From NCBI GenBank assembly GCA_938031175.1, contig CALHGZ010000009.1, positions 62,001 through 126,000 of the forward strand: a stretch of DNA of 64,000 nucleotides, read 5' to 3'. Below, piece by piece: positions 1 through 64,000 of this stretch. The stretch's first letter is position 1, and the number at the start of each line of letters is the position of its first letter. The stretch is from Candidatus Kapaibacterium sp. (lineage in GTDB: Bacteria > Bacteroidota > Ignavibacteria > Kapaibacteriales > UBA2268). The notes under the pieces were generated by a model. That model searched no databases, was not told the origin of the DNA, and saw only the letters and a list, made by a program, of their open reading frames with translations. Made by a program: the position numbers and the translations under genes.

Positions 1-408
1 AGTATCAAGCACAAGGTCAGCACATCTGAGTTTTGTTGATTTTTCGGTGCTTGAACGTCTCATAATTGCTCTCAGTCTTGCAGCGAGTTCATCGAAGTTA
101 AATGGTTTAGCTAAATAGTCATCAGCTCCCAAATCGAGTCCAGCAATTTTATCTTCTGCAGCTCCTCTTGCTGTTACCATAATAACAGGTGTTTGAACTC
201 CGGCATCCCGTAATTCTTTTAGAATAGAGAACCCATCTCTTCCGGGAAGCATAATATCTAATAAAATGGCATCGAATGGGTTATTCATTGCCATTTCCAA
301 ACCGGTGATACCATCGGCGGCTGTTTCTACAATATATCTTTCTTCTTCCAGCCCTTGTTTAATAAAGGAAGCAACTTTTCTGTCGTCTTCGATTATTAAT
401 AATCTCAT
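1..408 (-). CDS. OmpR/PhoB-family response regulator, receiver domain (3' end outside window)
   Basis: Translating the minus strand from the ATG at 408 gives an uninterrupted 136-codon frame that runs off the window edge, which explains its absence from the ORF track. It begins MRLLIIEDDRKVASF and shows the receiver acidic pair (EDD, residues 7-9) and the phospho-acceptor Asp51 in LLDIMLPGRDG. The conserved Thr/Ala lie in VIMVTARG and the Lys in DYLAKPF (about residue 101). The spacing and the LGADDYLAKPF motif are typical of OmpR/PhoB transcription factors such as CusR/ArlR, so a winged-helix DNA-binding domain is expected beyond the edge. The partner histidine kinase is probably also outside, so the stimulus is unknown. 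Family assignment is firm and specific function is open. Confidence 0.93.
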   Translation of the reverse strand, partial: MRLLIIEDDRKVASFIKQGLEEERYIVETAADGITGLEMAMNNPFDAILLDIMLPGRDGFSILKELRDAGVQTPVIMVTARGAAEDKIAGLDLGADDYLAKPFNFDELAARLRAIMRRSSTEKSTKLRCADLVLDT

Positions 409-447
409 AATTTTACCTTTCTATTAGTTCATAATTTATTTTTGGAA

Positions 448-3372
448 TTATTTTCTTACATAAATATGATATATTTCTCTTTTACCGTTCGATAACTCGA
501 GGCTTAAATAGTATAAACCGTTTGAGGCAATAGAGCCGGCAAATGTGTTACCATCCCACTTATCACAATAGGCTAATCCAGGTTTGCGTAAAATATTGCT
601 AACCGGCTCAGCAATCAATCTATTGGCTGCATCGTAGATTCGAATTGATGCATATACCTCTTCAGGGACTTCGTAAATAATTTCGAGAGTTTCGTTTGTG
701 GGATTAAATGGGTTCGGAGCTACTATACTTATATAATTAGGTTTATAATTTTTAATTAATGTATCCAGTTGGAGACATGAATTTGTACAGCAAAAACGTA
801 AATTAATTTCATTTGGTAAATTTGTCGGTATCTGCCATATGTATTCACCTAAAGAGGAAGGAATTTTATCAATTATCGTGTAAGATATGCCTCCGTCTAA
901 AGAATATAATATTTCAACTGTATCGCAGGAACTTGCAAGTGCTTGTAGCATCCATTTGAAAGTTATTGAAGGACAACTTGTCTGTGATTCATAATATACC
1001 AAGGGTAGCAAAGCAGGTGTTAATTTAATTGAATCTGTTAAAAAAGTATCTACAAGGAAAGATTTTTGTGCTATAATACCTAAATATATAGTAGTTTTGT
1101 TGTAGCTTAGACAATTTTTGTAAGGAATACAAGGTAATTGGCATATTATAGTATAATTTCCATTTTGTATGTTAATTGTTTGGAAATCGAGTGTAAACCA
1201 TTCGAGTTGATTGATGCTATAGACTGCAAAAATTGAATCTATACAGTCAGTTTTTCCTTGAAGCACTATCCAAGAATTAGCTGGATATGAACTTCGGGGT
1301 AGTGACTGAGGATTTACGAACATTTTACCAACTGATATGATTATGGTAGAATCCTGAAAAGTTAAGTTTCTTTTACTTTGAATCAAAAATCTTCCTGTTT
1401 TATCAATAAAACGTTCATCAATAATAAAGCTAAATTGAATTGTATCACCTAAATTTGCTATATCTTGAGCAATTAATATAAGTTCATCATCAGGTAATCC
1501 ATTTTGATATTCCCTGAAATAAATGGAAATTTTGCTGTTCCCTTCGATGATGTTCTTCCATGTTAGGTTAATTGTATCCCCAATGCAATAATTTAGTACT
1601 GGATAATTAGATTGTGGATAAATGAAGCTGATAGTACCGGGAATTTCGCTTCCAATGACATATAAACTATCCCAAGTAACTACTATTATGTCGTTTTTTC
1701 CATCTCCTTCAAGATCGGCAATAGCTATATTAGAGATAAATTCATAATCGAATTTAATTACAAACACAGTGTCGAATGGTATTCCAATTTGGAATTCAAA
1801 ATCTTTATAGTCACGCATTCTGAGGATGAGTAGATTTGAGCCGTCAACAATGAAGATTTCATCTTTGCCATCTGGCGCGCCATCAATATCATTAACAGCG
1901 GCTACCCAACCATTTATTTGCATAGTAGCAATTGTGTCAAATGGTTTAAGGTAAGTATTTGGTGGGGATGATTTTGGTATTGTGTCTCTAGGATTATACC
2001 TAAGAACCATTAATTTATTACCCGGAAAAGCAAAGTCACGTGTGGATTGGGTAACGATTATTTCATTACCTGTATTATTTGGATAGAATGGTAGTAATTC
2101 GTTTTGCTTCTTACCATCAATATCTCCGATAGCAACCGACCAGGAGTGATTTTGGCCGCCTAAAAAACTTGGGAAATTAGGATTGTTAGTTTGAGTTATC
2201 GGATTGCCGTCTAAATTGAAAATATGTAATTTTGCAGTGCCGTTTGAGTTTTCCAATCCGGTATATTCTTCGCTGATAAGGATAAATTGAGACGAATTGT
2301 TGTCAGAATCTGTGAGGTCTATAAAATATGGTTTTATCAACGGCTTCCTATCTTCCGGTAGCATTAGAAAGGAAAGATCAATAGGTTCAAATACTTGCTC
2401 GATACCAGCTTGTAAACGATAGCAAAATAAATATGGAATATCTGCGCGAGTTGTACTTTGAAACTTATTAGTTACTTGATTTTGAATATTATCTGGATAG
2501 CAAGGCAAAAGCAGATGTGCTGTTCCATTAATATAGCCGAGCGAAGGCTGAGATATGTTGATGAAAGGGGCAAGCCTAACTCGTGAATTTATATTATCGC
2601 CAACATCGGGCAGGGGATATGTATAGACAGTATTGCCTGTATTAAATTCAGTCAAACCACGAAAATAAGGGATGTTTGGAGTATTATCTGGTTTTGACAT
2701 ATTAACTGTTGCAAATATGTTGAAATTAGAACCAACTTGATGACCCAAAATAGGTTTTATACTTGCGAACAAATTTGGGCTAAACTCACGCAAGTCAATA
2801 GCTAATCGCTTAATTATAGATAGGGTATCGTACTTATGATTGAACGAGGCAAGATAAGCAAAAGCCAGACTATCCTTAGTGTTCATATATTCGATAGATT
2901 CCAATCCCATTGAAAGTGGAAAATTAGAAATTGCACCTGGCATAGGTGATAAGGTATCGAATAAAAAGGAAATACCTCTAATAAAAGGTGGTAAGGTAGT
3001 ATTAGGTTTTTTACGACCAGTAGCTTCTAAAATTAGTAGCTCGTCGCCGATAATCGCTGCTATTTCATTAGGGCTCCAACGGAATTCGTTTTTTATTTTC
3101 GGATTATTTATTAGATTTCCGATTAATGGCTGAACATCACCTGCAATATAAGGAGATGACCACTTGATGATGAAAGAATCAATATTTTGTCGGCTTGATG
3201 GAACAGATATATACCGAGTAGCTGATTGGTTCCCGTTGGGGAATAGCCAGCAGGAAGGGCTTGCTAATGGGGATTGACTCATTAATTTGAAATTTAAAAG
3301 CAATCCGAGTGTAATTAGTATTCGAATTAAATTTAATTTATTTAATCTCATTTTAGTTAATAAATTTATCAT
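448..3372 (-). CDS. Large secreted FG-GAP/VCBS-type protein with T9SS sorting domain
   Basis: A 974-residue exported protein. Residues about 8-32 form a hydrophobic signal peptide (ITLGLLLNFKLMSQS). The middle contains Asp-rich calcium-loop motifs of FG-GAP/VCBS beta-propeller repeats: IGDIDGKKQNE, VNDIDGAPDGKDEIF and IADLEGDGKNDIIVV (about residues 410-590). A beta-sandwich region with scattered Cys pairs follows. The last 85 residues match a type A T9SS sorting domain: NPFNPTNETLEI, then RIYDAANRLI, ending NGLYYLSLELSNGKREIYHIYVRK. The protein is therefore expected to be secreted across the outer membrane and anchored or released by the PorU sortase. An internal ATG eight codons in (MRLNKLN) is an alternative start. 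It lies downstream of, but separate from, the long gap before the GAF gene. Substrate or ligand is unknown. Confidence 0.85.
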   Translation of the reverse strand: MINLLTKMRLNKLNLIRILITLGLLLNFKLMSQSPLASPSCWLFPNGNQSATRYISVPSSRQNIDSFIIKWSSPYIAGDVQPLIGNLINNPKIKNEFRWSPNEIAAIIGDELLILEATGRKKPNTTLPPFIRGISFLFDTLSPMPGAISNFPLSMGLESIEYMNTKDSLAFAYLASFNHKYDTLSIIKRLAIDLREFSPNLFASIKPILGHQVGSNFNIFATVNMSKPDNTPNIPYFRGLTEFNTGNTVYTYPLPDVGDNINSRVRLAPFINISQPSLGYINGTAHLLLPCYPDNIQNQVTNKFQSTTRADIPYLFCYRLQAGIEQVFEPIDLSFLMLPEDRKPLIKPYFIDLTDSDNNSSQFILISEEYTGLENSNGTAKLHIFNLDGNPITQTNNPNFPSFLGGQNHSWSVAIGDIDGKKQNELLPFYPNNTGNEIIVTQSTRDFAFPGNKLMVLRYNPRDTIPKSSPPNTYLKPFDTIATMQINGWVAAVNDIDGAPDGKDEIFIVDGSNLLILRMRDYKDFEFQIGIPFDTVFVIKFDYEFISNIAIADLEGDGKNDIIVVTWDSLYVIGSEIPGTISFIYPQSNYPVLNYCIGDTINLTWKNIIEGNSKISIYFREYQNGLPDDELILIAQDIANLGDTIQFSFIIDERFIDKTGRFLIQSKRNLTFQDSTIIISVGKMFVNPQSLPRSSYPANSWIVLQGKTDCIDSIFAVYSINQLEWFTLDFQTINIQNGNYTIICQLPCIPYKNCLSYNKTTIYLGIIAQKSFLVDTFLTDSIKLTPALLPLVYYESQTSCPSITFKWMLQALASSCDTVEILYSLDGGISYTIIDKIPSSLGEYIWQIPTNLPNEINLRFCCTNSCLQLDTLIKNYKPNYISIVAPNPFNPTNETLEIIYEVPEEVYASIRIYDAANRLIAEPVSNILRKPGLAYCDKWDGNTFAGSIASNGLYYLSLELSNGKREIYHIYVRK

Positions 3373-3910
3373 TTTTCATTTATGATTAATCCTAAAATAA
3401 AAAATTTAATTTAAATTTAATAATATTTTCATTAATTAATTTTTAAAATATCTGTGAACATGATCAAAATCAATAAAATCAATTGCATAAATTGTACCAA
3501 AACTAGGTAACAGACTTCATTATTTTTCTAATTATGAAATTTTATTACTTTTTCGATTCATAATTCAAGTGCGAAAATGAAAAATCGCAACTATAACAGT
3601 TGATATTTTGATATAAATATGACAAAGATATGTGAACACTGTCCAGATATTGAGATAATTTGTAAATGTGTAAATTAAAAGTATAGGATAATTATAATAT
3701 TGCAAAAAGTAAGGAACATAATCTGAGATAGATTTATCTTTTAATAACTTTTTCTGAATCTAATTAAAATAATTATTGTATTCTTAAAAAAAATATATTA
3801 AATTTAAATTTAGATTTAATAGCTTCTGCAAAGTTCGGGGGGACTAATTGAAGTTTAATCGAATTTTTTTATTTTAATATATTAAATTACTCGAAGTTTA
3901 AAATTAATCA
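3373..3910. other. AT-rich intergenic region between divergent genes
   Basis: About 540 bases without a convincing reading frame separate the divergently transcribed T9SS protein and the GAF/GGDEF-like gene. Both promoters should lie here. I see only AT-rich runs, including two copies of a TTAAATTTAAATTT-like stretch near 3408 and 3797. There is no tRNA, strong hairpin or riboswitch-like structure. Confidence 0.6.
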
Positions 3911-6190
3911 ATGAACCGACAAAAGATAGATTTACGAAGGATATTAATACCGAGTGATTTTGTAGCAATATTTGTTGTTCTGCTGGGTTTATTAATAGCG
4001 ATATTTTTACACGAGCTTGCAGTTAGATTAATAGGTATTTCAATAGCAATTCTTGGTGCAGTGGCATTTTTTATGCTAATTTCTCAACGAATTAATGAGT
4101 ATATAGATATAAAACGAACGCCTAAAGTTCCTCCACAAAACTTTAAAGTTACTAAAAAGGTAGAATCTTCAGCGGTACGCACAGTTTATGAAGATTTTAA
4201 TGTTTCATTTGGTGAGGAAATAGATAAGGAAATCAAATTAAAGTCTGGAGATTCAATTAAGCATGATAAAAATGCAAGTGATATAAACAAAAGTAGAGAA
4301 AAGGATAATAGATCACAGGAAAATAATATATCTTTAGCTTCAACGGAGCCAACATTAACAGAATTTTCAGACGAGTTTTCGGGTATTAAAATAATACGAA
4401 AATTCAAACCCGCAGAAAAGGAAGAAGTGAAATCAAAACTTGAACAACGTTCAGAGGTAAAAGAAAGAACTGAAAAAGCAAAGGATGAGAGGAAAACGAT
4501 TGACGAAGAGAACTTAAGGGATATCGAAGTTAATAAAACCTCAAAACAAGAACAAATTTTTGAGGAAAGGAATAAAGTAGCCGATATCGAATCAGAGACA
4601 GTTAGTGAAGCCATCAATGAAGAAAAAGTTACCCTAGATCAAGAAGAAAGCCCTTACAAAGAGAAAGAATTTGATTTACAAATCAATCTTTTAATTGAAG
4701 AATTTGAGTTATTGGCGGAAGAACCCCGAAAAGAATTTGATTACTTTCTCAATAGAGTTTTGTTGATAATAAGAAGTTTATTCAATATACGGACAGCAAC
4801 TTTTATTTTAGTAAACAACGAAAAAAAGCAACTCATTTTAGAGGCATATTCGACAGATGTGCCATCCGCTATAATTGAAAATAAAAAAATACCATTAGGG
4901 AATGATATTGTAAGTCAGATATTTCAGCACCAGAAACCTGAAGTTTTGACAGAAATTAATCCCAAAGCAGAGTTGGATTTGATACCGTATTACAAAAAAT
5001 CGGTGAGAACAGGTTCTTTTATTGGAGTACCGGTATTTTACCAGGGAACAGTTATTGGAGTACTTTGTGCAGATACAAATATAGTGGATGCTTATGATTC
5101 TTTAACTGTAACCTCATTTGGGCATTTTACGAAACTTCTATCAGCACTTGTTCAAAGTTATATTGAAAAATACGATTTACTGCAAGAATCGAGAACATTA
5201 AGGGCGATTAATAAGTTCAGCAGTATAATTTCTGAACCCGAAAAAACTTTAAAAGATATCGAGGAATCACTTATAACAACTGTTGAATCATTAATTGAAT
5301 GCTATGCAATTGGTTTGTGTAGCTACGATTCAAATTATGGAGAATGGCGTTTAAAAATTATAAAAAGTGAAAATCAAGTTTATCGACAATTTATAAATAT
5401 GAGACTTGATTTGGATAAAACATTATTAGGTAAAGCAATAATTACAGGAGAATCGGTTGTTTTATCCCTAAACCAACAAATCCACAGAAGATTTGCTAAA
5501 AATGAGCCATTATTGCAGACGGGATTTTTTGCAGCCATTCCGATCCCTTTGCGTTCATTTAATGGAGTTTATGGCGCTGTATTTATAGAGGGCTCAAATG
5601 TTAGCGCAATAACGAGTGTTGATATTAAAATACTTGAAACATTATGCGAGCATGCAGGAAGTAACCTAGAAAAGTTGCATTTAATCAAATTAATTGAATC
5701 GAGTCCAATGATCGATCCTGTGACAGGATTACTAAATTCACCGGCATTAAATCGTCGTATATATGAAGAGATTTTAAGATCAAAAAAATATGGAACATCA
5801 TTTGTTTTGAATTTAGTGCAAATTGATAAGTATGCATCATTTGATCCAATTAAATATGGTACAAGGCGAGAAAAGGCAATAATGCATATAATCGAGCATA
5901 TTAAGAATAATTTGAATCCTTTTGATATTTATGGAAAAATTGAAGAAGATATAATTGCAATTGGTCTTATAGGTATGAGTTTGCAACAAGCCCAGATTTG
6001 GGCAGAGCAATTAAGAAAAAAAATAGCAAGCACAATTATTGAAATTGATGGGAAGGGATTCAATGTTACAATAAGTCAAGGACTTGCTGATACAAGGAAT
6101 GCAAGTACATACGATGAATTAATTAATAATGCCAAAATTGTTTTGAAAAAGTCCTTTGAAAAAGCCAATTCGGTATCCGTCTATTCTTAA
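3911..6190 (+). CDS. Membrane protein with two GAF domains and a degenerate GGDEF domain
   Basis: This 759-residue protein starts with two closely spaced membrane segments (about residues 14-60, FVAIFVVLLGLLIAIFL then ISIAILGAVAFFMLI). A highly charged Lys/Glu-rich linker follows to about residue 260. Two GAF-like sensory domains follow (about 285-425 and 430-590). The C-terminus (about 598-755) has the fold signature of a diguanylate cyclase, with DPVTGLLNSPALN and a terminal TISQGLAD. The catalytic GGDEF loop is replaced by KIEEDIIAIGL, so cyclase activity is unlikely. It may act as a ligand-binding or scaffolding sensor at the inner membrane. It precedes rnr by about 40 bases and may be co-transcribed. 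The ligand of the GAF domains cannot be told from sequence. Confidence 0.82.
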   Translation: MNRQKIDLRRILIPSDFVAIFVVLLGLLIAIFLHELAVRLIGISIAILGAVAFFMLISQRINEYIDIKRTPKVPPQNFKVTKKVESSAVRTVYEDFNVSFGEEIDKEIKLKSGDSIKHDKNASDINKSREKDNRSQENNISLASTEPTLTEFSDEFSGIKIIRKFKPAEKEEVKSKLEQRSEVKERTEKAKDERKTIDEENLRDIEVNKTSKQEQIFEERNKVADIESETVSEAINEEKVTLDQEESPYKEKEFDLQINLLIEEFELLAEEPRKEFDYFLNRVLLIIRSLFNIRTATFILVNNEKKQLILEAYSTDVPSAIIENKKIPLGNDIVSQIFQHQKPEVLTEINPKAELDLIPYYKKSVRTGSFIGVPVFYQGTVIGVLCADTNIVDAYDSLTVTSFGHFTKLLSALVQSYIEKYDLLQESRTLRAINKFSSIISEPEKTLKDIEESLITTVESLIECYAIGLCSYDSNYGEWRLKIIKSENQVYRQFINMRLDLDKTLLGKAIITGESVVLSLNQQIHRRFAKNEPLLQTGFFAAIPIPLRSFNGVYGAVFIEGSNVSAITSVDIKILETLCEHAGSNLEKLHLIKLIESSPMIDPVTGLLNSPALNRRIYEEILRSKKYGTSFVLNLVQIDKYASFDPIKYGTRREKAIMHIIEHIKNNLNPFDIYGKIEEDIIAIGLIGMSLQQAQIWAEQLRKKIASTIIEIDGKGFNVTISQGLADTRNASTYDELINNAKIVLKKSFEKANSVSVYS

Positions 6191-6227
6191 ATAATTTAAA
6201 ACATTTGTTAAAACTATCACTGAAAAT

Positions 6228-8387
6228 ATGAAGTACGAAGAAATAGTAGAAGCAATTTTAACATTGCTTAAAGAAAATGATAACCCTGTACCTTTATCTG
6301 ATATAGCAAAGAAGCTCGGTTTTAAATCAGATTCTCTTGAATATACAGAGTTAAAAAATATATTGAAGGATTTATCCAAACAAAAGTTAATCCTAAAGCA
6401 TAGCCGACGTCGATATTCATTAGAGGAAATTACTAAGGATTCTACTTTTGTAGCTCGAATAAAAATAATTAACGATAATGGGTTTGTTGAGTTAAATAAA
6501 AAAATTGGCACAGTCTATATTAAAAGGAAGGATTTGAACACTGCTCTTGATGGGGATTTAGTAAAGGTAAGACTATTGCCTTTTGTAAAAGGAAAGAAAA
6601 AAAGAGCAGAAGTAATAGACATTATTGAAAGAAACGATACGGCAATAGCAGGAACAGTTGAAAAAGATGGTGATTTTTACTTCTTAATACCGGATGAACA
6701 GCGACATTATATAGATTTTCTAATTCCGAAAAATAAACTCGCCGATGCTAAGTTGGGGGATAAAGTAATAGCTAAATTGATACATTGGAATGATCCTTCG
6801 AAAAGCCCACAGGTTGAGGTAATTAAAAAAATCGGTAAAGCTGGTGAGCCAAAAATTGAATTCGATTCATTTATTAAGGAATTCGATATTAAAACCGACT
6901 TTCCTGCCGCAGTATTAAATGAAATAAAGCAATTCAAAGATGAACTTACATCGGAAGAATTAACTAAGCGTCTTGATTTACGAGATAAGTTAATTATTAC
7001 AATAGACCCAGAGGATGCCAAAGATTTTGATGATGCGATATCAGTTGAGGATTTGCCAAATGGTAATTTATTGCTTGGAGTTCACATAGCTGACGTTAGT
7101 TATTATGTCAGGGAAGGTACAGCTTTAGATTCGGAAGCTTTCCGACGGGCAACAAGTATATATCTTGCAGATAGAGTTGTACCAATGTTACCTGAAAGAT
7201 TATCTAATGAGTTATGTTCATTGCAACCGAATAAAGATAGGCTAGCTTTCAGTGTCTTTATGGAATTTACTCCTCGCGGAGTATTAAAAAATTATGAATT
7301 ACATCAATCCATAATCAACAGTAAACGCAGATATACATACGATGAAGTACAAGAAATTATAGATAAGAAAAGTGGGGACAATGCAGAATTAATACTTAAA
7401 GCCCATAAATTAGCGACAATATTAAAAGAGCGGAGGCTGAGCAAAGGCGGAATAAATTTTGAGACATTCGAAATAAAGTTCAAACTTGATAGTGATAAAA
7501 CCCCATTAGAAGCGAAATTAAAGATTCCAACAGAAGCAACATCCCTGATTGAGGAATTCATGCTTGCAGCAAATCAATCAGCTGCGAATTATGTCAAAAA
7601 ATTAGCAAGAAAACAAAGAAGAAAAAACTTACCTTATATTTTCAGAGTACACGATGAGCCGGATCCAAGGCAGATTAGAAATGCATTGCAATTTATAAGA
7701 ACTTTGGTGCCAATAGGAAAAATCAAAGATGTAACATCCAGAGAATTAAATTCGATATTAAGTCAATTCATAAATAGTAATGAAAAATATATTGTCAATA
7801 ATATACTTATCCGTTCGATGGCGAAAGCAATATATTCATCCGAAAATATAGGGCATTATGGTCTTGGATTTAAAGAATATACTCATTTCACGTCCCCTAT
7901 CAGGCGATATCCTGATTTAGTTGTTCATAGATTGATTAAAGAATATTTGAACAACAAAATAGACGACATTCGTTACGAATGGCTTGCTCAGTTTGTAAAT
8001 AGTGCTGCACGTCAATCATCTGAGATGGAACGATTATCAGTGGAATTAGAACGTGAATCAGTTAAGCTTGCCTCTATAATGCTTGCAAAAAATTATGTCG
8101 GGGATATTTTCCAAGGAGTAATATCTGGTGTAACTAGTTTTGGTTTATTTGTTTTACTTGATGAAATCTATGCCGAAGGGTTATTACATATCAGAGATAT
8201 CTACGATGATTTTTATTATCTTGATGAAAAAAGGTATTGCCTGATTGGCAGACATACGGGTAAAATATTTAGAATTGGTAAGAAAGTTAATGTCAGGATA
8301 TTAAAAGCTGACGTTTTAAAAAGGCGGCTCGATTTAGCTTATATTCAAAATGGTAAAAATAGAAATAAAAAATTCCGAAATAACTAA
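6228..8387 (+). CDS. rnr: Ribonuclease R (RNB-family 3'-5' exoribonuclease)
   Basis: The 719-residue protein has the RNase II/R order. An N-terminal winged-helix segment (residues 1-65, SDIAKKLGF) comes first, then cold-shock domains (about 70-220). The RNB catalytic core holds the metal-binding motif DPEDAKDFDDAIS (about 260), HIADVSYYVREG and FTSPIRRYPDLVVHR (about 560). A C-terminal S1 domain (about 625-700, GVISGVTSFGLFVLL) is followed by a short basic tail. RNase R degrades structured RNA processively and takes part in rRNA and mRNA turnover. The length is normal. The stop codon overlaps the stop of the convergent E1 gene by four bases. No clear Shine-Dalgarno site precedes the ATG. Confidence 0.96.
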   Translation: MKYEEIVEAILTLLKENDNPVPLSDIAKKLGFKSDSLEYTELKNILKDLSKQKLILKHSRRRYSLEEITKDSTFVARIKIINDNGFVELNKKIGTVYIKRKDLNTALDGDLVKVRLLPFVKGKKKRAEVIDIIERNDTAIAGTVEKDGDFYFLIPDEQRHYIDFLIPKNKLADAKLGDKVIAKLIHWNDPSKSPQVEVIKKIGKAGEPKIEFDSFIKEFDIKTDFPAAVLNEIKQFKDELTSEELTKRLDLRDKLIITIDPEDAKDFDDAISVEDLPNGNLLLGVHIADVSYYVREGTALDSEAFRRATSIYLADRVVPMLPERLSNELCSLQPNKDRLAFSVFMEFTPRGVLKNYELHQSIINSKRRYTYDEVQEIIDKKSGDNAELILKAHKLATILKERRLSKGGINFETFEIKFKLDSDKTPLEAKLKIPTEATSLIEEFMLAANQSAANYVKKLARKQRRKNLPYIFRVHDEPDPRQIRNALQFIRTLVPIGKIKDVTSRELNSILSQFINSNEKYIVNNILIRSMAKAIYSSENIGHYGLGFKEYTHFTSPIRRYPDLVVHRLIKEYLNNKIDDIRYEWLAQFVNSAARQSSEMERLSVELERESVKLASIMLAKNYVGDIFQGVISGVTSFGLFVLLDEIYAEGLLHIRDIYDDFYYLDEKRYCLIGRHTGKIFRIGKKVNVRILKADVLKRRLDLAYIQNGKNRNKKFRNN

Positions 8388-10579
8388 AATTCAATCAGTT
8401 TTTTGAGCTGATGATAGATTTTATCTTCATTTGGCAAAACATCAGCTTCATAGATTGAATTATAGGGAATATGTGAATCTTTAGCAGCGACCCTCAAGAC
8501 AGGGGCGTCTAAATAATTAAATGCTTCGTCAGCGATAGTTGCGGAAATTTCAGCACCAAATCCCAAGGTTATAGTGTCTTCGTGAACAATGAGAGCTTTG
8601 CCGGTTTTACGAACTGAATCGAGTACAAGTTCTTTATCCCAAGGGATAATTGTTCTTAGGTCAATAACTTCAATTGAGATATCATTTTCTTTTTCAATTC
8701 TTTTTACAGCGTTAATTGAATCTTTGCATCCCATACCATAGGTAATAATAGAAGCATCATTACCTTGTTTTATGATTTTTGCTTTTCCAAATGGTATAAG
8801 ATAATTCTCATTAGGTTCAAAAGAAACTGAGAATGGTAAACGATACATACCTTTGTGTTCACAAAAGATGACGGGGTCTTGTAATCGGCAAGCGGTTTTT
8901 AGTAAACCTTTAGCATCAGCGGCATTACTTGGATAAGCGACAAATAAACCGGGGATATGAGCAAAAAATGCTTCGATATTTTGTGAGTGACATAAACCAC
9001 CGTGTATATATCCACCAACAGGTACCCGAATAACTACAGGGGCTGAAAAACCACCATTTGAACGATAGCGCATTGTAGCAAGTTCATTTTTAATTTGCAT
9101 AAAGGCAGGCCAGATGTAATCACCGAATTGAATTTCAACAACAGGTTTGTATCCATAAACTGCTAAACCAATAGCAACACCAACAATAGATGCTTCTGCC
9201 AGTGGGCTATTGAATACCCGTTCAGTGCCAAATTTACTTGAAAGCCCTTTTGTTGCTGTAAATACTCCTCCTTTAGGATCTTCAATATCTTCGCCGAATA
9301 TTAGCATTTTGGAATTTAATTCCATTTCTTCAAAGAGGGCATGATTAATTGCGTCAACAAGAACAACTTTATTGCCTTCTGTAGGTTCAGTGCTCGAGTA
9401 ATTTAAATTACGTGTTTCTTCCGGTGCAAAAATATGTTTAGTTGAATCTTCAGGTATAGCTTCTCTTTGAGCTAATGCCCAATCTGCTGCACGATCAATT
9501 TCATTTTTTATGTTTGTAGTAAAATCCTCGATGAACGTGGCTGAGAAAATTTTGTGTTTTATTAAGTAATTAGTAAAGATTTTGATACAATCTTTTACTT
9601 TTTTAGCTATTTCCAATTCCTCTTCTGGTCTATATTTTCGATGGTCATCGCTTGAGGAGTGAGGTAGTAATCTTTCGACGTCAGCGTGTAAGAGCACGGG
9701 ACCATTGCCGGATCGAATGTGATCAATTGCTGTTCGAGCAGCTTTTAGCGATTCAAAATAGTCAGTACCATTGAATGTAATCATTTTCAAATTTGAATAA
9801 CAGCAGAAGCTATGTCCAACCTTTCCACCCATAGATTGCTTTTCTCTTGGGACGGATATAGCGTATTTATTATCTTGAATTACAAAGAGTACAGGAAGTT
9901 TTTCCCTTGTAGCCCAATTAACTGCTTCATAAAATTCTCCCTGGCTTGTAGCACCTTCTCCTGAAGATACATAGACAATGGAATCGGAATTATCCTTTTT
10001 AACAGCTAATGCTGTACCAACAGCATTTAGATATTGTGTACCGGTTGGTGAGGATTGCGTTGGTAAGTTCAAGGCGTAATGACCATAATGATTTGGCATC
10101 TGTCTGCCACCTGTAGCGGGGTCATCGGGTTTACCGAATGCCAAAAGGAAGTATTCATTAGGCGTATAGCCAAGGGAATACATAAATGCCAGGTCACGGT
10201 AGTAAGTCCACCCCCAGTCGTGTTTAGGGATTAGAGATAGACCGATGGCAGTTTGCACAGCTTCGTGCCCACTGCAACCGATATGGAAATAGGATTTACC
10301 TTGTTTTAATAAAGCTAAGTGTTTTTCATCAGATAATCGGGATAGCAGCATAATCCTGAGAGCTTTGAGCAAATCTTCATCGCTTAACTTCAAAGCTTTA
10401 TGAGGTAATTCTTTACTTTCTAGTCTGACAGTTTTTACTGAACAAGCTGGACCACGGTTATGGACACATTTTGACCCTACTACAGATTCCTCGATAGATT
10501 GCAAAATATTCAATTCTTCGATAGATAGATAATTAGAAGTGTTGCCGGTTTCGGTTTTATCAGATGTATTTTTTCCCAT
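8384..10579 (-). CDS. Fused 2-oxoacid dehydrogenase E1 alpha-beta (2-oxoisovalerate type)
   Basis: One 731-residue chain joins an E1 alpha half (about 60-380) to an E1 beta half (about 405-731). The alpha half shows the thiamine diphosphate motif SSGEGATSQGEFYEA...VIQDNKYAIS and the regulatory loop LPHSSSDDHRKYR, which is typical of branched-chain E1. The beta half starts VVLVDAINHALFEEME and holds FGEDIEDPKGGVF and a transketolase C-terminal domain (IEVIDLRTIIPWD). The enzyme decarboxylates branched-chain 2-oxoacids and transfers the acyl group to the lipoyl arm of E2. The likely E2 partner is the acyltransferase at 48509-50164; no E3 is seen. Such alpha-beta fusions are known in Bacteroidota-related genomes. 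Pyruvate specificity is the main alternative. Confidence 0.92.
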   Translation of the reverse strand: MGKNTSDKTETGNTSNYLSIEELNILQSIEESVVGSKCVHNRGPACSVKTVRLESKELPHKALKLSDEDLLKALRIMLLSRLSDEKHLALLKQGKSYFHIGCSGHEAVQTAIGLSLIPKHDWGWTYYRDLAFMYSLGYTPNEYFLLAFGKPDDPATGGRQMPNHYGHYALNLPTQSSPTGTQYLNAVGTALAVKKDNSDSIVYVSSGEGATSQGEFYEAVNWATREKLPVLFVIQDNKYAISVPREKQSMGGKVGHSFCCYSNLKMITFNGTDYFESLKAARTAIDHIRSGNGPVLLHADVERLLPHSSSDDHRKYRPEEELEIAKKVKDCIKIFTNYLIKHKIFSATFIEDFTTNIKNEIDRAADWALAQREAIPEDSTKHIFAPEETRNLNYSSTEPTEGNKVVLVDAINHALFEEMELNSKMLIFGEDIEDPKGGVFTATKGLSSKFGTERVFNSPLAEASIVGVAIGLAVYGYKPVVEIQFGDYIWPAFMQIKNELATMRYRSNGGFSAPVVIRVPVGGYIHGGLCHSQNIEAFFAHIPGLFVAYPSNAADAKGLLKTACRLQDPVIFCEHKGMYRLPFSVSFEPNENYLIPFGKAKIIKQGNDASIITYGMGCKDSINAVKRIEKENDISIEVIDLRTIIPWDKELVLDSVRKTGKALIVHEDTITLGFGAEISATIADEAFNYLDAPVLRVAAKDSHIPYNSIYEADVLPNEDKIYHQLKKLIEF

Positions 10580-10664
10580 AGCTTACATAAATTTGTTTGA
10601 CTAAAGCAAATTTACTATTTTAACAAATAAAAACAATATTAACGAAAATAACAAACATTTGTTT

Positions 10665-11816
10665 ATGGGATGGGATAGAATATATGGTCATTCGAAAATT
10701 AAGGAAATATTGCAAGGAGCTATTATGCAAAAAAGAATCCCAAATGCATATTTATTTTGGGGTATTGAAGGAATCGGCAAAGAGGCTGTAGCATTGCAGT
10801 TAGCAAAGGTTTTGAATTGCGAATCTCCAATTTTTACAAAAAATACAGTTGATTCTTGTGATTTATGTAAGAGTTGCAGGAGTGCAGATAATTTTCAGCA
10901 TCCTAACATAAAATTTATTTTTCCATTACCTGCAGGTAAAACAGAAGATAAAGAGGCATCACCGATAGCGAAATTAAACGATGAACAAATAGCTCAGATA
11001 AGGGAACAATTAGCCTTGAAATCAAATAATCCTTACCACCAGATTAAACTTTCTGGAAATTGTCAGATTAGAATATCTTCTGTAAGGGAGATTAAAAAGG
11101 ATTTATCTTTGACACAGACCCTTGGAGGGGTCAGATGTATTGTAATTTCTAAGGCTGATGAAATGACGGCTGAGTCAGCTAATGCCTTTTTGAAAACGCT
11201 TGAAGAGCCAAGCCAAAATACACTAATAATATTAATTAGCTCACGTAGGGATGAAATTTTGCAAACGATTAGATCACGTTGCCAACAGATATACTTTCAT
11301 CAGTTAGATGATAATGACATAATAAATTATTTAATAAAATATCATAATATCAGTGAAAAAGAAGCAGCAATAATTGCTTCAATATCGCAAGGTTCTATTA
11401 CAAAAGCAATGGAATTTTTGGATAAAGATATGCTTAATCTAAAGGAAGAGGTAATCAATTTGTTAAGAAATGCATTGAAAAAAAAGATTTATAGAATGGA
11501 ATTGATTGAACGTATCAACAATCTTGTTAAAGAAAAAGATAGAGGTAAAATTGAAAATGCTCTTATAATCCTTCAGCTTTGGTTTCAGGATGCTATAAGA
11601 ATAAGTATTGATCCTAATACCGATTATGTCGTTAATTACGACCAAAAAGATATAATAATGAAATTTTTATCGAATTTTTCAAATACTGAGCTTGATTTAA
11701 TAGTTTTGAAAATTGAAGAGGCAATCAATGATATATATAAAAATGTCAATTTACAATTACTATTAACAACACTTTTCCTTTACATACGAAAAATTTTATT
11801 TTCTAACAAATTGTAA
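10665..11816 (+). CDS. holB: DNA polymerase III delta' subunit
   Basis: The protein is an AAA+ clamp-loader subunit. The start is moved from the track's TTG to the ATG two codons downstream (MGWDRIYGHSKIK), which fits family N-termini. A P-loop-like GIEGIGKE sits near residue 31, followed by the zinc-binding group CDLCKSC (about 64-70). The motif ADEMTAESANAFLKTLEEPS and the arginine-finger SRC (in IRSRCQQIYF) are present. The P-loop ends in Glu rather than Thr, matching the non-hydrolysing role of delta'. It would help the DnaX complex load the sliding clamp. It is followed 52 bases later by ricT, an order also known in Bacillus. Confidence 0.92.
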   Translation: MGWDRIYGHSKIKEILQGAIMQKRIPNAYLFWGIEGIGKEAVALQLAKVLNCESPIFTKNTVDSCDLCKSCRSADNFQHPNIKFIFPLPAGKTEDKEASPIAKLNDEQIAQIREQLALKSNNPYHQIKLSGNCQIRISSVREIKKDLSLTQTLGGVRCIVISKADEMTAESANAFLKTLEEPSQNTLIILISSRRDEILQTIRSRCQQIYFHQLDDNDIINYLIKYHNISEKEAAIIASISQGSITKAMEFLDKDMLNLKEEVINLLRNALKKKIYRMELIERINNLVKEKDRGKIENALIILQLWFQDAIRISIDPNTDYVVNYDQKDIIMKFLSNFSNTELDLIVLKIEEAINDIYKNVNLQLLLTTLFLYIRKILFSNKL

Positions 11817-11868
11817 TTATTTAAATTGTAGTTGGAAAATTCTAATATGAAAATAGATAAAGTATAAA

Positions 11869-12936
11869 ATGCAAATAGATGAAAATAATATAGATATTGA
11901 AATAAAAAAATTTAACAATGGTTTTAACCCTTATAGCCATATTGTTGAAAAAAATTGTGAAATAATATTTGCCTGTTATTCAAATCACACTCCAATAGCA
12001 TATAAACACATAGCTGATGAATCAATAAGGCATAAATATGTACAGGTTTCCTTTAAAGGCAATCGTAAAGAAATATTTTTGAATGAATCAATGGAGCGTT
12101 ATAAGTGTTTGGAAGAGGTAATAGTTGAAGCTGATGGTGGAATTGATTTCGGTCGAATTTCGAATTGCGGTATGATTTATCCCAAAAATGATGAAAGGAT
12201 ATTCCAAGACGAACAGAAATCTAAAAAAATCATAAGGAAAGCAACTGAACAAGACATAGAACAATATTTAAAGAATAGCGAAGAAGAGAAATATGTAATT
12301 GAGAAAACCCGTGAGCTTGTAAAGAAACATAATTTAGATATGAAAATTATTGATGCTGAATGGCAATTCGATAGATTACGTCTTACAATATATTTTACTG
12401 CTCCGCAGAGAATAGATTTCCGAGAATTAGTCAAAGATTTAGCGCGTAAATTTAAGACAAGAATAGAACTGCGTCAGATTAGTTCACGCGAGGAAGTTAA
12501 GAGATTAGGACAAGGTGTTGGTTGTTGTGGTTTAGAACTTTGCTGCAATACATTTTTAACTGATTTTAATCATATTACATTGGAACATGCCAAAGTACAG
12601 CAATTATCAAATAATATTTCCAAGCTAACGGGCAATTGTGGACGTTTGAAGTGTTGCCTACTATATGAATATCATCAGTACAAATCAGTAATTGAGCAAT
12701 ATCCTCCCGTAGGTTCTCAGGTAATCACGAATGAAGGCAAAGCTTCAATAGCAAAAATCGATGTTTATAAGGAATTGGCACATTTGACCTATCTTGATAA
12801 TAATAAAAATATCACGATAAGTTTAAAGGAATTATCTGAATACGCTGATAAAGGACTTGTTATTTATATTGAAAAATCTGATGATGAGCAATATGACGAA
12901 TTTTTCGAGCATTTTGAAATAAATCCTGAAGATTAA
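11869..12936 (+). CDS. ricT: PSP1-domain protein, RicT/YaaT homologue
   Basis: The 355-residue protein contains a PSP1 C-terminal domain (about 120-210; KTRIELRQISSREEVKRLG). It is followed by the cysteine pattern GCCGLELCCNTF and NCGRLKCCLLYEY, diagnostic of the RicT/YaaT family. In Bacillus, RicT with RicA and RicF carries iron-sulfur clusters and affects RNase Y-dependent mRNA processing and phosphorelays. Here the organism is probably a non-sporulating Gram-negative and the role is likely RNA-related, but this is inference. Linkage to holB upstream mirrors the Bacillus holB-yaaT order. The stop codon overlaps that of convergent yraN (TTAA shared). Confidence 0.88.
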   Translation: MQIDENNIDIEIKKFNNGFNPYSHIVEKNCEIIFACYSNHTPIAYKHIADESIRHKYVQVSFKGNRKEIFLNESMERYKCLEEVIVEADGGIDFGRISNCGMIYPKNDERIFQDEQKSKKIIRKATEQDIEQYLKNSEEEKYVIEKTRELVKKHNLDMKIIDAEWQFDRLRLTIYFTAPQRIDFRELVKDLARKFKTRIELRQISSREEVKRLGQGVGCCGLELCCNTFLTDFNHITLEHAKVQQLSNNISKLTGNCGRLKCCLLYEYHQYKSVIEQYPPVGSQVITNEGKASIAKIDVYKELAHLTYLDNNKNITISLKELSEYADKGLVIYIEKSDDEQYDEFFEHFEINPED

Positions 12937-13286
12937 AATGCATTTTTGATATGTTGAAGACTTGATCCTCCCCTTTTTTCCTCAATTAAGATTGCATCAA
13001 ATCTACATTGTATGTCTTTTAAATTGTTAATATATAAATATCCCTCAGCAGCACGTTTTAAGAATTTTCTTTTCTTTTGAGTAATCCAGTTAATTGGATC
13101 GCCGAATTTATCATTTGTAGCGTATTTTACTTCGATAAACACCAAAGTATCATTATCGTAAGCAATGATATCTATTTCACCGTATCTGCCGAAGTGGAAA
13201 TTTCTTTTTATTATTTTATATCCAATGTTTTTTAGATAATCTTCGGCAGTAGTTTCAGCATTAAATCCTTTACGAACGGAATTCAT
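12933..13286 (-). CDS. yraN: YraN/UPF0102 family endonuclease-like protein
   Basis: This 117-residue protein matches the UPF0102 family with its restriction-endonuclease-like fold: G.NAETTAEDYLKNIGYKII, then RYGEIDIIAYDNDTLVFIEVKYA. The E-I-D and E-V-K residues fit the (E)xD...ExK catalytic core. The family's biological role is unsettled; DNA processing is suspected. The ATG abuts the purF stop codon directly, so translation is probably coupled to purF. Length is normal for the family. Confidence 0.9.
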   Translation of the reverse strand: MNSVRKGFNAETTAEDYLKNIGYKIIKRNFHFGRYGEIDIIAYDNDTLVFIEVKYATNDKFGDPINWITQKKRKFLKRAAEGYLYINNLKDIQCRFDAILIEEKRGGSSLQHIKNAF

Positions 13287-14783
13287 CTATTCTTCGATAG
13301 AGTATTTATCTGAATTTTCTTCAATTTCGATTGGATAAATACCTGTGAAGCAAGCAGTGCAATATCCAATTCCAGGGTCTTTTGGTACTGAATCAAGGAG
13401 CTTTTCGATACTTAAATAATGTAATGAATCAACTCCAATAGCTTTAGCGATATCTTCTTCAGAATCATAGTAGTTCGCAATCAATTCCTCTTTGCTGGGG
13501 AAGTCCATACCGTAATGGCAAGGGAATTTGATAGGTGGAGATGTGATTCGGAAATGAATCTTTTTGGGATTAGCTTCGCGGATGAGTTTAATTAAAGCTT
13601 TTGAAGTCGTTCCTCTAACTATTGAATCATCAACAATGACAACATTTCTTCCTTCTAATACACCTCTAACTGGGTTGAATTTGACTTTAACCTTGAATTC
13701 TCGATTATTTTGACCGGGGGCTATGAATGTCCTACCAACGTAGTGGCTTCTAATCAAGCCTATTTCGAATACTGATGGATTATTGAGTTTTTCATTAACA
13801 CGAGCAAAACCGATAGCTGCGGTGTTCCCACTATCGGGTACTGAAATTACGCATATTTTTTCATCAGCTTCCGGAATAACGGGACTTTCTTCAGCAAGGT
13901 TTTTACCTAATTTCCGTCTGACTTTATCAACATTATGCCCAAAAATTTTGCTGTCAGGCCGTGAGAAATATATATATTCAAAAATACAATGCTTGGCTTC
14001 TGGAGTTTCCTGAAAAATTTTATAGCTTTTAAATTCGCCAGTTTCGAGGGTATGCTGGTCAATAACTACAACTTCATTATGATTTACGTGTCTTATATAT
14101 TCTGCGTTTACGATATCAAAAGCACAAGTTTCGGAAGCTACGATATAGCTCCAACCATTTTCGGTTTTTATTTTTCCAATGTTCAGTGGTCTGACGCCCC
14201 AAGGGTCACAAGCTGCAATCAGTGCATTTTCGGTTAATATAGCAATTGAATAAGCTCCGTGAACTTGTTGTAATGATTCAATAATTTGCTCGATTTGATT
14301 TTTCTTTTTACTACGGGCTATTAAATGAAGAAACAATTCGGTATCGGTAGTAGTTTGGAAAATTGCACCTTCTTCTTGCAATTTTTTTCGCAAATTGAGG
14401 GTATTTGTTAGGTTACCATTATGTGCGATTGAGAGTATTCCACTATGGTAAATCATATTGAAAGGTTGAATATTAGCTTTGGTTGAAGAGCCAGTGGTCG
14501 AATATCTGTTGTGGCCAATTGCACAATCTCCTTTTAATACATTGGTTAAAATGTCTGGGTCAGAAAATACATCAAGAACTAATCCAGATCCGCGTGTATA
14601 AGCATATTTTTTTTTCTTTTTGACTTCATCGTAATAAATTGAAGTTATTCCGGCAGCTTCCTGTCCTCTGTGTTGCAAAGCGTGAAGTGCATAATAAGTT
14701 ATTATTGAGGCTTGCGGGTGATTGTAAACACCAACAACAGCACAGTTACTTTTCGGTTTATCAATTTCTTTAAAATTTTCCAT
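13287..14783 (-). CDS. purF: Amidophosphoribosyltransferase
   Basis: It catalyses the first committed step of purine synthesis, PRPP plus glutamine to phosphoribosylamine. I choose the ATG at 14783 (MENFKEIDKPKSNC) rather than the track's TTG ten codons upstream. That gives a short propeptide before the nucleophile Cys14 of CAVVGVYNHPQAS. The Ntn-hydrolase domain (HALQHRGQEAAGI, IGHNRYSTTG) is followed by the phosphoribosyltransferase domain with the PRPP loop VVIVDDSIVRGTTS. Cys residues in HCIFEYIYFSRPDS, FPCHYGMDFPS and GYCTACFTG match the ligands of the Bacillus-type [4Fe-4S] cluster. This is therefore the iron-sulfur, propeptide-processed type. It is operonic with yraN. Confidence 0.95.
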   Translation of the reverse strand: MENFKEIDKPKSNCAVVGVYNHPQASIITYYALHALQHRGQEAAGITSIYYDEVKKKKKYAYTRGSGLVLDVFSDPDILTNVLKGDCAIGHNRYSTTGSSTKANIQPFNMIYHSGILSIAHNGNLTNTLNLRKKLQEEGAIFQTTTDTELFLHLIARSKKKNQIEQIIESLQQVHGAYSIAILTENALIAACDPWGVRPLNIGKIKTENGWSYIVASETCAFDIVNAEYIRHVNHNEVVVIDQHTLETGEFKSYKIFQETPEAKHCIFEYIYFSRPDSKIFGHNVDKVRRKLGKNLAEESPVIPEADEKICVISVPDSGNTAAIGFARVNEKLNNPSVFEIGLIRSHYVGRTFIAPGQNNREFKVKVKFNPVRGVLEGRNVVIVDDSIVRGTTSKALIKLIREANPKKIHFRITSPPIKFPCHYGMDFPSKEELIANYYDSEEDIAKAIGVDSLHYLSIEKLLDSVPKDPGIGYCTACFTGIYPIEIEENSDKYSIEE

Positions 14784-14898
14784 TCTTAAATTATTAGATT
14801 CTCGAAAAATCAAATTACAAAATTATTCGATTTTATTTGAAAATTATAAATTTTATTGTCATTTTTGTAATTAATACATAAATAAAAGGAGTAGCTAA

Positions 14899-16101
14899 AT
14901 GAAAACTATTTTATCAATATTTTTATTATTAGTTATTTTTAGCCATCAATCCTATAGCAATGATACATTACGAGAGGTAAACATTGAACAAATCTGGATG
15001 CAAGATCAATGGGTTAATTATACTCGGATAACTACGCTATATATTAAACAGAGACTACCGATAAAATCACACTGGGAAATTTGGGATAAAGACCACTACA
15101 TTAATTATTCATTAATGTTCTATAAGTATGACGAAAAAGATAGAATAGTAGAACAATTAATAATGAATGATATTGACAATCAATGGCAAAATGCACGTTT
15201 AACCGAATATGAATATACGGAAGCTGGTAAAATTAAAAAAACTATGCTTAGCTTTTGGGAGGAAAATGAATGGGTTCCGAATCAGGAAATTGAATATCTC
15301 TATGATGAATCAAATTTTTTAATTAATGTAAATCGTTATACCTTTAAAAACAAAATTAAAAAGCACATATTCCTTGATTCAATCATAAATAATGAATTGG
15401 GTTTGCCGATAGAAAAAATCACTAAAATGAATGAAGACAACCAGTGGATTTATGAGTTCAGGTTTAGCTATGAATATCAAAATAGCAAATTGATGAATGA
15501 GATCCAACAATATTGGCAAAATGAGAATTGGGAAAACAATTCAAAAATTGAGTACAAATATACTGAAAGCGGTAAGAATGATGAAATTATCTATTACAGG
15601 TGGAGTAATAATCAATGGATCTATAATAATAAGTATGTTTATGAATATACGATGAATGATAAGCTTTCTGTAATTACCGAATATGTATGGATTACTGATG
15701 ATTGGTCACCTAAGAGGAAGGAGGAGTGGAAATATGGAGATGATGGACGTGTGAAGGAGTATTACGTTTATGTTTGGTTCAATGATCAATGGGGTAATTA
15801 TGAGCGAAATCTCTATGATTATTACACAGATGTTACATACAGTTTGCAAAAATTAAGTGATTTTAAAATTTACCCAAATCCAGCAAAGAATTTTATCATA
15901 ATTAGCGAAATTAATCCAACTGATGAAATTCTTGTTCAACTAATTGGACTTGATGGGAAGACCTATAAGTCATTTATTGTTCACAATTTAGAAAGTAAGC
16001 AGATGAAAGTAGATATAAATGATTTACCTTGCGGTACTTATTGGATCACAATCAGTAATTCCCTGTATTATGGGCAAAGTGGCTTTGTTAAGGTTCGGTA
16101 A
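14899..16101 (+). CDS. Secreted protein of W/YEY repeats with T9SS sorting domain
   Basis: I do not recognise a named family for the main body. Residues 1-20 are a signal peptide (MKTILSIFLLLVIFSHQSYS). Residues about 27-315 consist of roughly eight to nine imperfect 30-35 residue units. Each centres on a Trp pair and a Tyr run, for example WQNENWENNSKIEYKYTE, WSNNQWIYNNKYVYEYT and WFNDQWGNYERNLYDYY. This pattern resembles YD-type beta repeats. The C-terminus (about 322-400, DFKIYPNPAKNFIII ... GQSGFVKVR) is a type A T9SS sorting domain. A strong ribosome-binding site AAAGGAG lies ahead of the ATG. It is expected at the cell surface or outside the cell; function unknown. Confidence 0.82.
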   Translation: MKTILSIFLLLVIFSHQSYSNDTLREVNIEQIWMQDQWVNYTRITTLYIKQRLPIKSHWEIWDKDHYINYSLMFYKYDEKDRIVEQLIMNDIDNQWQNARLTEYEYTEAGKIKKTMLSFWEENEWVPNQEIEYLYDESNFLINVNRYTFKNKIKKHIFLDSIINNELGLPIEKITKMNEDNQWIYEFRFSYEYQNSKLMNEIQQYWQNENWENNSKIEYKYTESGKNDEIIYYRWSNNQWIYNNKYVYEYTMNDKLSVITEYVWITDDWSPKRKEEWKYGDDGRVKEYYVYVWFNDQWGNYERNLYDYYTDVTYSLQKLSDFKIYPNPAKNFIIISEINPTDEILVQLIGLDGKTYKSFIVHNLESKQMKVDINDLPCGTYWITISNSLYYGQSGFVKVR

Positions 16102-16102
16102 T

Positions 16103-17032
16103 TCATTTTTTATAAATAAAATAAATTTCTGCAATCATATTAGGTAAGTATTTATCACTTTTTTCAATTTTGATTTCAATGGGATAAAATTCGTCCGAAT
16201 TTTTGATATAATTCTTTAATTCATCAGGCAATTTTTGGGTTTTATCATTAATATTAATTACATTGCCATTAGTAGTTAAATAATTATTTTCTTTTAGTTT
16301 AATTTTGATTTTTAGTTTTTGGTATTTGTTGATAAACTTTATATGTTCATTTCTAACAAATGCTTTAATAGTCATAGAATTTACATCTTCTAACTGATAG
16401 AGAGGTGAATCGATTTGTACAGTGTCATCTGTTTGAATAAATTTTTTTATAACGATGCCGTTTTCAGGATTTTTTAAAATACATTTTGCAATCAGATCTT
16501 CGAGGGCTTTTATTTCATGTTCCAGGTAACGTATTTCGTTAAAAATAGTACTATTTGAATTTTCTAACACTTTTATTTGATTTTTAATTAATTCTATTCT
16601 AGTATTGATATCATCAATTTCTCTTTGAGTAGCAGCATTATCAGCGAATAAAAATTCAATTCTCTTTTTATCTTTGTATGCATTTTCTAATTGTTCTTGA
16701 AGTAGGGCATAATTAGAGAAAAAATTACTCATTTTAGTTGTAAATTTTTCAAGTTGAGCTAATTTTTTCATTTTTTCCTTTGTTAGATCGCTTGTGTCAA
16801 TCAAAGCAACAATTCTTCCTGTTTCGATAAATTCATTAACATATACTGGGAAAAAATAAATCTTACCGTATGATTGACTCGTAACTGTGATTATGGTCGG
16901 ACTTAGAATGCCATAGGCTATTGGTTTTTCTAAGCTTTGTTCACAAGATATGAAACATAAAAATAATAGTAAATTTATGTAAATGTATGATCTCAATAGA
17001 ATATTGAATTTTAAGTGCTGAATTTTTTGCAA
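16103..17032 (-). CDS. HlyD-like periplasmic adaptor, probable lipoprotein
   Basis: This 309-residue protein begins with a hydrophobic stretch ending in a lipobox-like LCFISC (Cys near residue 30), so it is likely lipid-anchored. A half biotinyl-lipoyl domain (SQSYGKIYFFPVYVNEFIETGRIVALIDTSDL) precedes a long coiled coil (about 85-180). The second lipoyl half (CILKNPENGIVIKKFIQTDDTVQIDSPLYQLED) and a barrel-like end follow. These are features of membrane-fusion proteins of RND or ABC exporters. No transporter or TolC partner is adjacent. The start is TTG; a second TTG 12 codons downstream is also possible and would give a compact lipoprotein signal. It ends one base before the stop of the convergent repeat protein. 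Confidence 0.8.
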   Translation of the reverse strand: MQKIQHLKFNILLRSYIYINLLLFLCFISCEQSLEKPIAYGILSPTIITVTSQSYGKIYFFPVYVNEFIETGRIVALIDTSDLTKEKMKKLAQLEKFTTKMSNFFSNYALLQEQLENAYKDKKRIEFLFADNAATQREIDDINTRIELIKNQIKVLENSNSTIFNEIRYLEHEIKALEDLIAKCILKNPENGIVIKKFIQTDDTVQIDSPLYQLEDVNSMTIKAFVRNEHIKFINKYQKLKIKIKLKENNYLTTNGNVININDKTQKLPDELKNYIKNSDEFYPIEIKIEKSDKYLPNMIAEIYFIYKK

Positions 17033-17067
17033 ATCTAAATAAATAATTTTAGTAAAAAAATTATAAT

Positions 17068-17238
17068 TTAAATTACGATTTCAAAACCTTTCTTTTCAAA
17101 ATTTTCGAATGTATTTTTAAATTCAATAATATTTAATGAGGTTAAATGTTTATTGTTTATTAGTTGAGAAATTGATATGATTTTATTAATTTTCGTTTGA
17201 AATTGTTCTAGTGATAATATTGATAATATTTCTTGCAA
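17068..17238 (-). CDS. Possible small ORF overlapping the glycosyltransferase 3' end (56 codons)
   Basis: Below the track's length cut-off, a frame shifted by one base relative to the glycosyltransferase stays open through its stop codon and on into the gap, ending KNTFENFEKKGFEIVI. A TTG at 17238 could start it. Upstream the frame is open for about 30 more codons without an ATG. Codons in the non-overlapping part (GAA, AAA, TTT, GGT) look like those of real genes here. It would overlap the glycosyltransferase by 53 bases and end 35 bases before the HlyD-like gene, a usual operon spacing. It may be chance in AT-rich DNA. No family recognised. Confidence 0.33.
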   Translation of the reverse strand: MQEILSILSLEQFQTKINKIISISQLINNKHLTSLNIIEFKNTFENFEKKGFEIVI

Positions 17239-18343
17239 TAGTATTCCAATTGAGCTTGCTTGTGTATAAATCGTAGGCTTTGCAAGCGTAATGGCAGTAT
17301 GAATTAAAATCTTTATATAATTTATTAATTAAGTTTGTAGCCATATCAATTTGATAAGAATTTTTGAAATCAAAAAAGAAACCATTTTTCCCTTCTTCGA
17401 TGGCACCTCTAATACCACCAGTATCATTTGCGATAACAGGTATTGCAAAAGCATTTGCTTCACATACTACGTGACCAAAAGTTTCAAATCGCGAAGGGAA
17501 AAGCAGAAAATGGGTTTTAGTAAGGATTTGGTTGAATAATTGTTTACCCTCCTTAGTAGTTTTATCGATGAAAGGAATTATTCTAATATTATTGTTTTCA
17601 ATTTTATGCTCTGGTTTGCATCCTATGATGGTAAGAATATTGTCGATACCATTATTTATTAATTTTTTGTGAATTTTGATTGCAATATCGGCACCCTTCC
17701 GGTACCAATCTTTCCCAATTAATGTAAGTTGCAGTGGTTTGTTTTGTCTATCAGCGATAATTTTTTTGATTTCATTTTGGTCAGGGGCTTCATCGATATT
17801 CGCACCGAGTGGCATCATAACTAGTTTATGTTCAGGTACTGAGTAATATCTTATTGCTGATTGAATTGCCCATTGGCTTGGCATAAAAATTCGTCTAGTT
17901 TTTTGAAATGCAAGTTTTTCAAGTTCATTTGATTTTTTAATGAATTTTGAGCATAAGTTAGTGTAGTCAGGATAGTAATTTAAAATATTTTGAAATGTAG
18001 CATCAGTAATGATATAGATAGGTTTTGTTGTGTCCAAATATGCGACAGGTATAGTACCGAAAGAAAATATAAATTCAGCGTCATTTTGATTGATTAGATG
18101 ATTTATTTTCTTTGCCGAGATTTTTATTATATCCGGATCACGTAATGTCAGGTATTTCTTATGGCTGATATACTTGCTAATTAATTTTCTATAGCCAAAA
18201 AAATATTTCAAATAATAATTATAGTAATGAGCAATTGTATAATCGATTCCATTTTGTTTTAAAGCGTTCAATAAATATTGCAATTGGTTATTTAAAATAG
18301 GGTTACTATAATCTAAGGAAATAGCTGGATAAATAAATTTCAT
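17186..18343 (-). CDS. Family 4 glycosyltransferase
   Basis: The 385-residue protein has the GT-B fold layout. A Rossmann-like N-terminal half is followed by a nucleotide-sugar-binding half beginning PLQLTLIGKDWYRKGADIAI. The donor-binding region FPSRFETFGHVVCEANAFAIPVIANDTGG is the EX7E-type motif of GT4 enzymes. The tail YTSKLNWNTIARNIINII fits the usual C-terminal helix. It transfers a sugar to an unknown acceptor, probably in surface polysaccharide or glycoconjugate assembly on the inner face of the membrane. It stands apart from a large polysaccharide locus, next to a HlyD-like adaptor. Substrate cannot be assigned. Confidence 0.88.
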   Translation of the reverse strand: MKFIYPAISLDYSNPILNNQLQYLLNALKQNGIDYTIAHYYNYYLKYFFGYRKLISKYISHKKYLTLRDPDIIKISAKKINHLINQNDAEFIFSFGTIPVAYLDTTKPIYIITDATFQNILNYYPDYTNLCSKFIKKSNELEKLAFQKTRRIFMPSQWAIQSAIRYYSVPEHKLVMMPLGANIDEAPDQNEIKKIIADRQNKPLQLTLIGKDWYRKGADIAIKIHKKLINNGIDNILTIIGCKPEHKIENNNIRIIPFIDKTTKEGKQLFNQILTKTHFLLFPSRFETFGHVVCEANAFAIPVIANDTGGIRGAIEEGKNGFFFDFKNSYQIDMATNLINKLYKDFNSYCHYACKAYDLYTSKLNWNTIARNIINIITRTISNEN

Positions 18344-18547
18344 AGTGACGAAGTATTAAATCTCAGTGTTTTTATAACTTAAACGATAATAATCGTGTGG
18401 CATTTTTTATTTATATCTTTTTTGTATTGCTATTTCTTTGATTTTTAGATAAATCTTGGAATTCAATTTAATAATTATTGTTTGAATAGTAGTTCAATAA
18501 TTATTTCAAGAATATATTGTTTTGATGATATTCAATTATCGCATAGT

Positions 18548-19246
18548 TTATTTATTAATAGAATCTTTGAGTGCATTGTTGATTAATTTTTCTTTTTCTT
18601 CTTCACCTAAGAAAGATTCTATAATATTATGACCGAGGTAAATAAGTGGTGTCAGTAAAATAGCGATGATTAGTTTATATGAATAATTAGTAGTAGCAAG
18701 GTTGATAAATTCAGTGAAATTAAGTTTTTCGGGAATCCAGAAAGCAATGAAAGTAATTACGAAACTGTCAATAAATTGCGAAACAACGGTACTACCTGTT
18801 GCACGCAGCCAAATCATTTTACCGCCGGTTTTTTTGCGAAAGAACCAGAAAACAATAACATCAATGAGTTGACTTGCAAGGAATGCTGCCAAAGAACCGA
18901 CAATAATCCAAAGAGATTGACCAAAGACAATTTCAAATTCTTTGTCTCCAACTGGTGAGAAGCCCGCTGCAGGAATACCTATTGATAAATAAAGTATTAC
19001 AAAGGCATAAGTGATGAGGATTGCAGTCAGAAAAGTTAATCGTCTGACGCCCGATTTTCCAAAATATTCATTTATTAAGTCAGTTGTTAAAAATACAATT
19101 GGCCAGGGAATGACTCCAATACTCATAGAAAATGGACCTAGCTGGATTAATTTCCCACCGATAAGTTCACCTAAAACTGCGTTTGTAATAAAGATTCCGC
19201 TTAATACTATTAATAATTTCTCTCTTTTAGTAATATTATGGAGCAT
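18548..19246 (-). CDS. yhhQ: Queuosine precursor transporter (YhhQ/VUT family)
   Basis: The 232-residue integral membrane protein has about six hydrophobic segments. It shows family signatures: NAVLGELIGGKLIQLG near residue 22, then LTTDLINEYFGKSGVRRLTF and ASQLIDVIVFWFFRKKTGGK. The family imports queuosine precursors such as preQ0/preQ1 or queuine for tRNA modification. Length is normal. No preQ1 riboswitch-like structure is visible in the short gap upstream. It follows the DUF1460 and AbgT genes on the same strand and may be read through from them. Confidence 0.9.
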   Translation of the reverse strand: MLHNITKREKLLIVLSGIFITNAVLGELIGGKLIQLGPFSMSIGVIPWPIVFLTTDLINEYFGKSGVRRLTFLTAILITYAFVILYLSIGIPAAGFSPVGDKEFEIVFGQSLWIIVGSLAAFLASQLIDVIVFWFFRKKTGGKMIWLRATGSTVVSQFIDSFVITFIAFWIPEKLNFTEFINLATTNYSYKLIIAILLTPLIYLGHNIIESFLGEEEKEKLINNALKDSINK

Positions 19247-19304
19247 AATATTTTAAATTTAGATTAAACTAAAACGATTTGACGTATTAATAATAAAATT
19301 CTTA

Positions 19305-20165
19305 TTATACTTCGAGCGGGCGTAAAACTGTTATTCCAATAGAGTTTTTTGAGTTTTTGAGGTAATCAGATAATTGTTTGTCTATTAATACACGTCCAAG
19401 TTTTGATGATGCATGTAAAAGGTAAGATTTGTTTTGTTTTTTATAGACTAAACCGGTATGAGAATAATCAAGTCCTTTTTTGTTTGTAACGATAGCAATT
19501 ATATCTCCATTTGCTAATTTATCCTGAATAAGCTTGACTTTGCTGGTTGGGATGAAGTAAAATTCAATATTATTTATTTCCTGTTCAATTTTTTTTATTG
19601 ATTTGATAAATTCAGGGTTGTCATTTAATGATTTATAAAATTGTGGATTCTGTGACATAAAGCTTAAGTTGAAGCGGATGCTATTTCCTCCGAGTTTTTT
19701 TGTAATATCTGAGATCACACCTTTTTTGATGTTGTCTAAAATCCATTCTGAAGTATAATGCAATCGGGAGGTGTAATCTTCAATGATTCCGTTTCGATAC
19801 CGAATAAATGTAACTTCTTCAATTAATTTATCATAAGATGAGTAGCCTTTTTTTAATAATCGTGCCATAGATAGGGCATTTTCATAAAAAGTAACACAAT
19901 CAAGACCTTCGAGATTAATTCGGCAGATTTCAGTATCTCCTTCAAGTGTATAAGCTACATAAGGTGTATTGATAAACTCTTTTGCGATTTCAATGATCAA
20001 ATCTCCAATAGTTTTTGATTTCCAATTATTTTTTTTTGCTTTTTGTATTATTTTATTGAAAATAATTTCAGAGTTATTAACTTGATTATCGGAATTATTA
20101 AATCGAAGTAGAGAATGAGATGGAATTATTGATAAGAGTGATAATATGAATGTTCGGCGCTTCAT
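19305..20165 (-). CDS. DUF1460 family protein (amidase-like, NlpC/P60-type fold)
   Basis: The 286-residue protein starts with a signal-like stretch (FILSLLSIIPSHSLL). It then shows the DUF1460 signatures: TPYVAYTLEGDTEICRINLEGLDCVTFYENALSMA with the probable catalytic Cys in LDCVTF. Further on are YTSRLHYTSEW, and LANGDIIAIVTNKKGLDYSHTGLVYKK with the probable catalytic His. Structural studies of this family describe papain-like enzymes resembling N-acetylmuramoyl-L-alanine amidases acting on cell-wall peptides. The export signal suggests a periplasmic location. The gene starts six bases after the AbgT transporter stop, so the two are almost certainly co-expressed. The exact substrate is unknown. 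Confidence 0.85.
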   Translation of the reverse strand: MKRRTFILSLLSIIPSHSLLRFNNSDNQVNNSEIIFNKIIQKAKKNNWKSKTIGDLIIEIAKEFINTPYVAYTLEGDTEICRINLEGLDCVTFYENALSMARLLKKGYSSYDKLIEEVTFIRYRNGIIEDYTSRLHYTSEWILDNIKKGVISDITKKLGGNSIRFNLSFMSQNPQFYKSLNDNPEFIKSIKKIEQEINNIEFYFIPTSKVKLIQDKLANGDIIAIVTNKKGLDYSHTGLVYKKQNKSYLLHASSKLGRVLIDKQLSDYLKNSKNSIGITVLRPLEV

Positions 20166-20171
20166 TAAGAG

Positions 20172-21689
20172 TTAGAGAAAAAGTTTAGCTCCAGGTCCAA
20201 TAGGCAATTCAAGTAAAAACCAGACTATAAGAAGTAAAGTCCAGACGGTGAAAAATACTATTGTATAAGGTAACATTGTGGCAATGACAGTCCCAATACC
20301 AGCTTTTTTATCGTATTTTTGAATAAAAGCAATAATTAATGCGAAATAGGACATCATAGGGGATATAATGTTTGTTGTAGAATCGCCAATTCTATAGGCT
20401 ACTTGTACTAACTCTGGAGAGTAGCCCAAAAGCATAAACATTGGGATAAAAACAGGAGCCATAATTGCCCATTTTGCAGAGGCCGAACCCATAACAAGAT
20501 TGATGATAGAAGATAGAATAATAAAGGCAATTAGTAGAGGTATAGGTCCTAATCCAGATGATTCGAGTATGACAGCACCTTCTATTGCAAAAATTAATCC
20601 GAGATTGGTCCATTTAAAGTAAGCCACAAATTGGGCAGCAAAGAAAACAAGAACAATATATATCCCCAAAGTTTCCATAGCTTTTCCCATACCTTTCATT
20701 ACATCGGAATCATTTTTAAAAGTGCCGGCACCAATGCCATAAGCAATTCCAGCTATTGCTGCTCCGATGAAAATTAAGGCAACTATTCCAGACATAAATG
20801 GTGATTTGAGTAAACTGCCGGTTTCTGGGTCTCTTAAAAATCCATCATCGAATACGGTTCCGGTTAGAATAAGTAGGATAAATATTAAAGATCCGATACC
20901 AGCAAATATAAGTCCACGTTTTTCGGAGTTGGTAAGTTTTTCTATGCCATTTATGTTTTCCTCGGATTCATATTTAGGTAACCGAGGTATGACAATTTTT
21001 TCAGTAACCCAGGTGCCAGCAAGTGCAATGAAAAAAGTTGAAACGAACATGAAATAGTAATTCGCAGCAGGATTAACAATATAAGTAGGATCAATAATAT
21101 GAGCAGCTTCCTCGGATAAACCGGCAAGTAATGGATCAATGGTACCAAGCAGTAAATTAGCACTATAACCACCAGAAACACCGGCGAAAGCAGCAGCTAT
21201 GCCTGCAATTGGATTTCTGCCAAGGGTCTGGAAAATTACACCACTCAAAGGTACAAGCAAAACATAGCCTACTTCAGATGCGGTATTGGAGATTATTCCA
21301 GCAAACACAATTACAAATGTGAGTAATTTTCTTGGTGATGAGAGAACGATAAGTTTAAGTGTGGTACCAATAAGACCGCTACCTTCCGCAATTCCTATAC
21401 CGAGCATAGCAACTAATACAGTCCCAAGAGGAGCGAAACTGGTAAAATTATGCACCATTTGTGTTAAAATTAGATGTAAACCATGTTCAGATAAAAGGTT
21501 TACTGAGCGAATTGTTTCGCCGGTACCCGGATGAGTAACAGATAGGTCAAATAAAGATGCTATCCAGGAGATAATAATGACAAGAAAACAAAAAATAGCA
21601 AAAAGAGTTGCGGGATGGGGGAGTATATTTCCTACTTTTTCAATTATACTTAAAAATTTATCCAAAAGATTGATTTTTACTTTTCTCAT
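20172..21689 (-). CDS. AbgT family transporter
   Basis: The 505-residue membrane protein has about ten or more hydrophobic segments and typical AbgT signatures: [16 protein letters not shown] at the N-terminus, [22 protein letters not shown], and [38 protein letters not shown]. AbgT was first known for uptake of p-aminobenzoyl-glutamate, while other family members export sulfonamide-type drugs. Here the tight linkage to a DUF1460 amidase-like gene hints at transport of a peptide or amide product, which is inference only. Length is normal. Confidence 0.9.
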
Positions 21690-21843
21690 TCATATTTAAC
21701 AGTTAGTATATAACGATTTTACCATATTTAATTCTGAAGATAGACTAATAATTATTAAAAATATTGAATATATCGCGACAATATCAATTAAAATCAATAT
21801 TTAAGCGTTATTGTGAAAAGTTGTTTATTAATAAGGAAAAAGT

Positions 21844-22956
21844 ATGAAAAAGATAGGCTTGAGGATTAGTTTAATTACTTTCTTGATAATATTAATAAGT
21901 GTTTCTTCATTTGCAAAGATTTTAATGCAACCTTATTTGCAAGCTTTAACCGATAGTAGTGCTGTTGTTATGATAGAATGTGATTCTGAGTCACCTGTGA
22001 TTGTTGAATTTGCTGATATCGAACAAAAATTAAGTAAGACAAGTCAAACAAGGTTTGCAATAAAAACTGAAAACCGAAGGATAACATATCTTCATAGAGT
22101 TCTTTTGAGTAATCTTGAAGCGGATAGTAAATATAAATACAGAGCAATTCACGGAAATGATACAAGCCAATGGAAACAATTTAGAACTTTTCCCGGAAAA
22201 AGTTCCGATTATATTTTTGCAGCTATGGGGGATAATAGGTCGGGTCCTCAGATTTTTGGAAATATAACAAAGAAAATAAAAATGCATCATCCATTATTCT
22301 TGCTCTGTCTGGGTGATCTTTCCTTTGATTCCAAATATTCCACTTGGAAGGAGGATTTCTTTATTTCAAATAATTTAGATTTGATTTCCGAAGTACCTTT
22401 TTATAATGCAATAGGTAACCACGAAGGATGGGAAAAGAATACAAGAGCTTTTCAGCAAGCATTTGATTTAAATACTCCAGAAGGTAATTTGCCATATTAT
22501 TCTTTTGAATGTGGTGATGTATATTTTCTTGTGCTTAGTTCATTGCATCCATTAAAAGAAGGTAGCGAGCAGTTCGAATATGCAAAAAAATCAATTTTGT
22601 CAACGAATAAAAAGTGGAAAATTGCTGCTTTACATCATCCACCGTATAGTTGCGGTGGTCATAAAAGTTCAAAAGCAGTACAAGAAATTTCAACGAAATT
22701 ATTTGAACCCAATAAGTTCGATATAATTTTATCAGGGCATTCGCATTTTTATCAGCACAATTTTTTAAATGGTGTAAGATATATAATCACAGGAGGTGGA
22801 GGTTCTCCTCTTGCTGAACCATCATATTGTGAGTTTACAATCAAATCGGAAAAGGACTATCATTATTTGATATTTGAAGTAACTCACAGTAGAATTACAA
22901 TGAAGGCTATTAATTTGTATGGTAAAGTAATTGAGGAAATTCAATTAAATAAGTGA
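21844..22956 (+). CDS. Secreted metallophosphoesterase (purple acid phosphatase-like)
   Basis: Residues 1-24 form a signal peptide. A fibronectin-like N-terminal domain (about 25-120, LMQPYLQALTDSSAVVMIE) precedes the calcineurin-like core. The metal-binding motifs appear in order: GDNRSG, GDLSFDS, GNHEGW, HHPPYS and GHSHFYQH. This is the purple acid phosphatase-like arrangement, so hydrolysis of a phosphate ester in the periplasm or outside is expected. The gene is divergent from the AbgT operon and its 3' end overlaps the convergent SRAP gene by 12 bases. Substrate unknown. Confidence 0.9.
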   Translation: MKKIGLRISLITFLIILISVSSFAKILMQPYLQALTDSSAVVMIECDSESPVIVEFADIEQKLSKTSQTRFAIKTENRRITYLHRVLLSNLEADSKYKYRAIHGNDTSQWKQFRTFPGKSSDYIFAAMGDNRSGPQIFGNITKKIKMHHPLFLLCLGDLSFDSKYSTWKEDFFISNNLDLISEVPFYNAIGNHEGWEKNTRAFQQAFDLNTPEGNLPYYSFECGDVYFLVLSSLHPLKEGSEQFEYAKKSILSTNKKWKIAALHHPPYSCGGHKSSKAVQEISTKLFEPNKFDIILSGHSHFYQHNFLNGVRYIITGGGGSPLAEPSYCEFTIKSEKDYHYLIFEVTHSRITMKAINLYGKVIEEIQLNK

Positions 22957-23625
22957 GCTTTCAGATAATGGCTCTATAAGTTCTGGTGAGTTGATTTTTG
23001 GGTTATTAACCTTAAGCGATACTTGATAAGCTTGCATATCATCGGGATTGTATGGTATTAATAAGTATTTCAATGTTTGTTCTGAGCTTGATTTGTCAAG
23101 CCATATAAGTGAATTCTCAGGAGAAAGTATAACAGGCATTCTGTTGTGAATATCAGCGATAAGTGCATTTGATTCAGTGGTTATTATAGTTGCAGTTTGA
23201 ATGATTTCGCCTGTTGGCGAAGTCCATTCGTCCCATAATCCTGCAAAAGTGAAAATGCTAGTATTTTTCAATTTGATGAAATAGGGAATTTTTTTGCCAT
23301 TTTGTAATTTCTTCCATTCATAAAAGCCAGAAGCAAGTATAAGACAACGTCTTTTTTTAAATAAATTTCTAAAAGCTGGTTTTTCGGAAATTGTTTCGGC
23401 ACGTGCATTAATTAATTTGCTGCCAATTGATATGTCCTTAGCCCAAAATGGTACCAATCCCCAGATCAACTCTGTTAGTCTTTTATCTTTATCGTTGATG
23501 ATGCAGGAAATTTTTTGTTTTGGAGCAATATTATAATTTGTATAAATACAAGTTGGATCGACGTTGAATTGACGCAAATTCTCAATGTCTTTCGTTTTTG
23601 GTGAAAGAGCAAATCTTCCGCACAT
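22945..23625 (-). CDS. SRAP-domain abasic-site protein (YedK/HMCES family)
   Basis: The 226-residue protein begins MCGRFALS, placing the essential Cys2 that forms a thiazolidine link to abasic sites in single-stranded DNA. Other family residues are visible: the Asn in YNIAPKQ, the Arg in NARAETISEKPAF, the Glu in SGFYEWKK, and the His in ADIHNRMPVIL. The protein shields abasic sites during replication. Length is typical. It overlaps the convergent phosphoesterase gene by 12 bases. Confidence 0.94.
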   Translation of the reverse strand: MCGRFALSPKTKDIENLRQFNVDPTCIYTNYNIAPKQKISCIINDKDKRLTELIWGLVPFWAKDISIGSKLINARAETISEKPAFRNLFKKRRCLILASGFYEWKKLQNGKKIPYFIKLKNTSIFTFAGLWDEWTSPTGEIIQTATIITTESNALIADIHNRMPVILSPENSLIWLDKSSSEQTLKYLLIPYNPDDMQAYQVSLKVNNPKINSPELIEPLSESSLI

Positions 23626-23650
23626 ATTAGCTTTCTTAATGATTACAAAA

Positions 23651-25039
23651 TTAACGGGTTTTCTCTTTAATCCAGTTTACAATCAATTCCTTGAATTCAG
23701 GTATAAAGTCTTTTTCTAATGAGGCATATTCGCTAACCATGCCGGTTTTGGCAAGTTGGAATAAGTGATTAGCATTTGGAAATACTTTGATAGTAAAATT
23801 TTTATTCTTTGCTTTTGCAAGAGCGTTCTCAAGGGGAGCTCGGTTTAAATCAAGCAGAATTTGCTGATCTTTTCCACCAAATAATGCTAAAACTGGGCAT
23901 TTGACTTTTTTAAGAGCATCTTGTGGATTGTAAGATAAAAAGAATTTGTACCAGGGACCGCTGAGTGTGTATAGTTCTCGATCAATTCCTTGTTTAATAT
24001 TATCAATAAATTCGGGTTTTATGGGGGCACCACTTTTATCGTATTGCTTAAGTTGTTGAATCCTGAAATTTAATATTTCTTCTTTGAAAGGTTCTAAGTC
24101 TTTTCCTTGTATAACAGCATCTAAAATTCTTCTTTGCAATTCAAGTGCAGATTTTTTATCTGATTCACTCATTTCGACACTGTCGATCATTGCTTTCACT
24201 TGTGATAGAATAATCTCTTTTCCTTTAACGGCGGGTCCAGCCATATATATTAAAAAAGCAACATTTTTTTGTTTTGCTGCAAGCATAGCACCCACTATAG
24301 CTCCTTCGCTGTGTCCAAGTACACCAATTTTTTTGGTATGAATTTTTGGATGTTTTTCCAGAAATTTAAAAGCAGCTAAGGCGTCTTCGGCAAAGTGTTC
24401 AGTAGTAGATGTATCCATATCTCCTGCAGAGCCTCCTATACCACGGTCGTCGTATCGCAATACTGCAATACCGTTGCTGCTCAAATGGTCGGCTAAAACA
24501 CCAAATACTTTAAATCCGAATACTTCTTCGTCACGATTTTGAGGTCCACTCCCTGTAATTAATATCACAGCGGGGAATTTACCTTCACCTTTTGGAATTG
24601 TTAATGTTCCGGCTAATGTGATATTTCCACTGTTAAATGTAACCTCTTTTTCTGTATAAAGCATATCATCTGGATTAATATTTTTGATAATGCGTTTTAA
24701 ATAAAATGTACCTTCGAAAGCCATTTGAGTAAATTTGCCTCGGATTGAGTCACCTTCGATTATTCCATTGAATTTAGCTATATTGCCTTCGCCAACAATT
24801 AATTCAAAGTTTATGACATTATCAACTTGCCAGACGTTTGATAATCTTAAGCCATAAGCCTGTTGTTGTGGTATATCTAAATAACCAATAATTTTGTTTT
24901 CGCGCTCGTTGAATTTAGCTCGCATCGTTAATCCAGTAGCTGAAACTTTGAATTCACCTTCCCAATCACCTATTAGTGAATTACAGTAGGACTCAATTGT
25001 TGAGAGTAAGATAATAATTATTAATGATAATGGCTTCAT
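23651..25039 (-). CDS. Secreted alpha/beta hydrolase with N-terminal beta domain
   Basis: A short signal peptide (MKPLSLIIIILLSTIESYC) is followed by a beta-rich N-terminal domain (about 20-130) of the type fused to bacterial peptidase-like hydrolases. The hydrolase domain (about 135-462) contains the oxyanion-hole region ITGSGPQNRDE, LRYDDRGIGGSAG, the nucleophile elbow GHSEGA (Ser near 245), the acid in FGGKDQQ and the His in FPNANHLFQ. It is probably an esterase or a peptidase acting in the periplasm. It sits between the SRAP gene and the giant surface protein on the same strand. The substrate is unknown. Confidence 0.87.
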   Translation of the reverse strand: MKPLSLIIIILLSTIESYCNSLIGDWEGEFKVSATGLTMRAKFNERENKIIGYLDIPQQQAYGLRLSNVWQVDNVINFELIVGEGNIAKFNGIIEGDSIRGKFTQMAFEGTFYLKRIIKNINPDDMLYTEKEVTFNSGNITLAGTLTIPKGEGKFPAVILITGSGPQNRDEEVFGFKVFGVLADHLSSNGIAVLRYDDRGIGGSAGDMDTSTTEHFAEDALAAFKFLEKHPKIHTKKIGVLGHSEGAIVGAMLAAKQKNVAFLIYMAGPAVKGKEIILSQVKAMIDSVEMSESDKKSALELQRRILDAVIQGKDLEPFKEEILNFRIQQLKQYDKSGAPIKPEFIDNIKQGIDRELYTLSGPWYKFFLSYNPQDALKKVKCPVLALFGGKDQQILLDLNRAPLENALAKAKNKNFTIKVFPNANHLFQLAKTGMVSEYASLEKDFIPEFKELIVNWIKEKTR

Positions 25040-25121
25040 AATTTTTCAAATATTGTTTGAATTTTCCTAATGAATATAGTAATTAAATACGTATTAAAAC
25101 GTATAAAGTTGGATTTTAAAT

Positions 25122-25153
25122 AAAAAAAGGGCTATCCGGAATCGGGATAGCCC
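25122..25153 (-). terminator. Rho-independent terminator of the giant surface-protein gene
   Basis: A 9-base perfect stem GGGCTATCC / GGATAGCCC with a 7-base loop lies just beyond the minus-strand stop at 25176. Read on the minus strand it is followed by seven T residues. This is a textbook intrinsic terminator. Confidence 0.92.
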
Positions 25154-25175
25154 TACGGAATTCATAGTGATTTGA

Positions 25176-28100
25176 TTACTTGATGATAGTCATTGGCTGT
25201 GTTAGTATTGTTGAGCCGGTATTCAAGGAGTAGTAGTAAATACCTGAACTTAGGTTTAGCTGCATAGCATTAACAATAATGGAGCTTTCCCCAGCTTGAG
25301 CAAAACCTTCGTAGAGAATGATTTCTTTGCCATATAAATCATGCAAGCTGAGTTTAATGAATGTTGCTTCTTTGAGTGCGTAACGGATAATTGTCTGTTC
25401 GCTGAATGGGTTGGGCTGATTATTGTATAGTGCAAATTTGCCATCAGCACTTGTTATAACTGATGTGCCACCTGTGCCCGTTACTGTTACAACGCATTCA
25501 GAGGAGAAGATTTCACCGCATTCATTCCAAACTTTGCACTTATATATACCTTCGTCTGTCTGAGTTACTGCAGGTATATCAAAGGTGTTTTGTGTTTCTC
25601 CGGGGATTTCTTCATCGTTTTTAAACCATTGGTAGTAAATTGGTTCTTCGCCTATTGCTGAAACTGAGATAGATAACGAGCGTCCGCTTTGTACTTCGAT
25701 TGAAGATTCAGGTTGTAGTGTAATTATCGGAAGCATTTTTACGTCAATTCCTGCCTGTGCTGAATTTACTGTTTTACCGCCGGGTTGTACAGTTATCTTA
25801 ACATAGTAGTCATTAGCTTCATCAACCATAGTCAAATTATTGATTTGAAGAGTGTTAGTTGTTGTACCGGTAATTCTTCCATCGTCCATTAACTTAGTAG
25901 TTCCACGGTACCATTGATATTCAAGGAAGATACCGCCAACAGGAACTGCACTGACATTTAGTGCTACGTTTCTTCCCTCGCATTCGATTACATTCTGTGG
26001 TTGGGAGGTAATATTTATATCAGGTATCAATATTGATATATTTCTAAGCTCATCAACACCACAGATACCTTCTATTCTGCACCAGTAATCATTGCCAATG
26101 TCTTGCGTTTGTACATTTCGTATTGTTAATATTGTTGATTGGGAACCGGCTATGTTTGAGCCCCAAGGTAACTGACCGTCAACTAATTGCTGAGTACCTC
26201 TGTACCACTGTACTTTTATGGTTTTCAGATGCTCTCCGTCAACGTGTGCACGTACTCTGAATGATACGGTTTGTCCAACGTTTGTTATGGCAATCGGTGG
26301 GTCAATTAAAAATTCTGTCTCTGTGTGTATGTAAACTAATGCCTCTTTAGTGAATACATCGCGTATGCCACGGCAGTCTTGGATATGTAATCGGCAACGG
26401 TAGACACCAGAATGTTCAAAATCTGCATTGTTTAGCTGGAATACTGGTTCTTTAGCAGATGGGTTTGTCGCTGGATCAATGTCAACTCCATCTTTTTGCC
26501 AGTTAAAGGAATAAACTGTGCCTTCAGCATCAGCTTCAAGGGTTACAGAACCGCCTCTGCAAATATTGTAATGTTCTGGGTGTTTGGTGATTTCAATTTC
26601 GGGCCAGACGATCATTTCTAAAATTTCGGTCGGAACTTCGGCTGTGTTACATTTTGGACTTCCAAATACAAGGCATCGATACAAGCCAGTGTGTTCAATT
26701 TTTGTTTGTGGTATGATTAATCTGTTAGTTTGAGCTGTTGGGAACTCATCAATGTCAAGATTTTTGAATGTACCACTGGTGAATTTTTGCCATTGAAATC
26801 CTTTGATTGTACCTTCTGCTGATACGGAAATTTCAATTGGATCACCAACGCAAATACTACTAATATCAGCACTTGTTTGCGTTTGGATATTTTCCAGTGG
26901 GAAATTAACTGTAACATTAACTGTGGGTGTAAAAATTGTTGCTGGACCACAATTGCCTGGACCACTAATTCTCAAGCGATAGTTTCCGGCTGCTTCTTCA
27001 GGATTATCAGGATATAATTCGATTGTACTTCTTGTTTGACCAGGGATGTTTACCCAGTTGTTGGGGGATATTTCTTTTTGCCATTGATATCCTTTTATTG
27101 TGCCGATTGCAATAACATCGAATACAATTGATGCGTCGCCTTCGCAAACATCTTGTGATTCAGGAATTGAAATAACTTCAATTGGAGCCTCAACCCTAAT
27201 CGTGCTGATAGAGGTTGAAGGACCTGAACCAAAAATAAGAGCATCGGCCTGGTAGTCAGCACTATCGGAAACTTTAAGATTTGTAAATGTCAGGCGGTTA
27301 GTTTTTGCACCGGGGATTAGTTGATTATTCTTATACCAACGATAATCAAAATTGAATGTTGAATTTCTGGAAATTTGATCCTGGTAACCAATGACCGAAG
27401 CAGTGAATTCAAGTGTTGCTGATTCGTTTTCACAGAAAATTTTATTGTATTTTGTGATATCTGGATCAATTTTGATGATAGGTACAACTTCATCGGCTCC
27501 CATATTATTATTTCTTGTTCGACGGGGTTCTTTGTCAATGTCATCGTAAATATCTAAATTTGGACAAGTCAGAGTTGTATCTGAAGCTGAAGCACCATCC
27601 AGATGTAAATCAGTTGATGATTTGAATGTAACAGATTTACTGACTGAATTAGTATCTTTTCCAGTTGCAGTCTTCCAAGCTGCAATTGTTGTTCTGTCTG
27701 TGCTTAAATATCCAAGCGTACCGTAACTACCCTCAGCAGAGTAATTATTGTAGTCTATAGCTGTGAATACCCCGCTACCTGCAGACCAAACGGCATAGGA
27801 TTTACATGAATTTCGTGCATCACTATTTGGCTGCATTTTATTTATAAACAAGTTATTTCTGACATCCAGATTGGATACTGCAGTTGAACCGATACATAGA
27901 GCAGCTGATATTGCTCCATCCCTATACCAAGTACGTCCTAAAAAGTCAGTACCCATAAACACAGTATTATGGTAAACTTTGTTGTTAGAGCCACCCATAA
28001 TTCTAATCCCGAATGGGTTGTAATAAATATCATTACCCTTACCAGCTCCATTAGCACCATAGCTTGAAATGTCCCAGATCATATTGTTGATTATACTGAT

Positions 28101-31100
28101 ATTTGATACGCCAGAACCGCTTTCAACATTAATACCAACAGCACCAGAAGCTTCTTCATACTGCTGTGTTCTGTCGTAATAATAGTCATCCCAATAGTAG
28201 TAAGTATTATAAATGCCAGAAATTTTATTTCTTGCAATTAATGCATTATTTACATTAGCCTGAACTTCGATTCCAACGTTTCTGACATAATAGTAAGCTC
28301 CTTGGACGTTGAAAATTGTGTTATCTGTTATTTCAGGATATGAACAGCCTCCTATTTCAATACCTTTCATCTGTATATATTCGGCTGCGGTATTGGAACC
28401 GATTGTATTATTTGTAATTTTAAGGTTATCGTTCAAAGCGCCAGATATTCCGCGAATGTAGATGCCATACATACAGCGTCTAATTATGTTGTTGCCTATA
28501 GTCAAATTATCATTGTCGCCTCCAGAGCCAGCTGAGCTAATTGTAGTGCCAGCAGCGTAAATTGCAAAGTTAAATGTGTAAGTACTCGAGGTACCTGCCT
28601 CAATTATGCAATTTTTAATAGTTATGTTTCTTGAGCCATTTCCAGTTCCTATAAGGTGAATTGTTGCAGTGTTGGAACTCGTGCTGGTATTTCTGATAAA
28701 GAAATATCTTCCGCTATTATTGAAGCTACCGTCAATGATAACATTATCAGCACCGTTGAATCTAATAAGGCTTGTTGTAGAGCTGCCGGTAATATTTCTT
28801 GTTGAAGCGGCACTTGGTCTAATAGTAATAGTAAATCCTGAACCTCCTTCTTCGGGTAGTTGGTTTAATGCTATTGCACCGGCTTCTGTAAGGTCACTTG
28901 TAACATTTATAATAACATTTCCGGTAAGCACACCTTCATTTAGAGCTTCGAATATACCTCCACCGCTTGTGAGTGATGTGTAGGTTTGTCCGCTACCAAC
29001 ATTATATGTTCCAGCATAGCCACGTCCGATTCGGAATGAATTGATTTCACCTTCAATTGGGAATGCCGAAGAAGTTAAATTAACACTTGAAGGTTGTTGA
29101 TTAAATTCTCCTTTATTGATCGAGACGTAAACGGCAGAAGATAAATCCTGTGCAACGACAAAATATTCAATAATGTCACCAACTTGCGGATAACCACCGT
29201 ATAATTTTGAGTAATCAATTACAAATGAGAATGGAGAACCACCGGTTCCGGTAGCTTCAACCCATTTCCATCCATCAGTTGCATTTGTATTGCCGTTGTA
29301 TGCGTTAACATTTGTTGATTTTTTGTAATATAATCTTGGTCTTGTACCTGAGCTTGTATTAACACCAGAATAGTCAGTTATATAAGCCCAGCCAGTTATT
29401 GTTCTTGAAATGGTATAAGTTGATGTACCAAGAGGTTCGTAAGTAATTGTTGGTCCTGTGAAATCTCCACCTTGTTCATAAGCACCAATTGTTGGAGCTG
29501 TTGAGGAGCGGGTTGTGCCAAGTATATCGGTAGTTAGACCTGCTATTGGAGTACCTGCTTGAAGTAGTGCTGAATTAGGTAAGGGCCTTAGTACAGTGTT
29601 GGTATTGAATCCGGGATCAGTAGAAATTGAATTACTCTCTCTTGATGTAACGTTTTGCCAATCGCTCAAACCAGCTCTATCAGTTGATAAAAATCCGAGT
29701 ACTCCGTAATCACCGGATGGATAATAGCAGTTATAATCCATTGTGCTACCGGTTAGTGTGGCTGTTCCGGGTAGATAGATGCAATATGACTTTGTACCGG
29801 TTAAGCCTGTCATACTATTGGCAAAAACGTTATTTCTCAGGTCAATTGAATTAACTGCTGTTGATGTAATTAATAGACATGCAGTTAAAGATGGACCTGT
29901 TCCGACTTCTATTTGTGGACCATACAGATTGACGGTATTGTAATATATCTGATAACCAGTACCACCTAAAATTCTTATACCATAAGGATTGTAAGTAGTA
30001 CCGGTTGTATATTGAATTGTCTTTAGATCGTAGATTACATTATTGGCTATTCTTATGCTTGTATTGCCAGTAGCGCTCGAAATATTTATACCATAGGCAC
30101 CCCAGCCACCTGTATTGCCTTGCCAGATACCATAAATTTTGTTACTACTAATATTGGCGCTAGCGCAATATTGACCTATTTCAATGCCAGATATATTTGT
30201 GCCGATTGCAGTGAGTTTTAAGTTGAAAATTTCATTACCTGTTACAACCGGTGCATTGCAATTCATAATATCAATGCCACGATAGGTTACGTATTCAGAT
30301 GGAATTCTGGAGCCAATGATATTATTTGTTATAGATAGATTTTGTAAAAGATTAGCAGTTGCTAATCCACGTGCATATATGCCAAAATATGTTTTCTTGA
30401 TAATGTTTTCTGTGATAGTTATATTATTATTATCTTGGCCTGTGGCACTAATAGAAATAGTAGGGCCCCCGACATGGATACCAAATATTGAAGTAATTGT
30501 GTTAGAACCACCTATAATGTTGCAATTTCGTATAGTATTATTTGTTGCTCCTGCTCCGCTACCTAAGCTTATAATATGAATAACAGCAGTATTGGCTGAA
30601 GCAGCTCTATTTTCTAAAGTTAGAAATCTACCAGAGCCACTGACTCTACCATCTATAGTTACCCGGTCAGCACCGTTGAGACGGAAAAGTCCACCGGGCC
30701 TTGAGCCGTATAGTTTGCGTTCTGTGGCTGAGTTAGGACGAATTGTTAAAGTATATCCACTACCGCCTGTTTCAGTCCATTGATTGAGCGCTACATCACC
30801 TGTTTCTTCAATATCAGATACGATTTCGACGACTAAGTTGCCACTTAATCTACCAGTATTGATAACATCGAATAGTCCACCCAGATTGGTTAGGGACTTA
30901 TAAGTTCCAGTGGAGCCAACTGTAACGGTTCCGGATAAAGTTGCTTCTATAATGTATTGGTTTAGTTGACCACGTGCTGGGAAATGGGTAGAGGATAAAT
31001 TGACACTTGAGGGTCTTTGATTTAAAATAGCATATTCAACATTTACATTTGGAGTAGAAGCTAAATCCTGTGCGATGAAAAAGTATTGAATCGTAGTTCC

Positions 31101-33308
31101 TGGAGCAACACCATCTTTTAGTTTGCTGTAATCAATAATGAAGGAGAATGGAGATGAAGTGTTAGTAGCTTCAACCCATTTCCAGCCGTAGGTGTTGTTT
31201 GTATTATCATTGTATTCATTTGGATCCCAATTTCTCTTATAATATAATCTTGGACGTGTTCCACTTGTGGTATTAACGCCCGCAGGGTCAGTTATTCCAA
31301 TGCCACTAACATTATAGTTTGAGGTTGATGTTGTATTACTTAATGCAGTGAAAGTAATTGTCGGACCCTGAAAATCACCCCCTTGTTCATAAGCACCGAC
31401 AGTAGGTGCAGTAGAAGAACGAGTAACATCTAAAAAGTCGCGGTTATAACCAGTAATTGCAACTCCAGAACCGATTAATGGGGACGATGCTGTTGGGCGT
31501 AAATTGTTAGGTGCATTGTATAATGGATTGCTGGAGAATGAGTTAGCGTCTTGGCTAGTAGCTGTTCGCCAATCGGTAATACTTGTTCGATTAGAGCCTA
31601 AGAACCCAAGTATGCCGTAAGTACCTGATGCAAAATAGTTATTATAGTTAAATGTAGAAGAAGCTGGCATACCCGTGCAATAAATTGCATAAGATGAAGA
31701 ACCTGTTCTTCCTTCGAGACTGTTAGTAAAAGTATTATTTCGCATATCGAGGGAGGAAGCTGCTGAAGCTATATATATTGCTGCTGATAATGTTCCGCTT
31801 GTATTTGTCCCTTCTTGTGAGCCATAGAGGTTAACACTGTTATAGTAGATTCTATGGCCAGTACCGCCTGCAATATAAATACCAAATGGATTTAGTGTCG
31901 AAGTTGCACTAGCATTAGTTGAGCGCAATCTATAAATTACATTATTATATAATGTATCAGCAGTTCCACTTGCTATATAAATGCCGTAAACTCCATAAGC
32001 TGTGGTGCTGTTCCAAGAAAAGAAATTTCCTATAGTATTTTTTGCAATTAAATTATAGTTTGCGCTTGTAAAATAGATTCCATAATTGTGGTAGAAGGAC
32101 CTTATATCAGTTATGACATTGCTTTCAATTTTGTTATAATGCGAACTTGATAAGTAAATTGGGTATATTGTACCACCAACGTTTAGATCTATCATTCTAT
32201 TGTTCGTTATATTATTATAGCTTGAGCTTGTAAGAAAATATAGATAAATTGTAACAGTACCGGGAGGTTGTATGCCAGTCATAAAGTTTTCAGTTATATT
32301 GCAATAATTGGTACTTGTAAGATATACACCATAAATAGTAGAGGTTGTGATAATATTATCGTACGTGTTACCTTGAATAGTTGAATAGTGCGATATTCCT
32401 AGAAATATCCCATACCAAGCCGATGGATGATTGTGATTTTTATATGTATTGTTGATAATTTTAGTTGAATCACCATAGTAGCAATAGACACCATAGAACG
32501 TGGTTGTACCGGAAATTCTTAAAAATTGATTCTCTTCAATTATAGCGCCACGAGTGTAATATAAATACATGGACATATATGCTATGGAGCCAGAGCCATC
32601 GGTTGAGCCAAAGAGATTGTATTTAATTTCTAATCCTCTAATAAGCATATTAGATAGACCATATACATATATTCCGTAGTAAAGATGTATAAATTGGTTA
32701 TAAAGAATTTTTAGATTATGGTTACCGCCGCCGGAAGAAGTTATTGATGCGCTTGAGCCAGCGGTTATACCATAGCTGTTTGTCATAGTTCCACCCCTAA
32801 TAATACAATTTCGGATTGTATTATTTTGAGCACCACCACCAGTGCCAGTTAAAACACTATCAATCCAAATGACGGCGTGGGTAGAGGTTGTGAATGTGTT
32901 CTCCAAGGTTAATGCATTGGTGCTTCCGCTTTGATTTACTCGACCATCAATGGTAACATTATCAGCACCATTTAGTTGTATTAAAGCTGGAGAAACGCTA
33001 CCTGAAATTTTATAGGTCCCTGTTGGATATATTGTTACGCTAGTGTAATTTGCATTACCTGAGCCAGAGGCGTTTAAAATTGCTGTGGATGTTTCGTTTG
33101 TATTGCCTGTAATTTGAATTGTAATATTACCAGTATGTGTACCTGCGTTTATTGCGTCGAATGCAGCTTTGAGTGTTGTGTAGTTTGTCGTTCCAATTCT
33201 TACTTGTGAGTAGGAATTAACTGAATTTAAGAAAATTAATCCGAAAATTAGTGCGAGAATGAAATGAATTTTGAAAGAGGGTTGTGGAAATGAGTTGTTG
33301 AGATTCAT
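25176..33308 (-). CDS. Giant T9SS surface protein: three beta-helix modules, seven Ig-like domains
   Basis: The 2,710-residue protein opens with a signal peptide (about 1-35). Three homologous right-handed beta-helix modules start near residues 36, 790 and 1433. Each begins with a line like TYKSLTNLGGLFDVINTG, continues with RLNGADRVTIDGR and then rungs such as NNTIRNCIIRGG. Modules 1 and 2 each end in a shared beta-sandwich linker (GTRPRLYYKR/KK ... GWKWVEAT). From about residue 1946 seven Ig-like domains follow, several with the Cys and WxK/YQW core (ICVGDPIEISVSAEGTIKG). The C-terminus (about 2624-2710, YNNQPNPFSEQTIIRY) is a T9SS type A sorting domain. It is expected on the cell surface, perhaps binding or processing glycans or mediating adhesion. 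No catalytic residues can be assigned. Confidence 0.88.
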   Translation of the reverse strand: MNLNNSFPQPSFKIHFILALIFGLIFLNSVNSYSQVRIGTTNYTTLKAAFDAINAGTHTGNITIQITGNTNETSTAILNASGSGNANYTSVTIYPTGTYKISGSVSPALIQLNGADNVTIDGRVNQSGSTNALTLENTFTTSTHAVIWIDSVLTGTGGGAQNNTIRNCIIRGGTMTNSYGITAGSSASITSSGGGNHNLKILYNQFIHLYYGIYVYGLSNMLIRGLEIKYNLFGSTDGSGSIAYMSMYLYYTRGAIIEENQFLRISGTTTFYGVYCYYGDSTKIINNTYKNHNHPSAWYGIFLGISHYSTIQGNTYDNIITTSTIYGVYLTSTNYCNITENFMTGIQPPGTVTIYLYFLTSSSYNNITNNRMIDLNVGGTIYPIYLSSSHYNKIESNVITDIRSFYHNYGIYFTSANYNLIAKNTIGNFFSWNSTTAYGVYGIYIASGTADTLYNNVIYRLRSTNASATSTLNPFGIYIAGGTGHRIYYNSVNLYGSQEGTNTSGTLSAAIYIASAASSLDMRNNTFTNSLEGRTGSSSYAIYCTGMPASSTFNYNNYFASGTYGILGFLGSNRTSITDWRTATSQDANSFSSNPLYNAPNNLRPTASSPLIGSGVAITGYNRDFLDVTRSSTAPTVGAYEQGGDFQGPTITFTALSNTTSTSNYNVSGIGITDPAGVNTTSGTRPRLYYKRNWDPNEYNDNTNNTYGWKWVEATNTSSPFSFIIDYSKLKDGVAPGTTIQYFFIAQDLASTPNVNVEYAILNQRPSSVNLSSTHFPARGQLNQYIIEATLSGTVTVGSTGTYKSLTNLGGLFDVINTGRLSGNLVVEIVSDIEETGDVALNQWTETGGSGYTLTIRPNSATERKLYGSRPGGLFRLNGADRVTIDGRVSGSGRFLTLENRAASANTAVIHIISLGSGAGATNNTIRNCNIIGGSNTITSIFGIHVGGPTISISATGQDNNNITITENIIKKTYFGIYARGLATANLLQNLSITNNIIGSRIPSEYVTYRGIDIMNCNAPVVTGNEIFNLKLTAIGTNISGIEIGQYCASANISSNKIYGIWQGNTGGWGAYGINISSATGNTSIRIANNVIYDLKTIQYTTGTTYNPYGIRILGGTGYQIYYNTVNLYGPQIEVGTGPSLTACLLITSTAVNSIDLRNNVFANSMTGLTGTKSYCIYLPGTATLTGSTMDYNCYYPSGDYGVLGFLSTDRAGLSDWQNVTSRESNSISTDPGFNTNTVLRPLPNSALLQAGTPIAGLTTDILGTTRSSTAPTIGAYEQGGDFTGPTITYEPLGTSTYTISRTITGWAYITDYSGVNTSSGTRPRLYYKKSTNVNAYNGNTNATDGWKWVEATGTGGSPFSFVIDYSKLYGGYPQVGDIIEYFVVAQDLSSAVYVSINKGEFNQQPSSVNLTSSAFPIEGEINSFRIGRGYAGTYNVGSGQTYTSLTSGGGIFEALNEGVLTGNVIINVTSDLTEAGAIALNQLPEEGGSGFTITIRPSAASTRNITGSSTTSLIRFNGADNVIIDGSFNNSGRYFFIRNTSTSSNTATIHLIGTGNGSRNITIKNCIIEAGTSSTYTFNFAIYAAGTTISSAGSGGDNDNLTIGNNIIRRCMYGIYIRGISGALNDNLKITNNTIGSNTAAEYIQMKGIEIGGCSYPEITDNTIFNVQGAYYYVRNVGIEVQANVNNALIARNKISGIYNTYYYWDDYYYDRTQQYEEASGAVGINVESGSGVSNISIINNMIWDISSYGANGAGKGNDIYYNPFGIRIMGGSNNKVYHNTVFMGTDFLGRTWYRDGAISAALCIGSTAVSNLDVRNNLFINKMQPNSDARNSCKSYAVWSAGSGVFTAIDYNNYSAEGSYGTLGYLSTDRTTIAAWKTATGKDTNSVSKSVTFKSSTDLHLDGASASDTTLTCPNLDIYDDIDKEPRRTRNNNMGADEVVPIIKIDPDITKYNKIFCENESATLEFTASVIGYQDQISRNSTFNFDYRWYKNNQLIPGAKTNRLTFTNLKVSDSADYQADALIFGSGPSTSISTIRVEAPIEVISIPESQDVCEGDASIVFDVIAIGTIKGYQWQKEISPNNWVNIPGQTRSTIELYPDNPEEAAGNYRLRISGPGNCGPATIFTPTVNVTVNFPLENIQTQTSADISSICVGDPIEISVSAEGTIKGFQWQKFTSGTFKNLDIDEFPTAQTNRLIIPQTKIEHTGLYRCLVFGSPKCNTAEVPTEILEMIVWPEIEITKHPEHYNICRGGSVTLEADAEGTVYSFNWQKDGVDIDPATNPSAKEPVFQLNNADFEHSGVYRCRLHIQDCRGIRDVFTKEALVYIHTETEFLIDPPIAITNVGQTVSFRVRAHVDGEHLKTIKVQWYRGTQQLVDGQLPWGSNIAGSQSTILTIRNVQTQDIGNDYWCRIEGICGVDELRNISILIPDINITSQPQNVIECEGRNVALNVSAVPVGGIFLEYQWYRGTTKLMDDGRITGTTTNTLQINNLTMVDEANDYYVKITVQPGGKTVNSAQAGIDVKMLPIITLQPESSIEVQSGRSLSISVSAIGEEPIYYQWFKNDEEIPGETQNTFDIPAVTQTDEGIYKCKVWNECGEIFSSECVVTVTGTGGTSVITSADGKFALYNNQPNPFSEQTIIRYALKEATFIKLSLHDLYGKEIILYEGFAQAGESSIIVNAMQLNLSSGIYYYSLNTGSTILTQPMTIIK
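27500..33200 (-). repeat. Three tandem beta-helix modules inside the giant gene
   Basis: Three long coding repeats start near 33200, 30940 and 29010 on the minus strand. The joins after modules 1 and 2 share closely similar DNA, for example CCTTGTTCATAAGCACC near 29480 and again near 31385. Boundaries are approximate and read from protein alignment by eye. They suggest internal duplication of a roughly 2-kb unit. Confidence 0.75.
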
Positions 33309-33459
33309 AAATACACCATTAAATTGTTAATAATATATAATCAATTATAATTGATTTCTTAAATTGTTATTAATTTTAGTGTGTAATAATACAATATTTT
33401 TTCATAAAAATCAAGGGAAATCGAATTAATTTTCATAAAAATGACAAATAGACAAATTT

Positions 33460-34353
33460 TTGAATGAGAATATCTTGAAAAATAAAAGTAAATCAATACT
33501 TTATGCGATTTTATCTGTAATTCTATGGTCAACGGTAGCAACTGCTTTTAAGATTGCTTTAGGAGGCTTAGATTACCTCTTATTGCTTTTAATTTCTTCG
33601 ATTACCTCATGGTTGGTTTTATTTATTGCAATTATATTTGGTATCGGATTTCAATCAGTTATGTGTTTATCAGTTAGGGAGTTACTGCCTTTTGCTTTAC
33701 TTGGGTTTTTAAATCCTTTTTTATACTATGTTTTATTGTTTAATGCTTATTCACTGCTTAAAGCACAAGAAGCATTAGTATTGAACTATACCTGGGCTGT
33801 TATGTTGGTGATTTTTTCGGTGCCGATTTTAAGACAAAAGATAAAATGGAATGGTATTATGTCTGTTTTGGTAAGTTTTATAGGTGTAATTATTGTTGCA
33901 ACAAACGGTGAAGTTTTATCTATGCAATTTAAAAATACTGTAGGTATAGCATTTGCTTTATTAAGTGCAGTTGTATGGTCGCTTTACTGGCTTTTCAGTG
34001 CAAAGCTGGAAATTGACAGAACTCTTGTTTTATTTATGAATTTTACCTTTGGCATATTTTATATTTTTATTTTTCAATTTTTTAATGATTTTGATTTAAA
34101 ATTTGAATCAGTTCATTTTTTTGCAGCTGTTTACATTGGTTTATTCGAGATGGGTTTGACGTTTTTATTTTGGCTTACATCATTAAAATTGGCTGAGCGT
34201 ACAGAGTTAATAGCGAATCTTATTTTTTTAACTCCATTTTTGTCGTTGATATTCATAAATTTTGTACTCGGGGAAAAAATTAATTATTCTACTTTAATTG
34301 GTTTATTTTTTGTTATATTTGGTATTATTATTAGTAAATTAGAGAAAAAATAA
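33460..34353 (+). CDS. EamA/DMT-family transporter
   Basis: The 297-residue protein has about ten hydrophobic segments arranged as two EamA halves. The first half runs ILYAILSVILWSTVATAFKIAL and the second starts TVGIAFALLSAVVWSLYWLFSAK. Such proteins move small metabolites across the inner membrane; the substrate is not predictable. The start is not ATG: the track uses TTG at 33460, and TTG at 33475 would also leave a good first membrane helix. The neighbouring ATG at 33464 is out of frame. It is followed 27 bases later by the SlyD-like gene. Confidence 0.87.
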   Translation: MNENILKNKSKSILYAILSVILWSTVATAFKIALGGLDYLLLLLISSITSWLVLFIAIIFGIGFQSVMCLSVRELLPFALLGFLNPFLYYVLLFNAYSLLKAQEALVLNYTWAVMLVIFSVPILRQKIKWNGIMSVLVSFIGVIIVATNGEVLSMQFKNTVGIAFALLSAVVWSLYWLFSAKLEIDRTLVLFMNFTFGIFYIFIFQFFNDFDLKFESVHFFAAVYIGLFEMGLTFLFWLTSLKLAERTELIANLIFLTPFLSLIFINFVLGEKINYSTLIGLFFVIFGIIISKLEKK

Positions 34354-34380
34354 TATATTAACAATCTTTTGGGGTAGTAT

Positions 34381-34809
34381 ATGAATACAGCAAAAATAGG
34401 AGATAGAGTAAGAGTTCATTATACAGGAAGTTTACAGGATGGTACGATATTCGATTCATCTTTAAATCACCAACCACTCGATTTTAAGATTGGTGAGGGT
34501 AAATTGATTCCCGGGTTTGAAAATGCGGTGATAGGTATGACAAAAGGTGAGAAAAAAGTAGTTGTACTCGAGCCTAAAGATGCTTATGGTGATTATAATA
34601 TTGACTTATCTTTTCAAGTTGATTTAAAGGATTTTCCTGATGGTGAAATACCTGAAATCGGTTCAGAAGTAGAATTTCGTAGTCCTGAGGGTGATTCGTT
34701 TTATTTATCCGTCATTGATATTGATGATGAAAAAGTTACATTTGATGCAAATCATCCTTTGGCAGGGCAGATTTTAACTTTTGAAATTGAACTTTTGGAG
34801 ATAATTTAA
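34381..34809 (+). CDS. SlyD-like FKBP-type peptidyl-prolyl isomerase
   Basis: The 142-residue protein has the FKBP core MNTAKIGDRVRVHYTGSLQDGTIFDSS and LIPGFENAVIGMTKGEKK, split by the insert-in-flap domain (about 70-125, DAYGDYNIDLSFQVD ... FDANHPLAGQ), the SlyD layout. It assists folding at proline bonds in the cytoplasm. It lacks the His/Cys-rich metal-binding tail of E. coli SlyD, ending FEIELLEII. The 3' end converges on the tRNA-Val gene. Confidence 0.93.
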   Translation: MNTAKIGDRVRVHYTGSLQDGTIFDSSLNHQPLDFKIGEGKLIPGFENAVIGMTKGEKKVVVLEPKDAYGDYNIDLSFQVDLKDFPDGEIPEIGSEVEFRSPEGDSFYLSVIDIDDEKVTFDANHPLAGQILTFEIELLEII

Positions 34810-34816
34810 ATTTTTG

Positions 34817-34891
34817 TGGGCTCTATGCGATTCGAACGCATGACCTCTTCCGCGTCAAGGAAGCGCTCTAGACCAGCTGAGCTAAGAGCCC
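34817..34891 (-). tRNA. tRNA-Val (anticodon GAC)
   Basis: The minus strand reads GGGCTCTTAGCTCAGCTGG and folds into a full cloverleaf. The acceptor is GGGCTCT/AGAGCCC, the D arm GCTC/GAGC, and the anticodon stem CTTCC/GGAAG with loop TTGACGC. The T arm is ATGCG/CGCAT with TTCGAAT. The anticodon GAC gives valine. The discriminator base is A and CCA is not encoded. It lies 42 bases beyond the frr stop on the same strand. Confidence 0.95.
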
Positions 34892-34933
34892 TTGATATTC
34901 AAATTTATAGAATTTTATTGTAATTTCAAAGAA

Positions 34934-35494
34934 CTATTCTTCCATTAGTTCTTTTTCTTTTGCAGTGAGTATGTCATCAATTTTTTTGATGAATTCATCA
35001 GTAAGTTTTTGAATGTTTTCTTCAGTGCTTTTCCTTTCGTCTTCGGAGATTTTTTTATCTTTTTCGTTTTTTCGGAGAGCTTCGATTTTTTCTCTTCGGA
35101 TGTTTCTAATAGCGACTTTGCCTTCCTCTGCATATTTTTTGCACAATTTAACGAATTCTTTTCTTCTTTCTTCGGTAAGAGGTGGTACGGGGATTCTAAG
35201 TGTACTACCGTCGCTTTTGGGATTGAAGCCTAAGTCAGCTTGCTGTATAGCTTTTTCGATAACAGAGAGAGTATTTCTATCCCATGGTTGGATTACAATT
35301 GTTCTGGCATCGGGTACAGAAATTGTAGCCATTTGTGATATGGGTGTCATTGTGCCATAATAATCAACTTTTATGTTATCTACTAATGCAGCTGAGGCTC
35401 TACCCGTACGAACTTTTGATATTTGATTTTTGCAAAATTCTAATGATTTGTTCATTTGGGAACGGGCGTCATTTTGTATTTCCTGTGTAATCAT
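34934..35494 (-). CDS. frr: Ribosome recycling factor
   Basis: This 186-residue protein splits post-termination ribosomes together with EF-G. It shows the family signature MNKSLEFCKNQISKVRTGRASAALVDNIKVDYYG, then IPVPPLTEERRKEFVK and a long charged helix to the end. The length is standard. It follows pyrH by 14 bases in the rplM-rpsI-rpsB-tsf-pyrH-frr operon. Confidence 0.98.
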   Translation of the reverse strand: MITQEIQNDARSQMNKSLEFCKNQISKVRTGRASAALVDNIKVDYYGTMTPISQMATISVPDARTIVIQPWDRNTLSVIEKAIQQADLGFNPKSDGSTLRIPVPPLTEERRKEFVKLCKKYAEEGKVAIRNIRREKIEALRKNEKDKKISEDERKSTEENIQKLTDEFIKKIDDILTAKEKELMEE

Positions 35495-35508
35495 TGAATT
35501 ACCTGTAT

Positions 35509-36219
35509 TTAATTTACTAATGTACCAATTTTCTTACCGGATAGAAAATCGATCAAATTGCCTTTTTTGGCAATATTTAAAACTATAATAGGTAGTCTGT
35601 TTTCTTGGCAAAGAGTAATAGCCGTATGATCCATAACACGTAAATTTTTTTCAAGTACTTGCATATATGATAAATTGTCGAATAAACGGGCATTTTCGTT
35701 TTTCTCAGGATCGGAATCATAGACGCCGTCAACACGAGTGCCTTTGATTATTATTTGTGCTTCAATTTCAATTGCACGTAAAACGGCAGCAGTGTCGGTA
35801 GTAAAATAGGGATTGCCTGTCCCCCCACCAAACAATACAATTCTACCTTTTTCTAAGTGGCGGATAGCCCTTCTTCGAATAAATGGTTCGGCTATTTCGC
35901 GCATTTCAATCGCTGACTGCAATCTGGTAGGTATTCCGAGGGACTCGAGTGCATTTTGGAATGCTATGCAATTAATTACTGTAGCGAGCATACCCATATG
36001 GTCGCCAGAAACTTTATGGATACCGTGAGCAGCTGCCTGGATACCTCTAAAAATATTACCGCCTCCGATGACTATACCAATTTGTATTCCATTTCGGTGA
36101 ACTTCTGCAATTTCACTGGCGAAGCTTTTGAGTGTATCTGGTTCAATACCGAAGTTTTGGTTGCCCATAAGTGCTTCGCCACTTAATTTTAGTAATATAC
36201 GCGAATATACCGGTTGCAT
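35509..36219 (-). CDS. pyrH: UMP kinase
   Basis: The 236-residue amino-acid-kinase-fold enzyme phosphorylates UMP to UDP. Visible motifs are [65 protein letters not shown]-type nucleotide loop (here [15 protein letters not shown]) and [24 protein letters not shown]. It lies three bases after tsf, so the two are translationally linked. Regulation by GTP/UTP is known for the family but is not visible in the sequence. Confidence 0.98.
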
Positions 36220-36222
36220 TTT

Positions 36223-37083
36223 TTATAATTCTTCTCCGAGAAAGTAGCGCCTGAAAGATAAGATTTTTACATCTTTGCCAATTTCCCTAGAAATTTCATC
36301 TAAGACGTCTTTAACAGTTTTGTTTGAATCTTTGACAAAAACTTGTTCAACAAGGCATTGCTCTTGATAAAATTTTTCCAGTCTGCCTGTAGCAATTCGT
36401 TCGGCAATTTCAGGCTTTTTACCTTGTTCGATAGCTTGTTGTTTATATATTTCAATTTCTTTTTGTAAAGTATCTTGTGGTACCTGTCCCCTGTCTATAT
36501 AATCTGGTTTCATAGCAGCGATTTGCATAGCAATATCGCGTAGTAGAGTTTTTGCGACTGGATTTAAATCATTTGCTGAAATCTCAACTAATACAGCAAG
36601 TTTGCTTCCTGCGTGTACGTATTCACTTATGAAGCCATCGGTTTTAATTTTTTCGAAACGTCTAATTTGTATATTTTCGCTGAATTTAGCAAGTATTTCG
36701 TTATGTAAGCCACCAATTGTGTCATTGGATGTTTTTAGATTCATCAGTTCATCAATATTATTGACTTCATTATTTAAGATTGCATCTGCAACTTCATTGA
36801 CATATTGGATAAATTGCTCATTTCGTGCAACGAAGTCAGTTTCGCAATTAACTTCAAGAATGATACCTATTTTACCATCAGAGTTTGTTTTAGCGGTAAT
36901 GATACCTTCTTTTGCTGATCGGTCAGCTCTTTTAGCAGCCATAGCTGCTCCTTTTTTCCGGAGCAATTCAATAGCCTGATTGATATCTCCGTTTGATTCT
37001 GTAAGGGCTTTTTTGCATTCACCCATACCGGCTCCGGTTTTGTCTCTTAGTTCCTTAACCAGTTGTGCTGATATTTCTGCCAT
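36223..37083 (-). CDS. tsf: Elongation factor Ts
   Basis: The nucleotide exchange factor for EF-Tu, 286 residues. It has the N-terminal UBA-like domain with LVKELRDKTGAGMGECKKAL and the core with GKIGIILEVNCETDFVARNEQF. The coiled-coil region and C-terminal segment follow (FVKDSNKTVKDVLDEISREIGKDVKI). Six bases separate it from rpsB. Full-length and ordinary. Confidence 0.98.
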   Translation of the reverse strand: MAEISAQLVKELRDKTGAGMGECKKALTESNGDINQAIELLRKKGAAMAAKRADRSAKEGIITAKTNSDGKIGIILEVNCETDFVARNEQFIQYVNEVADAILNNEVNNIDELMNLKTSNDTIGGLHNEILAKFSENIQIRRFEKIKTDGFISEYVHAGSKLAVLVEISANDLNPVAKTLLRDIAMQIAAMKPDYIDRGQVPQDTLQKEIEIYKQQAIEQGKKPEIAERIATGRLEKFYQEQCLVEQVFVKDSNKTVKDVLDEISREIGKDVKILSFRRYFLGEEL

Positions 37084-37089
37084 TTATTT

Positions 37090-38043
37090 TCACTCTTGAT
37101 TAGTTGATAATGTATTTTTGTCCTGTTGTATATCGGAATTTTCTTGATTTTCGGTTATACTTTCTTCGCTAATATCTTCAGTTTCGATTGTAACTTCGGC
37201 TTGCAACTTTTTACCGGTGGCTTTTCTTTGTTTTATGTCTTGCTTGGTGGTTCTTTGTCTTAATTTTCTTCGAACTTTGGGTTGTTCCTCGTCTTGTGTT
37301 ATTTCTTGCTCTTTGGTTTTTCTATCTGAGTCAGCGGTAAGGTCAGCCATTCTTATTCGAGCTAGTTCTGTACCTTCTAAAACGGCATCAGCCATAATTT
37401 TTGTGATTAATTCAACAGTTTTGACTGAATCGTCATTTGCAGGTATAGGGTAGTCCACAAGTTCAGGGTCGGTGTTTGTGTCAACAATAGCAATGACTGG
37501 AATACCAAGAATTTTAGCTTCTTTAACGGCTATATGTTCTTTTTTAATATCGACAACATATAAGGCACCGGGAAGTCTTGTCATTTCTTCTATACCGCCA
37601 AAAAATTTTCTGAGCCTATCTTTTTCTCTTTGAAGGAGTAAACGTTCTTTTTTGGTCAATTTTTCAAAAGTACCGTCAACCTCCATTTTATCAATTGTGT
37701 TGAGTCGTTTTATACTTTTCCTGATTGTTTGAAAATTAGTAAGCATACCGCCTAACCATCGTTCCGAAACCCAAAATGTGCCACATCTTTTAGCTTCATT
37801 TTCGATAAAAGGTCTAATTAAAGGTTTAGTACCGACAAAAAGAATAATTTTTCCTTGTGAGGCGAAATCATAAACAGCATCTCTAGCTATTTCAAGTAGA
37901 ACAAGTGTTTTGCGCAAATCAATAATATGGATGCCGTTTCTTTCGGTAAAGATGTAAGGTTGCATTTTGGGATTCCATCTGCGTGTTAAATGACCGAAGT
38001 GTGCACCTGCTTCGAGCAGTTGTTCGATTGTTACATTGTTCAT
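37090..38043 (-). CDS. rpsB: 30S ribosomal protein S2 with charged C-terminal extension
   Basis: I choose the ATG at 38043 (MNNVTIEQLLEAGAHFGHL), which has an ideal AAAGGAG site and fits the family N-terminus. The track's ATG eight codons upstream also has a Shine-Dalgarno-like AGGAG. Residues about 1-235 are standard S2 (RWNPKMQPYIF, NFQTIRKSIKRL, GIPVIAIVDTNTDPELVDYPIPANDD). Beyond this a lysine/glutamate/threonine-rich tail of about 75 residues follows (KVRRKLRQRTTKQDIK, then an acidic end). Such tails vary between phyla. It is preceded by a structured leader (38069-38130). Confidence 0.96.
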   Translation of the reverse strand: MNNVTIEQLLEAGAHFGHLTRRWNPKMQPYIFTERNGIHIIDLRKTLVLLEIARDAVYDFASQGKIILFVGTKPLIRPFIENEAKRCGTFWVSERWLGGMLTNFQTIRKSIKRLNTIDKMEVDGTFEKLTKKERLLLQREKDRLRKFFGGIEEMTRLPGALYVVDIKKEHIAVKEAKILGIPVIAIVDTNTDPELVDYPIPANDDSVKTVELITKIMADAVLEGTELARIRMADLTADSDRKTKEQEITQDEEQPKVRRKLRQRTTKQDIKQRKATGKKLQAEVTIETEDISEESITENQENSDIQQDKNTLSTNQE

Positions 38044-38068
38044 ATTTAGCTCCTTTGTGTTATACATC

Positions 38069-38130
38069 TGCTCCTTTCAACTTGATTGCCCAACTCAAAA
38101 CTTGAGCCACACACAACCAATCCAGGAGCA
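38069..38130 (-). promoter_or_regulatory. Structured leader before rpsB with alternative anti-Shine-Dalgarno pairing
   Basis: The 101-base rpsI-rpsB gap, read on the minus strand, holds nested complementary segments: TGCTCCT...AGGAGCA enclosing GATTG...CAATC enclosing CTCAA-GTT-TTGAG. The outer right arm includes the ribosome-binding site of the upstream start. The same left arm can also pair with AGGAGC before the second start. S2 controls its own operon through the leader in other bacteria, so this could be an S2-binding translational switch. No known Rfam family was recognised by eye. Confidence 0.5.
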
Positions 38131-38144
38131 TGTTTGTTAATAAA

Positions 38145-38534
38145 TTATCGCTTAGAGAATTGAAATCTCTTGCGTGCTTTTTTCTGTCCATATTTTTTTC
38201 GTTCAACCATTCTTGGATCGCGGGTTAATAAACCAGCCGCTCTTAATTGCGAACGCATGCTTTCGTCTAATTGTATTAATGCGCGGGATATTCCTAATTG
38301 AAGTGCGCCAAATTGTCCGCTTTTACCACCGCCGTGGACGTTGGCCGAGATGTCAACTTTACCAGAAAATTTGGTTAGTTCAAGTGGTTTAAGTGTTTCG
38401 ATCCTTTGAAATTCGATGGGGAAGTATTGTTCGAAAGCTTGTTTGTTTATTGTTATTTTTCCAGTACCGGGAGAAATTAATTGCACTTGTGCAACTGATG
38501 TTTTTCTTCTTCCTGTGGCTGTAAAGACTTTCAT
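38145..38534 (-). CDS. rpsI: 30S ribosomal protein S9
   Basis: The 129-residue protein starts [15 protein letters not shown] and ends in the typical basic tail [28 protein letters not shown], whose terminal Lys-Arg reaches the P-site tRNA. Motifs [21 protein letters not shown] are present. It follows rplM by 28 bases, the usual L13-S9 pair. Confidence 0.98.
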
Positions 38535-38562
38535 TTATTTTTACTCCGGATTTTATTAATTT

Positions 38563-39012
38563 TCAATACTTAAGTTCGTAAATTTCGGGTTTTTGGGCTA
38601 TATGGCTATGCTCTGAGCCTGAATATACTTTGAGTTTTTTTATAATTTGCCGACCTAAACGGTTTTTAGGTAACATTCCCCAAACAGCATGTTCTATGAC
38701 TTTAGTTGGGTTAGTTTTCATTAATTCCTTAAAAGTTCTGTATTTAGCTCCACCAGGATAGCCAGTATAATGAAAGTATACTTTCTTATCGGTTCTTTTA
38801 CCCGTCAAGAGAACTTTTCCAGCATTAATAACAATCACAAAATCTCCACAATCAACATGAGGTGTGAATTCAGGTTTATGTTTACCTCTTAGTAGTGTAG
38901 CTATTTGTGAACAAAGACGTCCGAGGTGCTTACCTTCAGCATCAATTAGCCACCATTTTCTTTGTACATCCTCTTTGCGTAGCGATTTTGTTATCTTGGC
39001 TGTTAATTCCAC
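38563..39012 (-). CDS. rplM: 50S ribosomal protein L13
   Basis: The 149-residue protein starts at GTG with GGAGTG upstream. It contains the family signatures [32 protein letters not shown] (quoted in part: [12 protein letters not shown]), [17 protein letters not shown] and [22 protein letters not shown]. First gene of the ribosomal operon, so its promoter should lie in the AT-rich gap 39013-39115. Confidence 0.97.
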
Positions 39013-39115
39013 TTTTACACTCCAAATTCTTATTTTTTAAAAAAGTATAGTTTACAAAAATAAATTAAAAATTTTATTTTGACAAATTTATTTGAGATAC
39101 AAATTGGGGCTGAAA

Positions 39116-40972
39116 TTAAGCGAAGTAGTTGTCTATATCAGAATTTTTCAGGATTTTAATTATAGTTTTTTTTGATGGGCTAAAAAAAGGGTTTGTTGTA
39201 GTAAAGAGTTTGTTAACGAATTCTTCCATTTCTTCTTTGGTTTGCAAGGGACCTTTGCGTAAGGCTAATGATTTTGCCAATTTTAGTGAAATTTTATCGT
39301 AAATAAATTCTGTGATTTCTTGATTTTCAAGTTCTTCGATGATTTCCTTTAAAATGTTAATTTCGTCTCCACTTTTAATTTCGGAGGGGATAGCTATTAA
39401 ATTTATGGTGCTATTGGATTCTATAACAATTTCAAAACCTAATCTTTCCAGTTCATTGTTTATCATCCTGAGTGTTGCAATTTGATCCTGGGGCAAATTT
39501 AGTTTAATTGGGAAAAGCATATTTTGTCTTAAGCGTTCAGTATTTTCTGTATTCCTGAATGTTTCATATAAAATTCTTTCTGTTGCAGCAAATGTATTGA
39601 TAATTAGCAAATCATCTTGACTTAATGCAAATAAGTATTTTGGGGCTAAATAGCCGAGTATTTTGATTTGTGGTTCGATATTAATGAGTTCTTCAGGTTT
39701 GATATTTTCTCGTTTTTCGATAATATTTGGTTTACCGAATAATATATCATAGGCTGAAAAATTTCTGGTGTATGATGTTTTTGGATTTTCTTTAAATCGT
39801 TGTCCTTGTATGAAATTTCCTTGGGGTTGAATAAAATTTTGTTTGGATACCTGATTATCAATGATTTCACCAGTAATTTTGTTGACCAATATTTGCTGTT
39901 TGTTAGGAAATTGATGGGTTGAGAGTTCTTTTTGTAAAGGGAATTGTGAAAGTTTCTCAAAATAATCTATATCGGGTATTTGGTGAAATGTTTTCAGGGA
40001 TTTTATAATTGATTCGAAAACGCTATTGAAAATAATTTTATCGTCGTCGAATTTGACTTCATTTTTTTGTGGATGGATATTTACATCTACTTTTTTGGGG
40101 TCAATTTCGAGCATGAGAATATAGAATGGATGCTTATTTTTATCAAGAATAGCTTCGTAGCAGGAATAAATTGCGAAGTTTATTGAACGATTAACTATAC
40201 TTCTTCCATTTAAGAAAAGGTATTGATTAGATTTTGTTTTACGAGCAATTTCTTTGGTACCAATGAAACCGGAAATTTTTAAGTAATTATTTGAATAATT
40301 TACGGGTATAAGATGATCAATAAGTTCTTTTCCAAGTGTTTTGATTATTCTATTTTCAAATGTATCAGGGATTAAGTCGAATATCAGTTGGTCATAATCA
40401 TAGAATGTGAATCTTTTGTTGTAGTTACTGATAGCAAATTTAATAACAGTATCAGCGATGTATCTGAATTCTGTTAAATTCGTGCGCAGGAATTTACGTC
40501 GGGCTGGAACATTATAGAATAGATTTTTAACGAAAATTTGAGTACCTTTATCGCAAATAACAGGTTCGATAACTGCATCTTTCAAAGGTTCAGATATCAG
40601 TTTCCAACCGATTTTATCCTCTTCTTGCCTGGTACGAATTTCGACCTGAGCTACAGAACATATAGAAGCTAAAGCCTCACCACGAAAGCCGTATGTTTTT
40701 ATTTCTTCAAGATCTTCAAGAGTATAGATTTTACTTGTTGAGTGACGCTTTATAGAAAGTTCTAAGTCTTCACGCGACATTCCTGTGCCGTTATCAATGA
40801 TATGTATTAATTGCTTACCAGCATCTTTTATAATTATAGCGATTTCAGTAGCATTTGCATCGAGTGAATTTTCAACTAATTCTTTGACAACTGATTCGGG
40901 GCGTTGAACGACCTCGCCTGCAGCTATTTGATTTGCAATGAATTCGGGCAATATGTTGATTTTGTTTGACAA
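39116..40972 (-). CDS. mutL: DNA mismatch repair protein MutL, endonuclease motifs lost
   Basis: The start is TTG; family alignment (MSNKINILPEFIANQIAAGEVVQRP) supports it. The GHKL ATPase domain (1-330) is intact: ELVENSLDANAT, IIDNGTGMS, TYGFRGEALASI. A variable linker (about 340-425) leads to the C-terminal dimerisation domain. There the metal-binding motif usually read DQHAAHERI is NTFAATERI. The usual ACKAAI region reads SLALRK and CPHGRP reads FSPSKKT. The beta-clamp binding motif QNMLFP is kept. The protein should couple MutS to repair but probably cannot nick DNA itself. It is divergent from the dsr operon. Confidence 0.95.
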   Translation of the reverse strand: MSNKINILPEFIANQIAAGEVVQRPESVVKELVENSLDANATEIAIIIKDAGKQLIHIIDNGTGMSREDLELSIKRHSTSKIYTLEDLEEIKTYGFRGEALASICSVAQVEIRTRQEEDKIGWKLISEPLKDAVIEPVICDKGTQIFVKNLFYNVPARRKFLRTNLTEFRYIADTVIKFAISNYNKRFTFYDYDQLIFDLIPDTFENRIIKTLGKELIDHLIPVNYSNNYLKISGFIGTKEIARKTKSNQYLFLNGRSIVNRSINFAIYSCYEAILDKNKHPFYILMLEIDPKKVDVNIHPQKNEVKFDDDKIIFNSVFESIIKSLKTFHQIPDIDYFEKLSQFPLQKELSTHQFPNKQQILVNKITGEIIDNQVSKQNFIQPQGNFIQGQRFKENPKTSYTRNFSAYDILFGKPNIIEKRENIKPEELINIEPQIKILGYLAPKYLFALSQDDLLIINTFAATERILYETFRNTENTERLRQNMLFPIKLNLPQDQIATLRMINNELERLGFEIVIESNSTINLIAIPSEIKSGDEINILKEIIEELENQEITEFIYDKISLKLAKSLALRKGPLQTKEEMEEFVNKLFTTTNPFFSPSKKTIIKILKNSDIDNYFA

Positions 40973-41288
40973 ATGTATGTAATATATTTCACGTGCTTTA
41001 AATCACAATATAAACATTTTGTTGTATTACCAAAGTTTAAACTTACAAAATTATGCCTTGATTGATTAATCGTTTTAATAAGGTTTAAATTATAATTGCC
41101 AAAATTTATTCTTCCACATAAATTTTACAAAAAGTTAATATTAATGATTGAAATATTGATAATGTTATATTCCTGAATTAAATTTACAATAATTGTATTA
41201 TAATAATCTGATCATTGTAAGCATTTATAAATTATAAGGTTAGACAATAATAATGTTTAGTATAGACTAATAGTTAAACAGATTGCTT
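40973..41288. other. Divergent intergenic region between mutL and the dsr operon
   Basis: About 315 AT-rich bases hold the promoters of mutL (minus) and of the RsbRD_N-dsrMKJOP operon (plus). I see a small perfect inverted repeat at 41185-41197 and a partial dyad GATTGATTAATC near 41059. No reading frame or RNA gene is evident. Confidence 0.6.
41185..41197. promoter_or_regulatory. Inverted repeat upstream of the dsr operon, possible operator
   Basis: TACAATAATTGTA is a perfect 6-base dyad with one central base, about 90 bases ahead of the first start codon of the operon. Short AT-rich dyads also occur by chance in this composition. It has no recognised regulator. Confidence 0.22.
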
Positions 41289-41822
41289 ATGTTAAATATT
41301 AATATAGATATCGAGCAGAAAAGTAAAATATTTGAGAAATGGTATCAGGATATAGTTCGAACTTATCCGCAAGATTCAAAATTTTTACTCTATGATACAA
41401 CAAAACAATTTACTAATCCACTTGCTTATAATCTACATTCTGAATCGAAAGCTATATTCGAAGCAATTTTTGAAGATAGATATCTGGAATTAATAGAGAA
41501 ACCTCTCATCAACATTATTAAGATTAGGGCAGTTCAGGATTTTTCGTCATCCGAAGCAGTTGGTTTCATAATTGGTTTGAAAAAAGCCTTTAGATATGTA
41601 TTGAATTCTGGTGATTTAAATTACACAAGTTTTTTATCCGATATTGATGAGCGGGTTGATGCTATAATGCTCAAAGCATTCGATATTTTTATGCAGATGC
41701 GTGAACGAATATATGAAATTAAAGCCAATGAAATCAGAAATCGTACATTTCGCATAATCGAACGATTGAATGAAAAATATAGATTTCAAGACAATGATAT
41801 AATTGATAGTAATGACAAATAA
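41289..41822 (+). CDS. RsbRD N-terminal-domain protein, first gene of the dsr operon
   Basis: The start is moved from the track's TTG to the ATG two codons on (MLNINIDIEQ). The 177-residue all-helical protein matches the RsbRD_N domain: IFEKWYQDIVRTYPQDSKFLLYDTTKQFTNPLAYNL and FSSSEAVGFIIGLKKAFRYVL. It lacks the STAS domain of stressosome RsbRD proteins. Genes of this type occur just ahead of dsrM in several sulfate-reducing bacteria. It ends 17 bases before dsrM and is surely co-transcribed. A cytoplasmic regulatory or assembly role for the Dsr membrane complex is plausible but unproven. Confidence 0.8.
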   Translation: MLNINIDIEQKSKIFEKWYQDIVRTYPQDSKFLLYDTTKQFTNPLAYNLHSESKAIFEAIFEDRYLELIEKPLINIIKIRAVQDFSSSEAVGFIIGLKKAFRYVLNSGDLNYTSFLSDIDERVDAIMLKAFDIFMQMRERIYEIKANEIRNRTFRIIERLNEKYRFQDNDIIDSNDK

Positions 41823-41839
41823 AACATTAGGGTTGGTCT

Positions 41840-42850
41840 ATGGGATTATTATTTTCAATATTTACATTTATAATTCTTTTGGCAATAGCCTTCATCGGAG
41901 CATATGTTGAGGGCTTGCATTACCTTTTTGGTATAGTATTGCCATATATAGCATTTGCTGTGTTTATAATAGGCATAGTAGTTCGTATAATTAAATGGGC
42001 TCAATCGCCCGTTCCCTTCAGAATAACAACTACATGTGGACAGCAGAGATCACTTGATTTTATCAAGCAAAACAAGATTGATAATCCTTTTACAGGATTG
42101 CAAACATTTATTAGGATGTTTTTTGAAATTATTCTATTCAGGTCACTTTTTAGAAATACCAAAGCAGGTATAAAGGAGAACAAGTTGACCTATGGTGCTA
42201 ATAAATGGCTTTGGTTATTTAGTATAGTATTTCATTATTCATTTTTAATCATTGTACTCAGGCATTTTCGTTTTTTCACAGAGCCAGTTCCATCGTTTGT
42301 GCCATTTATCCAGGAAATAGACGGCTTTTTTCAAATTGGTCTGCCTATTATTTATCTAACGACAATTGGAATAACAGTTGGGCTGTTGTATTTGCTTGCA
42401 AGGCGCATTTTTGATAATCAAGTAAGATATATATCCTTAGCGTCGGATTATCTGCCTTTGTTTCTAATATTATCGATTGCTATAACAGGAATATTGATGC
42501 GGCATTTTTTCAAAGTTGATTTGACACCCGTTAAACAATTGACCCTAAGCATATTGAGCTTTCAACCAATATTACCAGCCGATGTCAATCCTATATTTTA
42601 CATTCATTTATTTTTTGTTTGCACTTTGCTTATATATTTCCCGATGAGCAAATTGGTGCATATGCCGGGTATATTTCTTAGTCCAACCCGTAATCTTGCA
42701 AACAATAATAGGGCAAAAAGGCATATAAATCCTTGGAATAGTGATTTTAAGATGCATTACCATACTTACGAAGAATATGAAGATGAATTTCGTGAAGTGA
42801 TGAGGGATGTTGGATTGCCATTAGAAAAGGAGGAGAAAAATGTCGATTAA
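41840..42850 (+). CDS. dsrM: DsrM, membrane cytochrome b subunit of the DsrMKJOP complex
   Basis: The 336-residue protein has about five to six membrane segments and resembles the NarI-type cytochrome b. Histidines in helices are candidate haem b ligands (FHYSFLIIVLRHFRFFTEP and MRHFFKVD). It starts with a hydrophobic helix and ends in a hydrophilic cytoplasmic tail. It would exchange electrons with menaquinone and pass them to DsrK. It overlaps dsrK by 11 bases. HmcE- or NarI-type paralogues are alternatives, but the full MKJOP order makes DsrM the best call. Confidence 0.93.
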   Translation: MGLLFSIFTFIILLAIAFIGAYVEGLHYLFGIVLPYIAFAVFIIGIVVRIIKWAQSPVPFRITTTCGQQRSLDFIKQNKIDNPFTGLQTFIRMFFEIILFRSLFRNTKAGIKENKLTYGANKWLWLFSIVFHYSFLIIVLRHFRFFTEPVPSFVPFIQEIDGFFQIGLPIIYLTTIGITVGLLYLLARRIFDNQVRYISLASDYLPLFLILSIAITGILMRHFFKVDLTPVKQLTLSILSFQPILPADVNPIFYIHLFFVCTLLIYFPMSKLVHMPGIFLSPTRNLANNNRAKRHINPWNSDFKMHYHTYEEYEDEFREVMRDVGLPLEKEEKNVD

Positions 42851-44462
42851 AATGACTCGAGAAGAATTAGCAGCATCCATAAATTATAAATTTCCAAAGA
42901 CAAATTGGATGGATACACCTGTTGTATTTAAAAAAGGGACTTACAATAATGCAGCTGTTCCAGATAGTATCACCTATGTTAATCAGCCAAATCCACGTAA
43001 ATGGCAACCTTATGAGGATGACTGGAAGCTTCCAGAAAATTGGCAAACAATTATACTCGAAGGTTTGAGAGAACGTTTGCATAAGTTCCGTTCATTAAAA
43101 TTGTTTATGGATATTTGCGTGCGATGCGGTGCATGTGCTGATAAATGTCATTTTTATCTCGGTTCGGGTGACCCTAAGAACATGCCAGTCTTAAGAGCTG
43201 AGCTATTGCGTGCAGTCTATCGCAAAGATTTTACTACTGCTGGCAAGTTAATGGGCAAAATTGCTGGTGCAAGAGAATTGACTTTTGATGTATTAAAAGA
43301 ATGGTTCTATTATTTTTATCAATGCACCCAATGTAGGCGTTGTTCAGTATTTTGTCCTTATGGTATAGATACAGCTGAAATAACATTTATTGCACGAGAA
43401 TTGATGAATTTAATCGGTGTGAATATTGATTGGGTAATGACACCTGTAGCGAACAGTCATCGCACAGGTAATCACCTTGGTATTCAACCGCACGGATTTG
43501 TTGATAGTATTGAATTTGCAGTCGATGACCTTGAGGAAATTACGGGCATTCGTGTCCAAGCCCCTATAAACAAAAAAGGAGCAGAGGTTTTATTTGTAAC
43601 CCCTTCGGCTGATTATTTTGGAGAACCGCATTACTATACTTTGCTTGGTTATTTAGCTTTATTTCATGAAGTAGGATTGGATTACACTTGGAGTACTTAT
43701 GCTTCCGAAGGTGGTAATTTCGGTTCATTTGTTTCTCATGAGTTAATGAAAGTGCTGAATGCTAAAATATATGCTGAGGCTAAAAGGTTAAAGGTGAAAT
43801 GGATAATTGGAGGAGAATGCGGACATATGTGGAGAGTATTACATCAATATATGGATACATTGAATGGTCCAGCTGATTTTTTAGAAACCCCAGTTTCTCC
43901 AATTACAGGTACAAAATTCGAGCATGCACGCTCAACTAAGATGATACACATAACAGAATTTACAGCAGATTTAATACGCCATAATAAAATAAAACTCGAC
44001 CCTTCACGCAACGATCATTGGCACGCTACCTTCCACGATTCGTGTAATCCGGCAAGAGCAATAGGATTATTTGAAGAACCGAGGTATATTCTTAAGCATG
44101 TCTTGAATAAATTTACGGAGATGCCTGATAATACAATACGTGAACAAACATTTTGCTGCGGAAGTGGTGCTGGATTGGGTACTGAAGAAAATTTCGAAAT
44201 GAGAATGCGTGGTGGCTTCCCGAGGGCTAATGCAGCTAAATATGTTAATGAAAAGTACGGAGTTAATGTGGTAGCTTGTATCTGTGCCATTGACAAAGCT
44301 ACTTTGGTACCTTTATTTAATTACTGGGTTCCAGGACTTGAAGTGGCTGGTGTACACGAATTTGTTGGTAATGCATTGGTGATGAAAGGTGAAAAACCTC
44401 GCGAGTTAGATATGCGACAACAACCATTACATGGAAAGGAGGAGGAAAGTAAAAATGTATGA
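42840..44462 (+). CDS. dsrK: DsrK, HdrD-like iron-sulfur subunit
   Basis: The 540-residue cytoplasmic protein has two ferredoxin-type cluster motifs, CVRCGACADKCHFYLGSGDP (about residue 97) and CTQCRRCSVFCPYG (about 162). It then has CCG-domain cysteines, including FHDSCNPAR and FCCGSGAGLG (about 440), that hold the noncubane cluster typical of heterodisulfide reductase HdrD. It is thought to reduce the DsrC trisulfide or disulfide using electrons from DsrM. A strong AAGGAGGAG precedes the ATG. It overlaps both dsrM and dsrJ, showing tight translational coupling. Confidence 0.95.
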   Translation: MSIKMTREELAASINYKFPKTNWMDTPVVFKKGTYNNAAVPDSITYVNQPNPRKWQPYEDDWKLPENWQTIILEGLRERLHKFRSLKLFMDICVRCGACADKCHFYLGSGDPKNMPVLRAELLRAVYRKDFTTAGKLMGKIAGARELTFDVLKEWFYYFYQCTQCRRCSVFCPYGIDTAEITFIARELMNLIGVNIDWVMTPVANSHRTGNHLGIQPHGFVDSIEFAVDDLEEITGIRVQAPINKKGAEVLFVTPSADYFGEPHYYTLLGYLALFHEVGLDYTWSTYASEGGNFGSFVSHELMKVLNAKIYAEAKRLKVKWIIGGECGHMWRVLHQYMDTLNGPADFLETPVSPITGTKFEHARSTKMIHITEFTADLIRHNKIKLDPSRNDHWHATFHDSCNPARAIGLFEEPRYILKHVLNKFTEMPDNTIREQTFCCGSGAGLGTEENFEMRMRGGFPRANAAKYVNEKYGVNVVACICAIDKATLVPLFNYWVPGLEVAGVHEFVGNALVMKGEKPRELDMRQQPLHGKEEESKNV

Positions 44463-44907
44463 TGGATGGAAGATAATTTTAGGTATAATCATTTTCTTAG
44501 TCGTATTTACCATACCTTTATGGCTAAATATAGCAAATAAAGCCGATACGTCAATTCCTGAACTCGTGTTGCCTACTGATTACAAGGAATGCATAGCACC
44601 AAGAGATTATATGCGAGCATATCATATGGATATTTTAGATGAGTGGCGTGATAAGGTGGTGCGTCAGGATATAAGAATGTTTAAGTTTAAAGACCAAGTG
44701 GTGGAAATGAGTTTGACTAAAACCTGTATGAAGTGCCACGATTCTAAACAAAATTTTTGTGATAGATGCCATAACTATTTTGGCGTGAAACCATATTGTT
44801 GGGATTGCCACGTTGCACCTGAGGAGGTTAAGAAAAAGTTCGCAACAAGAGAAGATCTAAACCGATTGAATGAAGATACAGAAAACAATAATTCGGTGAG
44901 GAGGTGA
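44455..44907 (+). CDS. dsrJ: DsrJ, periplasmic triheme cytochrome c
   Basis: The true start is the ATG at 44455 (MYDGWKIILG), preceded by GGAGGAGG; the track's earlier start lies inside dsrK. Residues about 5-25 are an uncleaved or cleaved membrane anchor (IILGIIIFLVVFTIPLWL). Three haem-binding CXXCH sites follow: CMKCH, CDRCH and CWDCH. This is the triheme pattern of DsrJ. It carries electrons on the periplasmic face of the Dsr complex. It lies three bases ahead of dsrO. Confidence 0.94.
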   Translation: MYDGWKIILGIIIFLVVFTIPLWLNIANKADTSIPELVLPTDYKECIAPRDYMRAYHMDILDEWRDKVVRQDIRMFKFKDQVVEMSLTKTCMKCHDSKQNFCDRCHNYFGVKPYCWDCHVAPEEVKKKFATREDLNRLNEDTENNNSVRR

Positions 44908-44910
44908 AAA

Positions 44911-45696
44911 ATGGACAGACGTAAATTTATTTACTTATTGAGTGGTACTGCTTGTTTGGGAATTGCTGGTAAAGTAGGTTTCGAATTAACAGCAAAAGGT
45001 GAAATAATCAACAGCGCCGAGAAAGGTCTTGGAAATAAAAGATGGGCTATGGCAATTGATTTATTTAGACTAAAGAAGAAAAATACTTATTTTGCTTGTA
45101 TAGAAGCTTGTCATAATGCTCATAATGTTCCCGAAATTTTGAATAAAAAACACGAAATAAAATGGATTTGGAGAGAGAATTTTAAGCATGCATTTATTGA
45201 GCAAGAGCATAAAAATTTACCGCAGAAAATTACCTCTTTGCCAGTACTTCTTTTATGCAATCATTGTAACCGTCCACCTTGCGTAAATGTTTGTCCGACA
45301 AAGGCAACTTGGCGGCGCAGTGATGGAATAGTAATGATGGATTGGCACAGATGTATCGGTTGTCGTTATTGTATAGCAGCTTGCCCTTATGGTTCAAGGA
45401 GTTTTAATTTTATCGAACCCAAGCCACATATACATAATATTACTGAAGACTTTCCGGCTCGAACGAGAGGTGTTGTTGAGAAATGTACATTTTGTGCAGA
45501 ATACATAGTTAAAGGTGAGTATATAAAGCAACCGGATTGTGTTGCTGCCTCGAAAGGAGCTATAGTTTTTGGGAATTTAAATGATAAAAATTCTGAAGTA
45601 TATAAACTGTTGACAACTAAGTTTTCAATCAGAAGGAAACCCGAATTGAGTACTGAACCCGAAGTGTATTACATAATTGAAGACGAGGAGGTATGA
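44911..45696 (+). CDS. dsrO: DsrO, Tat-exported ferredoxin-like subunit
   Basis: The 261-residue protein begins MDRRKFIYLLSGTACLGIAG, a twin-arginine signal for folded export. Four cysteine groups that ligate [4Fe-4S] clusters are visible: CIEACHNAHNVPE, CNHCNRPPCVNVCP, CIGCRYCIAACPYG and CTFCAEYIVKG...DCVAA. This matches the DsrO/HybA family. It passes electrons between DsrJ and the membrane protein DsrP. A GAGGAGGTG site lies ahead of the ATG. Confidence 0.94.
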   Translation: MDRRKFIYLLSGTACLGIAGKVGFELTAKGEIINSAEKGLGNKRWAMAIDLFRLKKKNTYFACIEACHNAHNVPEILNKKHEIKWIWRENFKHAFIEQEHKNLPQKITSLPVLLLCNHCNRPPCVNVCPTKATWRRSDGIVMMDWHRCIGCRYCIAACPYGSRSFNFIEPKPHIHNITEDFPARTRGVVEKCTFCAEYIVKGEYIKQPDCVAASKGAIVFGNLNDKNSEVYKLLTTKFSIRRKPELSTEPEVYYIIEDEEV

Positions 45697-45697
45697 T

Positions 45698-46858
45698 ATG
45701 TTAGAAAAAGCATTTCAAGGAAGCAGAACATATTGGACCTGGATCATCTTTCTTCTCCTGTTGATTGTTATAGGTGTTTATTTTTATTTGAAGCAATTTT
45801 CCACTGGTTTAGGAATAACAGGATTGAGCCGAGATGTATCCTGGGGATTTTATATTGCTCAATTTACTTTCCTCGTCGGTGTGGCTGCATCCGCAGTAAT
45901 GGTTGTTTTGCCTTACTATTTACATAATTATAAAGCATTTGGCAAAATAACAATTTTGGGAGAGTTTTTAGCAATTGGTTCAGTTATAATGTGTATGCTT
46001 TTTATTTTTGTTGATATGGGACAGCCACTAAGAATAGCTAATGTATTTCTTCATCCAACGCTTAACTCACCAATGTTTTGGGATTCAGTATCTTTGCTGG
46101 GTTATTTAATTTTGAATGTAATTATAAGTATCGTAACTCTCGATGCAGAAAAGAAAGGGATTAAACCACCATCTTGGATAAAACCTATAATTGTCATCTC
46201 AATACCATGGGCTATTAGTATTCATACTGTTACAGCATTTTTATATTCTGGTCTTGCAGCGAGGCCATTCTGGATGTCAGCTATTATGGCACCACGATTT
46301 CTTGCTACTGCTTTTGCCGCTGGTCCGGCTTTGCTTATAATTTTGTGTTTATTTCTAAAGAAAATTTCCAAATTTGATGTTGGTAAAGAACCGATTCAAA
46401 ATTTAGCTATAATAGTAACCTATGCGATGTTACTGAACGTATTTTTCATTTTACTTGAATTATTTACAGCTCTTTATAGCGGAATTCATCACCATGCTGA
46501 ACATTTTCAATTTATGTATTTTGGATTAGATGGGAATTATACACTTGTACCCTGGATGTGGATTTCTACATTTCTGGCAATTTTAGCGATTATATTTCTT
46601 TTGATACCTTCATTGAGAAAATCTGATAAAACTTTACTTTGGGGCTGTATATTTGTTTTCAGTTCAATTTGGATTGATAAAGGGTTGGCTATGGTTGTTA
46701 CTGGTTTTATTCCAAATCCATTAGGATATGTTACACCTTATTGGCCTACGATGCCAGAAATTATGATTTCTATTGGTGTGTTTGCAGTGGGTATTTTAGT
46801 AATTACAGGTTTATATAAAATAGCCCTAACTGTGAGAGGGGAATTGAAATCAATGTAA
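45698..46858 (+). CDS. dsrP: DsrP, NrfD-family quinone-interacting membrane subunit
   Basis: The start is the ATG at 45698 (MLEKAFQGSRTYWTW) with GAGGAGG seven bases upstream; the track start is a TTG inside dsrO. The 386-residue protein has about ten membrane segments and the NrfD-type features GLSRDVSWGFYIAQFTFLVGVAASAVMVVLP, quoted in part, and SIPWAISIHTVTAFLYSGL. It links the quinone pool to DsrO. It is the last gene of the operon and is followed by a strong terminator. Confidence 0.94.
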   Translation: MLEKAFQGSRTYWTWIIFLLLLIVIGVYFYLKQFSTGLGITGLSRDVSWGFYIAQFTFLVGVAASAVMVVLPYYLHNYKAFGKITILGEFLAIGSVIMCMLFIFVDMGQPLRIANVFLHPTLNSPMFWDSVSLLGYLILNVIISIVTLDAEKKGIKPPSWIKPIIVISIPWAISIHTVTAFLYSGLAARPFWMSAIMAPRFLATAFAAGPALLIILCLFLKKISKFDVGKEPIQNLAIIVTYAMLLNVFFILLELFTALYSGIHHHAEHFQFMYFGLDGNYTLVPWMWISTFLAILAIIFLLIPSLRKSDKTLLWGCIFVFSSIWIDKGLAMVVTGFIPNPLGYVTPYWPTMPEIMISIGVFAVGILVITGLYKIALTVRGELKSM

Positions 46859-46875
46859 TAAACAAAAAAAATTGT

Positions 46876-46907
46876 AAGAGGTGCTGTAAAGCACCTCTTT
46901 TTTATTT
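46876..46907 (+). terminator. Rho-independent terminator after dsrP, possibly bidirectional
   Basis: A 9-base stem AAGAGGTGC / GCACCTCTT with a 6-base loop is followed by a T-run on the plus strand. It starts 18 bases after the dsrP stop. The convergent aminotransferase gene ends beside it, and on the minus strand the stem is followed by ACAATTTTTTTT, so it may serve both genes. Confidence 0.92.
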
Positions 46908-48077
46908 TTTACTATTATAGAAAAATTCTGCGATTGTTTGGACGACGTATTCAATTTGTTCTTCTGTTAGTTCTGGGAAGATTGGTAGTGCAAGAGAATG
47001 GGCTGCTAATTTATCAGCAACTGGATATGTTTTGTTTTTGTCAATAATTGCTTGGAAGCAGGGCTGACGATGAAAAGGCACTGGATAATATATTTCTGTT
47101 CCGATATTCTTTGAATTGAGATATTGCCTCAATTCATCACGCTTTTCAACTTGAATAATGTATTGGTTATAAATATGATAATCAATGATTTCACTTGATT
47201 TGTAAACCGCCTTTGGTAGTAGTACTTTATTTTTTTCATTGAATTCATTTGTTGTAGTGTCTTCAGCAAGGGCGAATTTAATGAAGAGTTGATTATAGAG
47301 GTGAGCGTTTTTTCTTCTTTTCCTATGCCATTCGGGTAAATATTTTAATTTGACGTTTAATACAGCAGCCTGAATTGCATCAAGCCTGAAATTTCCACCA
47401 ATATGATGGTGGTAATATTTTGGTTCCATTCCATGGTTGCGTATTTGCTTTAATTTTTTTGCTAGTTCATCCTCATTTGTAACAATCATTCCGCCGTCGC
47501 CAAAACAACCTAAATTTTTTGTTGGATAGAATGAAAAGCATCCCATTAGTCCAAAAGCCCCAGCACGACGATTGTCTTTAAATTGACAACCGATTGCTTG
47601 AGCTGCGTCTTCAATTAATGGAATTGAGTACTTTTTTGCAATTTCAGTGAGTTTATCCATTTCACAAATTTGTCCAAACAGATGGACGGGCATTATAGCT
47701 TTTGTTCTATGAGTTATTGCTTGTTCAATCTGGTAAGGGTCAATATTAAAAGTGAGTGGATCGCTGTCTATAAATATTGGTGTTGCATTTAATCGAGCGA
47801 CAACACCTGCAGTAGCGAAGAATGAATAAGTTGGTATAATAACTTCATCTCCGTTTCCTATACCTATAGCCATTAAAGCTGCAAGTAGTGCATCGGTGCC
47901 ACTTGAGACAGCTATTGCATATTTTACTCCGCTGTATTCAGCAATACGTTCTTCTAATATTTCTACTTCTTTACCTAAAATTAATTTTTGTGATCGGATT
48001 ATCGAGAGTATTGCAGGCTCAACTTCATCTTTAATCTGTTTATATTGGAGGGTTAAATCTAATAATGGTACGTTCAT
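46902..48077 (-). CDS. DegT/DnrJ/EryC1/StrS-family sugar aminotransferase
   Basis: The 391-residue PLP-dependent enzyme shows FVDSD-type and SSGTDALLAALMAIGIGNGDEVIIP (quoted in part: SSGTDALLAAL). It also shows the aspartate in IPLIEDAAQAIGCQ and the cofactor lysine in SFYPTKNLGCFGDGG. It transfers an amino group to a nucleotide-linked keto sugar for surface polysaccharide or glycan assembly. No other sugar-nucleotide genes are adjacent, so the exact sugar is unknown. It starts ten bases after archease on the same strand. Confidence 0.9.
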   Translation of the reverse strand: MNVPLLDLTLQYKQIKDEVEPAILSIIRSQKLILGKEVEILEERIAEYSGVKYAIAVSSGTDALLAALMAIGIGNGDEVIIPTYSFFATAGVVARLNATPIFIDSDPLTFNIDPYQIEQAITHRTKAIMPVHLFGQICEMDKLTEIAKKYSIPLIEDAAQAIGCQFKDNRRAGAFGLMGCFSFYPTKNLGCFGDGGMIVTNEDELAKKLKQIRNHGMEPKYYHHHIGGNFRLDAIQAAVLNVKLKYLPEWHRKRRKNAHLYNQLFIKFALAEDTTTNEFNEKNKVLLPKAVYKSSEIIDYHIYNQYIIQVEKRDELRQYLNSKNIGTEIYYPVPFHRQPCFQAIIDKNKTYPVADKLAAHSLALPIFPELTEEQIEYVVQTIAEFFYNSKK

Positions 48078-48086
48078 GTTTTTAAT

Positions 48087-48497
48087 TTAAATGTCAATAA
48101 CAATAATTGTGGAATAGATATTATTAATTTTTTTTATTTCAGCTTCATGGTAGGTAATTGCTTTAATATCCTTATCGAGTTTATCAATATAAAAGCCGTA
48201 AATTGAGGCTTTTAGTTCTGTAAGTTCTAGTTTTTGGAAAGTTACTTGTGGAAAAATGGCTTTATATCTATGAATTAGATTTAGAACATCAGAAAGAAAG
48301 TCAATTAGTAAAGATGTTTGGTCGTATGAATTGACTTGTATATTTTCAGAAATTGTAAACTCTTTTTTTGTGAAGTCTGAGTTATAAAGAATTGAGCAGA
48401 TTGCTTCTAAAGAGACGATGAAAAGCTCTTCAATGGAATCTGCTTCAGATAGAATTCTTACATCAGCCGTGTGTGGAAGTAATTCAAAACGTTTCAT
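48087..48497 (-). CDS. Archease family protein
   Basis: The 136-residue protein matches archease. The N-terminus MKRFELLPHTADVRILSEADSIEELF carries the conserved Asp of HTADV. Later come LLIDFLSDVLNLIHRYK and the C-terminal KAITYHEAEI...IIVIDI with its terminal Asp. Archease activates the RNA ligase RtcB by helping guanylate transfer. No rtcB gene is visible in the window. It is read between E2 and the aminotransferase, 11 bases after the E2 stop. Confidence 0.88.
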   Translation of the reverse strand: MKRFELLPHTADVRILSEADSIEELFIVSLEAICSILYNSDFTKKEFTISENIQVNSYDQTSLLIDFLSDVLNLIHRYKAIFPQVTFQKLELTELKASIYGFYIDKLDKDIKAITYHEAEIKKINNIYSTIIVIDI

Positions 48498-48508
48498 TTT
48501 AGATAGAT

Positions 48509-50164
48509 TCAGAGCATAATCGTTTCTTGGTTCATATTTTCTAAACTTTGGACAATGGCTTGCAAAGTAGTACCGGCTAAATATCCATCTATAACTCTAT
48601 GGTCATAGGTCAAGGATAAATAAATCATATCTCTAATTACAATTAAATATTCGCCGTCTATCAATCTAACAACAGGCCTTTTTTGAATAGCACCCAGACC
48701 GAGTATAGCTGTTTGTGGCTGATTTATTATTGGTGTTCCAAATAAAGTGCCAGCAGTACCATAGTTTGTTATCGTAAAGGTACCGCCTTGAATGTCATCG
48801 GGATTAAGTTTTTTGTTTCGAGCTCTGTTTGCTAGGTCAGTTATTGCTCTTTGTAAACCGGTAAGGCTTAAGGTTTCGGCATATTTAATTACGGGGACGA
48901 TTAAGTTGCCATCAGGTAATGCAGTAGCCATTCCAAGATGTATTCGTTTATGTCTAATGATGTTTGTCCCGTCAACGCTGACATTGATCATTGGATTTTT
49001 TAATATACCTTCGATTGCAGCGCGAGCAAAAAATGGTGTATAGGTTAATTTTATACCTTCACGTTTTTCAAATTCGTCTTTAAATTTCTCTCTAAAACGG
49101 ACAATTTGAGTAACGTCGGCTTCCGTAACACTTGTAACGTGTGCTGAGGTATGTTTAGAATAAACCATATGTTCAGCGATAATCTGACGTACTCTGTCCA
49201 TTGGTATAATTTCTATGTCGTCACCGGTTGTTGGTGGTAAATATTTTTCTTGTGTAGTAGTTTTACTTATTTTGACTGTTGGTTTTGCGGGTTCTTCTAA
49301 AGTTATAGTTTTTTCAACTTGTGGCTTTGCTACTCTTGTCTCGATATAAGCAAGTAAATCCTTTTTAGTAACTCTACCATCTATTCCTGTACCGGTAATT
49401 GAAGCAAGTTCTTCTTCAGTGATATTATGTTCTGAGGCGATTGTGCGCACTACAGGTGAGTAAAATCTTTTGCCAATGTTTTTAGCTACTTTTTCCTGTA
49501 TATGGGTTTCAGTTTTTGCTTGTGGTTTTGTTATTGGAGTTTGAATCTGTTCGATTTTCTCTGTAGTTGTAGTAAATGTACCGGCAGTTGCAATTTTTGC
49601 AATAACAGCACCAACTTCGACTGTTTCACCTTCTTTGGCGATGATTTCCTGCAAAATACCACTTGCAGGTGATGGAACTTCGGTATCAACTTTATCTGTT
49701 GAGATTTCAAGAATCATTTCGTCGCGTTCAACTTTTTCTCCGGGTTTTTTGAGCCATTTGGTAATAGTTCCTTCTTGGAGGGATTCGCCCATTTTGGGCA
49801 TTATAACTTCTATAATAGATTGATTGCTTGGTGCTGTTGTTTCTTTCTGCACTGGCATTTCTATTTTTATTTCGGATTTTTGCTGGTCAGGGTTAGTTTC
49901 TTGTTTAATTGTTTGTGCTTTATCGGTTTCGGTTTCAATCTCAGCGATGGGTTTGCCAACCTCAATGGTTTCATTTTCGTTAGCTAAAATTTTGACAATG
50001 ATTCCGGATGCAGGGGATGGAACTTCGGTGTCAACTTTGTCAGTAGAAATTTCGAGTAATGTTTCGTCTCTTTCTACTTTATCTCCCGGTTTTTTATGCC
50101 ACTTGATAATTGTACCTTCCTGCAATGATTCGCCCATTTTAGGCATTATAACTTCAACAATCAT
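48509..50164 (-). CDS. Dihydrolipoamide acyltransferase (E2) with two lipoyl domains
   Basis: The 551-residue protein has two nearly identical lipoyl domains (about 1-77 and 119-195), each with the lipoylated lysine in EISTDKVDTEVPSPASG. A peripheral-subunit-binding domain (about 233-272, YSPVVRTIASEHNI) and the catalytic domain (about 320-551) follow. The catalytic domain ends with the active-site motif DHRVIDGYLAG. E2 passes the acyl group to CoA at the core of a 2-oxoacid dehydrogenase complex. The E1 alpha-beta fusion at 8384-10579 is the likely partner. Specificity (branched-chain, pyruvate or 2-oxoglutarate) cannot be fixed, but the E1 loop favours branched-chain. Confidence 0.94.
   Translation of the reverse strand: MIVEVIMPKMGESLQEGTIIKWHKKPGDKVERDETLLEISTDKVDTEVPSPASGIIVKILANENETIEVGKPIAEIETETDKAQTIKQETNPDQQKSEIKIEMPVQKETTAPSNQSIIEVIMPKMGESLQEGTITKWLKKPGEKVERDEMILEISTDKVDTEVPSPASGILQEIIAKEGETVEVGAVIAKIATAGTFTTTTEKIEQIQTPITKPQAKTETHIQEKVAKNIGKRFYSPVVRTIASEHNITEEELASITGTGIDGRVTKKDLLAYIETRVAKPQVEKTITLEEPAKPTVKISKTTTQEKYLPPTTGDDIEIIPMDRVRQIIAEHMVYSKHTSAHVTSVTEADVTQIVRFREKFKDEFEKREGIKLTYTPFFARAAIEGILKNPMINVSVDGTNIIRHKRIHLGMATALPDGNLIVPVIKYAETLSLTGLQRAITDLANRARNKKLNPDDIQGGTFTITNYGTAGTLFGTPIINQPQTAILGLGAIQKRPVVRLIDGEYLIVIRDMIYLSLTYDHRVIDGYLAGTTLQAIVQSLENMNQETIML
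49580..50164 (-). repeat. Tandem duplication of the lipoyl-domain coding sequence in E2
   Basis: Two segments at the 5' end of the E2 gene are closely similar at the DNA level, for example CGCCCATTTTAGGCATTATAACTTC near 50133 and the near-copy at 49788. High identity points to recent duplication or gene conversion between the domains. Confidence 0.8.
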
Positions 50165-50245
50165 TTTATGACTCCACTATTTCTCATTCATTTAATAATT
50201 CAAAAGTGCAAATTACCAAAAATTAAGTGATTAATCAACCTGATG

Positions 50246-50291
50246 AAAAAAAACCTTCAAAGTTCAAATATGTTAAAAAACTTTGAAGGTT
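50246..50291 (-). terminator. Rho-independent terminator of the LolA-like gene
   Basis: A 13-base perfect stem AACCTTCAAAGTT / AACTTTGAAGGTT lies beyond the minus-strand stop at 50311. On the minus strand it is followed by eight T residues. Confidence 0.9.
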
Positions 50292-50310
50292 GATATTTTA
50301 TCAAAGAAAA

Positions 50311-51006
50311 TTAGGGCTTAACAAATAAGGAATCCTCTACTGGTGGATCAATTTCGATTGAATCGTAATAGATTATCTGTTCAAAGTTTTGAACGTTAAT
50401 TTGTATTGTATGAGGCAAAGAAATACCATTTATTGTTTTTAAATCTTTGAATGACATTTTAATTTCACCAGATTCATCTGATTTAGCAATTAATTGGATG
50501 AGTTTATAATCGTTGGCTGTTATGTAGATATCTGCTTGTTCTTGGTCAATGCCAGGTAGGTAATTTATTCTAAATACATCAAAGCCTTCAATTTTTTCTC
50601 TACCGATTAATTTAAGTTTAGATTGTTCTTTATTATAATTATAAAGAGGACCCCATAGTAATTCAACGAATTGAGCAACTTGTCTTTTAGCTTGAGGAGG
50701 TAAATCGATAATTTGGCCTTGCTGGGAAGCCCAACCTGATTCACCACTAAAAACTCCGATGAAGGTTTGATCTTCAACATAAGTTTCATTTCTGAATTTT
50801 TGTGGATTTTTGTAATAGCTAACAAATTTCACTTCGGTTCCCATATAATTCAAATGTCCTTTTGCTAATAATGAAGTAATATTTTTTAGTTTTTCAATAC
50901 CATTTGTTTCAAAATATTTTTCAACTATATCTTCTTCTTTGCCGGCAAAAACATTAATGAACAGAGAAAAAATTAATGCCGTAAAAATTGCTGATTTGGA
51001 TTTCAT
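50311..51006 (-). CDS. Secreted LolA-like outer-membrane lipoprotein-sorting domain protein
   Basis: The 231-residue protein begins with a signal peptide (MKSKSAIFTALIFSLFINVFA). The rest is beta-rich and typical of the LolA/LolB-like periplasmic fold seen in Bacteroidota: DIVEKYFETNGIEKLKNITSLLAKG, then GVFSGESGWASQQGQ and a C-terminal IKMSFKDLKTINGISLPHTIQI. The pattern of methyl-accepting ends is absent. It may bind lipid-linked cargo or an outer-membrane lipoprotein. It is monocistronic with a clear terminator. Function beyond the fold is uncertain. Confidence 0.75.
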   Translation of the reverse strand: MKSKSAIFTALIFSLFINVFAGKEEDIVEKYFETNGIEKLKNITSLLAKGHLNYMGTEVKFVSYYKNPQKFRNETYVEDQTFIGVFSGESGWASQQGQIIDLPPQAKRQVAQFVELLWGPLYNYNKEQSKLKLIGREKIEGFDVFRINYLPGIDQEQADIYITANDYKLIQLIAKSDESGEIKMSFKDLKTINGISLPHTIQINVQNFEQIIYYDSIEIDPPVEDSLFVKP

Positions 51007-51070
51007 ATAACACCTTGTTTTAATTAATTAAAAATATTGTTTATAAACGCTTGATTAAGTAATATATTTA

Positions 51071-51919
51071 CTATCGAAGAGTAATTTTTTTTAATTTCAT
51101 CATAAATTCTTTAGCTTCTAAACCTTTAAGTGAAGAATTTTCAATTAATTCATCTGAAAGTCTATCGAAATTAATTATTTGTTTTAGAACATTGATTTCT
51201 TGCTTTGACAAATTAATACCACCGAGTATGTAATCTTCAAAAGCTTCCCACGTAATTGGAACTGCAATTTTAAGGATTTCAGCAATTTTTTCAGCATAAA
51301 CACGAATTTCATATTGAGCATGCCAATCTAATCGTAACTTTAAGAAATGCAGTAGGTTATGCAAGTCAATTTTCCAATACCATTCGGTGTAAGTTGAAAG
51401 TGGAAGATTGATACGAGCTAATTCTCTTGCAAGGTTTTTTTCGAGCATACTTTGGTATTGACTATAGAGTAAGTATTGTGATTCCTGTAAAATTTGCAAA
51501 ATAAGCTTAGCTGTTTCTTCAGGTAATCTTTCCTCATCGCGTCCTTGTTTGTTGATAGTACTTTGAGTTCTGATTTGCTCAATTTCAGGTACATAAAATT
51601 CGTCCTTCATCTCTGAGTATCTTCCACTATATTCGTTTACGTTTGCGGTGCGGTGCCTTATCCATTGCCTTGCAACAAAAATTGGTAATTTTATATGGAA
51701 TTTGAATTCCACCATTTCGAAGGGAGAAGTATGACGGTGACGCATTAAATATCTAATTAGCTCGCGATCTGCACTTGGTGTTTTTGTTCCTTTGCCGTAG
51801 GATACGCGGGCAGCTTGAACAATTGATGAGTCATCGCCCATAGCATCTATCAATCTGATAAATCCTTTATCAAGGCATTTAATTTCTTTACCAAGAATCT
51901 TGCTTAGTGCTTCATTCAT
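51071..51919 (-). CDS. thyX: FAD-dependent thymidylate synthase
   Basis: The 282-residue protein has the ThyX motif [16 protein letters not shown] (RHRX7S) and the upstream [19 protein letters not shown]. ThyX methylates dUMP using methylene-tetrahydrofolate and FAD, in place of ThyA. A C-terminal extension of about 50 residues follows the core ([20 protein letters not shown]). Its promoter probably lies in the gap shared with divergent trpS. Confidence 0.95.
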
Positions 51920-52062
51920 ATATCTTACTTTAAATTATCAAATAATTAAATTATAAAATTACTAAAATTTAAGTCAATTGAAATCATTAATTTTGCAATT
52001 GTTTTTAGAAAGAATCATATCTTTAAATAAACAATTTTTAAACTATAAATTTACAGGAACAG

Positions 52063-53070
52063 ATGGAACAAAAAATCGGAAGAAGGAAAATAATATTAAG
52101 CGGAATACAACCTTCAGGTAAATTACATCTCGGTAATTTAATAGGGGCAATAAGGAACTGGGTTCGTTTACAGGATGAATATCAATGTTATTTTGCTATA
52201 GTTGATATGCATGCAATAACTGTCCCTACTGAACCATCAAAACTTAAAGTGCAGACTTTAGATTTGGCAGCAATGCTTATCGCCTGCGGTATTGACCCAA
52301 ATAAAAGTGTATTGTTTATTCAATCCCATGTACCAGAACACGCACAACTTGCATGGGTATTGAACTGCTACACTTCGATGGGTGAATTGAACCGAATGAC
52401 ACAATTTAAGGACAAATCAGCCAAGCAGAAAGATTTTATCAATGTCGGGCTTTTTACATATCCAGTTCTTCAGGCTGCAGATATATTATTGTACCAAGCC
52501 GATTTAGTTCCAGTTGGTGAAGACCAAAAGCAACATTTGGAATTATCGAGAAACATAGCTGAGCGATTTAACTATTATTTCCCTGATACATTTAATTTGC
52601 CGGAACCAATGATACCTGAGGTTGGTGCGAGAATTATGAGTTTACAAGATCCTACAAAAAAAATGTCAAAATCAGATGAGAATGAAAAATCTATAATATA
52701 CATTAGCGATAGCGAGAATGAAATCAAAAATAAAATCAAACGTGCCGTTACTGATTCAGGTGCAAATGTTAAATACACAGATAAAAAGCCAGGTATTAAA
52801 AATTTAATAGCTATTTATCATATTGCAACTGGCTTGTCAATACCTGAAATTGAACAAAAATTTGCTAATAAGGGTTACGGGGAATTTAAAGTTGCTGTTG
52901 CTGAAGCGCTGGTTGAATATTTAACTCCAATAAGGAATAAATATTTGGAGCTAAAGTCAAACCAGAAAGAATTGAAATCAATATTGGCAAGTGGTGCTGA
53001 TGCCGCCAGAAAAGTTGCAAATAAAACATTGAGAAAAGTATACAAAAAAATTGGTTTTATTGTTGAGTAA
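52063..53070 (+). CDS. trpS: Tryptophanyl-tRNA synthetase
   Basis: The 335-residue class I synthetase has the HIGH-type motif SGIQPSGKLHLGNLIGAI, LQAADILLYQADLVPVGEDQKQHLELSRNIA (quoted in part: VPVGEDQKQHLE) and the KMSKS loop PTKKMSKSDEN. It charges tRNA-Trp in the cytoplasm. The length and domain order are standard. It reads divergently from thyX. Confidence 0.97.
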   Translation: MEQKIGRRKIILSGIQPSGKLHLGNLIGAIRNWVRLQDEYQCYFAIVDMHAITVPTEPSKLKVQTLDLAAMLIACGIDPNKSVLFIQSHVPEHAQLAWVLNCYTSMGELNRMTQFKDKSAKQKDFINVGLFTYPVLQAADILLYQADLVPVGEDQKQHLELSRNIAERFNYYFPDTFNLPEPMIPEVGARIMSLQDPTKKMSKSDENEKSIIYISDSENEIKNKIKRAVTDSGANVKYTDKKPGIKNLIAIYHIATGLSIPEIEQKFANKGYGEFKVAVAEALVEYLTPIRNKYLELKSNQKELKSILASGADAARKVANKTLRKVYKKIGFIVE

Positions 53071-53142
53071 CAATATAAATTTTATATTATTCGTTTATAG
53101 CACTGAAAATTTTTAGTATATAAAATAATTGGGTGTAGAGCC

Positions 53143-53436
53143 ATGCCGACATATTTGTACAAATGTCAAACCTGTGGTAATGAATTTACTTATGAACAAA
53201 AAATAAGCGAACCAGCACTTACGCATTGTCCAGCTGAAATTTGTCCCAGTCTGGAAAAAGGCAAAGGCTTGGTCATGCGAAAGATCAGTAAAAATGTGAG
53301 TTTTGTTTTTAATGGTAATGGATTTTATTTAACTGACTACGTTCACAAAAAGGAGAAGTCAGCAGAAAATACTTGTAATACTGCTGATTCTTCTTGTCCT
53401 GCTTGTGTGTCAAATGTTAGCAAAAATGTAGCATAA
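53143..53436 (+). CDS. FmdB-type zinc-ribbon protein
   Basis: The 97-residue protein starts MPTYLYKCQTCGNEF and matches the FmdB putative regulatory family: a CxxC zinc ribbon, then a second Cys pair (CPAEICP), then VSFVFNGNGFYLTDY. The C-terminal tail carries three more Cys (SSCPACVSN), which may bind a further metal. The family's role is not settled. It follows trpS by about 70 bases and ends at a strong terminator. Confidence 0.87.
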   Translation: MPTYLYKCQTCGNEFTYEQKISEPALTHCPAEICPSLEKGKGLVMRKISKNVSFVFNGNGFYLTDYVHKKEKSAENTCNTADSSCPACVSNVSKNVA

Positions 53437-53459
53437 ATGATCAAAACACGATTTTTAGG

Positions 53460-53486
53460 ACCACCCGAGAAAGGGTGGTTTTTTTA
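53460..53486 (+). terminator. Rho-independent terminator after the FmdB-type gene
   Basis: A 7-base stem ACCACCC / GGGTGGT with loop GAGAAA is followed by about eight T residues on the plus strand, 23 bases after the stop. Confidence 0.92.
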
Positions 53487-53554
53487 TTTTTAATAAGTAA
53501 AGCAAATGAATTCTACGTTCATTTTTCATAACTTATGAGAGAAAGTCATTGAAT

Positions 53555-53956
53555 CTAATTATTTATATATTTGATAATTAATTTATCTTTTTCGAGATTA
53601 ATTATTTGAATTTTGATAGTTTGTCTATTAACTATAACTTCAATTGTATTAGGGCTGATTTTTTTCCACGAACCATTTTTGCTTTGCTTCTCAGCATTTT
53701 GTTCAATACTACCATAATTCAATGTCCCATCTAGGAAAAATTCAAAGAAGACTCTATCTTTTGCTGGAGGAAGTTCAAAATCGGAATTGCGAAAAACTAT
53801 ATATTCGTCAAAGTCTTCTTCATAAGAGTGAATCCATTTTTGATGAAATTCTTTAACTTTAACTTCAAGAAAATTACTATTTCTACATTGGAAGAGGTTA
53901 ATGAATGAAATGATCACAATTAAAGCAAGTTTTATTGGTTTAGTGTAATTTATCAT
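53555..53956 (-). CDS. Small lipoprotein of unknown function
   Basis: The 133-residue protein has a signal ending in a lipobox (INLFQC, Cys near residue 24), so it is probably lipid-anchored. The rest includes HQKWIHSYEEDFDEYIVFRNSDFELPPAKDR and GSWKKISPNTIEVIV. It resembles a small beta-rich family with a W.hSyEED...PPAR-type layout that I recall only as hypothetical. It stands alone between two plus-strand genes and has its own promoter. No function assigned. Confidence 0.7.
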   Translation of the reverse strand: MINYTKPIKLALIVIISFINLFQCRNSNFLEVKVKEFHQKWIHSYEEDFDEYIVFRNSDFELPPAKDRVFFEFFLDGTLNYGSIEQNAEKQSKNGSWKKISPNTIEVIVNRQTIKIQIINLEKDKLIIKYINN

Positions 53957-54081
53957 TTTAACAATAATAATGATAATGGACTATAATGAGTTATTAACGA
54001 AGCTATAATATTTTTGATTGTTATAAATTTCATTTTGCTTTTTGTAATTTGCACTTTATTTTAAAATCATAATAACATAAT

Positions 54082-56340
54082 ATGACACTAAAGTTAATCA
54101 AAAAAGAGGACACAAAAGTATTAAATGCACATATTTTATCTAATCTCAATCCTCGTCAGCAGGAGGCTGTTCAATATACCGCCGGACCATTATTAATAGT
54201 TGCAGGAGCTGGCAGCGGAAAGACAAGAGTGCTAACTTACCGTATTGCGTATTTAATAAATCTTGGTGTCAAACCCGAGAGAATATTAGCTTTGACTTTT
54301 ACGAACAAGGCTGCCGAAGAGATGAAAAGTCGAATAGCAACACTTGTGGATAAATATCAAGCAATGAAAGTATGGGCTGGTACATTTCATTCGATTTTTG
54401 CTCGAATTTTGCGAATTGAATCTAATCATCTTGGTTATACATCATCGTTTTCAATATATGATACAGATGATTCAATACGATTAATCAAGCAAATTGTTGA
54501 TCGATCGAATATTTCTCTCCAGAAATTAACACCTCAATCAATACAATCAAAAATAAGTTGGGCAAAAAACCAGATGATAAGCTGGCAAAAATATGCTGCA
54601 TCGGCTCAGACCCCATTCGATAAGTTTATTGCAAATGTTTTTGCAGAGTATGAAAAACGGCTCAGATTAAACAATGCAATGGATTTTGATGATTTGCTTT
54701 TAAATATGATTGCCTTGCTAAAATCATCTGAAGAAATAAAATCGAAATACTGTAATAGATTTGAACATATATTGATAGATGAATATCAGGACACAAATCG
54801 GGCGCAATACGAAGCACTTAAAATTCTTTCATCTAAGCACCGAAATATTTGCGTTGTTGGGGATGATGCTCAAAGTATATATAGGTGGCGCGGTGCAGAA
54901 ATCAGAAATATTCTTGATTTCAGCAAAGATTATTCTGATGCAAAATTAATTCGCTTAGAGCAAAATTACCGTTCAACTAAAATAATACTTGAAGCGGCAG
55001 ACTCACTTATCGCATATAATAAGAATCAAATTCCAAAGAAATTGTGGACTGAAAATAGCAAAGGCGAAAAAATTGAATTATTTGTATGCGAGGATGAGTC
55101 TGAAGAAGCAGAAAAAATATGTAGTCGAATAAAACAATTTGTAGATACAGGCACTAAGCTTTCCGATATTGCAGTTTTTTATAGAACAAATGCACAATCT
55201 TTACCATTTGAAAATGAACTTCGGAAAGCAAATATACCTTATGTAGTTATAGGTGGTATGTCATTTTATAAACGGAAAGAAATAAAAGATATAATTGCTT
55301 ATCTGAGAATTTTGATAAATCCCCAAGATAATACATCTTTGCTTAGAATAATAAACGAACCACCAAGAGGTTTAGGAAATGTATCTATAAGGCATTATTT
55401 AGATTATGCAGAAAACTATAATATTCCATTTCTTGAAGCACTTGGTAATGCTGATGAAGTACCAAATCTGACTCATAATGCGAAAGAAGCAGGCAAGAAA
55501 TTTTATGAAATGATAATAAAATATTCTGAACTTATTAATGAATCACTCTCTGTTGATTTAATTTTGGAATATCTTGAAGCAAGCGGGCTTTTAAATATGT
55601 ACAGAGAGTTAAATACCGATGATGCCATTGACAGGTTAGAAAATATCGAACAATTTGTCAATGACATAGCCCGATTCATAGAGGTGAATCCGGATGGTGG
55701 ACTTAATGACTATTTACAGCAAATCACACTTGTATCTGATATAGATAATGTTGATTTTAGTAGTGGTAAAATTTCCTTGATGACACTACATTCAGCAAAA
55801 GGTCTTGAATATCCGATAGTATTCATAAGCGGGATTGAAGAGGGATTGCTGCCTTTTAGTCGTGCAAATCAAAATCCCGATGAGGAAGAGGAAGAACGTC
55901 GCTTATTTTATGTAGGAATAACACGGGCACAAAAGAAATTATTTTTTAGTTATGCTAAAGAACGGATGCGTTTTGGTTCTTATTACAGTCAGAATCCATC
56001 AAGGTTTTTGTCAGAAATAAAGAAGGAATTAATTGACTTTGGCGAATTTATGAATGTGACAAATGTACGTAAATCAAATCAGTTGCAAATAAACAGTTAC
56101 AGTCAATTAGCAGATGCGGATTATTATAGTCAATTGCCCCAGACTGAAATGACATTCAGAGTCGGGGATGTAGTTAAACACTCATACTTTGGTAAAGGGA
56201 AGATAACTGGTTTAGCTGGAGAAGGGGATAATCGAAGAGCAGTAGTATATTTCCCATCTGTTGGTGGGAAGAAACACTTGATGCTCAAATATGCTAATTT
56301 GGAGAAAGTGCCACCTGAAAGAAATAATAATTATGGTTGA
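54082..56340 (+). CDS. pcrA: UvrD/PcrA-like DNA helicase
   Basis: The 752-residue SF1A helicase shows the motif series: LNPRQQEAVQYT (Q motif), AGAGSGKTRVL (I), LTFTNKAAEEMKSR (Ia), DEYQDTNRAQY (II), VVGDDAQSIYRWRGAE (III), QNYRSTKIIL (IV), TLHSAKGLEYP (V) and VGITRAQKKLFF (VI). The C-terminal segment (VGDVVKHSYFGKGKITGL) is the PcrA-type Tudor-like end, which contacts RNA polymerase. It acts in nucleotide-excision and mismatch repair and in removing stalled complexes. It lies three bases ahead of panC. Confidence 0.95.
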   Translation: MTLKLIKKEDTKVLNAHILSNLNPRQQEAVQYTAGPLLIVAGAGSGKTRVLTYRIAYLINLGVKPERILALTFTNKAAEEMKSRIATLVDKYQAMKVWAGTFHSIFARILRIESNHLGYTSSFSIYDTDDSIRLIKQIVDRSNISLQKLTPQSIQSKISWAKNQMISWQKYAASAQTPFDKFIANVFAEYEKRLRLNNAMDFDDLLLNMIALLKSSEEIKSKYCNRFEHILIDEYQDTNRAQYEALKILSSKHRNICVVGDDAQSIYRWRGAEIRNILDFSKDYSDAKLIRLEQNYRSTKIILEAADSLIAYNKNQIPKKLWTENSKGEKIELFVCEDESEEAEKICSRIKQFVDTGTKLSDIAVFYRTNAQSLPFENELRKANIPYVVIGGMSFYKRKEIKDIIAYLRILINPQDNTSLLRIINEPPRGLGNVSIRHYLDYAENYNIPFLEALGNADEVPNLTHNAKEAGKKFYEMIIKYSELINESLSVDLILEYLEASGLLNMYRELNTDDAIDRLENIEQFVNDIARFIEVNPDGGLNDYLQQITLVSDIDNVDFSSGKISLMTLHSAKGLEYPIVFISGIEEGLLPFSRANQNPDEEEEERRLFYVGITRAQKKLFFSYAKERMRFGSYYSQNPSRFLSEIKKELIDFGEFMNVTNVRKSNQLQINSYSQLADADYYSQLPQTEMTFRVGDVVKHSYFGKGKITGLAGEGDNRRAVVYFPSVGGKKHLMLKYANLEKVPPERNNNYG

Positions 56341-56343
56341 GAT

Positions 56344-57198
56344 ATGGAATTAATTAAATCAATTGTCGAAATGCAAAAAATTTCTAATGATTTGCGTTAT
56401 AATGGTCTGAAAATAGCTCTTGTACCAACAATGGGATATTTCCATGAAGGTCATTTATCACTTATGAGATATGCGAGGGAAAAAGCTCATAAAGTAATAA
56501 CATCCTTGTATGTAAATCCTACACAATTTGCTCAGAATGAAGATTTCAGCAAATATCCCCGTGATATTAATCGGGATTTTAGGCTTGCTGATGAAACCGG
56601 AATTGATTATTTATTCTTACCATCTAATGAGGAGATGTATCCTCCTGAATTTAATACATTTATTAATATAAAAGGGATTTCCGAAAAATTTGAGGGTAAA
56701 TCAAGACCTACTCATTTTAATGGAGTTGCAACAATTGTTGCAAAGCTTTTTAATATCACTCATCCACATATTGCCATTTTCGGTCAAAAAGATTATCAGC
56801 AAACACTTGTAATTAAGCAATTAGTCAAAGATTTGAATTTTGATATTGAAATTATAGTGCTGCCTACTTTTCGCGAACATGATGGATTAGCAATGAGTTC
56901 GAGAAACGTTTACCTTTCGGAGGATTTACGTACAAAAGCCACAATCATTTTTGAGACTTTGACCAAAGCTAAGGATTTAATTATTGCAGGCGAAAAAAAC
57001 GCACATAAAATTATTGAATTTATGAGAAATAACCTCGAAAGGGTGCGCGAATTAAGAATTGATTATGCTGTTGCTGTATGTGCCGAAAATTTGGAGGAAA
57101 AGCCAGATTTCGAGAGTAATGATAAGGTTGCTTTGCTAATTGCAGCTTATCTTGGTTCAACTCGTTTGATTGATAATATGTTAGTTAATGTACCTTAA
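56344..57198 (+). CDS. panC: Pantothenate synthetase
   Basis: The 284-residue enzyme joins pantoate and beta-alanine with ATP to form pantothenate. The motifs are PTMGYFHEGHLSLM, SLYVNPTQFAQNEDFSKYPRD, and FGQKDYQQTLVIKQLVKDL. The usual MSSRNVYLS is present as AMSSRNVYLSEDLR. It follows pcrA on the same strand and its stop overlaps that of the convergent dsbD gene by four bases. Confidence 0.97.
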   Translation: MELIKSIVEMQKISNDLRYNGLKIALVPTMGYFHEGHLSLMRYAREKAHKVITSLYVNPTQFAQNEDFSKYPRDINRDFRLADETGIDYLFLPSNEEMYPPEFNTFINIKGISEKFEGKSRPTHFNGVATIVAKLFNITHPHIAIFGQKDYQQTLVIKQLVKDLNFDIEIIVLPTFREHDGLAMSSRNVYLSEDLRTKATIIFETLTKAKDLIIAGEKNAHKIIEFMRNNLERVRELRIDYAVAVCAENLEEKPDFESNDKVALLIAAYLGSTRLIDNMLVNVP

Positions 57199-59591
57199 TT
57201 GAGTCCTTTTTTCAGGAAATCTATAAATTCTTGCTCATCACGAGTAAAAGCTTTTGTGGCGATTAATTTTTCCTCTGGTGTTAGTATTACATACAAAGGT
57301 AGTTCAATTGAGTTGAATTTTTGCATTTGTAATTTTTTGTTTGATTTATATGGTTCTTCTGGTCTATCAGTAAATAATTTAACTTTGACATACTGGTCTA
57401 ATAGTTCAGCCACATTTTTTTTAGTAAACATTTTTGATTCCATCCATCGGCAATTTGTGCATGTAAATCCAGTAAAATCAATGAAAATTGCTTTATTTGT
57501 TGATTTAGCAATTTCTAGGGCATAGTTATAATCTTTAAGCCATTCAGTTTCATTTATTTCAGAAATGGGTTTGATTGCCAAATCTTTAACTTTTTGTGTC
57601 GTTAATATGGGAGCTTCGCTCATTAATTCATCGTAATCTTTTGGTGGCAGGAATGCATCGAGTTCCCCAAGTGGTTTGCCGTATAATCCCGTCCAAAGGT
57701 AAACGGTTATCGAGGTGAAGAAAATTGCGAACAGAATTCTTGGAGTTGAAACTGTATTGACGGGTGTATCGTGGGGGAATCGAAATAGCCCTAAAATATA
57801 GAGGGTAATAAGTATTGAGCAACCAATCCAAATTGCAAGGAAAACTTCTTTCGGCAGGATGCCCCATTTCCAAACCAGATCGGCATTGCTGATAAATTTT
57901 ACAGCAGCAGCTATTTCAAGAAATCCCATAACTACTTTGACATTGTTCATCCAACCACCAGATTTTGGTAGTTTTTGCATGAAAGATGGGAAAAGTGCTA
58001 GAAGGAAAAAAGGTGCAGCGAAAACAGCAGAAAAACCAAGCATTCCAATTATTGGGGCAAACCATTCACCTGCGGAAGCTGCTACGAGCGAAGTACCTAC
58101 AAATGGGACTGTGCAGGTAAATGATGTAAGTGAGAAGGTTAAGCCCATCAATAAAACAGAAAATATTCCACTGCCTTGAGATTTGACGTTTAACATATTA
58201 AGCAGTTTAGGGGGTATTTGAATTTCGAAGGCGCCAAATAGGTTGAGTGCAAAAATAATGAAAATTGCTGCAATAAATAGATTAACCCAGGGATTAGTGG
58301 CAAAATCCTGTATTCCTGTAGAGCCTAAAATAATTGCAAGTAAAAATCCAAGAGCAGTGAATGTCAAAATTATTCCGATTGCATATATGATTGAATCCCG
58401 TAACCCTTTGCCTGGATTTTTCTCAGCTCTTTTGGTGAAAAAAGATACAGTGATAGGTATCATTGGGAAAACGCAGGGAGTAAGTAATGCAACAGCTCCC
58501 ATTGTCATTGCGAACCACAGATATGAAAATATACCTTGCTTCTTGCGTTCTTCAACTTCTAATTGACTTTCAGTTAGTTGGGTTGTTTCGGTTGTGGGTA
58601 AGTATTCAAAAATTTCATTTGTGATGTAAATATGAAATTCTTCAGGAGGCAGACATCGGATTGTGTCACATAGTTGTAGATATGTTATAACATATTCTTC
58701 ATCGTAGAAAAAATTCAAATCTTTTTTAGCTTTGACGGGCAGGATGAAATTAACTATACCTTCATAAGTTTCTATCTCTGTTTCAAATCCTTTATCGTAT
58801 TTGATGATAGGTTTAGGGTAGAAGATATCCCCGTTTAAAGTAATGGAGCTACTTTCGTCGAAGTAGAATTCAGTTGGAGTAGGTCCAATTCCTTCATCGT
58901 TTAATTGTTCTTTTAAACTGTATGTGTACCAATGGTTAGCGAGGGCAATTTCAAGTTTTATATGGAATTCATCGCCAGATTTAACCTTTAATTTGGATGG
59001 ATAGGCAATGAATTGAATAACTGAGTTATCAGGTGATATTAATTGTAAATTCCCTTCTAAGGTTCTTTTGAATGATTTACCTGTTTTTTTTTCTTGACTT
59101 TTTTCAAGAGATTTGTGAATCAATATTTTTGTTTCTTCGGGTGGTATGCATTTACCATCTGTGCATAGCTGGTAGTAAAATGATATCAATGGTCTATCTG
59201 AATCGAAGTTTATGTCTTTTTTTGCTATAGCGGGAATTGAGAATATAACCTCGCCGTCGTAATAATCGAGATTCATTTCAAATCCCTCATCAAATTTATT
59301 TTTAGTTTTTGGTGCTTTGAATTTATTCTTTTGAATAATGTAGAATCTGTCATCGGCAATTATTTCAGTAGTAGTAGGACCTATTCCTTCACTGTTAATT
59401 TGTTCCGATAAGGAAAAAATATACCAACCTTTAGTAAGATTAACTTTGAGTGTTATTGTGAATTCTTGTCCTTTTTTTACCTTTTCAGATGAAGTTGATG
59501 CAGAAATTGTTATATGCTTATCGTTTGCAAACAGATTAAGTGTAAGAGCTAAAAAAGTAATTACCAGAAAACCGAGAAATTGTTTTTTCAT
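57195..59591 (-). CDS. dsbD: DsbD-like thiol:disulfide interchange protein with two alpha domains
   Basis: The 798-residue protein starts with a signal peptide. It then has two DsbD-alpha-like domains (about 25-155 and 195-335), each ending in a Cys pair before PPE: CTDGKCIPPE and CDTIRCLPPE. Eight membrane segments (about 350-640) carry the beta-domain cysteines (LLTPCVFPMIPITV, FTCTVPFVGTSL). A thioredoxin-like gamma domain (about 690-798) has FTGFTCTNCRW. DsbD moves electrons from cytoplasmic thioredoxin to the periplasm for cytochrome c maturation and thiol repair. The duplicate alpha domain is unusual. A strong GGAGG site precedes the ATG. Confidence 0.92.
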   Translation of the reverse strand: MKKQFLGFLVITFLALTLNLFANDKHITISASTSSEKVKKGQEFTITLKVNLTKGWYIFSLSEQINSEGIGPTTTEIIADDRFYIIQKNKFKAPKTKNKFDEGFEMNLDYYDGEVIFSIPAIAKKDINFDSDRPLISFYYQLCTDGKCIPPEETKILIHKSLEKSQEKKTGKSFKRTLEGNLQLISPDNSVIQFIAYPSKLKVKSGDEFHIKLEIALANHWYTYSLKEQLNDEGIGPTPTEFYFDESSSITLNGDIFYPKPIIKYDKGFETEIETYEGIVNFILPVKAKKDLNFFYDEEYVITYLQLCDTIRCLPPEEFHIYITNEIFEYLPTTETTQLTESQLEVEERKKQGIFSYLWFAMTMGAVALLTPCVFPMIPITVSFFTKRAEKNPGKGLRDSIIYAIGIILTFTALGFLLAIILGSTGIQDFATNPWVNLFIAAIFIIFALNLFGAFEIQIPPKLLNMLNVKSQGSGIFSVLLMGLTFSLTSFTCTVPFVGTSLVAASAGEWFAPIIGMLGFSAVFAAPFFLLALFPSFMQKLPKSGGWMNNVKVVMGFLEIAAAVKFISNADLVWKWGILPKEVFLAIWIGCSILITLYILGLFRFPHDTPVNTVSTPRILFAIFFTSITVYLWTGLYGKPLGELDAFLPPKDYDELMSEAPILTTQKVKDLAIKPISEINETEWLKDYNYALEIAKSTNKAIFIDFTGFTCTNCRWMESKMFTKKNVAELLDQYVKVKLFTDRPEEPYKSNKKLQMQKFNSIELPLYVILTPEEKLIATKAFTRDEQEFIDFLKKGLN

Positions 59592-59656
59592 TAAAAACTG
59601 CCTCCATAAATTACCAAACAGTAATATAGTTGACGTAGTAAAACAAAAAGTGTTTT

Positions 59657-60676
59657 TTATTCATTATCTCCTTGAAAATATGAAATAATTCTTTGGTCGG
59701 TGAATGTAGATTCTAATTTTGAGCGTTTTTGAATTGTTTCTTCAAGTTTTTTCGTTAAGATCTTTGAAGCATTATAGCCATAGGTTCTGAGTAAATAGTT
59801 AATGGCAATAACTTCAGCGATGACAGTAATGTTTTTTCCGGGGAAAATCGGAAGTTTAACATATTGTACTTCAACATCGAGAATGTTGATTGGTTCTTCA
59901 TCGAGTCCTGTCCTTGTATATTCTTCGTTTGGATTCCATTCTTCAAGTTCGACAATTATTTCTAATCTTTTTTGAAACCTAATAGAGCGAATACCAAACA
60001 TTTGTCTGATGTCAACTATTCCTAATCCTCTTAGTTCCATAAAATGCTGGATCATACTGGTACCGGTTCCCATTAAAATTGTTTCACGTTTTTTTGTTAG
60101 CATCACGATATCATCAGCAACTAATCTGTGCCCGCGTTCAACTAAATCGAGTGCAATTTCTGATTTACCGATACCGCTTCGACCTACAAATAAAACTCCA
60201 ACACCGTAAACATCAACAAAGGAACCATGAATCACGGTCTGGGGTGCAAATTGGTCATCGAGAAATTCAGATAGTAAGTATGTAGCGCGTGTTGTATCAA
60301 ATGGAGTTCGAAGTATAGCAATATTTTTTTCGGCTGCTATTTCACATAAATAATCGTCGAATTTGTTATTGTTTGTAATTAATATGCAGGGGATTGGGAA
60401 CTGGCAAAGTGTTTTGAATACTTTTATTCGCTTTTGTTTAGTTAGACTTTTGAGATAGTGGATTTCAGTGTTTCCAAAGACTTGCACCTGATTATGATTA
60501 AAAAAGTCTATGTATCCAGCCAAAGCAAGTTGAGGACGATAAACATTTTTATTATTGATAAGATTATTCATTCCAGTCTCTTCAAGTAATGATACCAATT
60601 TGCATGGAGATTGCAACAAAAAGCTGACAGGTATGCTTTCTTTATAGATAGGTTGCAGGTGTTCTAAAAATTTCAT
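59657..60676 (-). CDS. hprK: HPr kinase/phosphorylase
   Basis: The 339-residue protein has the N-terminal DRTGG-like domain and a catalytic domain with the P-loop GVLFVGRSGIGKSEIALDL, then ERGHRLVADDIVML and the family signature MELRGLGIVDIRQMFG. In Firmicutes it phosphorylates HPr on Ser46. In this group, with no PTS genes in view, it may act on another target. It lies 90 bases after hpf, with a hairpin between them. Confidence 0.92.
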   Translation of the reverse strand: MKFLEHLQPIYKESIPVSFLLQSPCKLVSLLEETGMNNLINNKNVYRPQLALAGYIDFFNHNQVQVFGNTEIHYLKSLTKQKRIKVFKTLCQFPIPCILITNNNKFDDYLCEIAAEKNIAILRTPFDTTRATYLLSEFLDDQFAPQTVIHGSFVDVYGVGVLFVGRSGIGKSEIALDLVERGHRLVADDIVMLTKKRETILMGTGTSMIQHFMELRGLGIVDIRQMFGIRSIRFQKRLEIIVELEEWNPNEEYTRTGLDEEPINILDVEVQYVKLPIFPGKNITVIAEVIAINYLLRTYGYNASKILTKKLEETIQKRSKLESTFTDQRIISYFQGDNE

Positions 60677-60704
60677 TTTCTCACCGGGCTATTAATAATT
60701 AATA

Positions 60705-60727
60705 AAGGAGGTCTCTGTGACCTCCTT
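60705..60727 (-). terminator. Hairpin between hpf and hprK (weak terminator or attenuator)
   Basis: A 9-base perfect stem AAGGAGGTC / GACCTCCTT with a 5-base loop lies in the 90-base gap. On the minus strand it is followed by TTATTAATTATT rather than a pure T-run, so termination is probably partial. It may set a lower level of hprK relative to hpf. Confidence 0.6.
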
Positions 60728-60766
60728 AAAATTATAAATAAATAGAAATTAAAAAAAGGAAAATAA

Positions 60767-61051
60767 CTAGATCTTCATTCTTTTTGTTTTCCATTTTCTG
60801 AGTTGTCTAACAATTTTGTCGGAGGCACTATTTAAAGATTTATAAAAATCATCTGAACTTTCTTTTGCAATAAGTGTACTACCTTGAACTCTTACGGTGA
60901 ATTCAACTGTTTTGTCATTATCATTTTTAAAGACGACATCTGTACTAATAATTTGGTCGTGAAATTTGTTCAAGCTTTGAGCAGCTTCTAATGCTGCATT
61001 GTAAAGCTCTGGTTGTGTTTTCAGATGTCTGAAGGTGATGTTTGTTTTCAT
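60767..61051 (-). CDS. hpf: Short ribosome hibernation-promoting factor (HPF/RaiA)
   Basis: The 94-residue protein has the HPF fold: ITFRHLKTQPELYNAALEAAQSLNKF, then STDVVFKNDNDKTVEFTVRVQGS and the C-terminal DKIVRQLRKWKTKRMKI basic helix. It is the short form without the dimerisation domain of long HPF. It binds and silences ribosomes in starvation. An AGAGG site precedes the ATG. hpf next to hprK recalls the rpoN-hpf-hprK regions of proteobacteria. Confidence 0.9.
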   Translation of the reverse strand: MKTNITFRHLKTQPELYNAALEAAQSLNKFHDQIISTDVVFKNDNDKTVEFTVRVQGSTLIAKESSDDFYKSLNSASDKIVRQLRKWKTKRMKI

Positions 61052-61141
61052 AACAACCTCTTTTATATTGTTAAAAAAGTTATAATAAAAATTCAGCCAA
61101 TCAATGACATATTTTACAACGAAAATATGCCCTGTTTTAGC

Positions 61142-61948
61142 TTATCTAATTATCAAAGTTAAAAATTCGAATGATAAAGCCATATTGAAATTAATGTAAC
61201 TTGGCAAAACCAATATCTGTTTATAAAAATATTCGGGTGGATTTTCAAATTGTTTAGCTATTGTGTTGTAAATACCAGTTTTTCTATAAATATATGTGTA
61301 AGAAATCTCGATAATAAGACCTGCACTAAGTGAATTAAATCGAGTTTTATCGAACATTAGCTCGGTTCCAGCGTAAATTTTGAAGGCTGGATAAAGTGAT
61401 TTTTCAGTAATAATATTCCCTGATTTACGCATATCATTGATTACTGTTGTTGTTATTTGTTCATTCCAGTTAATATTACTGATTGAAATTCCAGAGCCTA
61501 AACCACAGAAAGTTCTGAATTGCTGATTGTAGGGCATAATTTCAATTAAGGCTATTAGATTTGATGTTGTTATGAATAAATTTTGAATAATAGAACGGGT
61601 TCCGATTAGTTGTGTTCGATAAACGTTTTGCGTATAGCTTTCAAGTAGTTTTGAATGTAAATAATTTGCATTGATGCCGACTCTCCAAGAATTAAGTATT
61701 TGGTATTTTAAAGTAGCTCCTATAGTTGGTGAATTGTCGAATTCTGTTTTGCTTCCCCCGAGTGTTTTGGTATATCCATTGAAGAATTGCTCGGAATAAC
61801 CACCGTAAACCAAACCGGCGCTTAGTATCAGGGAACTATTAATTTTCAAAGTATCTTGCCTTTTAATGTCATTTTCGGATGCTTTTGATGGAGTAAATGA
61901 TAAAGTTAAAAAGAAGAAAACAAAATATATTTCTATTTTTACTATCAT
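61142..61948 (-). CDS. Outer-membrane beta-barrel-like protein
   Basis: I do not recognise a named family. The 268-residue protein has a signal peptide (IYFVFFFLTLSFTPSKAS). It then shows alternating short amphipathic strands with aromatic ends: INSSLILSAGLVYGGYSEQFFNGY, TLKYQILNSWRVGINANYL, SAGLIIEISYTYIYRKTGI, ending INFNMALSFEFLTLIIR. This suits an eight-to-ten-strand beta barrel similar to PorT-like or OmpA-type outer-membrane proteins of this group. It stands alone between accD and hpf. No ligand or function can be given. Confidence 0.65.
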   Translation of the reverse strand: MIVKIEIYFVFFFLTLSFTPSKASENDIKRQDTLKINSSLILSAGLVYGGYSEQFFNGYTKTLGGSKTEFDNSPTIGATLKYQILNSWRVGINANYLHSKLLESYTQNVYRTQLIGTRSIIQNLFITTSNLIALIEIMPYNQQFRTFCGLGSGISISNINWNEQITTTVINDMRKSGNIITEKSLYPAFKIYAGTELMFDKTRFNSLSAGLIIEISYTYIYRKTGIYNTIAKQFENPPEYFYKQILVLPSYINFNMALSFEFLTLIIR

Positions 61949-62053
61949 TCTATTATAATTTATGAAGTAATAAAAACAAAAGCAAAAAAAATTAATTTTC
62001 TCGAAAAATTAAGTTTGCATTGGGTTAAGAAGTAAAAAATTAATTTTAGATTT

Positions 62054-62887
62054 TTAGAACCAATTTAGTATTGTTATGAGTTTTTCTCTCATATTTTTTC
62101 TGTGAATAATCAAATCAAGAAAACCGTGTTCGAGGACAAATTCAGCTCTTTGAAATCCTTGTGGGAGTTTTCTGCGTATGGTTTGTTCGATAACTCGAGG
62201 TCCAGCGAATCCAATAAGTGCCCCTGGCTCTGCGATAATTATATCGCCGAGCATTCCGAAGGAGGCACTAACTCCGCCGGTAGTAGGGTCGGTAAGGATA
62301 ACTATATATGGTATTTGATGTTCAGCTAATTCAGCTAAAATTGCAGATGTTTTTGCTAATTGCATCAGTGAGTAAGCTGCTTCTTGCATTCTGGCGCCAC
62401 CGGAGGCACAAATAATTATATAAGGTATTTTTTTATCAAGAGCGTATTTGGCTATTTGATAAAACTTTTCACCTACAACAGAGCCCATACTACCGCCTAT
62501 AAAATTGAAATTCATAGATGCAAACGCTATGTCTTTACCGGCTATTTTTGCTTTACCGGTTGTGATTGCTTCGTTAAGTCCTGTAGATTTGTACATTGAT
62601 TCGAGTCTTTGTGTATATGGCTTACTATCAACAAAATTAAGTGGGTCGGCTGATTTAATATTTGTAAATAATTCTTCAAATGAGCCGGGGTCAAGTATTA
62701 TATCTATATATTCTTTAGTTCCAATTCTAAAGTGATGATTACATTTATGACATGTAAATAGATTTTCTTCTAATTGTCTTTTATATATAATTTCGCCACA
62801 AGATGGACATTTAGTCCAAAGTCCGTCCGGCATTTCTTTTTGTATTGTTTCCTCAATATTCTTTTTCGTTCTCAAAAACCAGGTCAT
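62054..62887 (-). CDS. accD: Acetyl-CoA carboxylase carboxyltransferase beta subunit
   Basis: The 277-residue protein has the N-terminal zinc ribbon (CPSCGEIIYKRQ...CHKC) and the crotonase-like core with GGSMGSVVGEKF, ASGGARMQEAAYSLMQL and PTTGGVSASFGMLGDI. It forms the carboxyltransferase with AccA, which is not in the window, to make malonyl-CoA for fatty acids. Length normal; GGAG precedes the ATG. Confidence 0.97.
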   Translation of the reverse strand: MTWFLRTKKNIEETIQKEMPDGLWTKCPSCGEIIYKRQLEENLFTCHKCNHHFRIGTKEYIDIILDPGSFEELFTNIKSADPLNFVDSKPYTQRLESMYKSTGLNEAITTGKAKIAGKDIAFASMNFNFIGGSMGSVVGEKFYQIAKYALDKKIPYIIICASGGARMQEAAYSLMQLAKTSAILAELAEHQIPYIVILTDPTTGGVSASFGMLGDIIIAEPGALIGFAGPRVIEQTIRRKLPQGFQRAEFVLEHGFLDLIIHRKNMREKLITILNWF

Positions 62888-62984
62888 TAAATACTCCAGA
62901 TAAATTTTCTAAATGTTAAAATTTTTGCATCATAAAGATATAACATTTTTTTTAGTTAAGAAAATTTAAGTCAGTGATTAAGTA

Positions 62985-64000
62985 TTAATCTAATTTAGTT
63001 TTATTGTGAAAATGGTACATAATCTCTTTAGCTAAATTGTAAGCAGTTTGTCTATCAAGGTCAATTATTGATGCATCAACAGATGATTGCAAAGCAGCAG
63101 TATCAATATGTAAGGTAGCTAAACCGAGTCTTCGCTGGAAAAAGGATTCTACAACGTGAACAGTTTGAATCTTTTGAATTGGTATTATAGAAATTTTCTG
63201 GAAGAAATAGCCTTGTTTAATTTGAAGTTTATTGGGATAAATCATATATCCACGGTTTTTATAGGTTAAAACGGCAGCAAAATATAAAAAGGGTGTTAGC
63301 GCGAAGAGCCAGAGTGAGTGTATAGAAATAAATGTCAAGGGTAAAATAAAAGAGAGAAAGATAAAAGCGTATCGTACCATAGCTCGTCGAATTGTTTTAC
63401 GGGATACTTGCAAGAATTGATTGTCGAAATTGATAGATAAAATTTTGTCAGAAAGATTTATAATTGTATTAATGTTTGCTAATGGCAAAGCTGTTTTTGA
63501 TGATTTATGGGCTTCTTGAAATCCAGCTGTCTCGAGCATTAGACCCCATAAATTGAATTTTCTCATTATAAAATTTGAACGCATTACAATCATCTGTAGT
63601 TTTTTAAGTGGAATTGTAAATTTTCTTCTAGAGAGCAAACCGTGTTCAGCCTGTAATTTATCGATTTCCTGAAAGAGTTTAAAGCCATAGTATTGATTAA
63701 TTGTAAGAATAATATCAAGTAAAATTGATAATACAGAAGAGGCAATAATCAAACCGCCAATTAAAAAAATCAGTTCAAGTTCATTTATATTGTCAAATAA
63801 AGAGCTTAAATCTTTTAGGTCAATATCCCAGTATTCTGGTAATATGTAAAATTGTTGAGCTGTCCCCATTAACCAAATAACTATAGCAAAAAGGACTGGA
63901 CGAAATCTTAATGCACCATAAATAATGCATTCTTTGATTGACATTGCAAAAATAGGATTAGCAGTGACCGAATCTTCTTTAAAGTCTTGTTTTATTTCCC
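62985..64000 (-). CDS. Bacterial PH-domain membrane protein (YdbT-like), 5' end outside window
   Basis: The track gives 319 residues from an internal ATG, but the frame is open to the window edge (EIKQDFKEDSVTANPIFA before that Met), so the real start lies beyond. The visible part has membrane segment pairs (about residues 12-30 and 57-80, then 191-228 of the track frame). The domain between the pairs lies in the cytoplasm. It then shows bPH2 domain signatures at the C-terminus: NRGYMIYPNKLQIKQGYFFQKISIIPIQKIQTVHV and RRLGLATLHIDTAA. These are typical of YdbT/YdbS. Roles in membrane stress have been suggested for the family but not established. Confidence 0.85.
   Translation of the reverse strand, partial: EIKQDFKEDSVTANPIFAMSIKECIIYGALRFRPVLFAIVIWLMGTAQQFYILPEYWDIDLKDLSSLFDNINELELIFLIGGLIIASSVLSILLDIILTINQYYGFKLFQEIDKLQAEHGLLSRRKFTIPLKKLQMIVMRSNFIMRKFNLWGLMLETAGFQEAHKSSKTALPLANINTIINLSDKILSINFDNQFLQVSRKTIRRAMVRYAFIFLSFILPLTFISIHSLWLFALTPFLYFAAVLTYKNRGYMIYPNKLQIKQGYFFQKISIIPIQKIQTVHVVESFFQRRLGLATLHIDTAALQSSVDASIIDLDRQTAYNLAKEIMYHFHNKTKLD

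Follow-up and report, generated by a model that had tools for sequence, protein, structure and literature searches.

The MutL protein encoded in the window (the whole 64,000-nucleotide stretch of DNA analysed here, from a Candidatus Kapaibacterium sp.) was found to have lost the motifs of the MutL endonuclease site while keeping its ATPase and sliding-clamp-binding motifs. An earlier, sequence-only reading of this DNA had proposed such a loss, and this was confirmed when the protein was aligned with 73 MutL proteins of its order; an alignment with 134 MutL proteins of the phylum was prepared later. The short motifs on which the proposal was based (NTFAATE, SLALRK, FSPSKKT, ELVENSLDA, GFRGEA, and QNMLFP) were all present, and the alignment placed them on the expected motifs, including motifs II, III, IV, and V. 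The gene boundaries given in that reading were also right, the gene lying on the minus strand. The relevant features are listed below.

39116–40972, minus strand: mutL, 618 amino acids with a TTG start (open reading frame and translation)
40856–40882, minus strand: ATPase motif ELVENSLDA, with E31, N35, and D38 (conservation in the phylum alignment)
40673–40690, minus strand: ATPase motif GFRGEA (conservation in the phylum alignment)
39119–39685, minus strand: C-terminal domain, BsuL/NgoL-type fold (AlphaFold2 and Foldseek; composition)
39563–39598, minus strand: motif II remnant NTFAATERILYE, ancestral DQHAAHERxLYE (alignment)
39509–39526, minus strand: motif III, sliding-clamp binding, QNMLFP, kept (alignment)
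39251–39274, minus strand: motif IV remnant KSLALRKG, ancestral CKAAIKTG, C573 replaced by K (alignment)
39164–39181, minus strand: motif V remnant SPSKKT, ancestral CPHGRP, C604 and H606 both replaced by S (alignment)
38563–39012, minus strand: rplM, directly downstream of mutL (synteny scan)
38145–38534: rpsI, following rplM

The window protein is assigned to the MutL family of GHKL mismatch-repair ATPases, with a TIGR00585 score of 471 bits (cut-off 180) and with both the PF01119 (DNA_mis_repair) and PF08676 (MutL_C) domains above their cut-offs. Annotation as 'mismatch repair endonuclease MutL', the name given by TIGR00585, and similar database names are misleading for this protein. In a scan of the collection, the nearest relative to carry a name was L040, labelled Ignavibacteria, at 37% identity. 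In what follows, families are coded f and genera g, and the window belongs to f1. A second MutL, which would have refuted the sequence-only reading, was sought in the window's own genome (97% complete) and only the one MutL match was found.

The zinc ligands of the endonuclease site, in Bacillus subtilis MutL numbering, are H464, E468, C573, C604, and H606 (PMC2965676). Alignment with the MutL proteins of the order and of the phylum revealed that D462, H464, C573, C604, and H606 are N, F, K, S, and S in the window protein, such that five of the six metal-holding or catalytic positions are replaced and E468 alone is kept. Motif II, DQHA(X)2E(X)4E, has therefore lost its Asp and His and retains both Glu residues (E468 and E473), while the motif IV Cys and the CPHGRP of motif V are gone. 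The possibility that the missing ligands are supplied from elsewhere in the C-terminal domain, which the sequence-only reading had named as a refutation, was ruled out for Cys and His, since the domain contains no residue of either kind. An AlphaFold2 model of this domain, built from two sequences, had a mean pLDDT of 81 and matched the BsuL and NgoL C-terminal domains (3kdk, 3kdg, and 3ncv) with Foldseek TM scores of about 0.7–0.8, which argues that the modelled domain is an endonuclease-type fold with an emptied site. Although the fold is shared, the protein is placed outside the functional endonuclease-type group, because the defining motifs are lacking, and its nuclease activity has almost certainly been lost. 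In Caulobacter the D472N substitution, the same Asp to Asn change as seen here, gave a mutation rate equal to that of a mutL deletion (PMC8034640), and in Aquifex MutL a His to Ala change in motif V abolished nicking (PMC2744016). A chance event or a sequencing slip would not account for this, because a like loss was found in ten other f1 species and sister genera show purifying selection.

In contrast to the nuclease site, the ATPase was found to be strongly conserved. E31, N35, and D38 were identical in 54/54 dead MutL proteins (two or fewer zinc ligands) and in 79/79 live ones (all five ligands), GFRGEA was invariant (54/54 dead and 80/80 live proteins), and the HP-x-K lysine was identical in all 54 dead proteins, that of the window included. 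Across the N-terminal domain, 82 columns were conserved at the ≥ 90% level in the 54 dead proteins versus 84 in the 80 live proteins. The clamp motif, for which the consensus is QxLLxP (PMC2965676), was present in 53/54 dead and 77/80 live proteins. That these motifs are strongly conserved while the nuclease site is fully decayed argues that MutL has been kept for a job other than cutting. Selection on the C-terminal domain was gauged in g24 and g25, the dead genera with measurable synonymous divergence (for the window species the set contains no close relative), and dN/dS was 0.06–0.15 compared with about 0.03–0.07 in the live genera g20 and g21; constraint in g24 and g25 is thus weaker than in live genera and clearly still purifying. 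The reverse pattern was observed in genus g17 (L045, L052, and L054), where the five zinc ligands are kept and the clamp motif is degraded to SKLLFE or KDLLFE.

The phylum sample comprised 134 MutL proteins from 36 families and is not a census: f1 is heavily represented, most families only sparsely. Five zinc ligands were present in 80 of these proteins and two or fewer in 54, with none retaining three or four, and the decay of the nuclease site is all-or-none. Within f1, 11 of 48 MutL proteins were dead (genera g1, g18, g24, and g25). Outside f1 the figure was 43 of 86, nearly always without a MutH to explain the loss, and the premise that MutL proteins beyond the MutH-using group mostly carry the site did not hold in this phylum. 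Dead proteins occurred in 20 of the 36 families; 17 families had only dead proteins, 16 only live ones, and three were mixed. The sequence-only reading had called a lineage-wide loss notable; the loss is lineage-wide, and it recurs far beyond that lineage. Details of the decay varied: sister genera also lack E468, having Q or R in its place, and many dead proteins elsewhere keep the motif II Asp together with the Glu residues. In the same order, all sampled MutL proteins of f2 (L070, L071, L072, L064, L147, and L149) and f8 (L022, L073, and L074) were dead, and in some of these motif II is almost perfect (DQHAAHERVIYE) and the motif IV and V Cys/His ligands are gone.

The history of the loss within f1 was explored using gene order and phylogeny. 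The mutL-rplM-rpsI linkage of the window was common to nine of the ten other dead f1 species and was seen in only one live species. In a tree of the concatenated MutL N-terminal domain and MutS, g1, g18, g24, and g25 grouped together with the live genus g4 (97/95), which was placed beside the dead g24; in the MutS tree alone g4 paired with g24, and g18 with g25. Monophyly of the dead genera was not rejected with either the concatenated data (p-AU 0.067) or the N-terminal domain alone (p-AU 0.314). The C-terminal domain of g4, and its N-terminal domain when the dead genera were left out, attached to g14/g17, and g4 does not have the mutL-rplM linkage. Given this affinity and the different gene neighbourhood, g4 may have acquired a live mutL. 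The trees are consistent with either a single loss followed by that acquisition, or two or three losses. Genus g4 (L047, L049, and L051) thus combines a live MutL with a MutS that is sister to that of a dead-MutL genus.

A partner nuclease was then sought. No match to MutH (PF02976) was found in the window's own genome, the E. coli control being positive, and 52 of 54 genomes of the wider phylum set likewise gave no match. The two remaining genomes encode two-match proteins of 468–481 amino acids of the Sau3AI type, and that of G032 (L081) is probably restriction-type, since a DNA methylase-like open reading frame adjoins it. MutH was accordingly ruled out as the partner, and, with MutH absent, mismatch repair here is not of the E. 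coli type. EndoMS/NucS (PF01939) was also ruled out as a replacement, as there was no match in the own genome with positive controls and only scattered, mostly weak matches in the other genomes searched. The same was concluded for Vsr, which is missing from the own genome and is scattered elsewhere in a way that does not track loss of the nuclease site. Inspection by eye of the open reading frames beside mutS and mutL, in the own genome and in sister genomes, revealed no shared uncharacterised nuclease. The sequence-only reading had posed a choice between nicking by another nuclease and an altered form of mismatch repair, and had asked after a MutH or a MutS-linked nuclease; with no MutH, no EndoMS, and no second MutL, that choice still stands.

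Other components of mismatch repair were present. MutS of the own genome (P0002) scored 1004 bits against NF003810; its mismatch motif reads GDFFE and its tail QLAIF. MutS is near-universal and, where complete, is intact with mismatch motif and clamp tail. RNase HII is encoded in the own genome, as are UvrD-type helicases, one of which lies in the window, 13 kb from mutL, and is a candidate downstream mismatch-repair partner.

54082–56340, plus strand: UvrD-family helicase (PF00580, 311 bits, matched at G000:C9:116145-116933, which is window 54145–54933)

MutS was found with no MutL in three f1 genomes of 85–97% completeness, namely G005 (g6), G009 (g10), and G012 (g13), at loci L098, L108, and L093, respectively; mutL may have been lost altogether in these genera or may be absent from the assemblies.

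MutL homologues that lack a nuclease are known, either alongside MutH, as in E. coli, where MutL works with MutH and Dam, or alongside a live MutL partner, as in eukaryotes. The window protein shares with E. coli MutL a kept ATPase and clamp motif and nuclease motifs II, IV, and V that are absent or broken; unlike the E. coli case, its genome has no MutH and its C-terminal domain is BsuL-type and aligns end to end with that of live relatives. E. coli MutL is without the substructure that carries motif V (PMC2965676). MLH1 and human PMS1 (MutLβ) are likewise MutL homologues without the metal motif, but they pair with other MutL proteins, whereas the window protein is the sole MutL of its genome and would be expected to form a homodimer without a live half. 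With the endonuclease-type BsuL and NgoL it shares full-length homology, the C-terminal fold, the motif positions, and the clamp motif, and it differs from them in having lost the catalytic Asp and all but one of the five zinc ligands.

Bacteria without MutH are, by the accepted rule, dependent on the endonuclease of MutL itself. A structural study considered that motif V can be regarded as invariant (PMC2965676). On the present alignments the rule that MutL cuts wherever MutH is missing fails for many bacteria, because MutH and the nuclease site are both missing here and like loss recurs across the phylum. No prior report of a dead MutL in this phylum, or in bacteria without MutH, was found in a search that covered few subscription papers, which is weak evidence of novelty. 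Should repair nonetheless function, neither MutL nor MutH could be the source of strand discrimination and incision, and these natural systems would allow a direct test of the long-standing question whether nicks linked to replication are enough.

The explanation favoured here, and considered reasonably probable, is that the window protein acts as a nuclease-dead, ATP-driven, clamp-bound matchmaker in MutS-dependent repair, with the nick coming from outside MutL. MutS would find the mismatch and load MutL, which would close with ATP, hold the β clamp via QNMLFP, and recruit a UvrD-type helicase and exonucleases. MutL itself would make no cut, and the external entry point would most likely be pre-existing ends of the new strand, such as the ends of Okazaki fragments or the cuts that RNase HII makes where ribonucleotides were misincorporated; failing these, it would come from a nuclease not recognised in this work. 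Of these two sources the former is slightly favoured. That repair works, and where its nick arises, we infer. For bacteria without MutH, initiation directed by nicks, at the ends of Okazaki fragments and where RNase HII cuts, has already been proposed (PMC8744996). Several points count against this explanation. Caulobacter needs the MutL endonuclease although natural nicks should exist there too (PMC8034640), so nicks alone do not suffice in every organism; the clamp motif was tested in that same organism only in a MutL whose own nuclease is needed; and the selection seen on the ATPase could stem from a function outside mismatch repair.

The matchmaker role has to be weighed against three other explanations. 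A nonhomologous nuclease, that is, a MutH analogue recruited by MutL or the clamp, may make the cut in place of MutL. Retention of the clamp and ATPase motifs is in keeping with a matchmaker whose role is to activate a partner, E. coli MutL also retains motif III alone of the C-terminal motifs (PMC2965676), and all-or-none decay is the pattern expected when a function has been replaced. However, the searches for MutH, EndoMS, and Vsr and the inspection of mutS and mutL neighbours yielded no such enzyme, and several independent losses would each require the same kind of partner, so this explanation is rated as rather unlikely. A residual activity, in which leftover acidic residues (E468, E473, and other Asp or Glu) bind metal and cut DNA through an altered site, is far less credible still. 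Both Glu residues remain in the window protein and the motif II acidic residues survive in many dead proteins elsewhere, but E468 has gone from the sister genera, the window domain offers no Cys or His, and known MutL proteins are inactivated or badly impaired by a single change at D, E, or the motif V His (PMC2744016, PMC8034640). One caveat is that a motif V Cys mutant of Thermus MutL was still active (PMC2744016).

Alternatively, repair may be weak or lost and MutL may serve another job, for example blocking recombination between diverged DNA. This would agree with the fruitless nuclease searches, with the weaker constraint on the C-terminal domain in g24/g25, and with the three f1 genera that have MutS and no detected MutL, where mutL may be dispensable. 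Against it, the ATPase and clamp motif are equally conserved in dead and live proteins, MutS is near-universal and intact where complete, and the loss affects whole families, a poor fit to short-lived mutator lineages. Complete loss of repair is possible, then, and given the near-universal MutS and the family-wide spread it is less likely than the matchmaker role; the explanation as a whole is held to be improbable. Extended beyond the window, the matchmaker role would mean that much of the phylum carries out MutS-MutL repair without MutL- or MutH-type incision, starting from replication-linked ends or from an undescribed nuclease, a proposal given slightly better than even chances.

Other genes of the window were also noted. 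A complete dsrMKJOP set (41840–46858, plus strand) is divergent from mutL and adjoins it, and DsrM, K, J, O, and P all scored above their NCBIfam cut-offs. This electron-transfer complex belongs to dissimilatory sulfur metabolism, and its presence is notable in a relative of Ignavibacteria. Between mutL and dsrM, positions 41283–41822 (plus strand) encode a 179-amino acid protein with an RsbRD N-terminal domain of the stress-signalling type. Finally, a 2710-amino acid protein encoded at 25176–33308 (minus strand) has NosD-like repeats and C-terminal immunoglobulin-like domains; this large protein is probably displayed on the surface or secreted.
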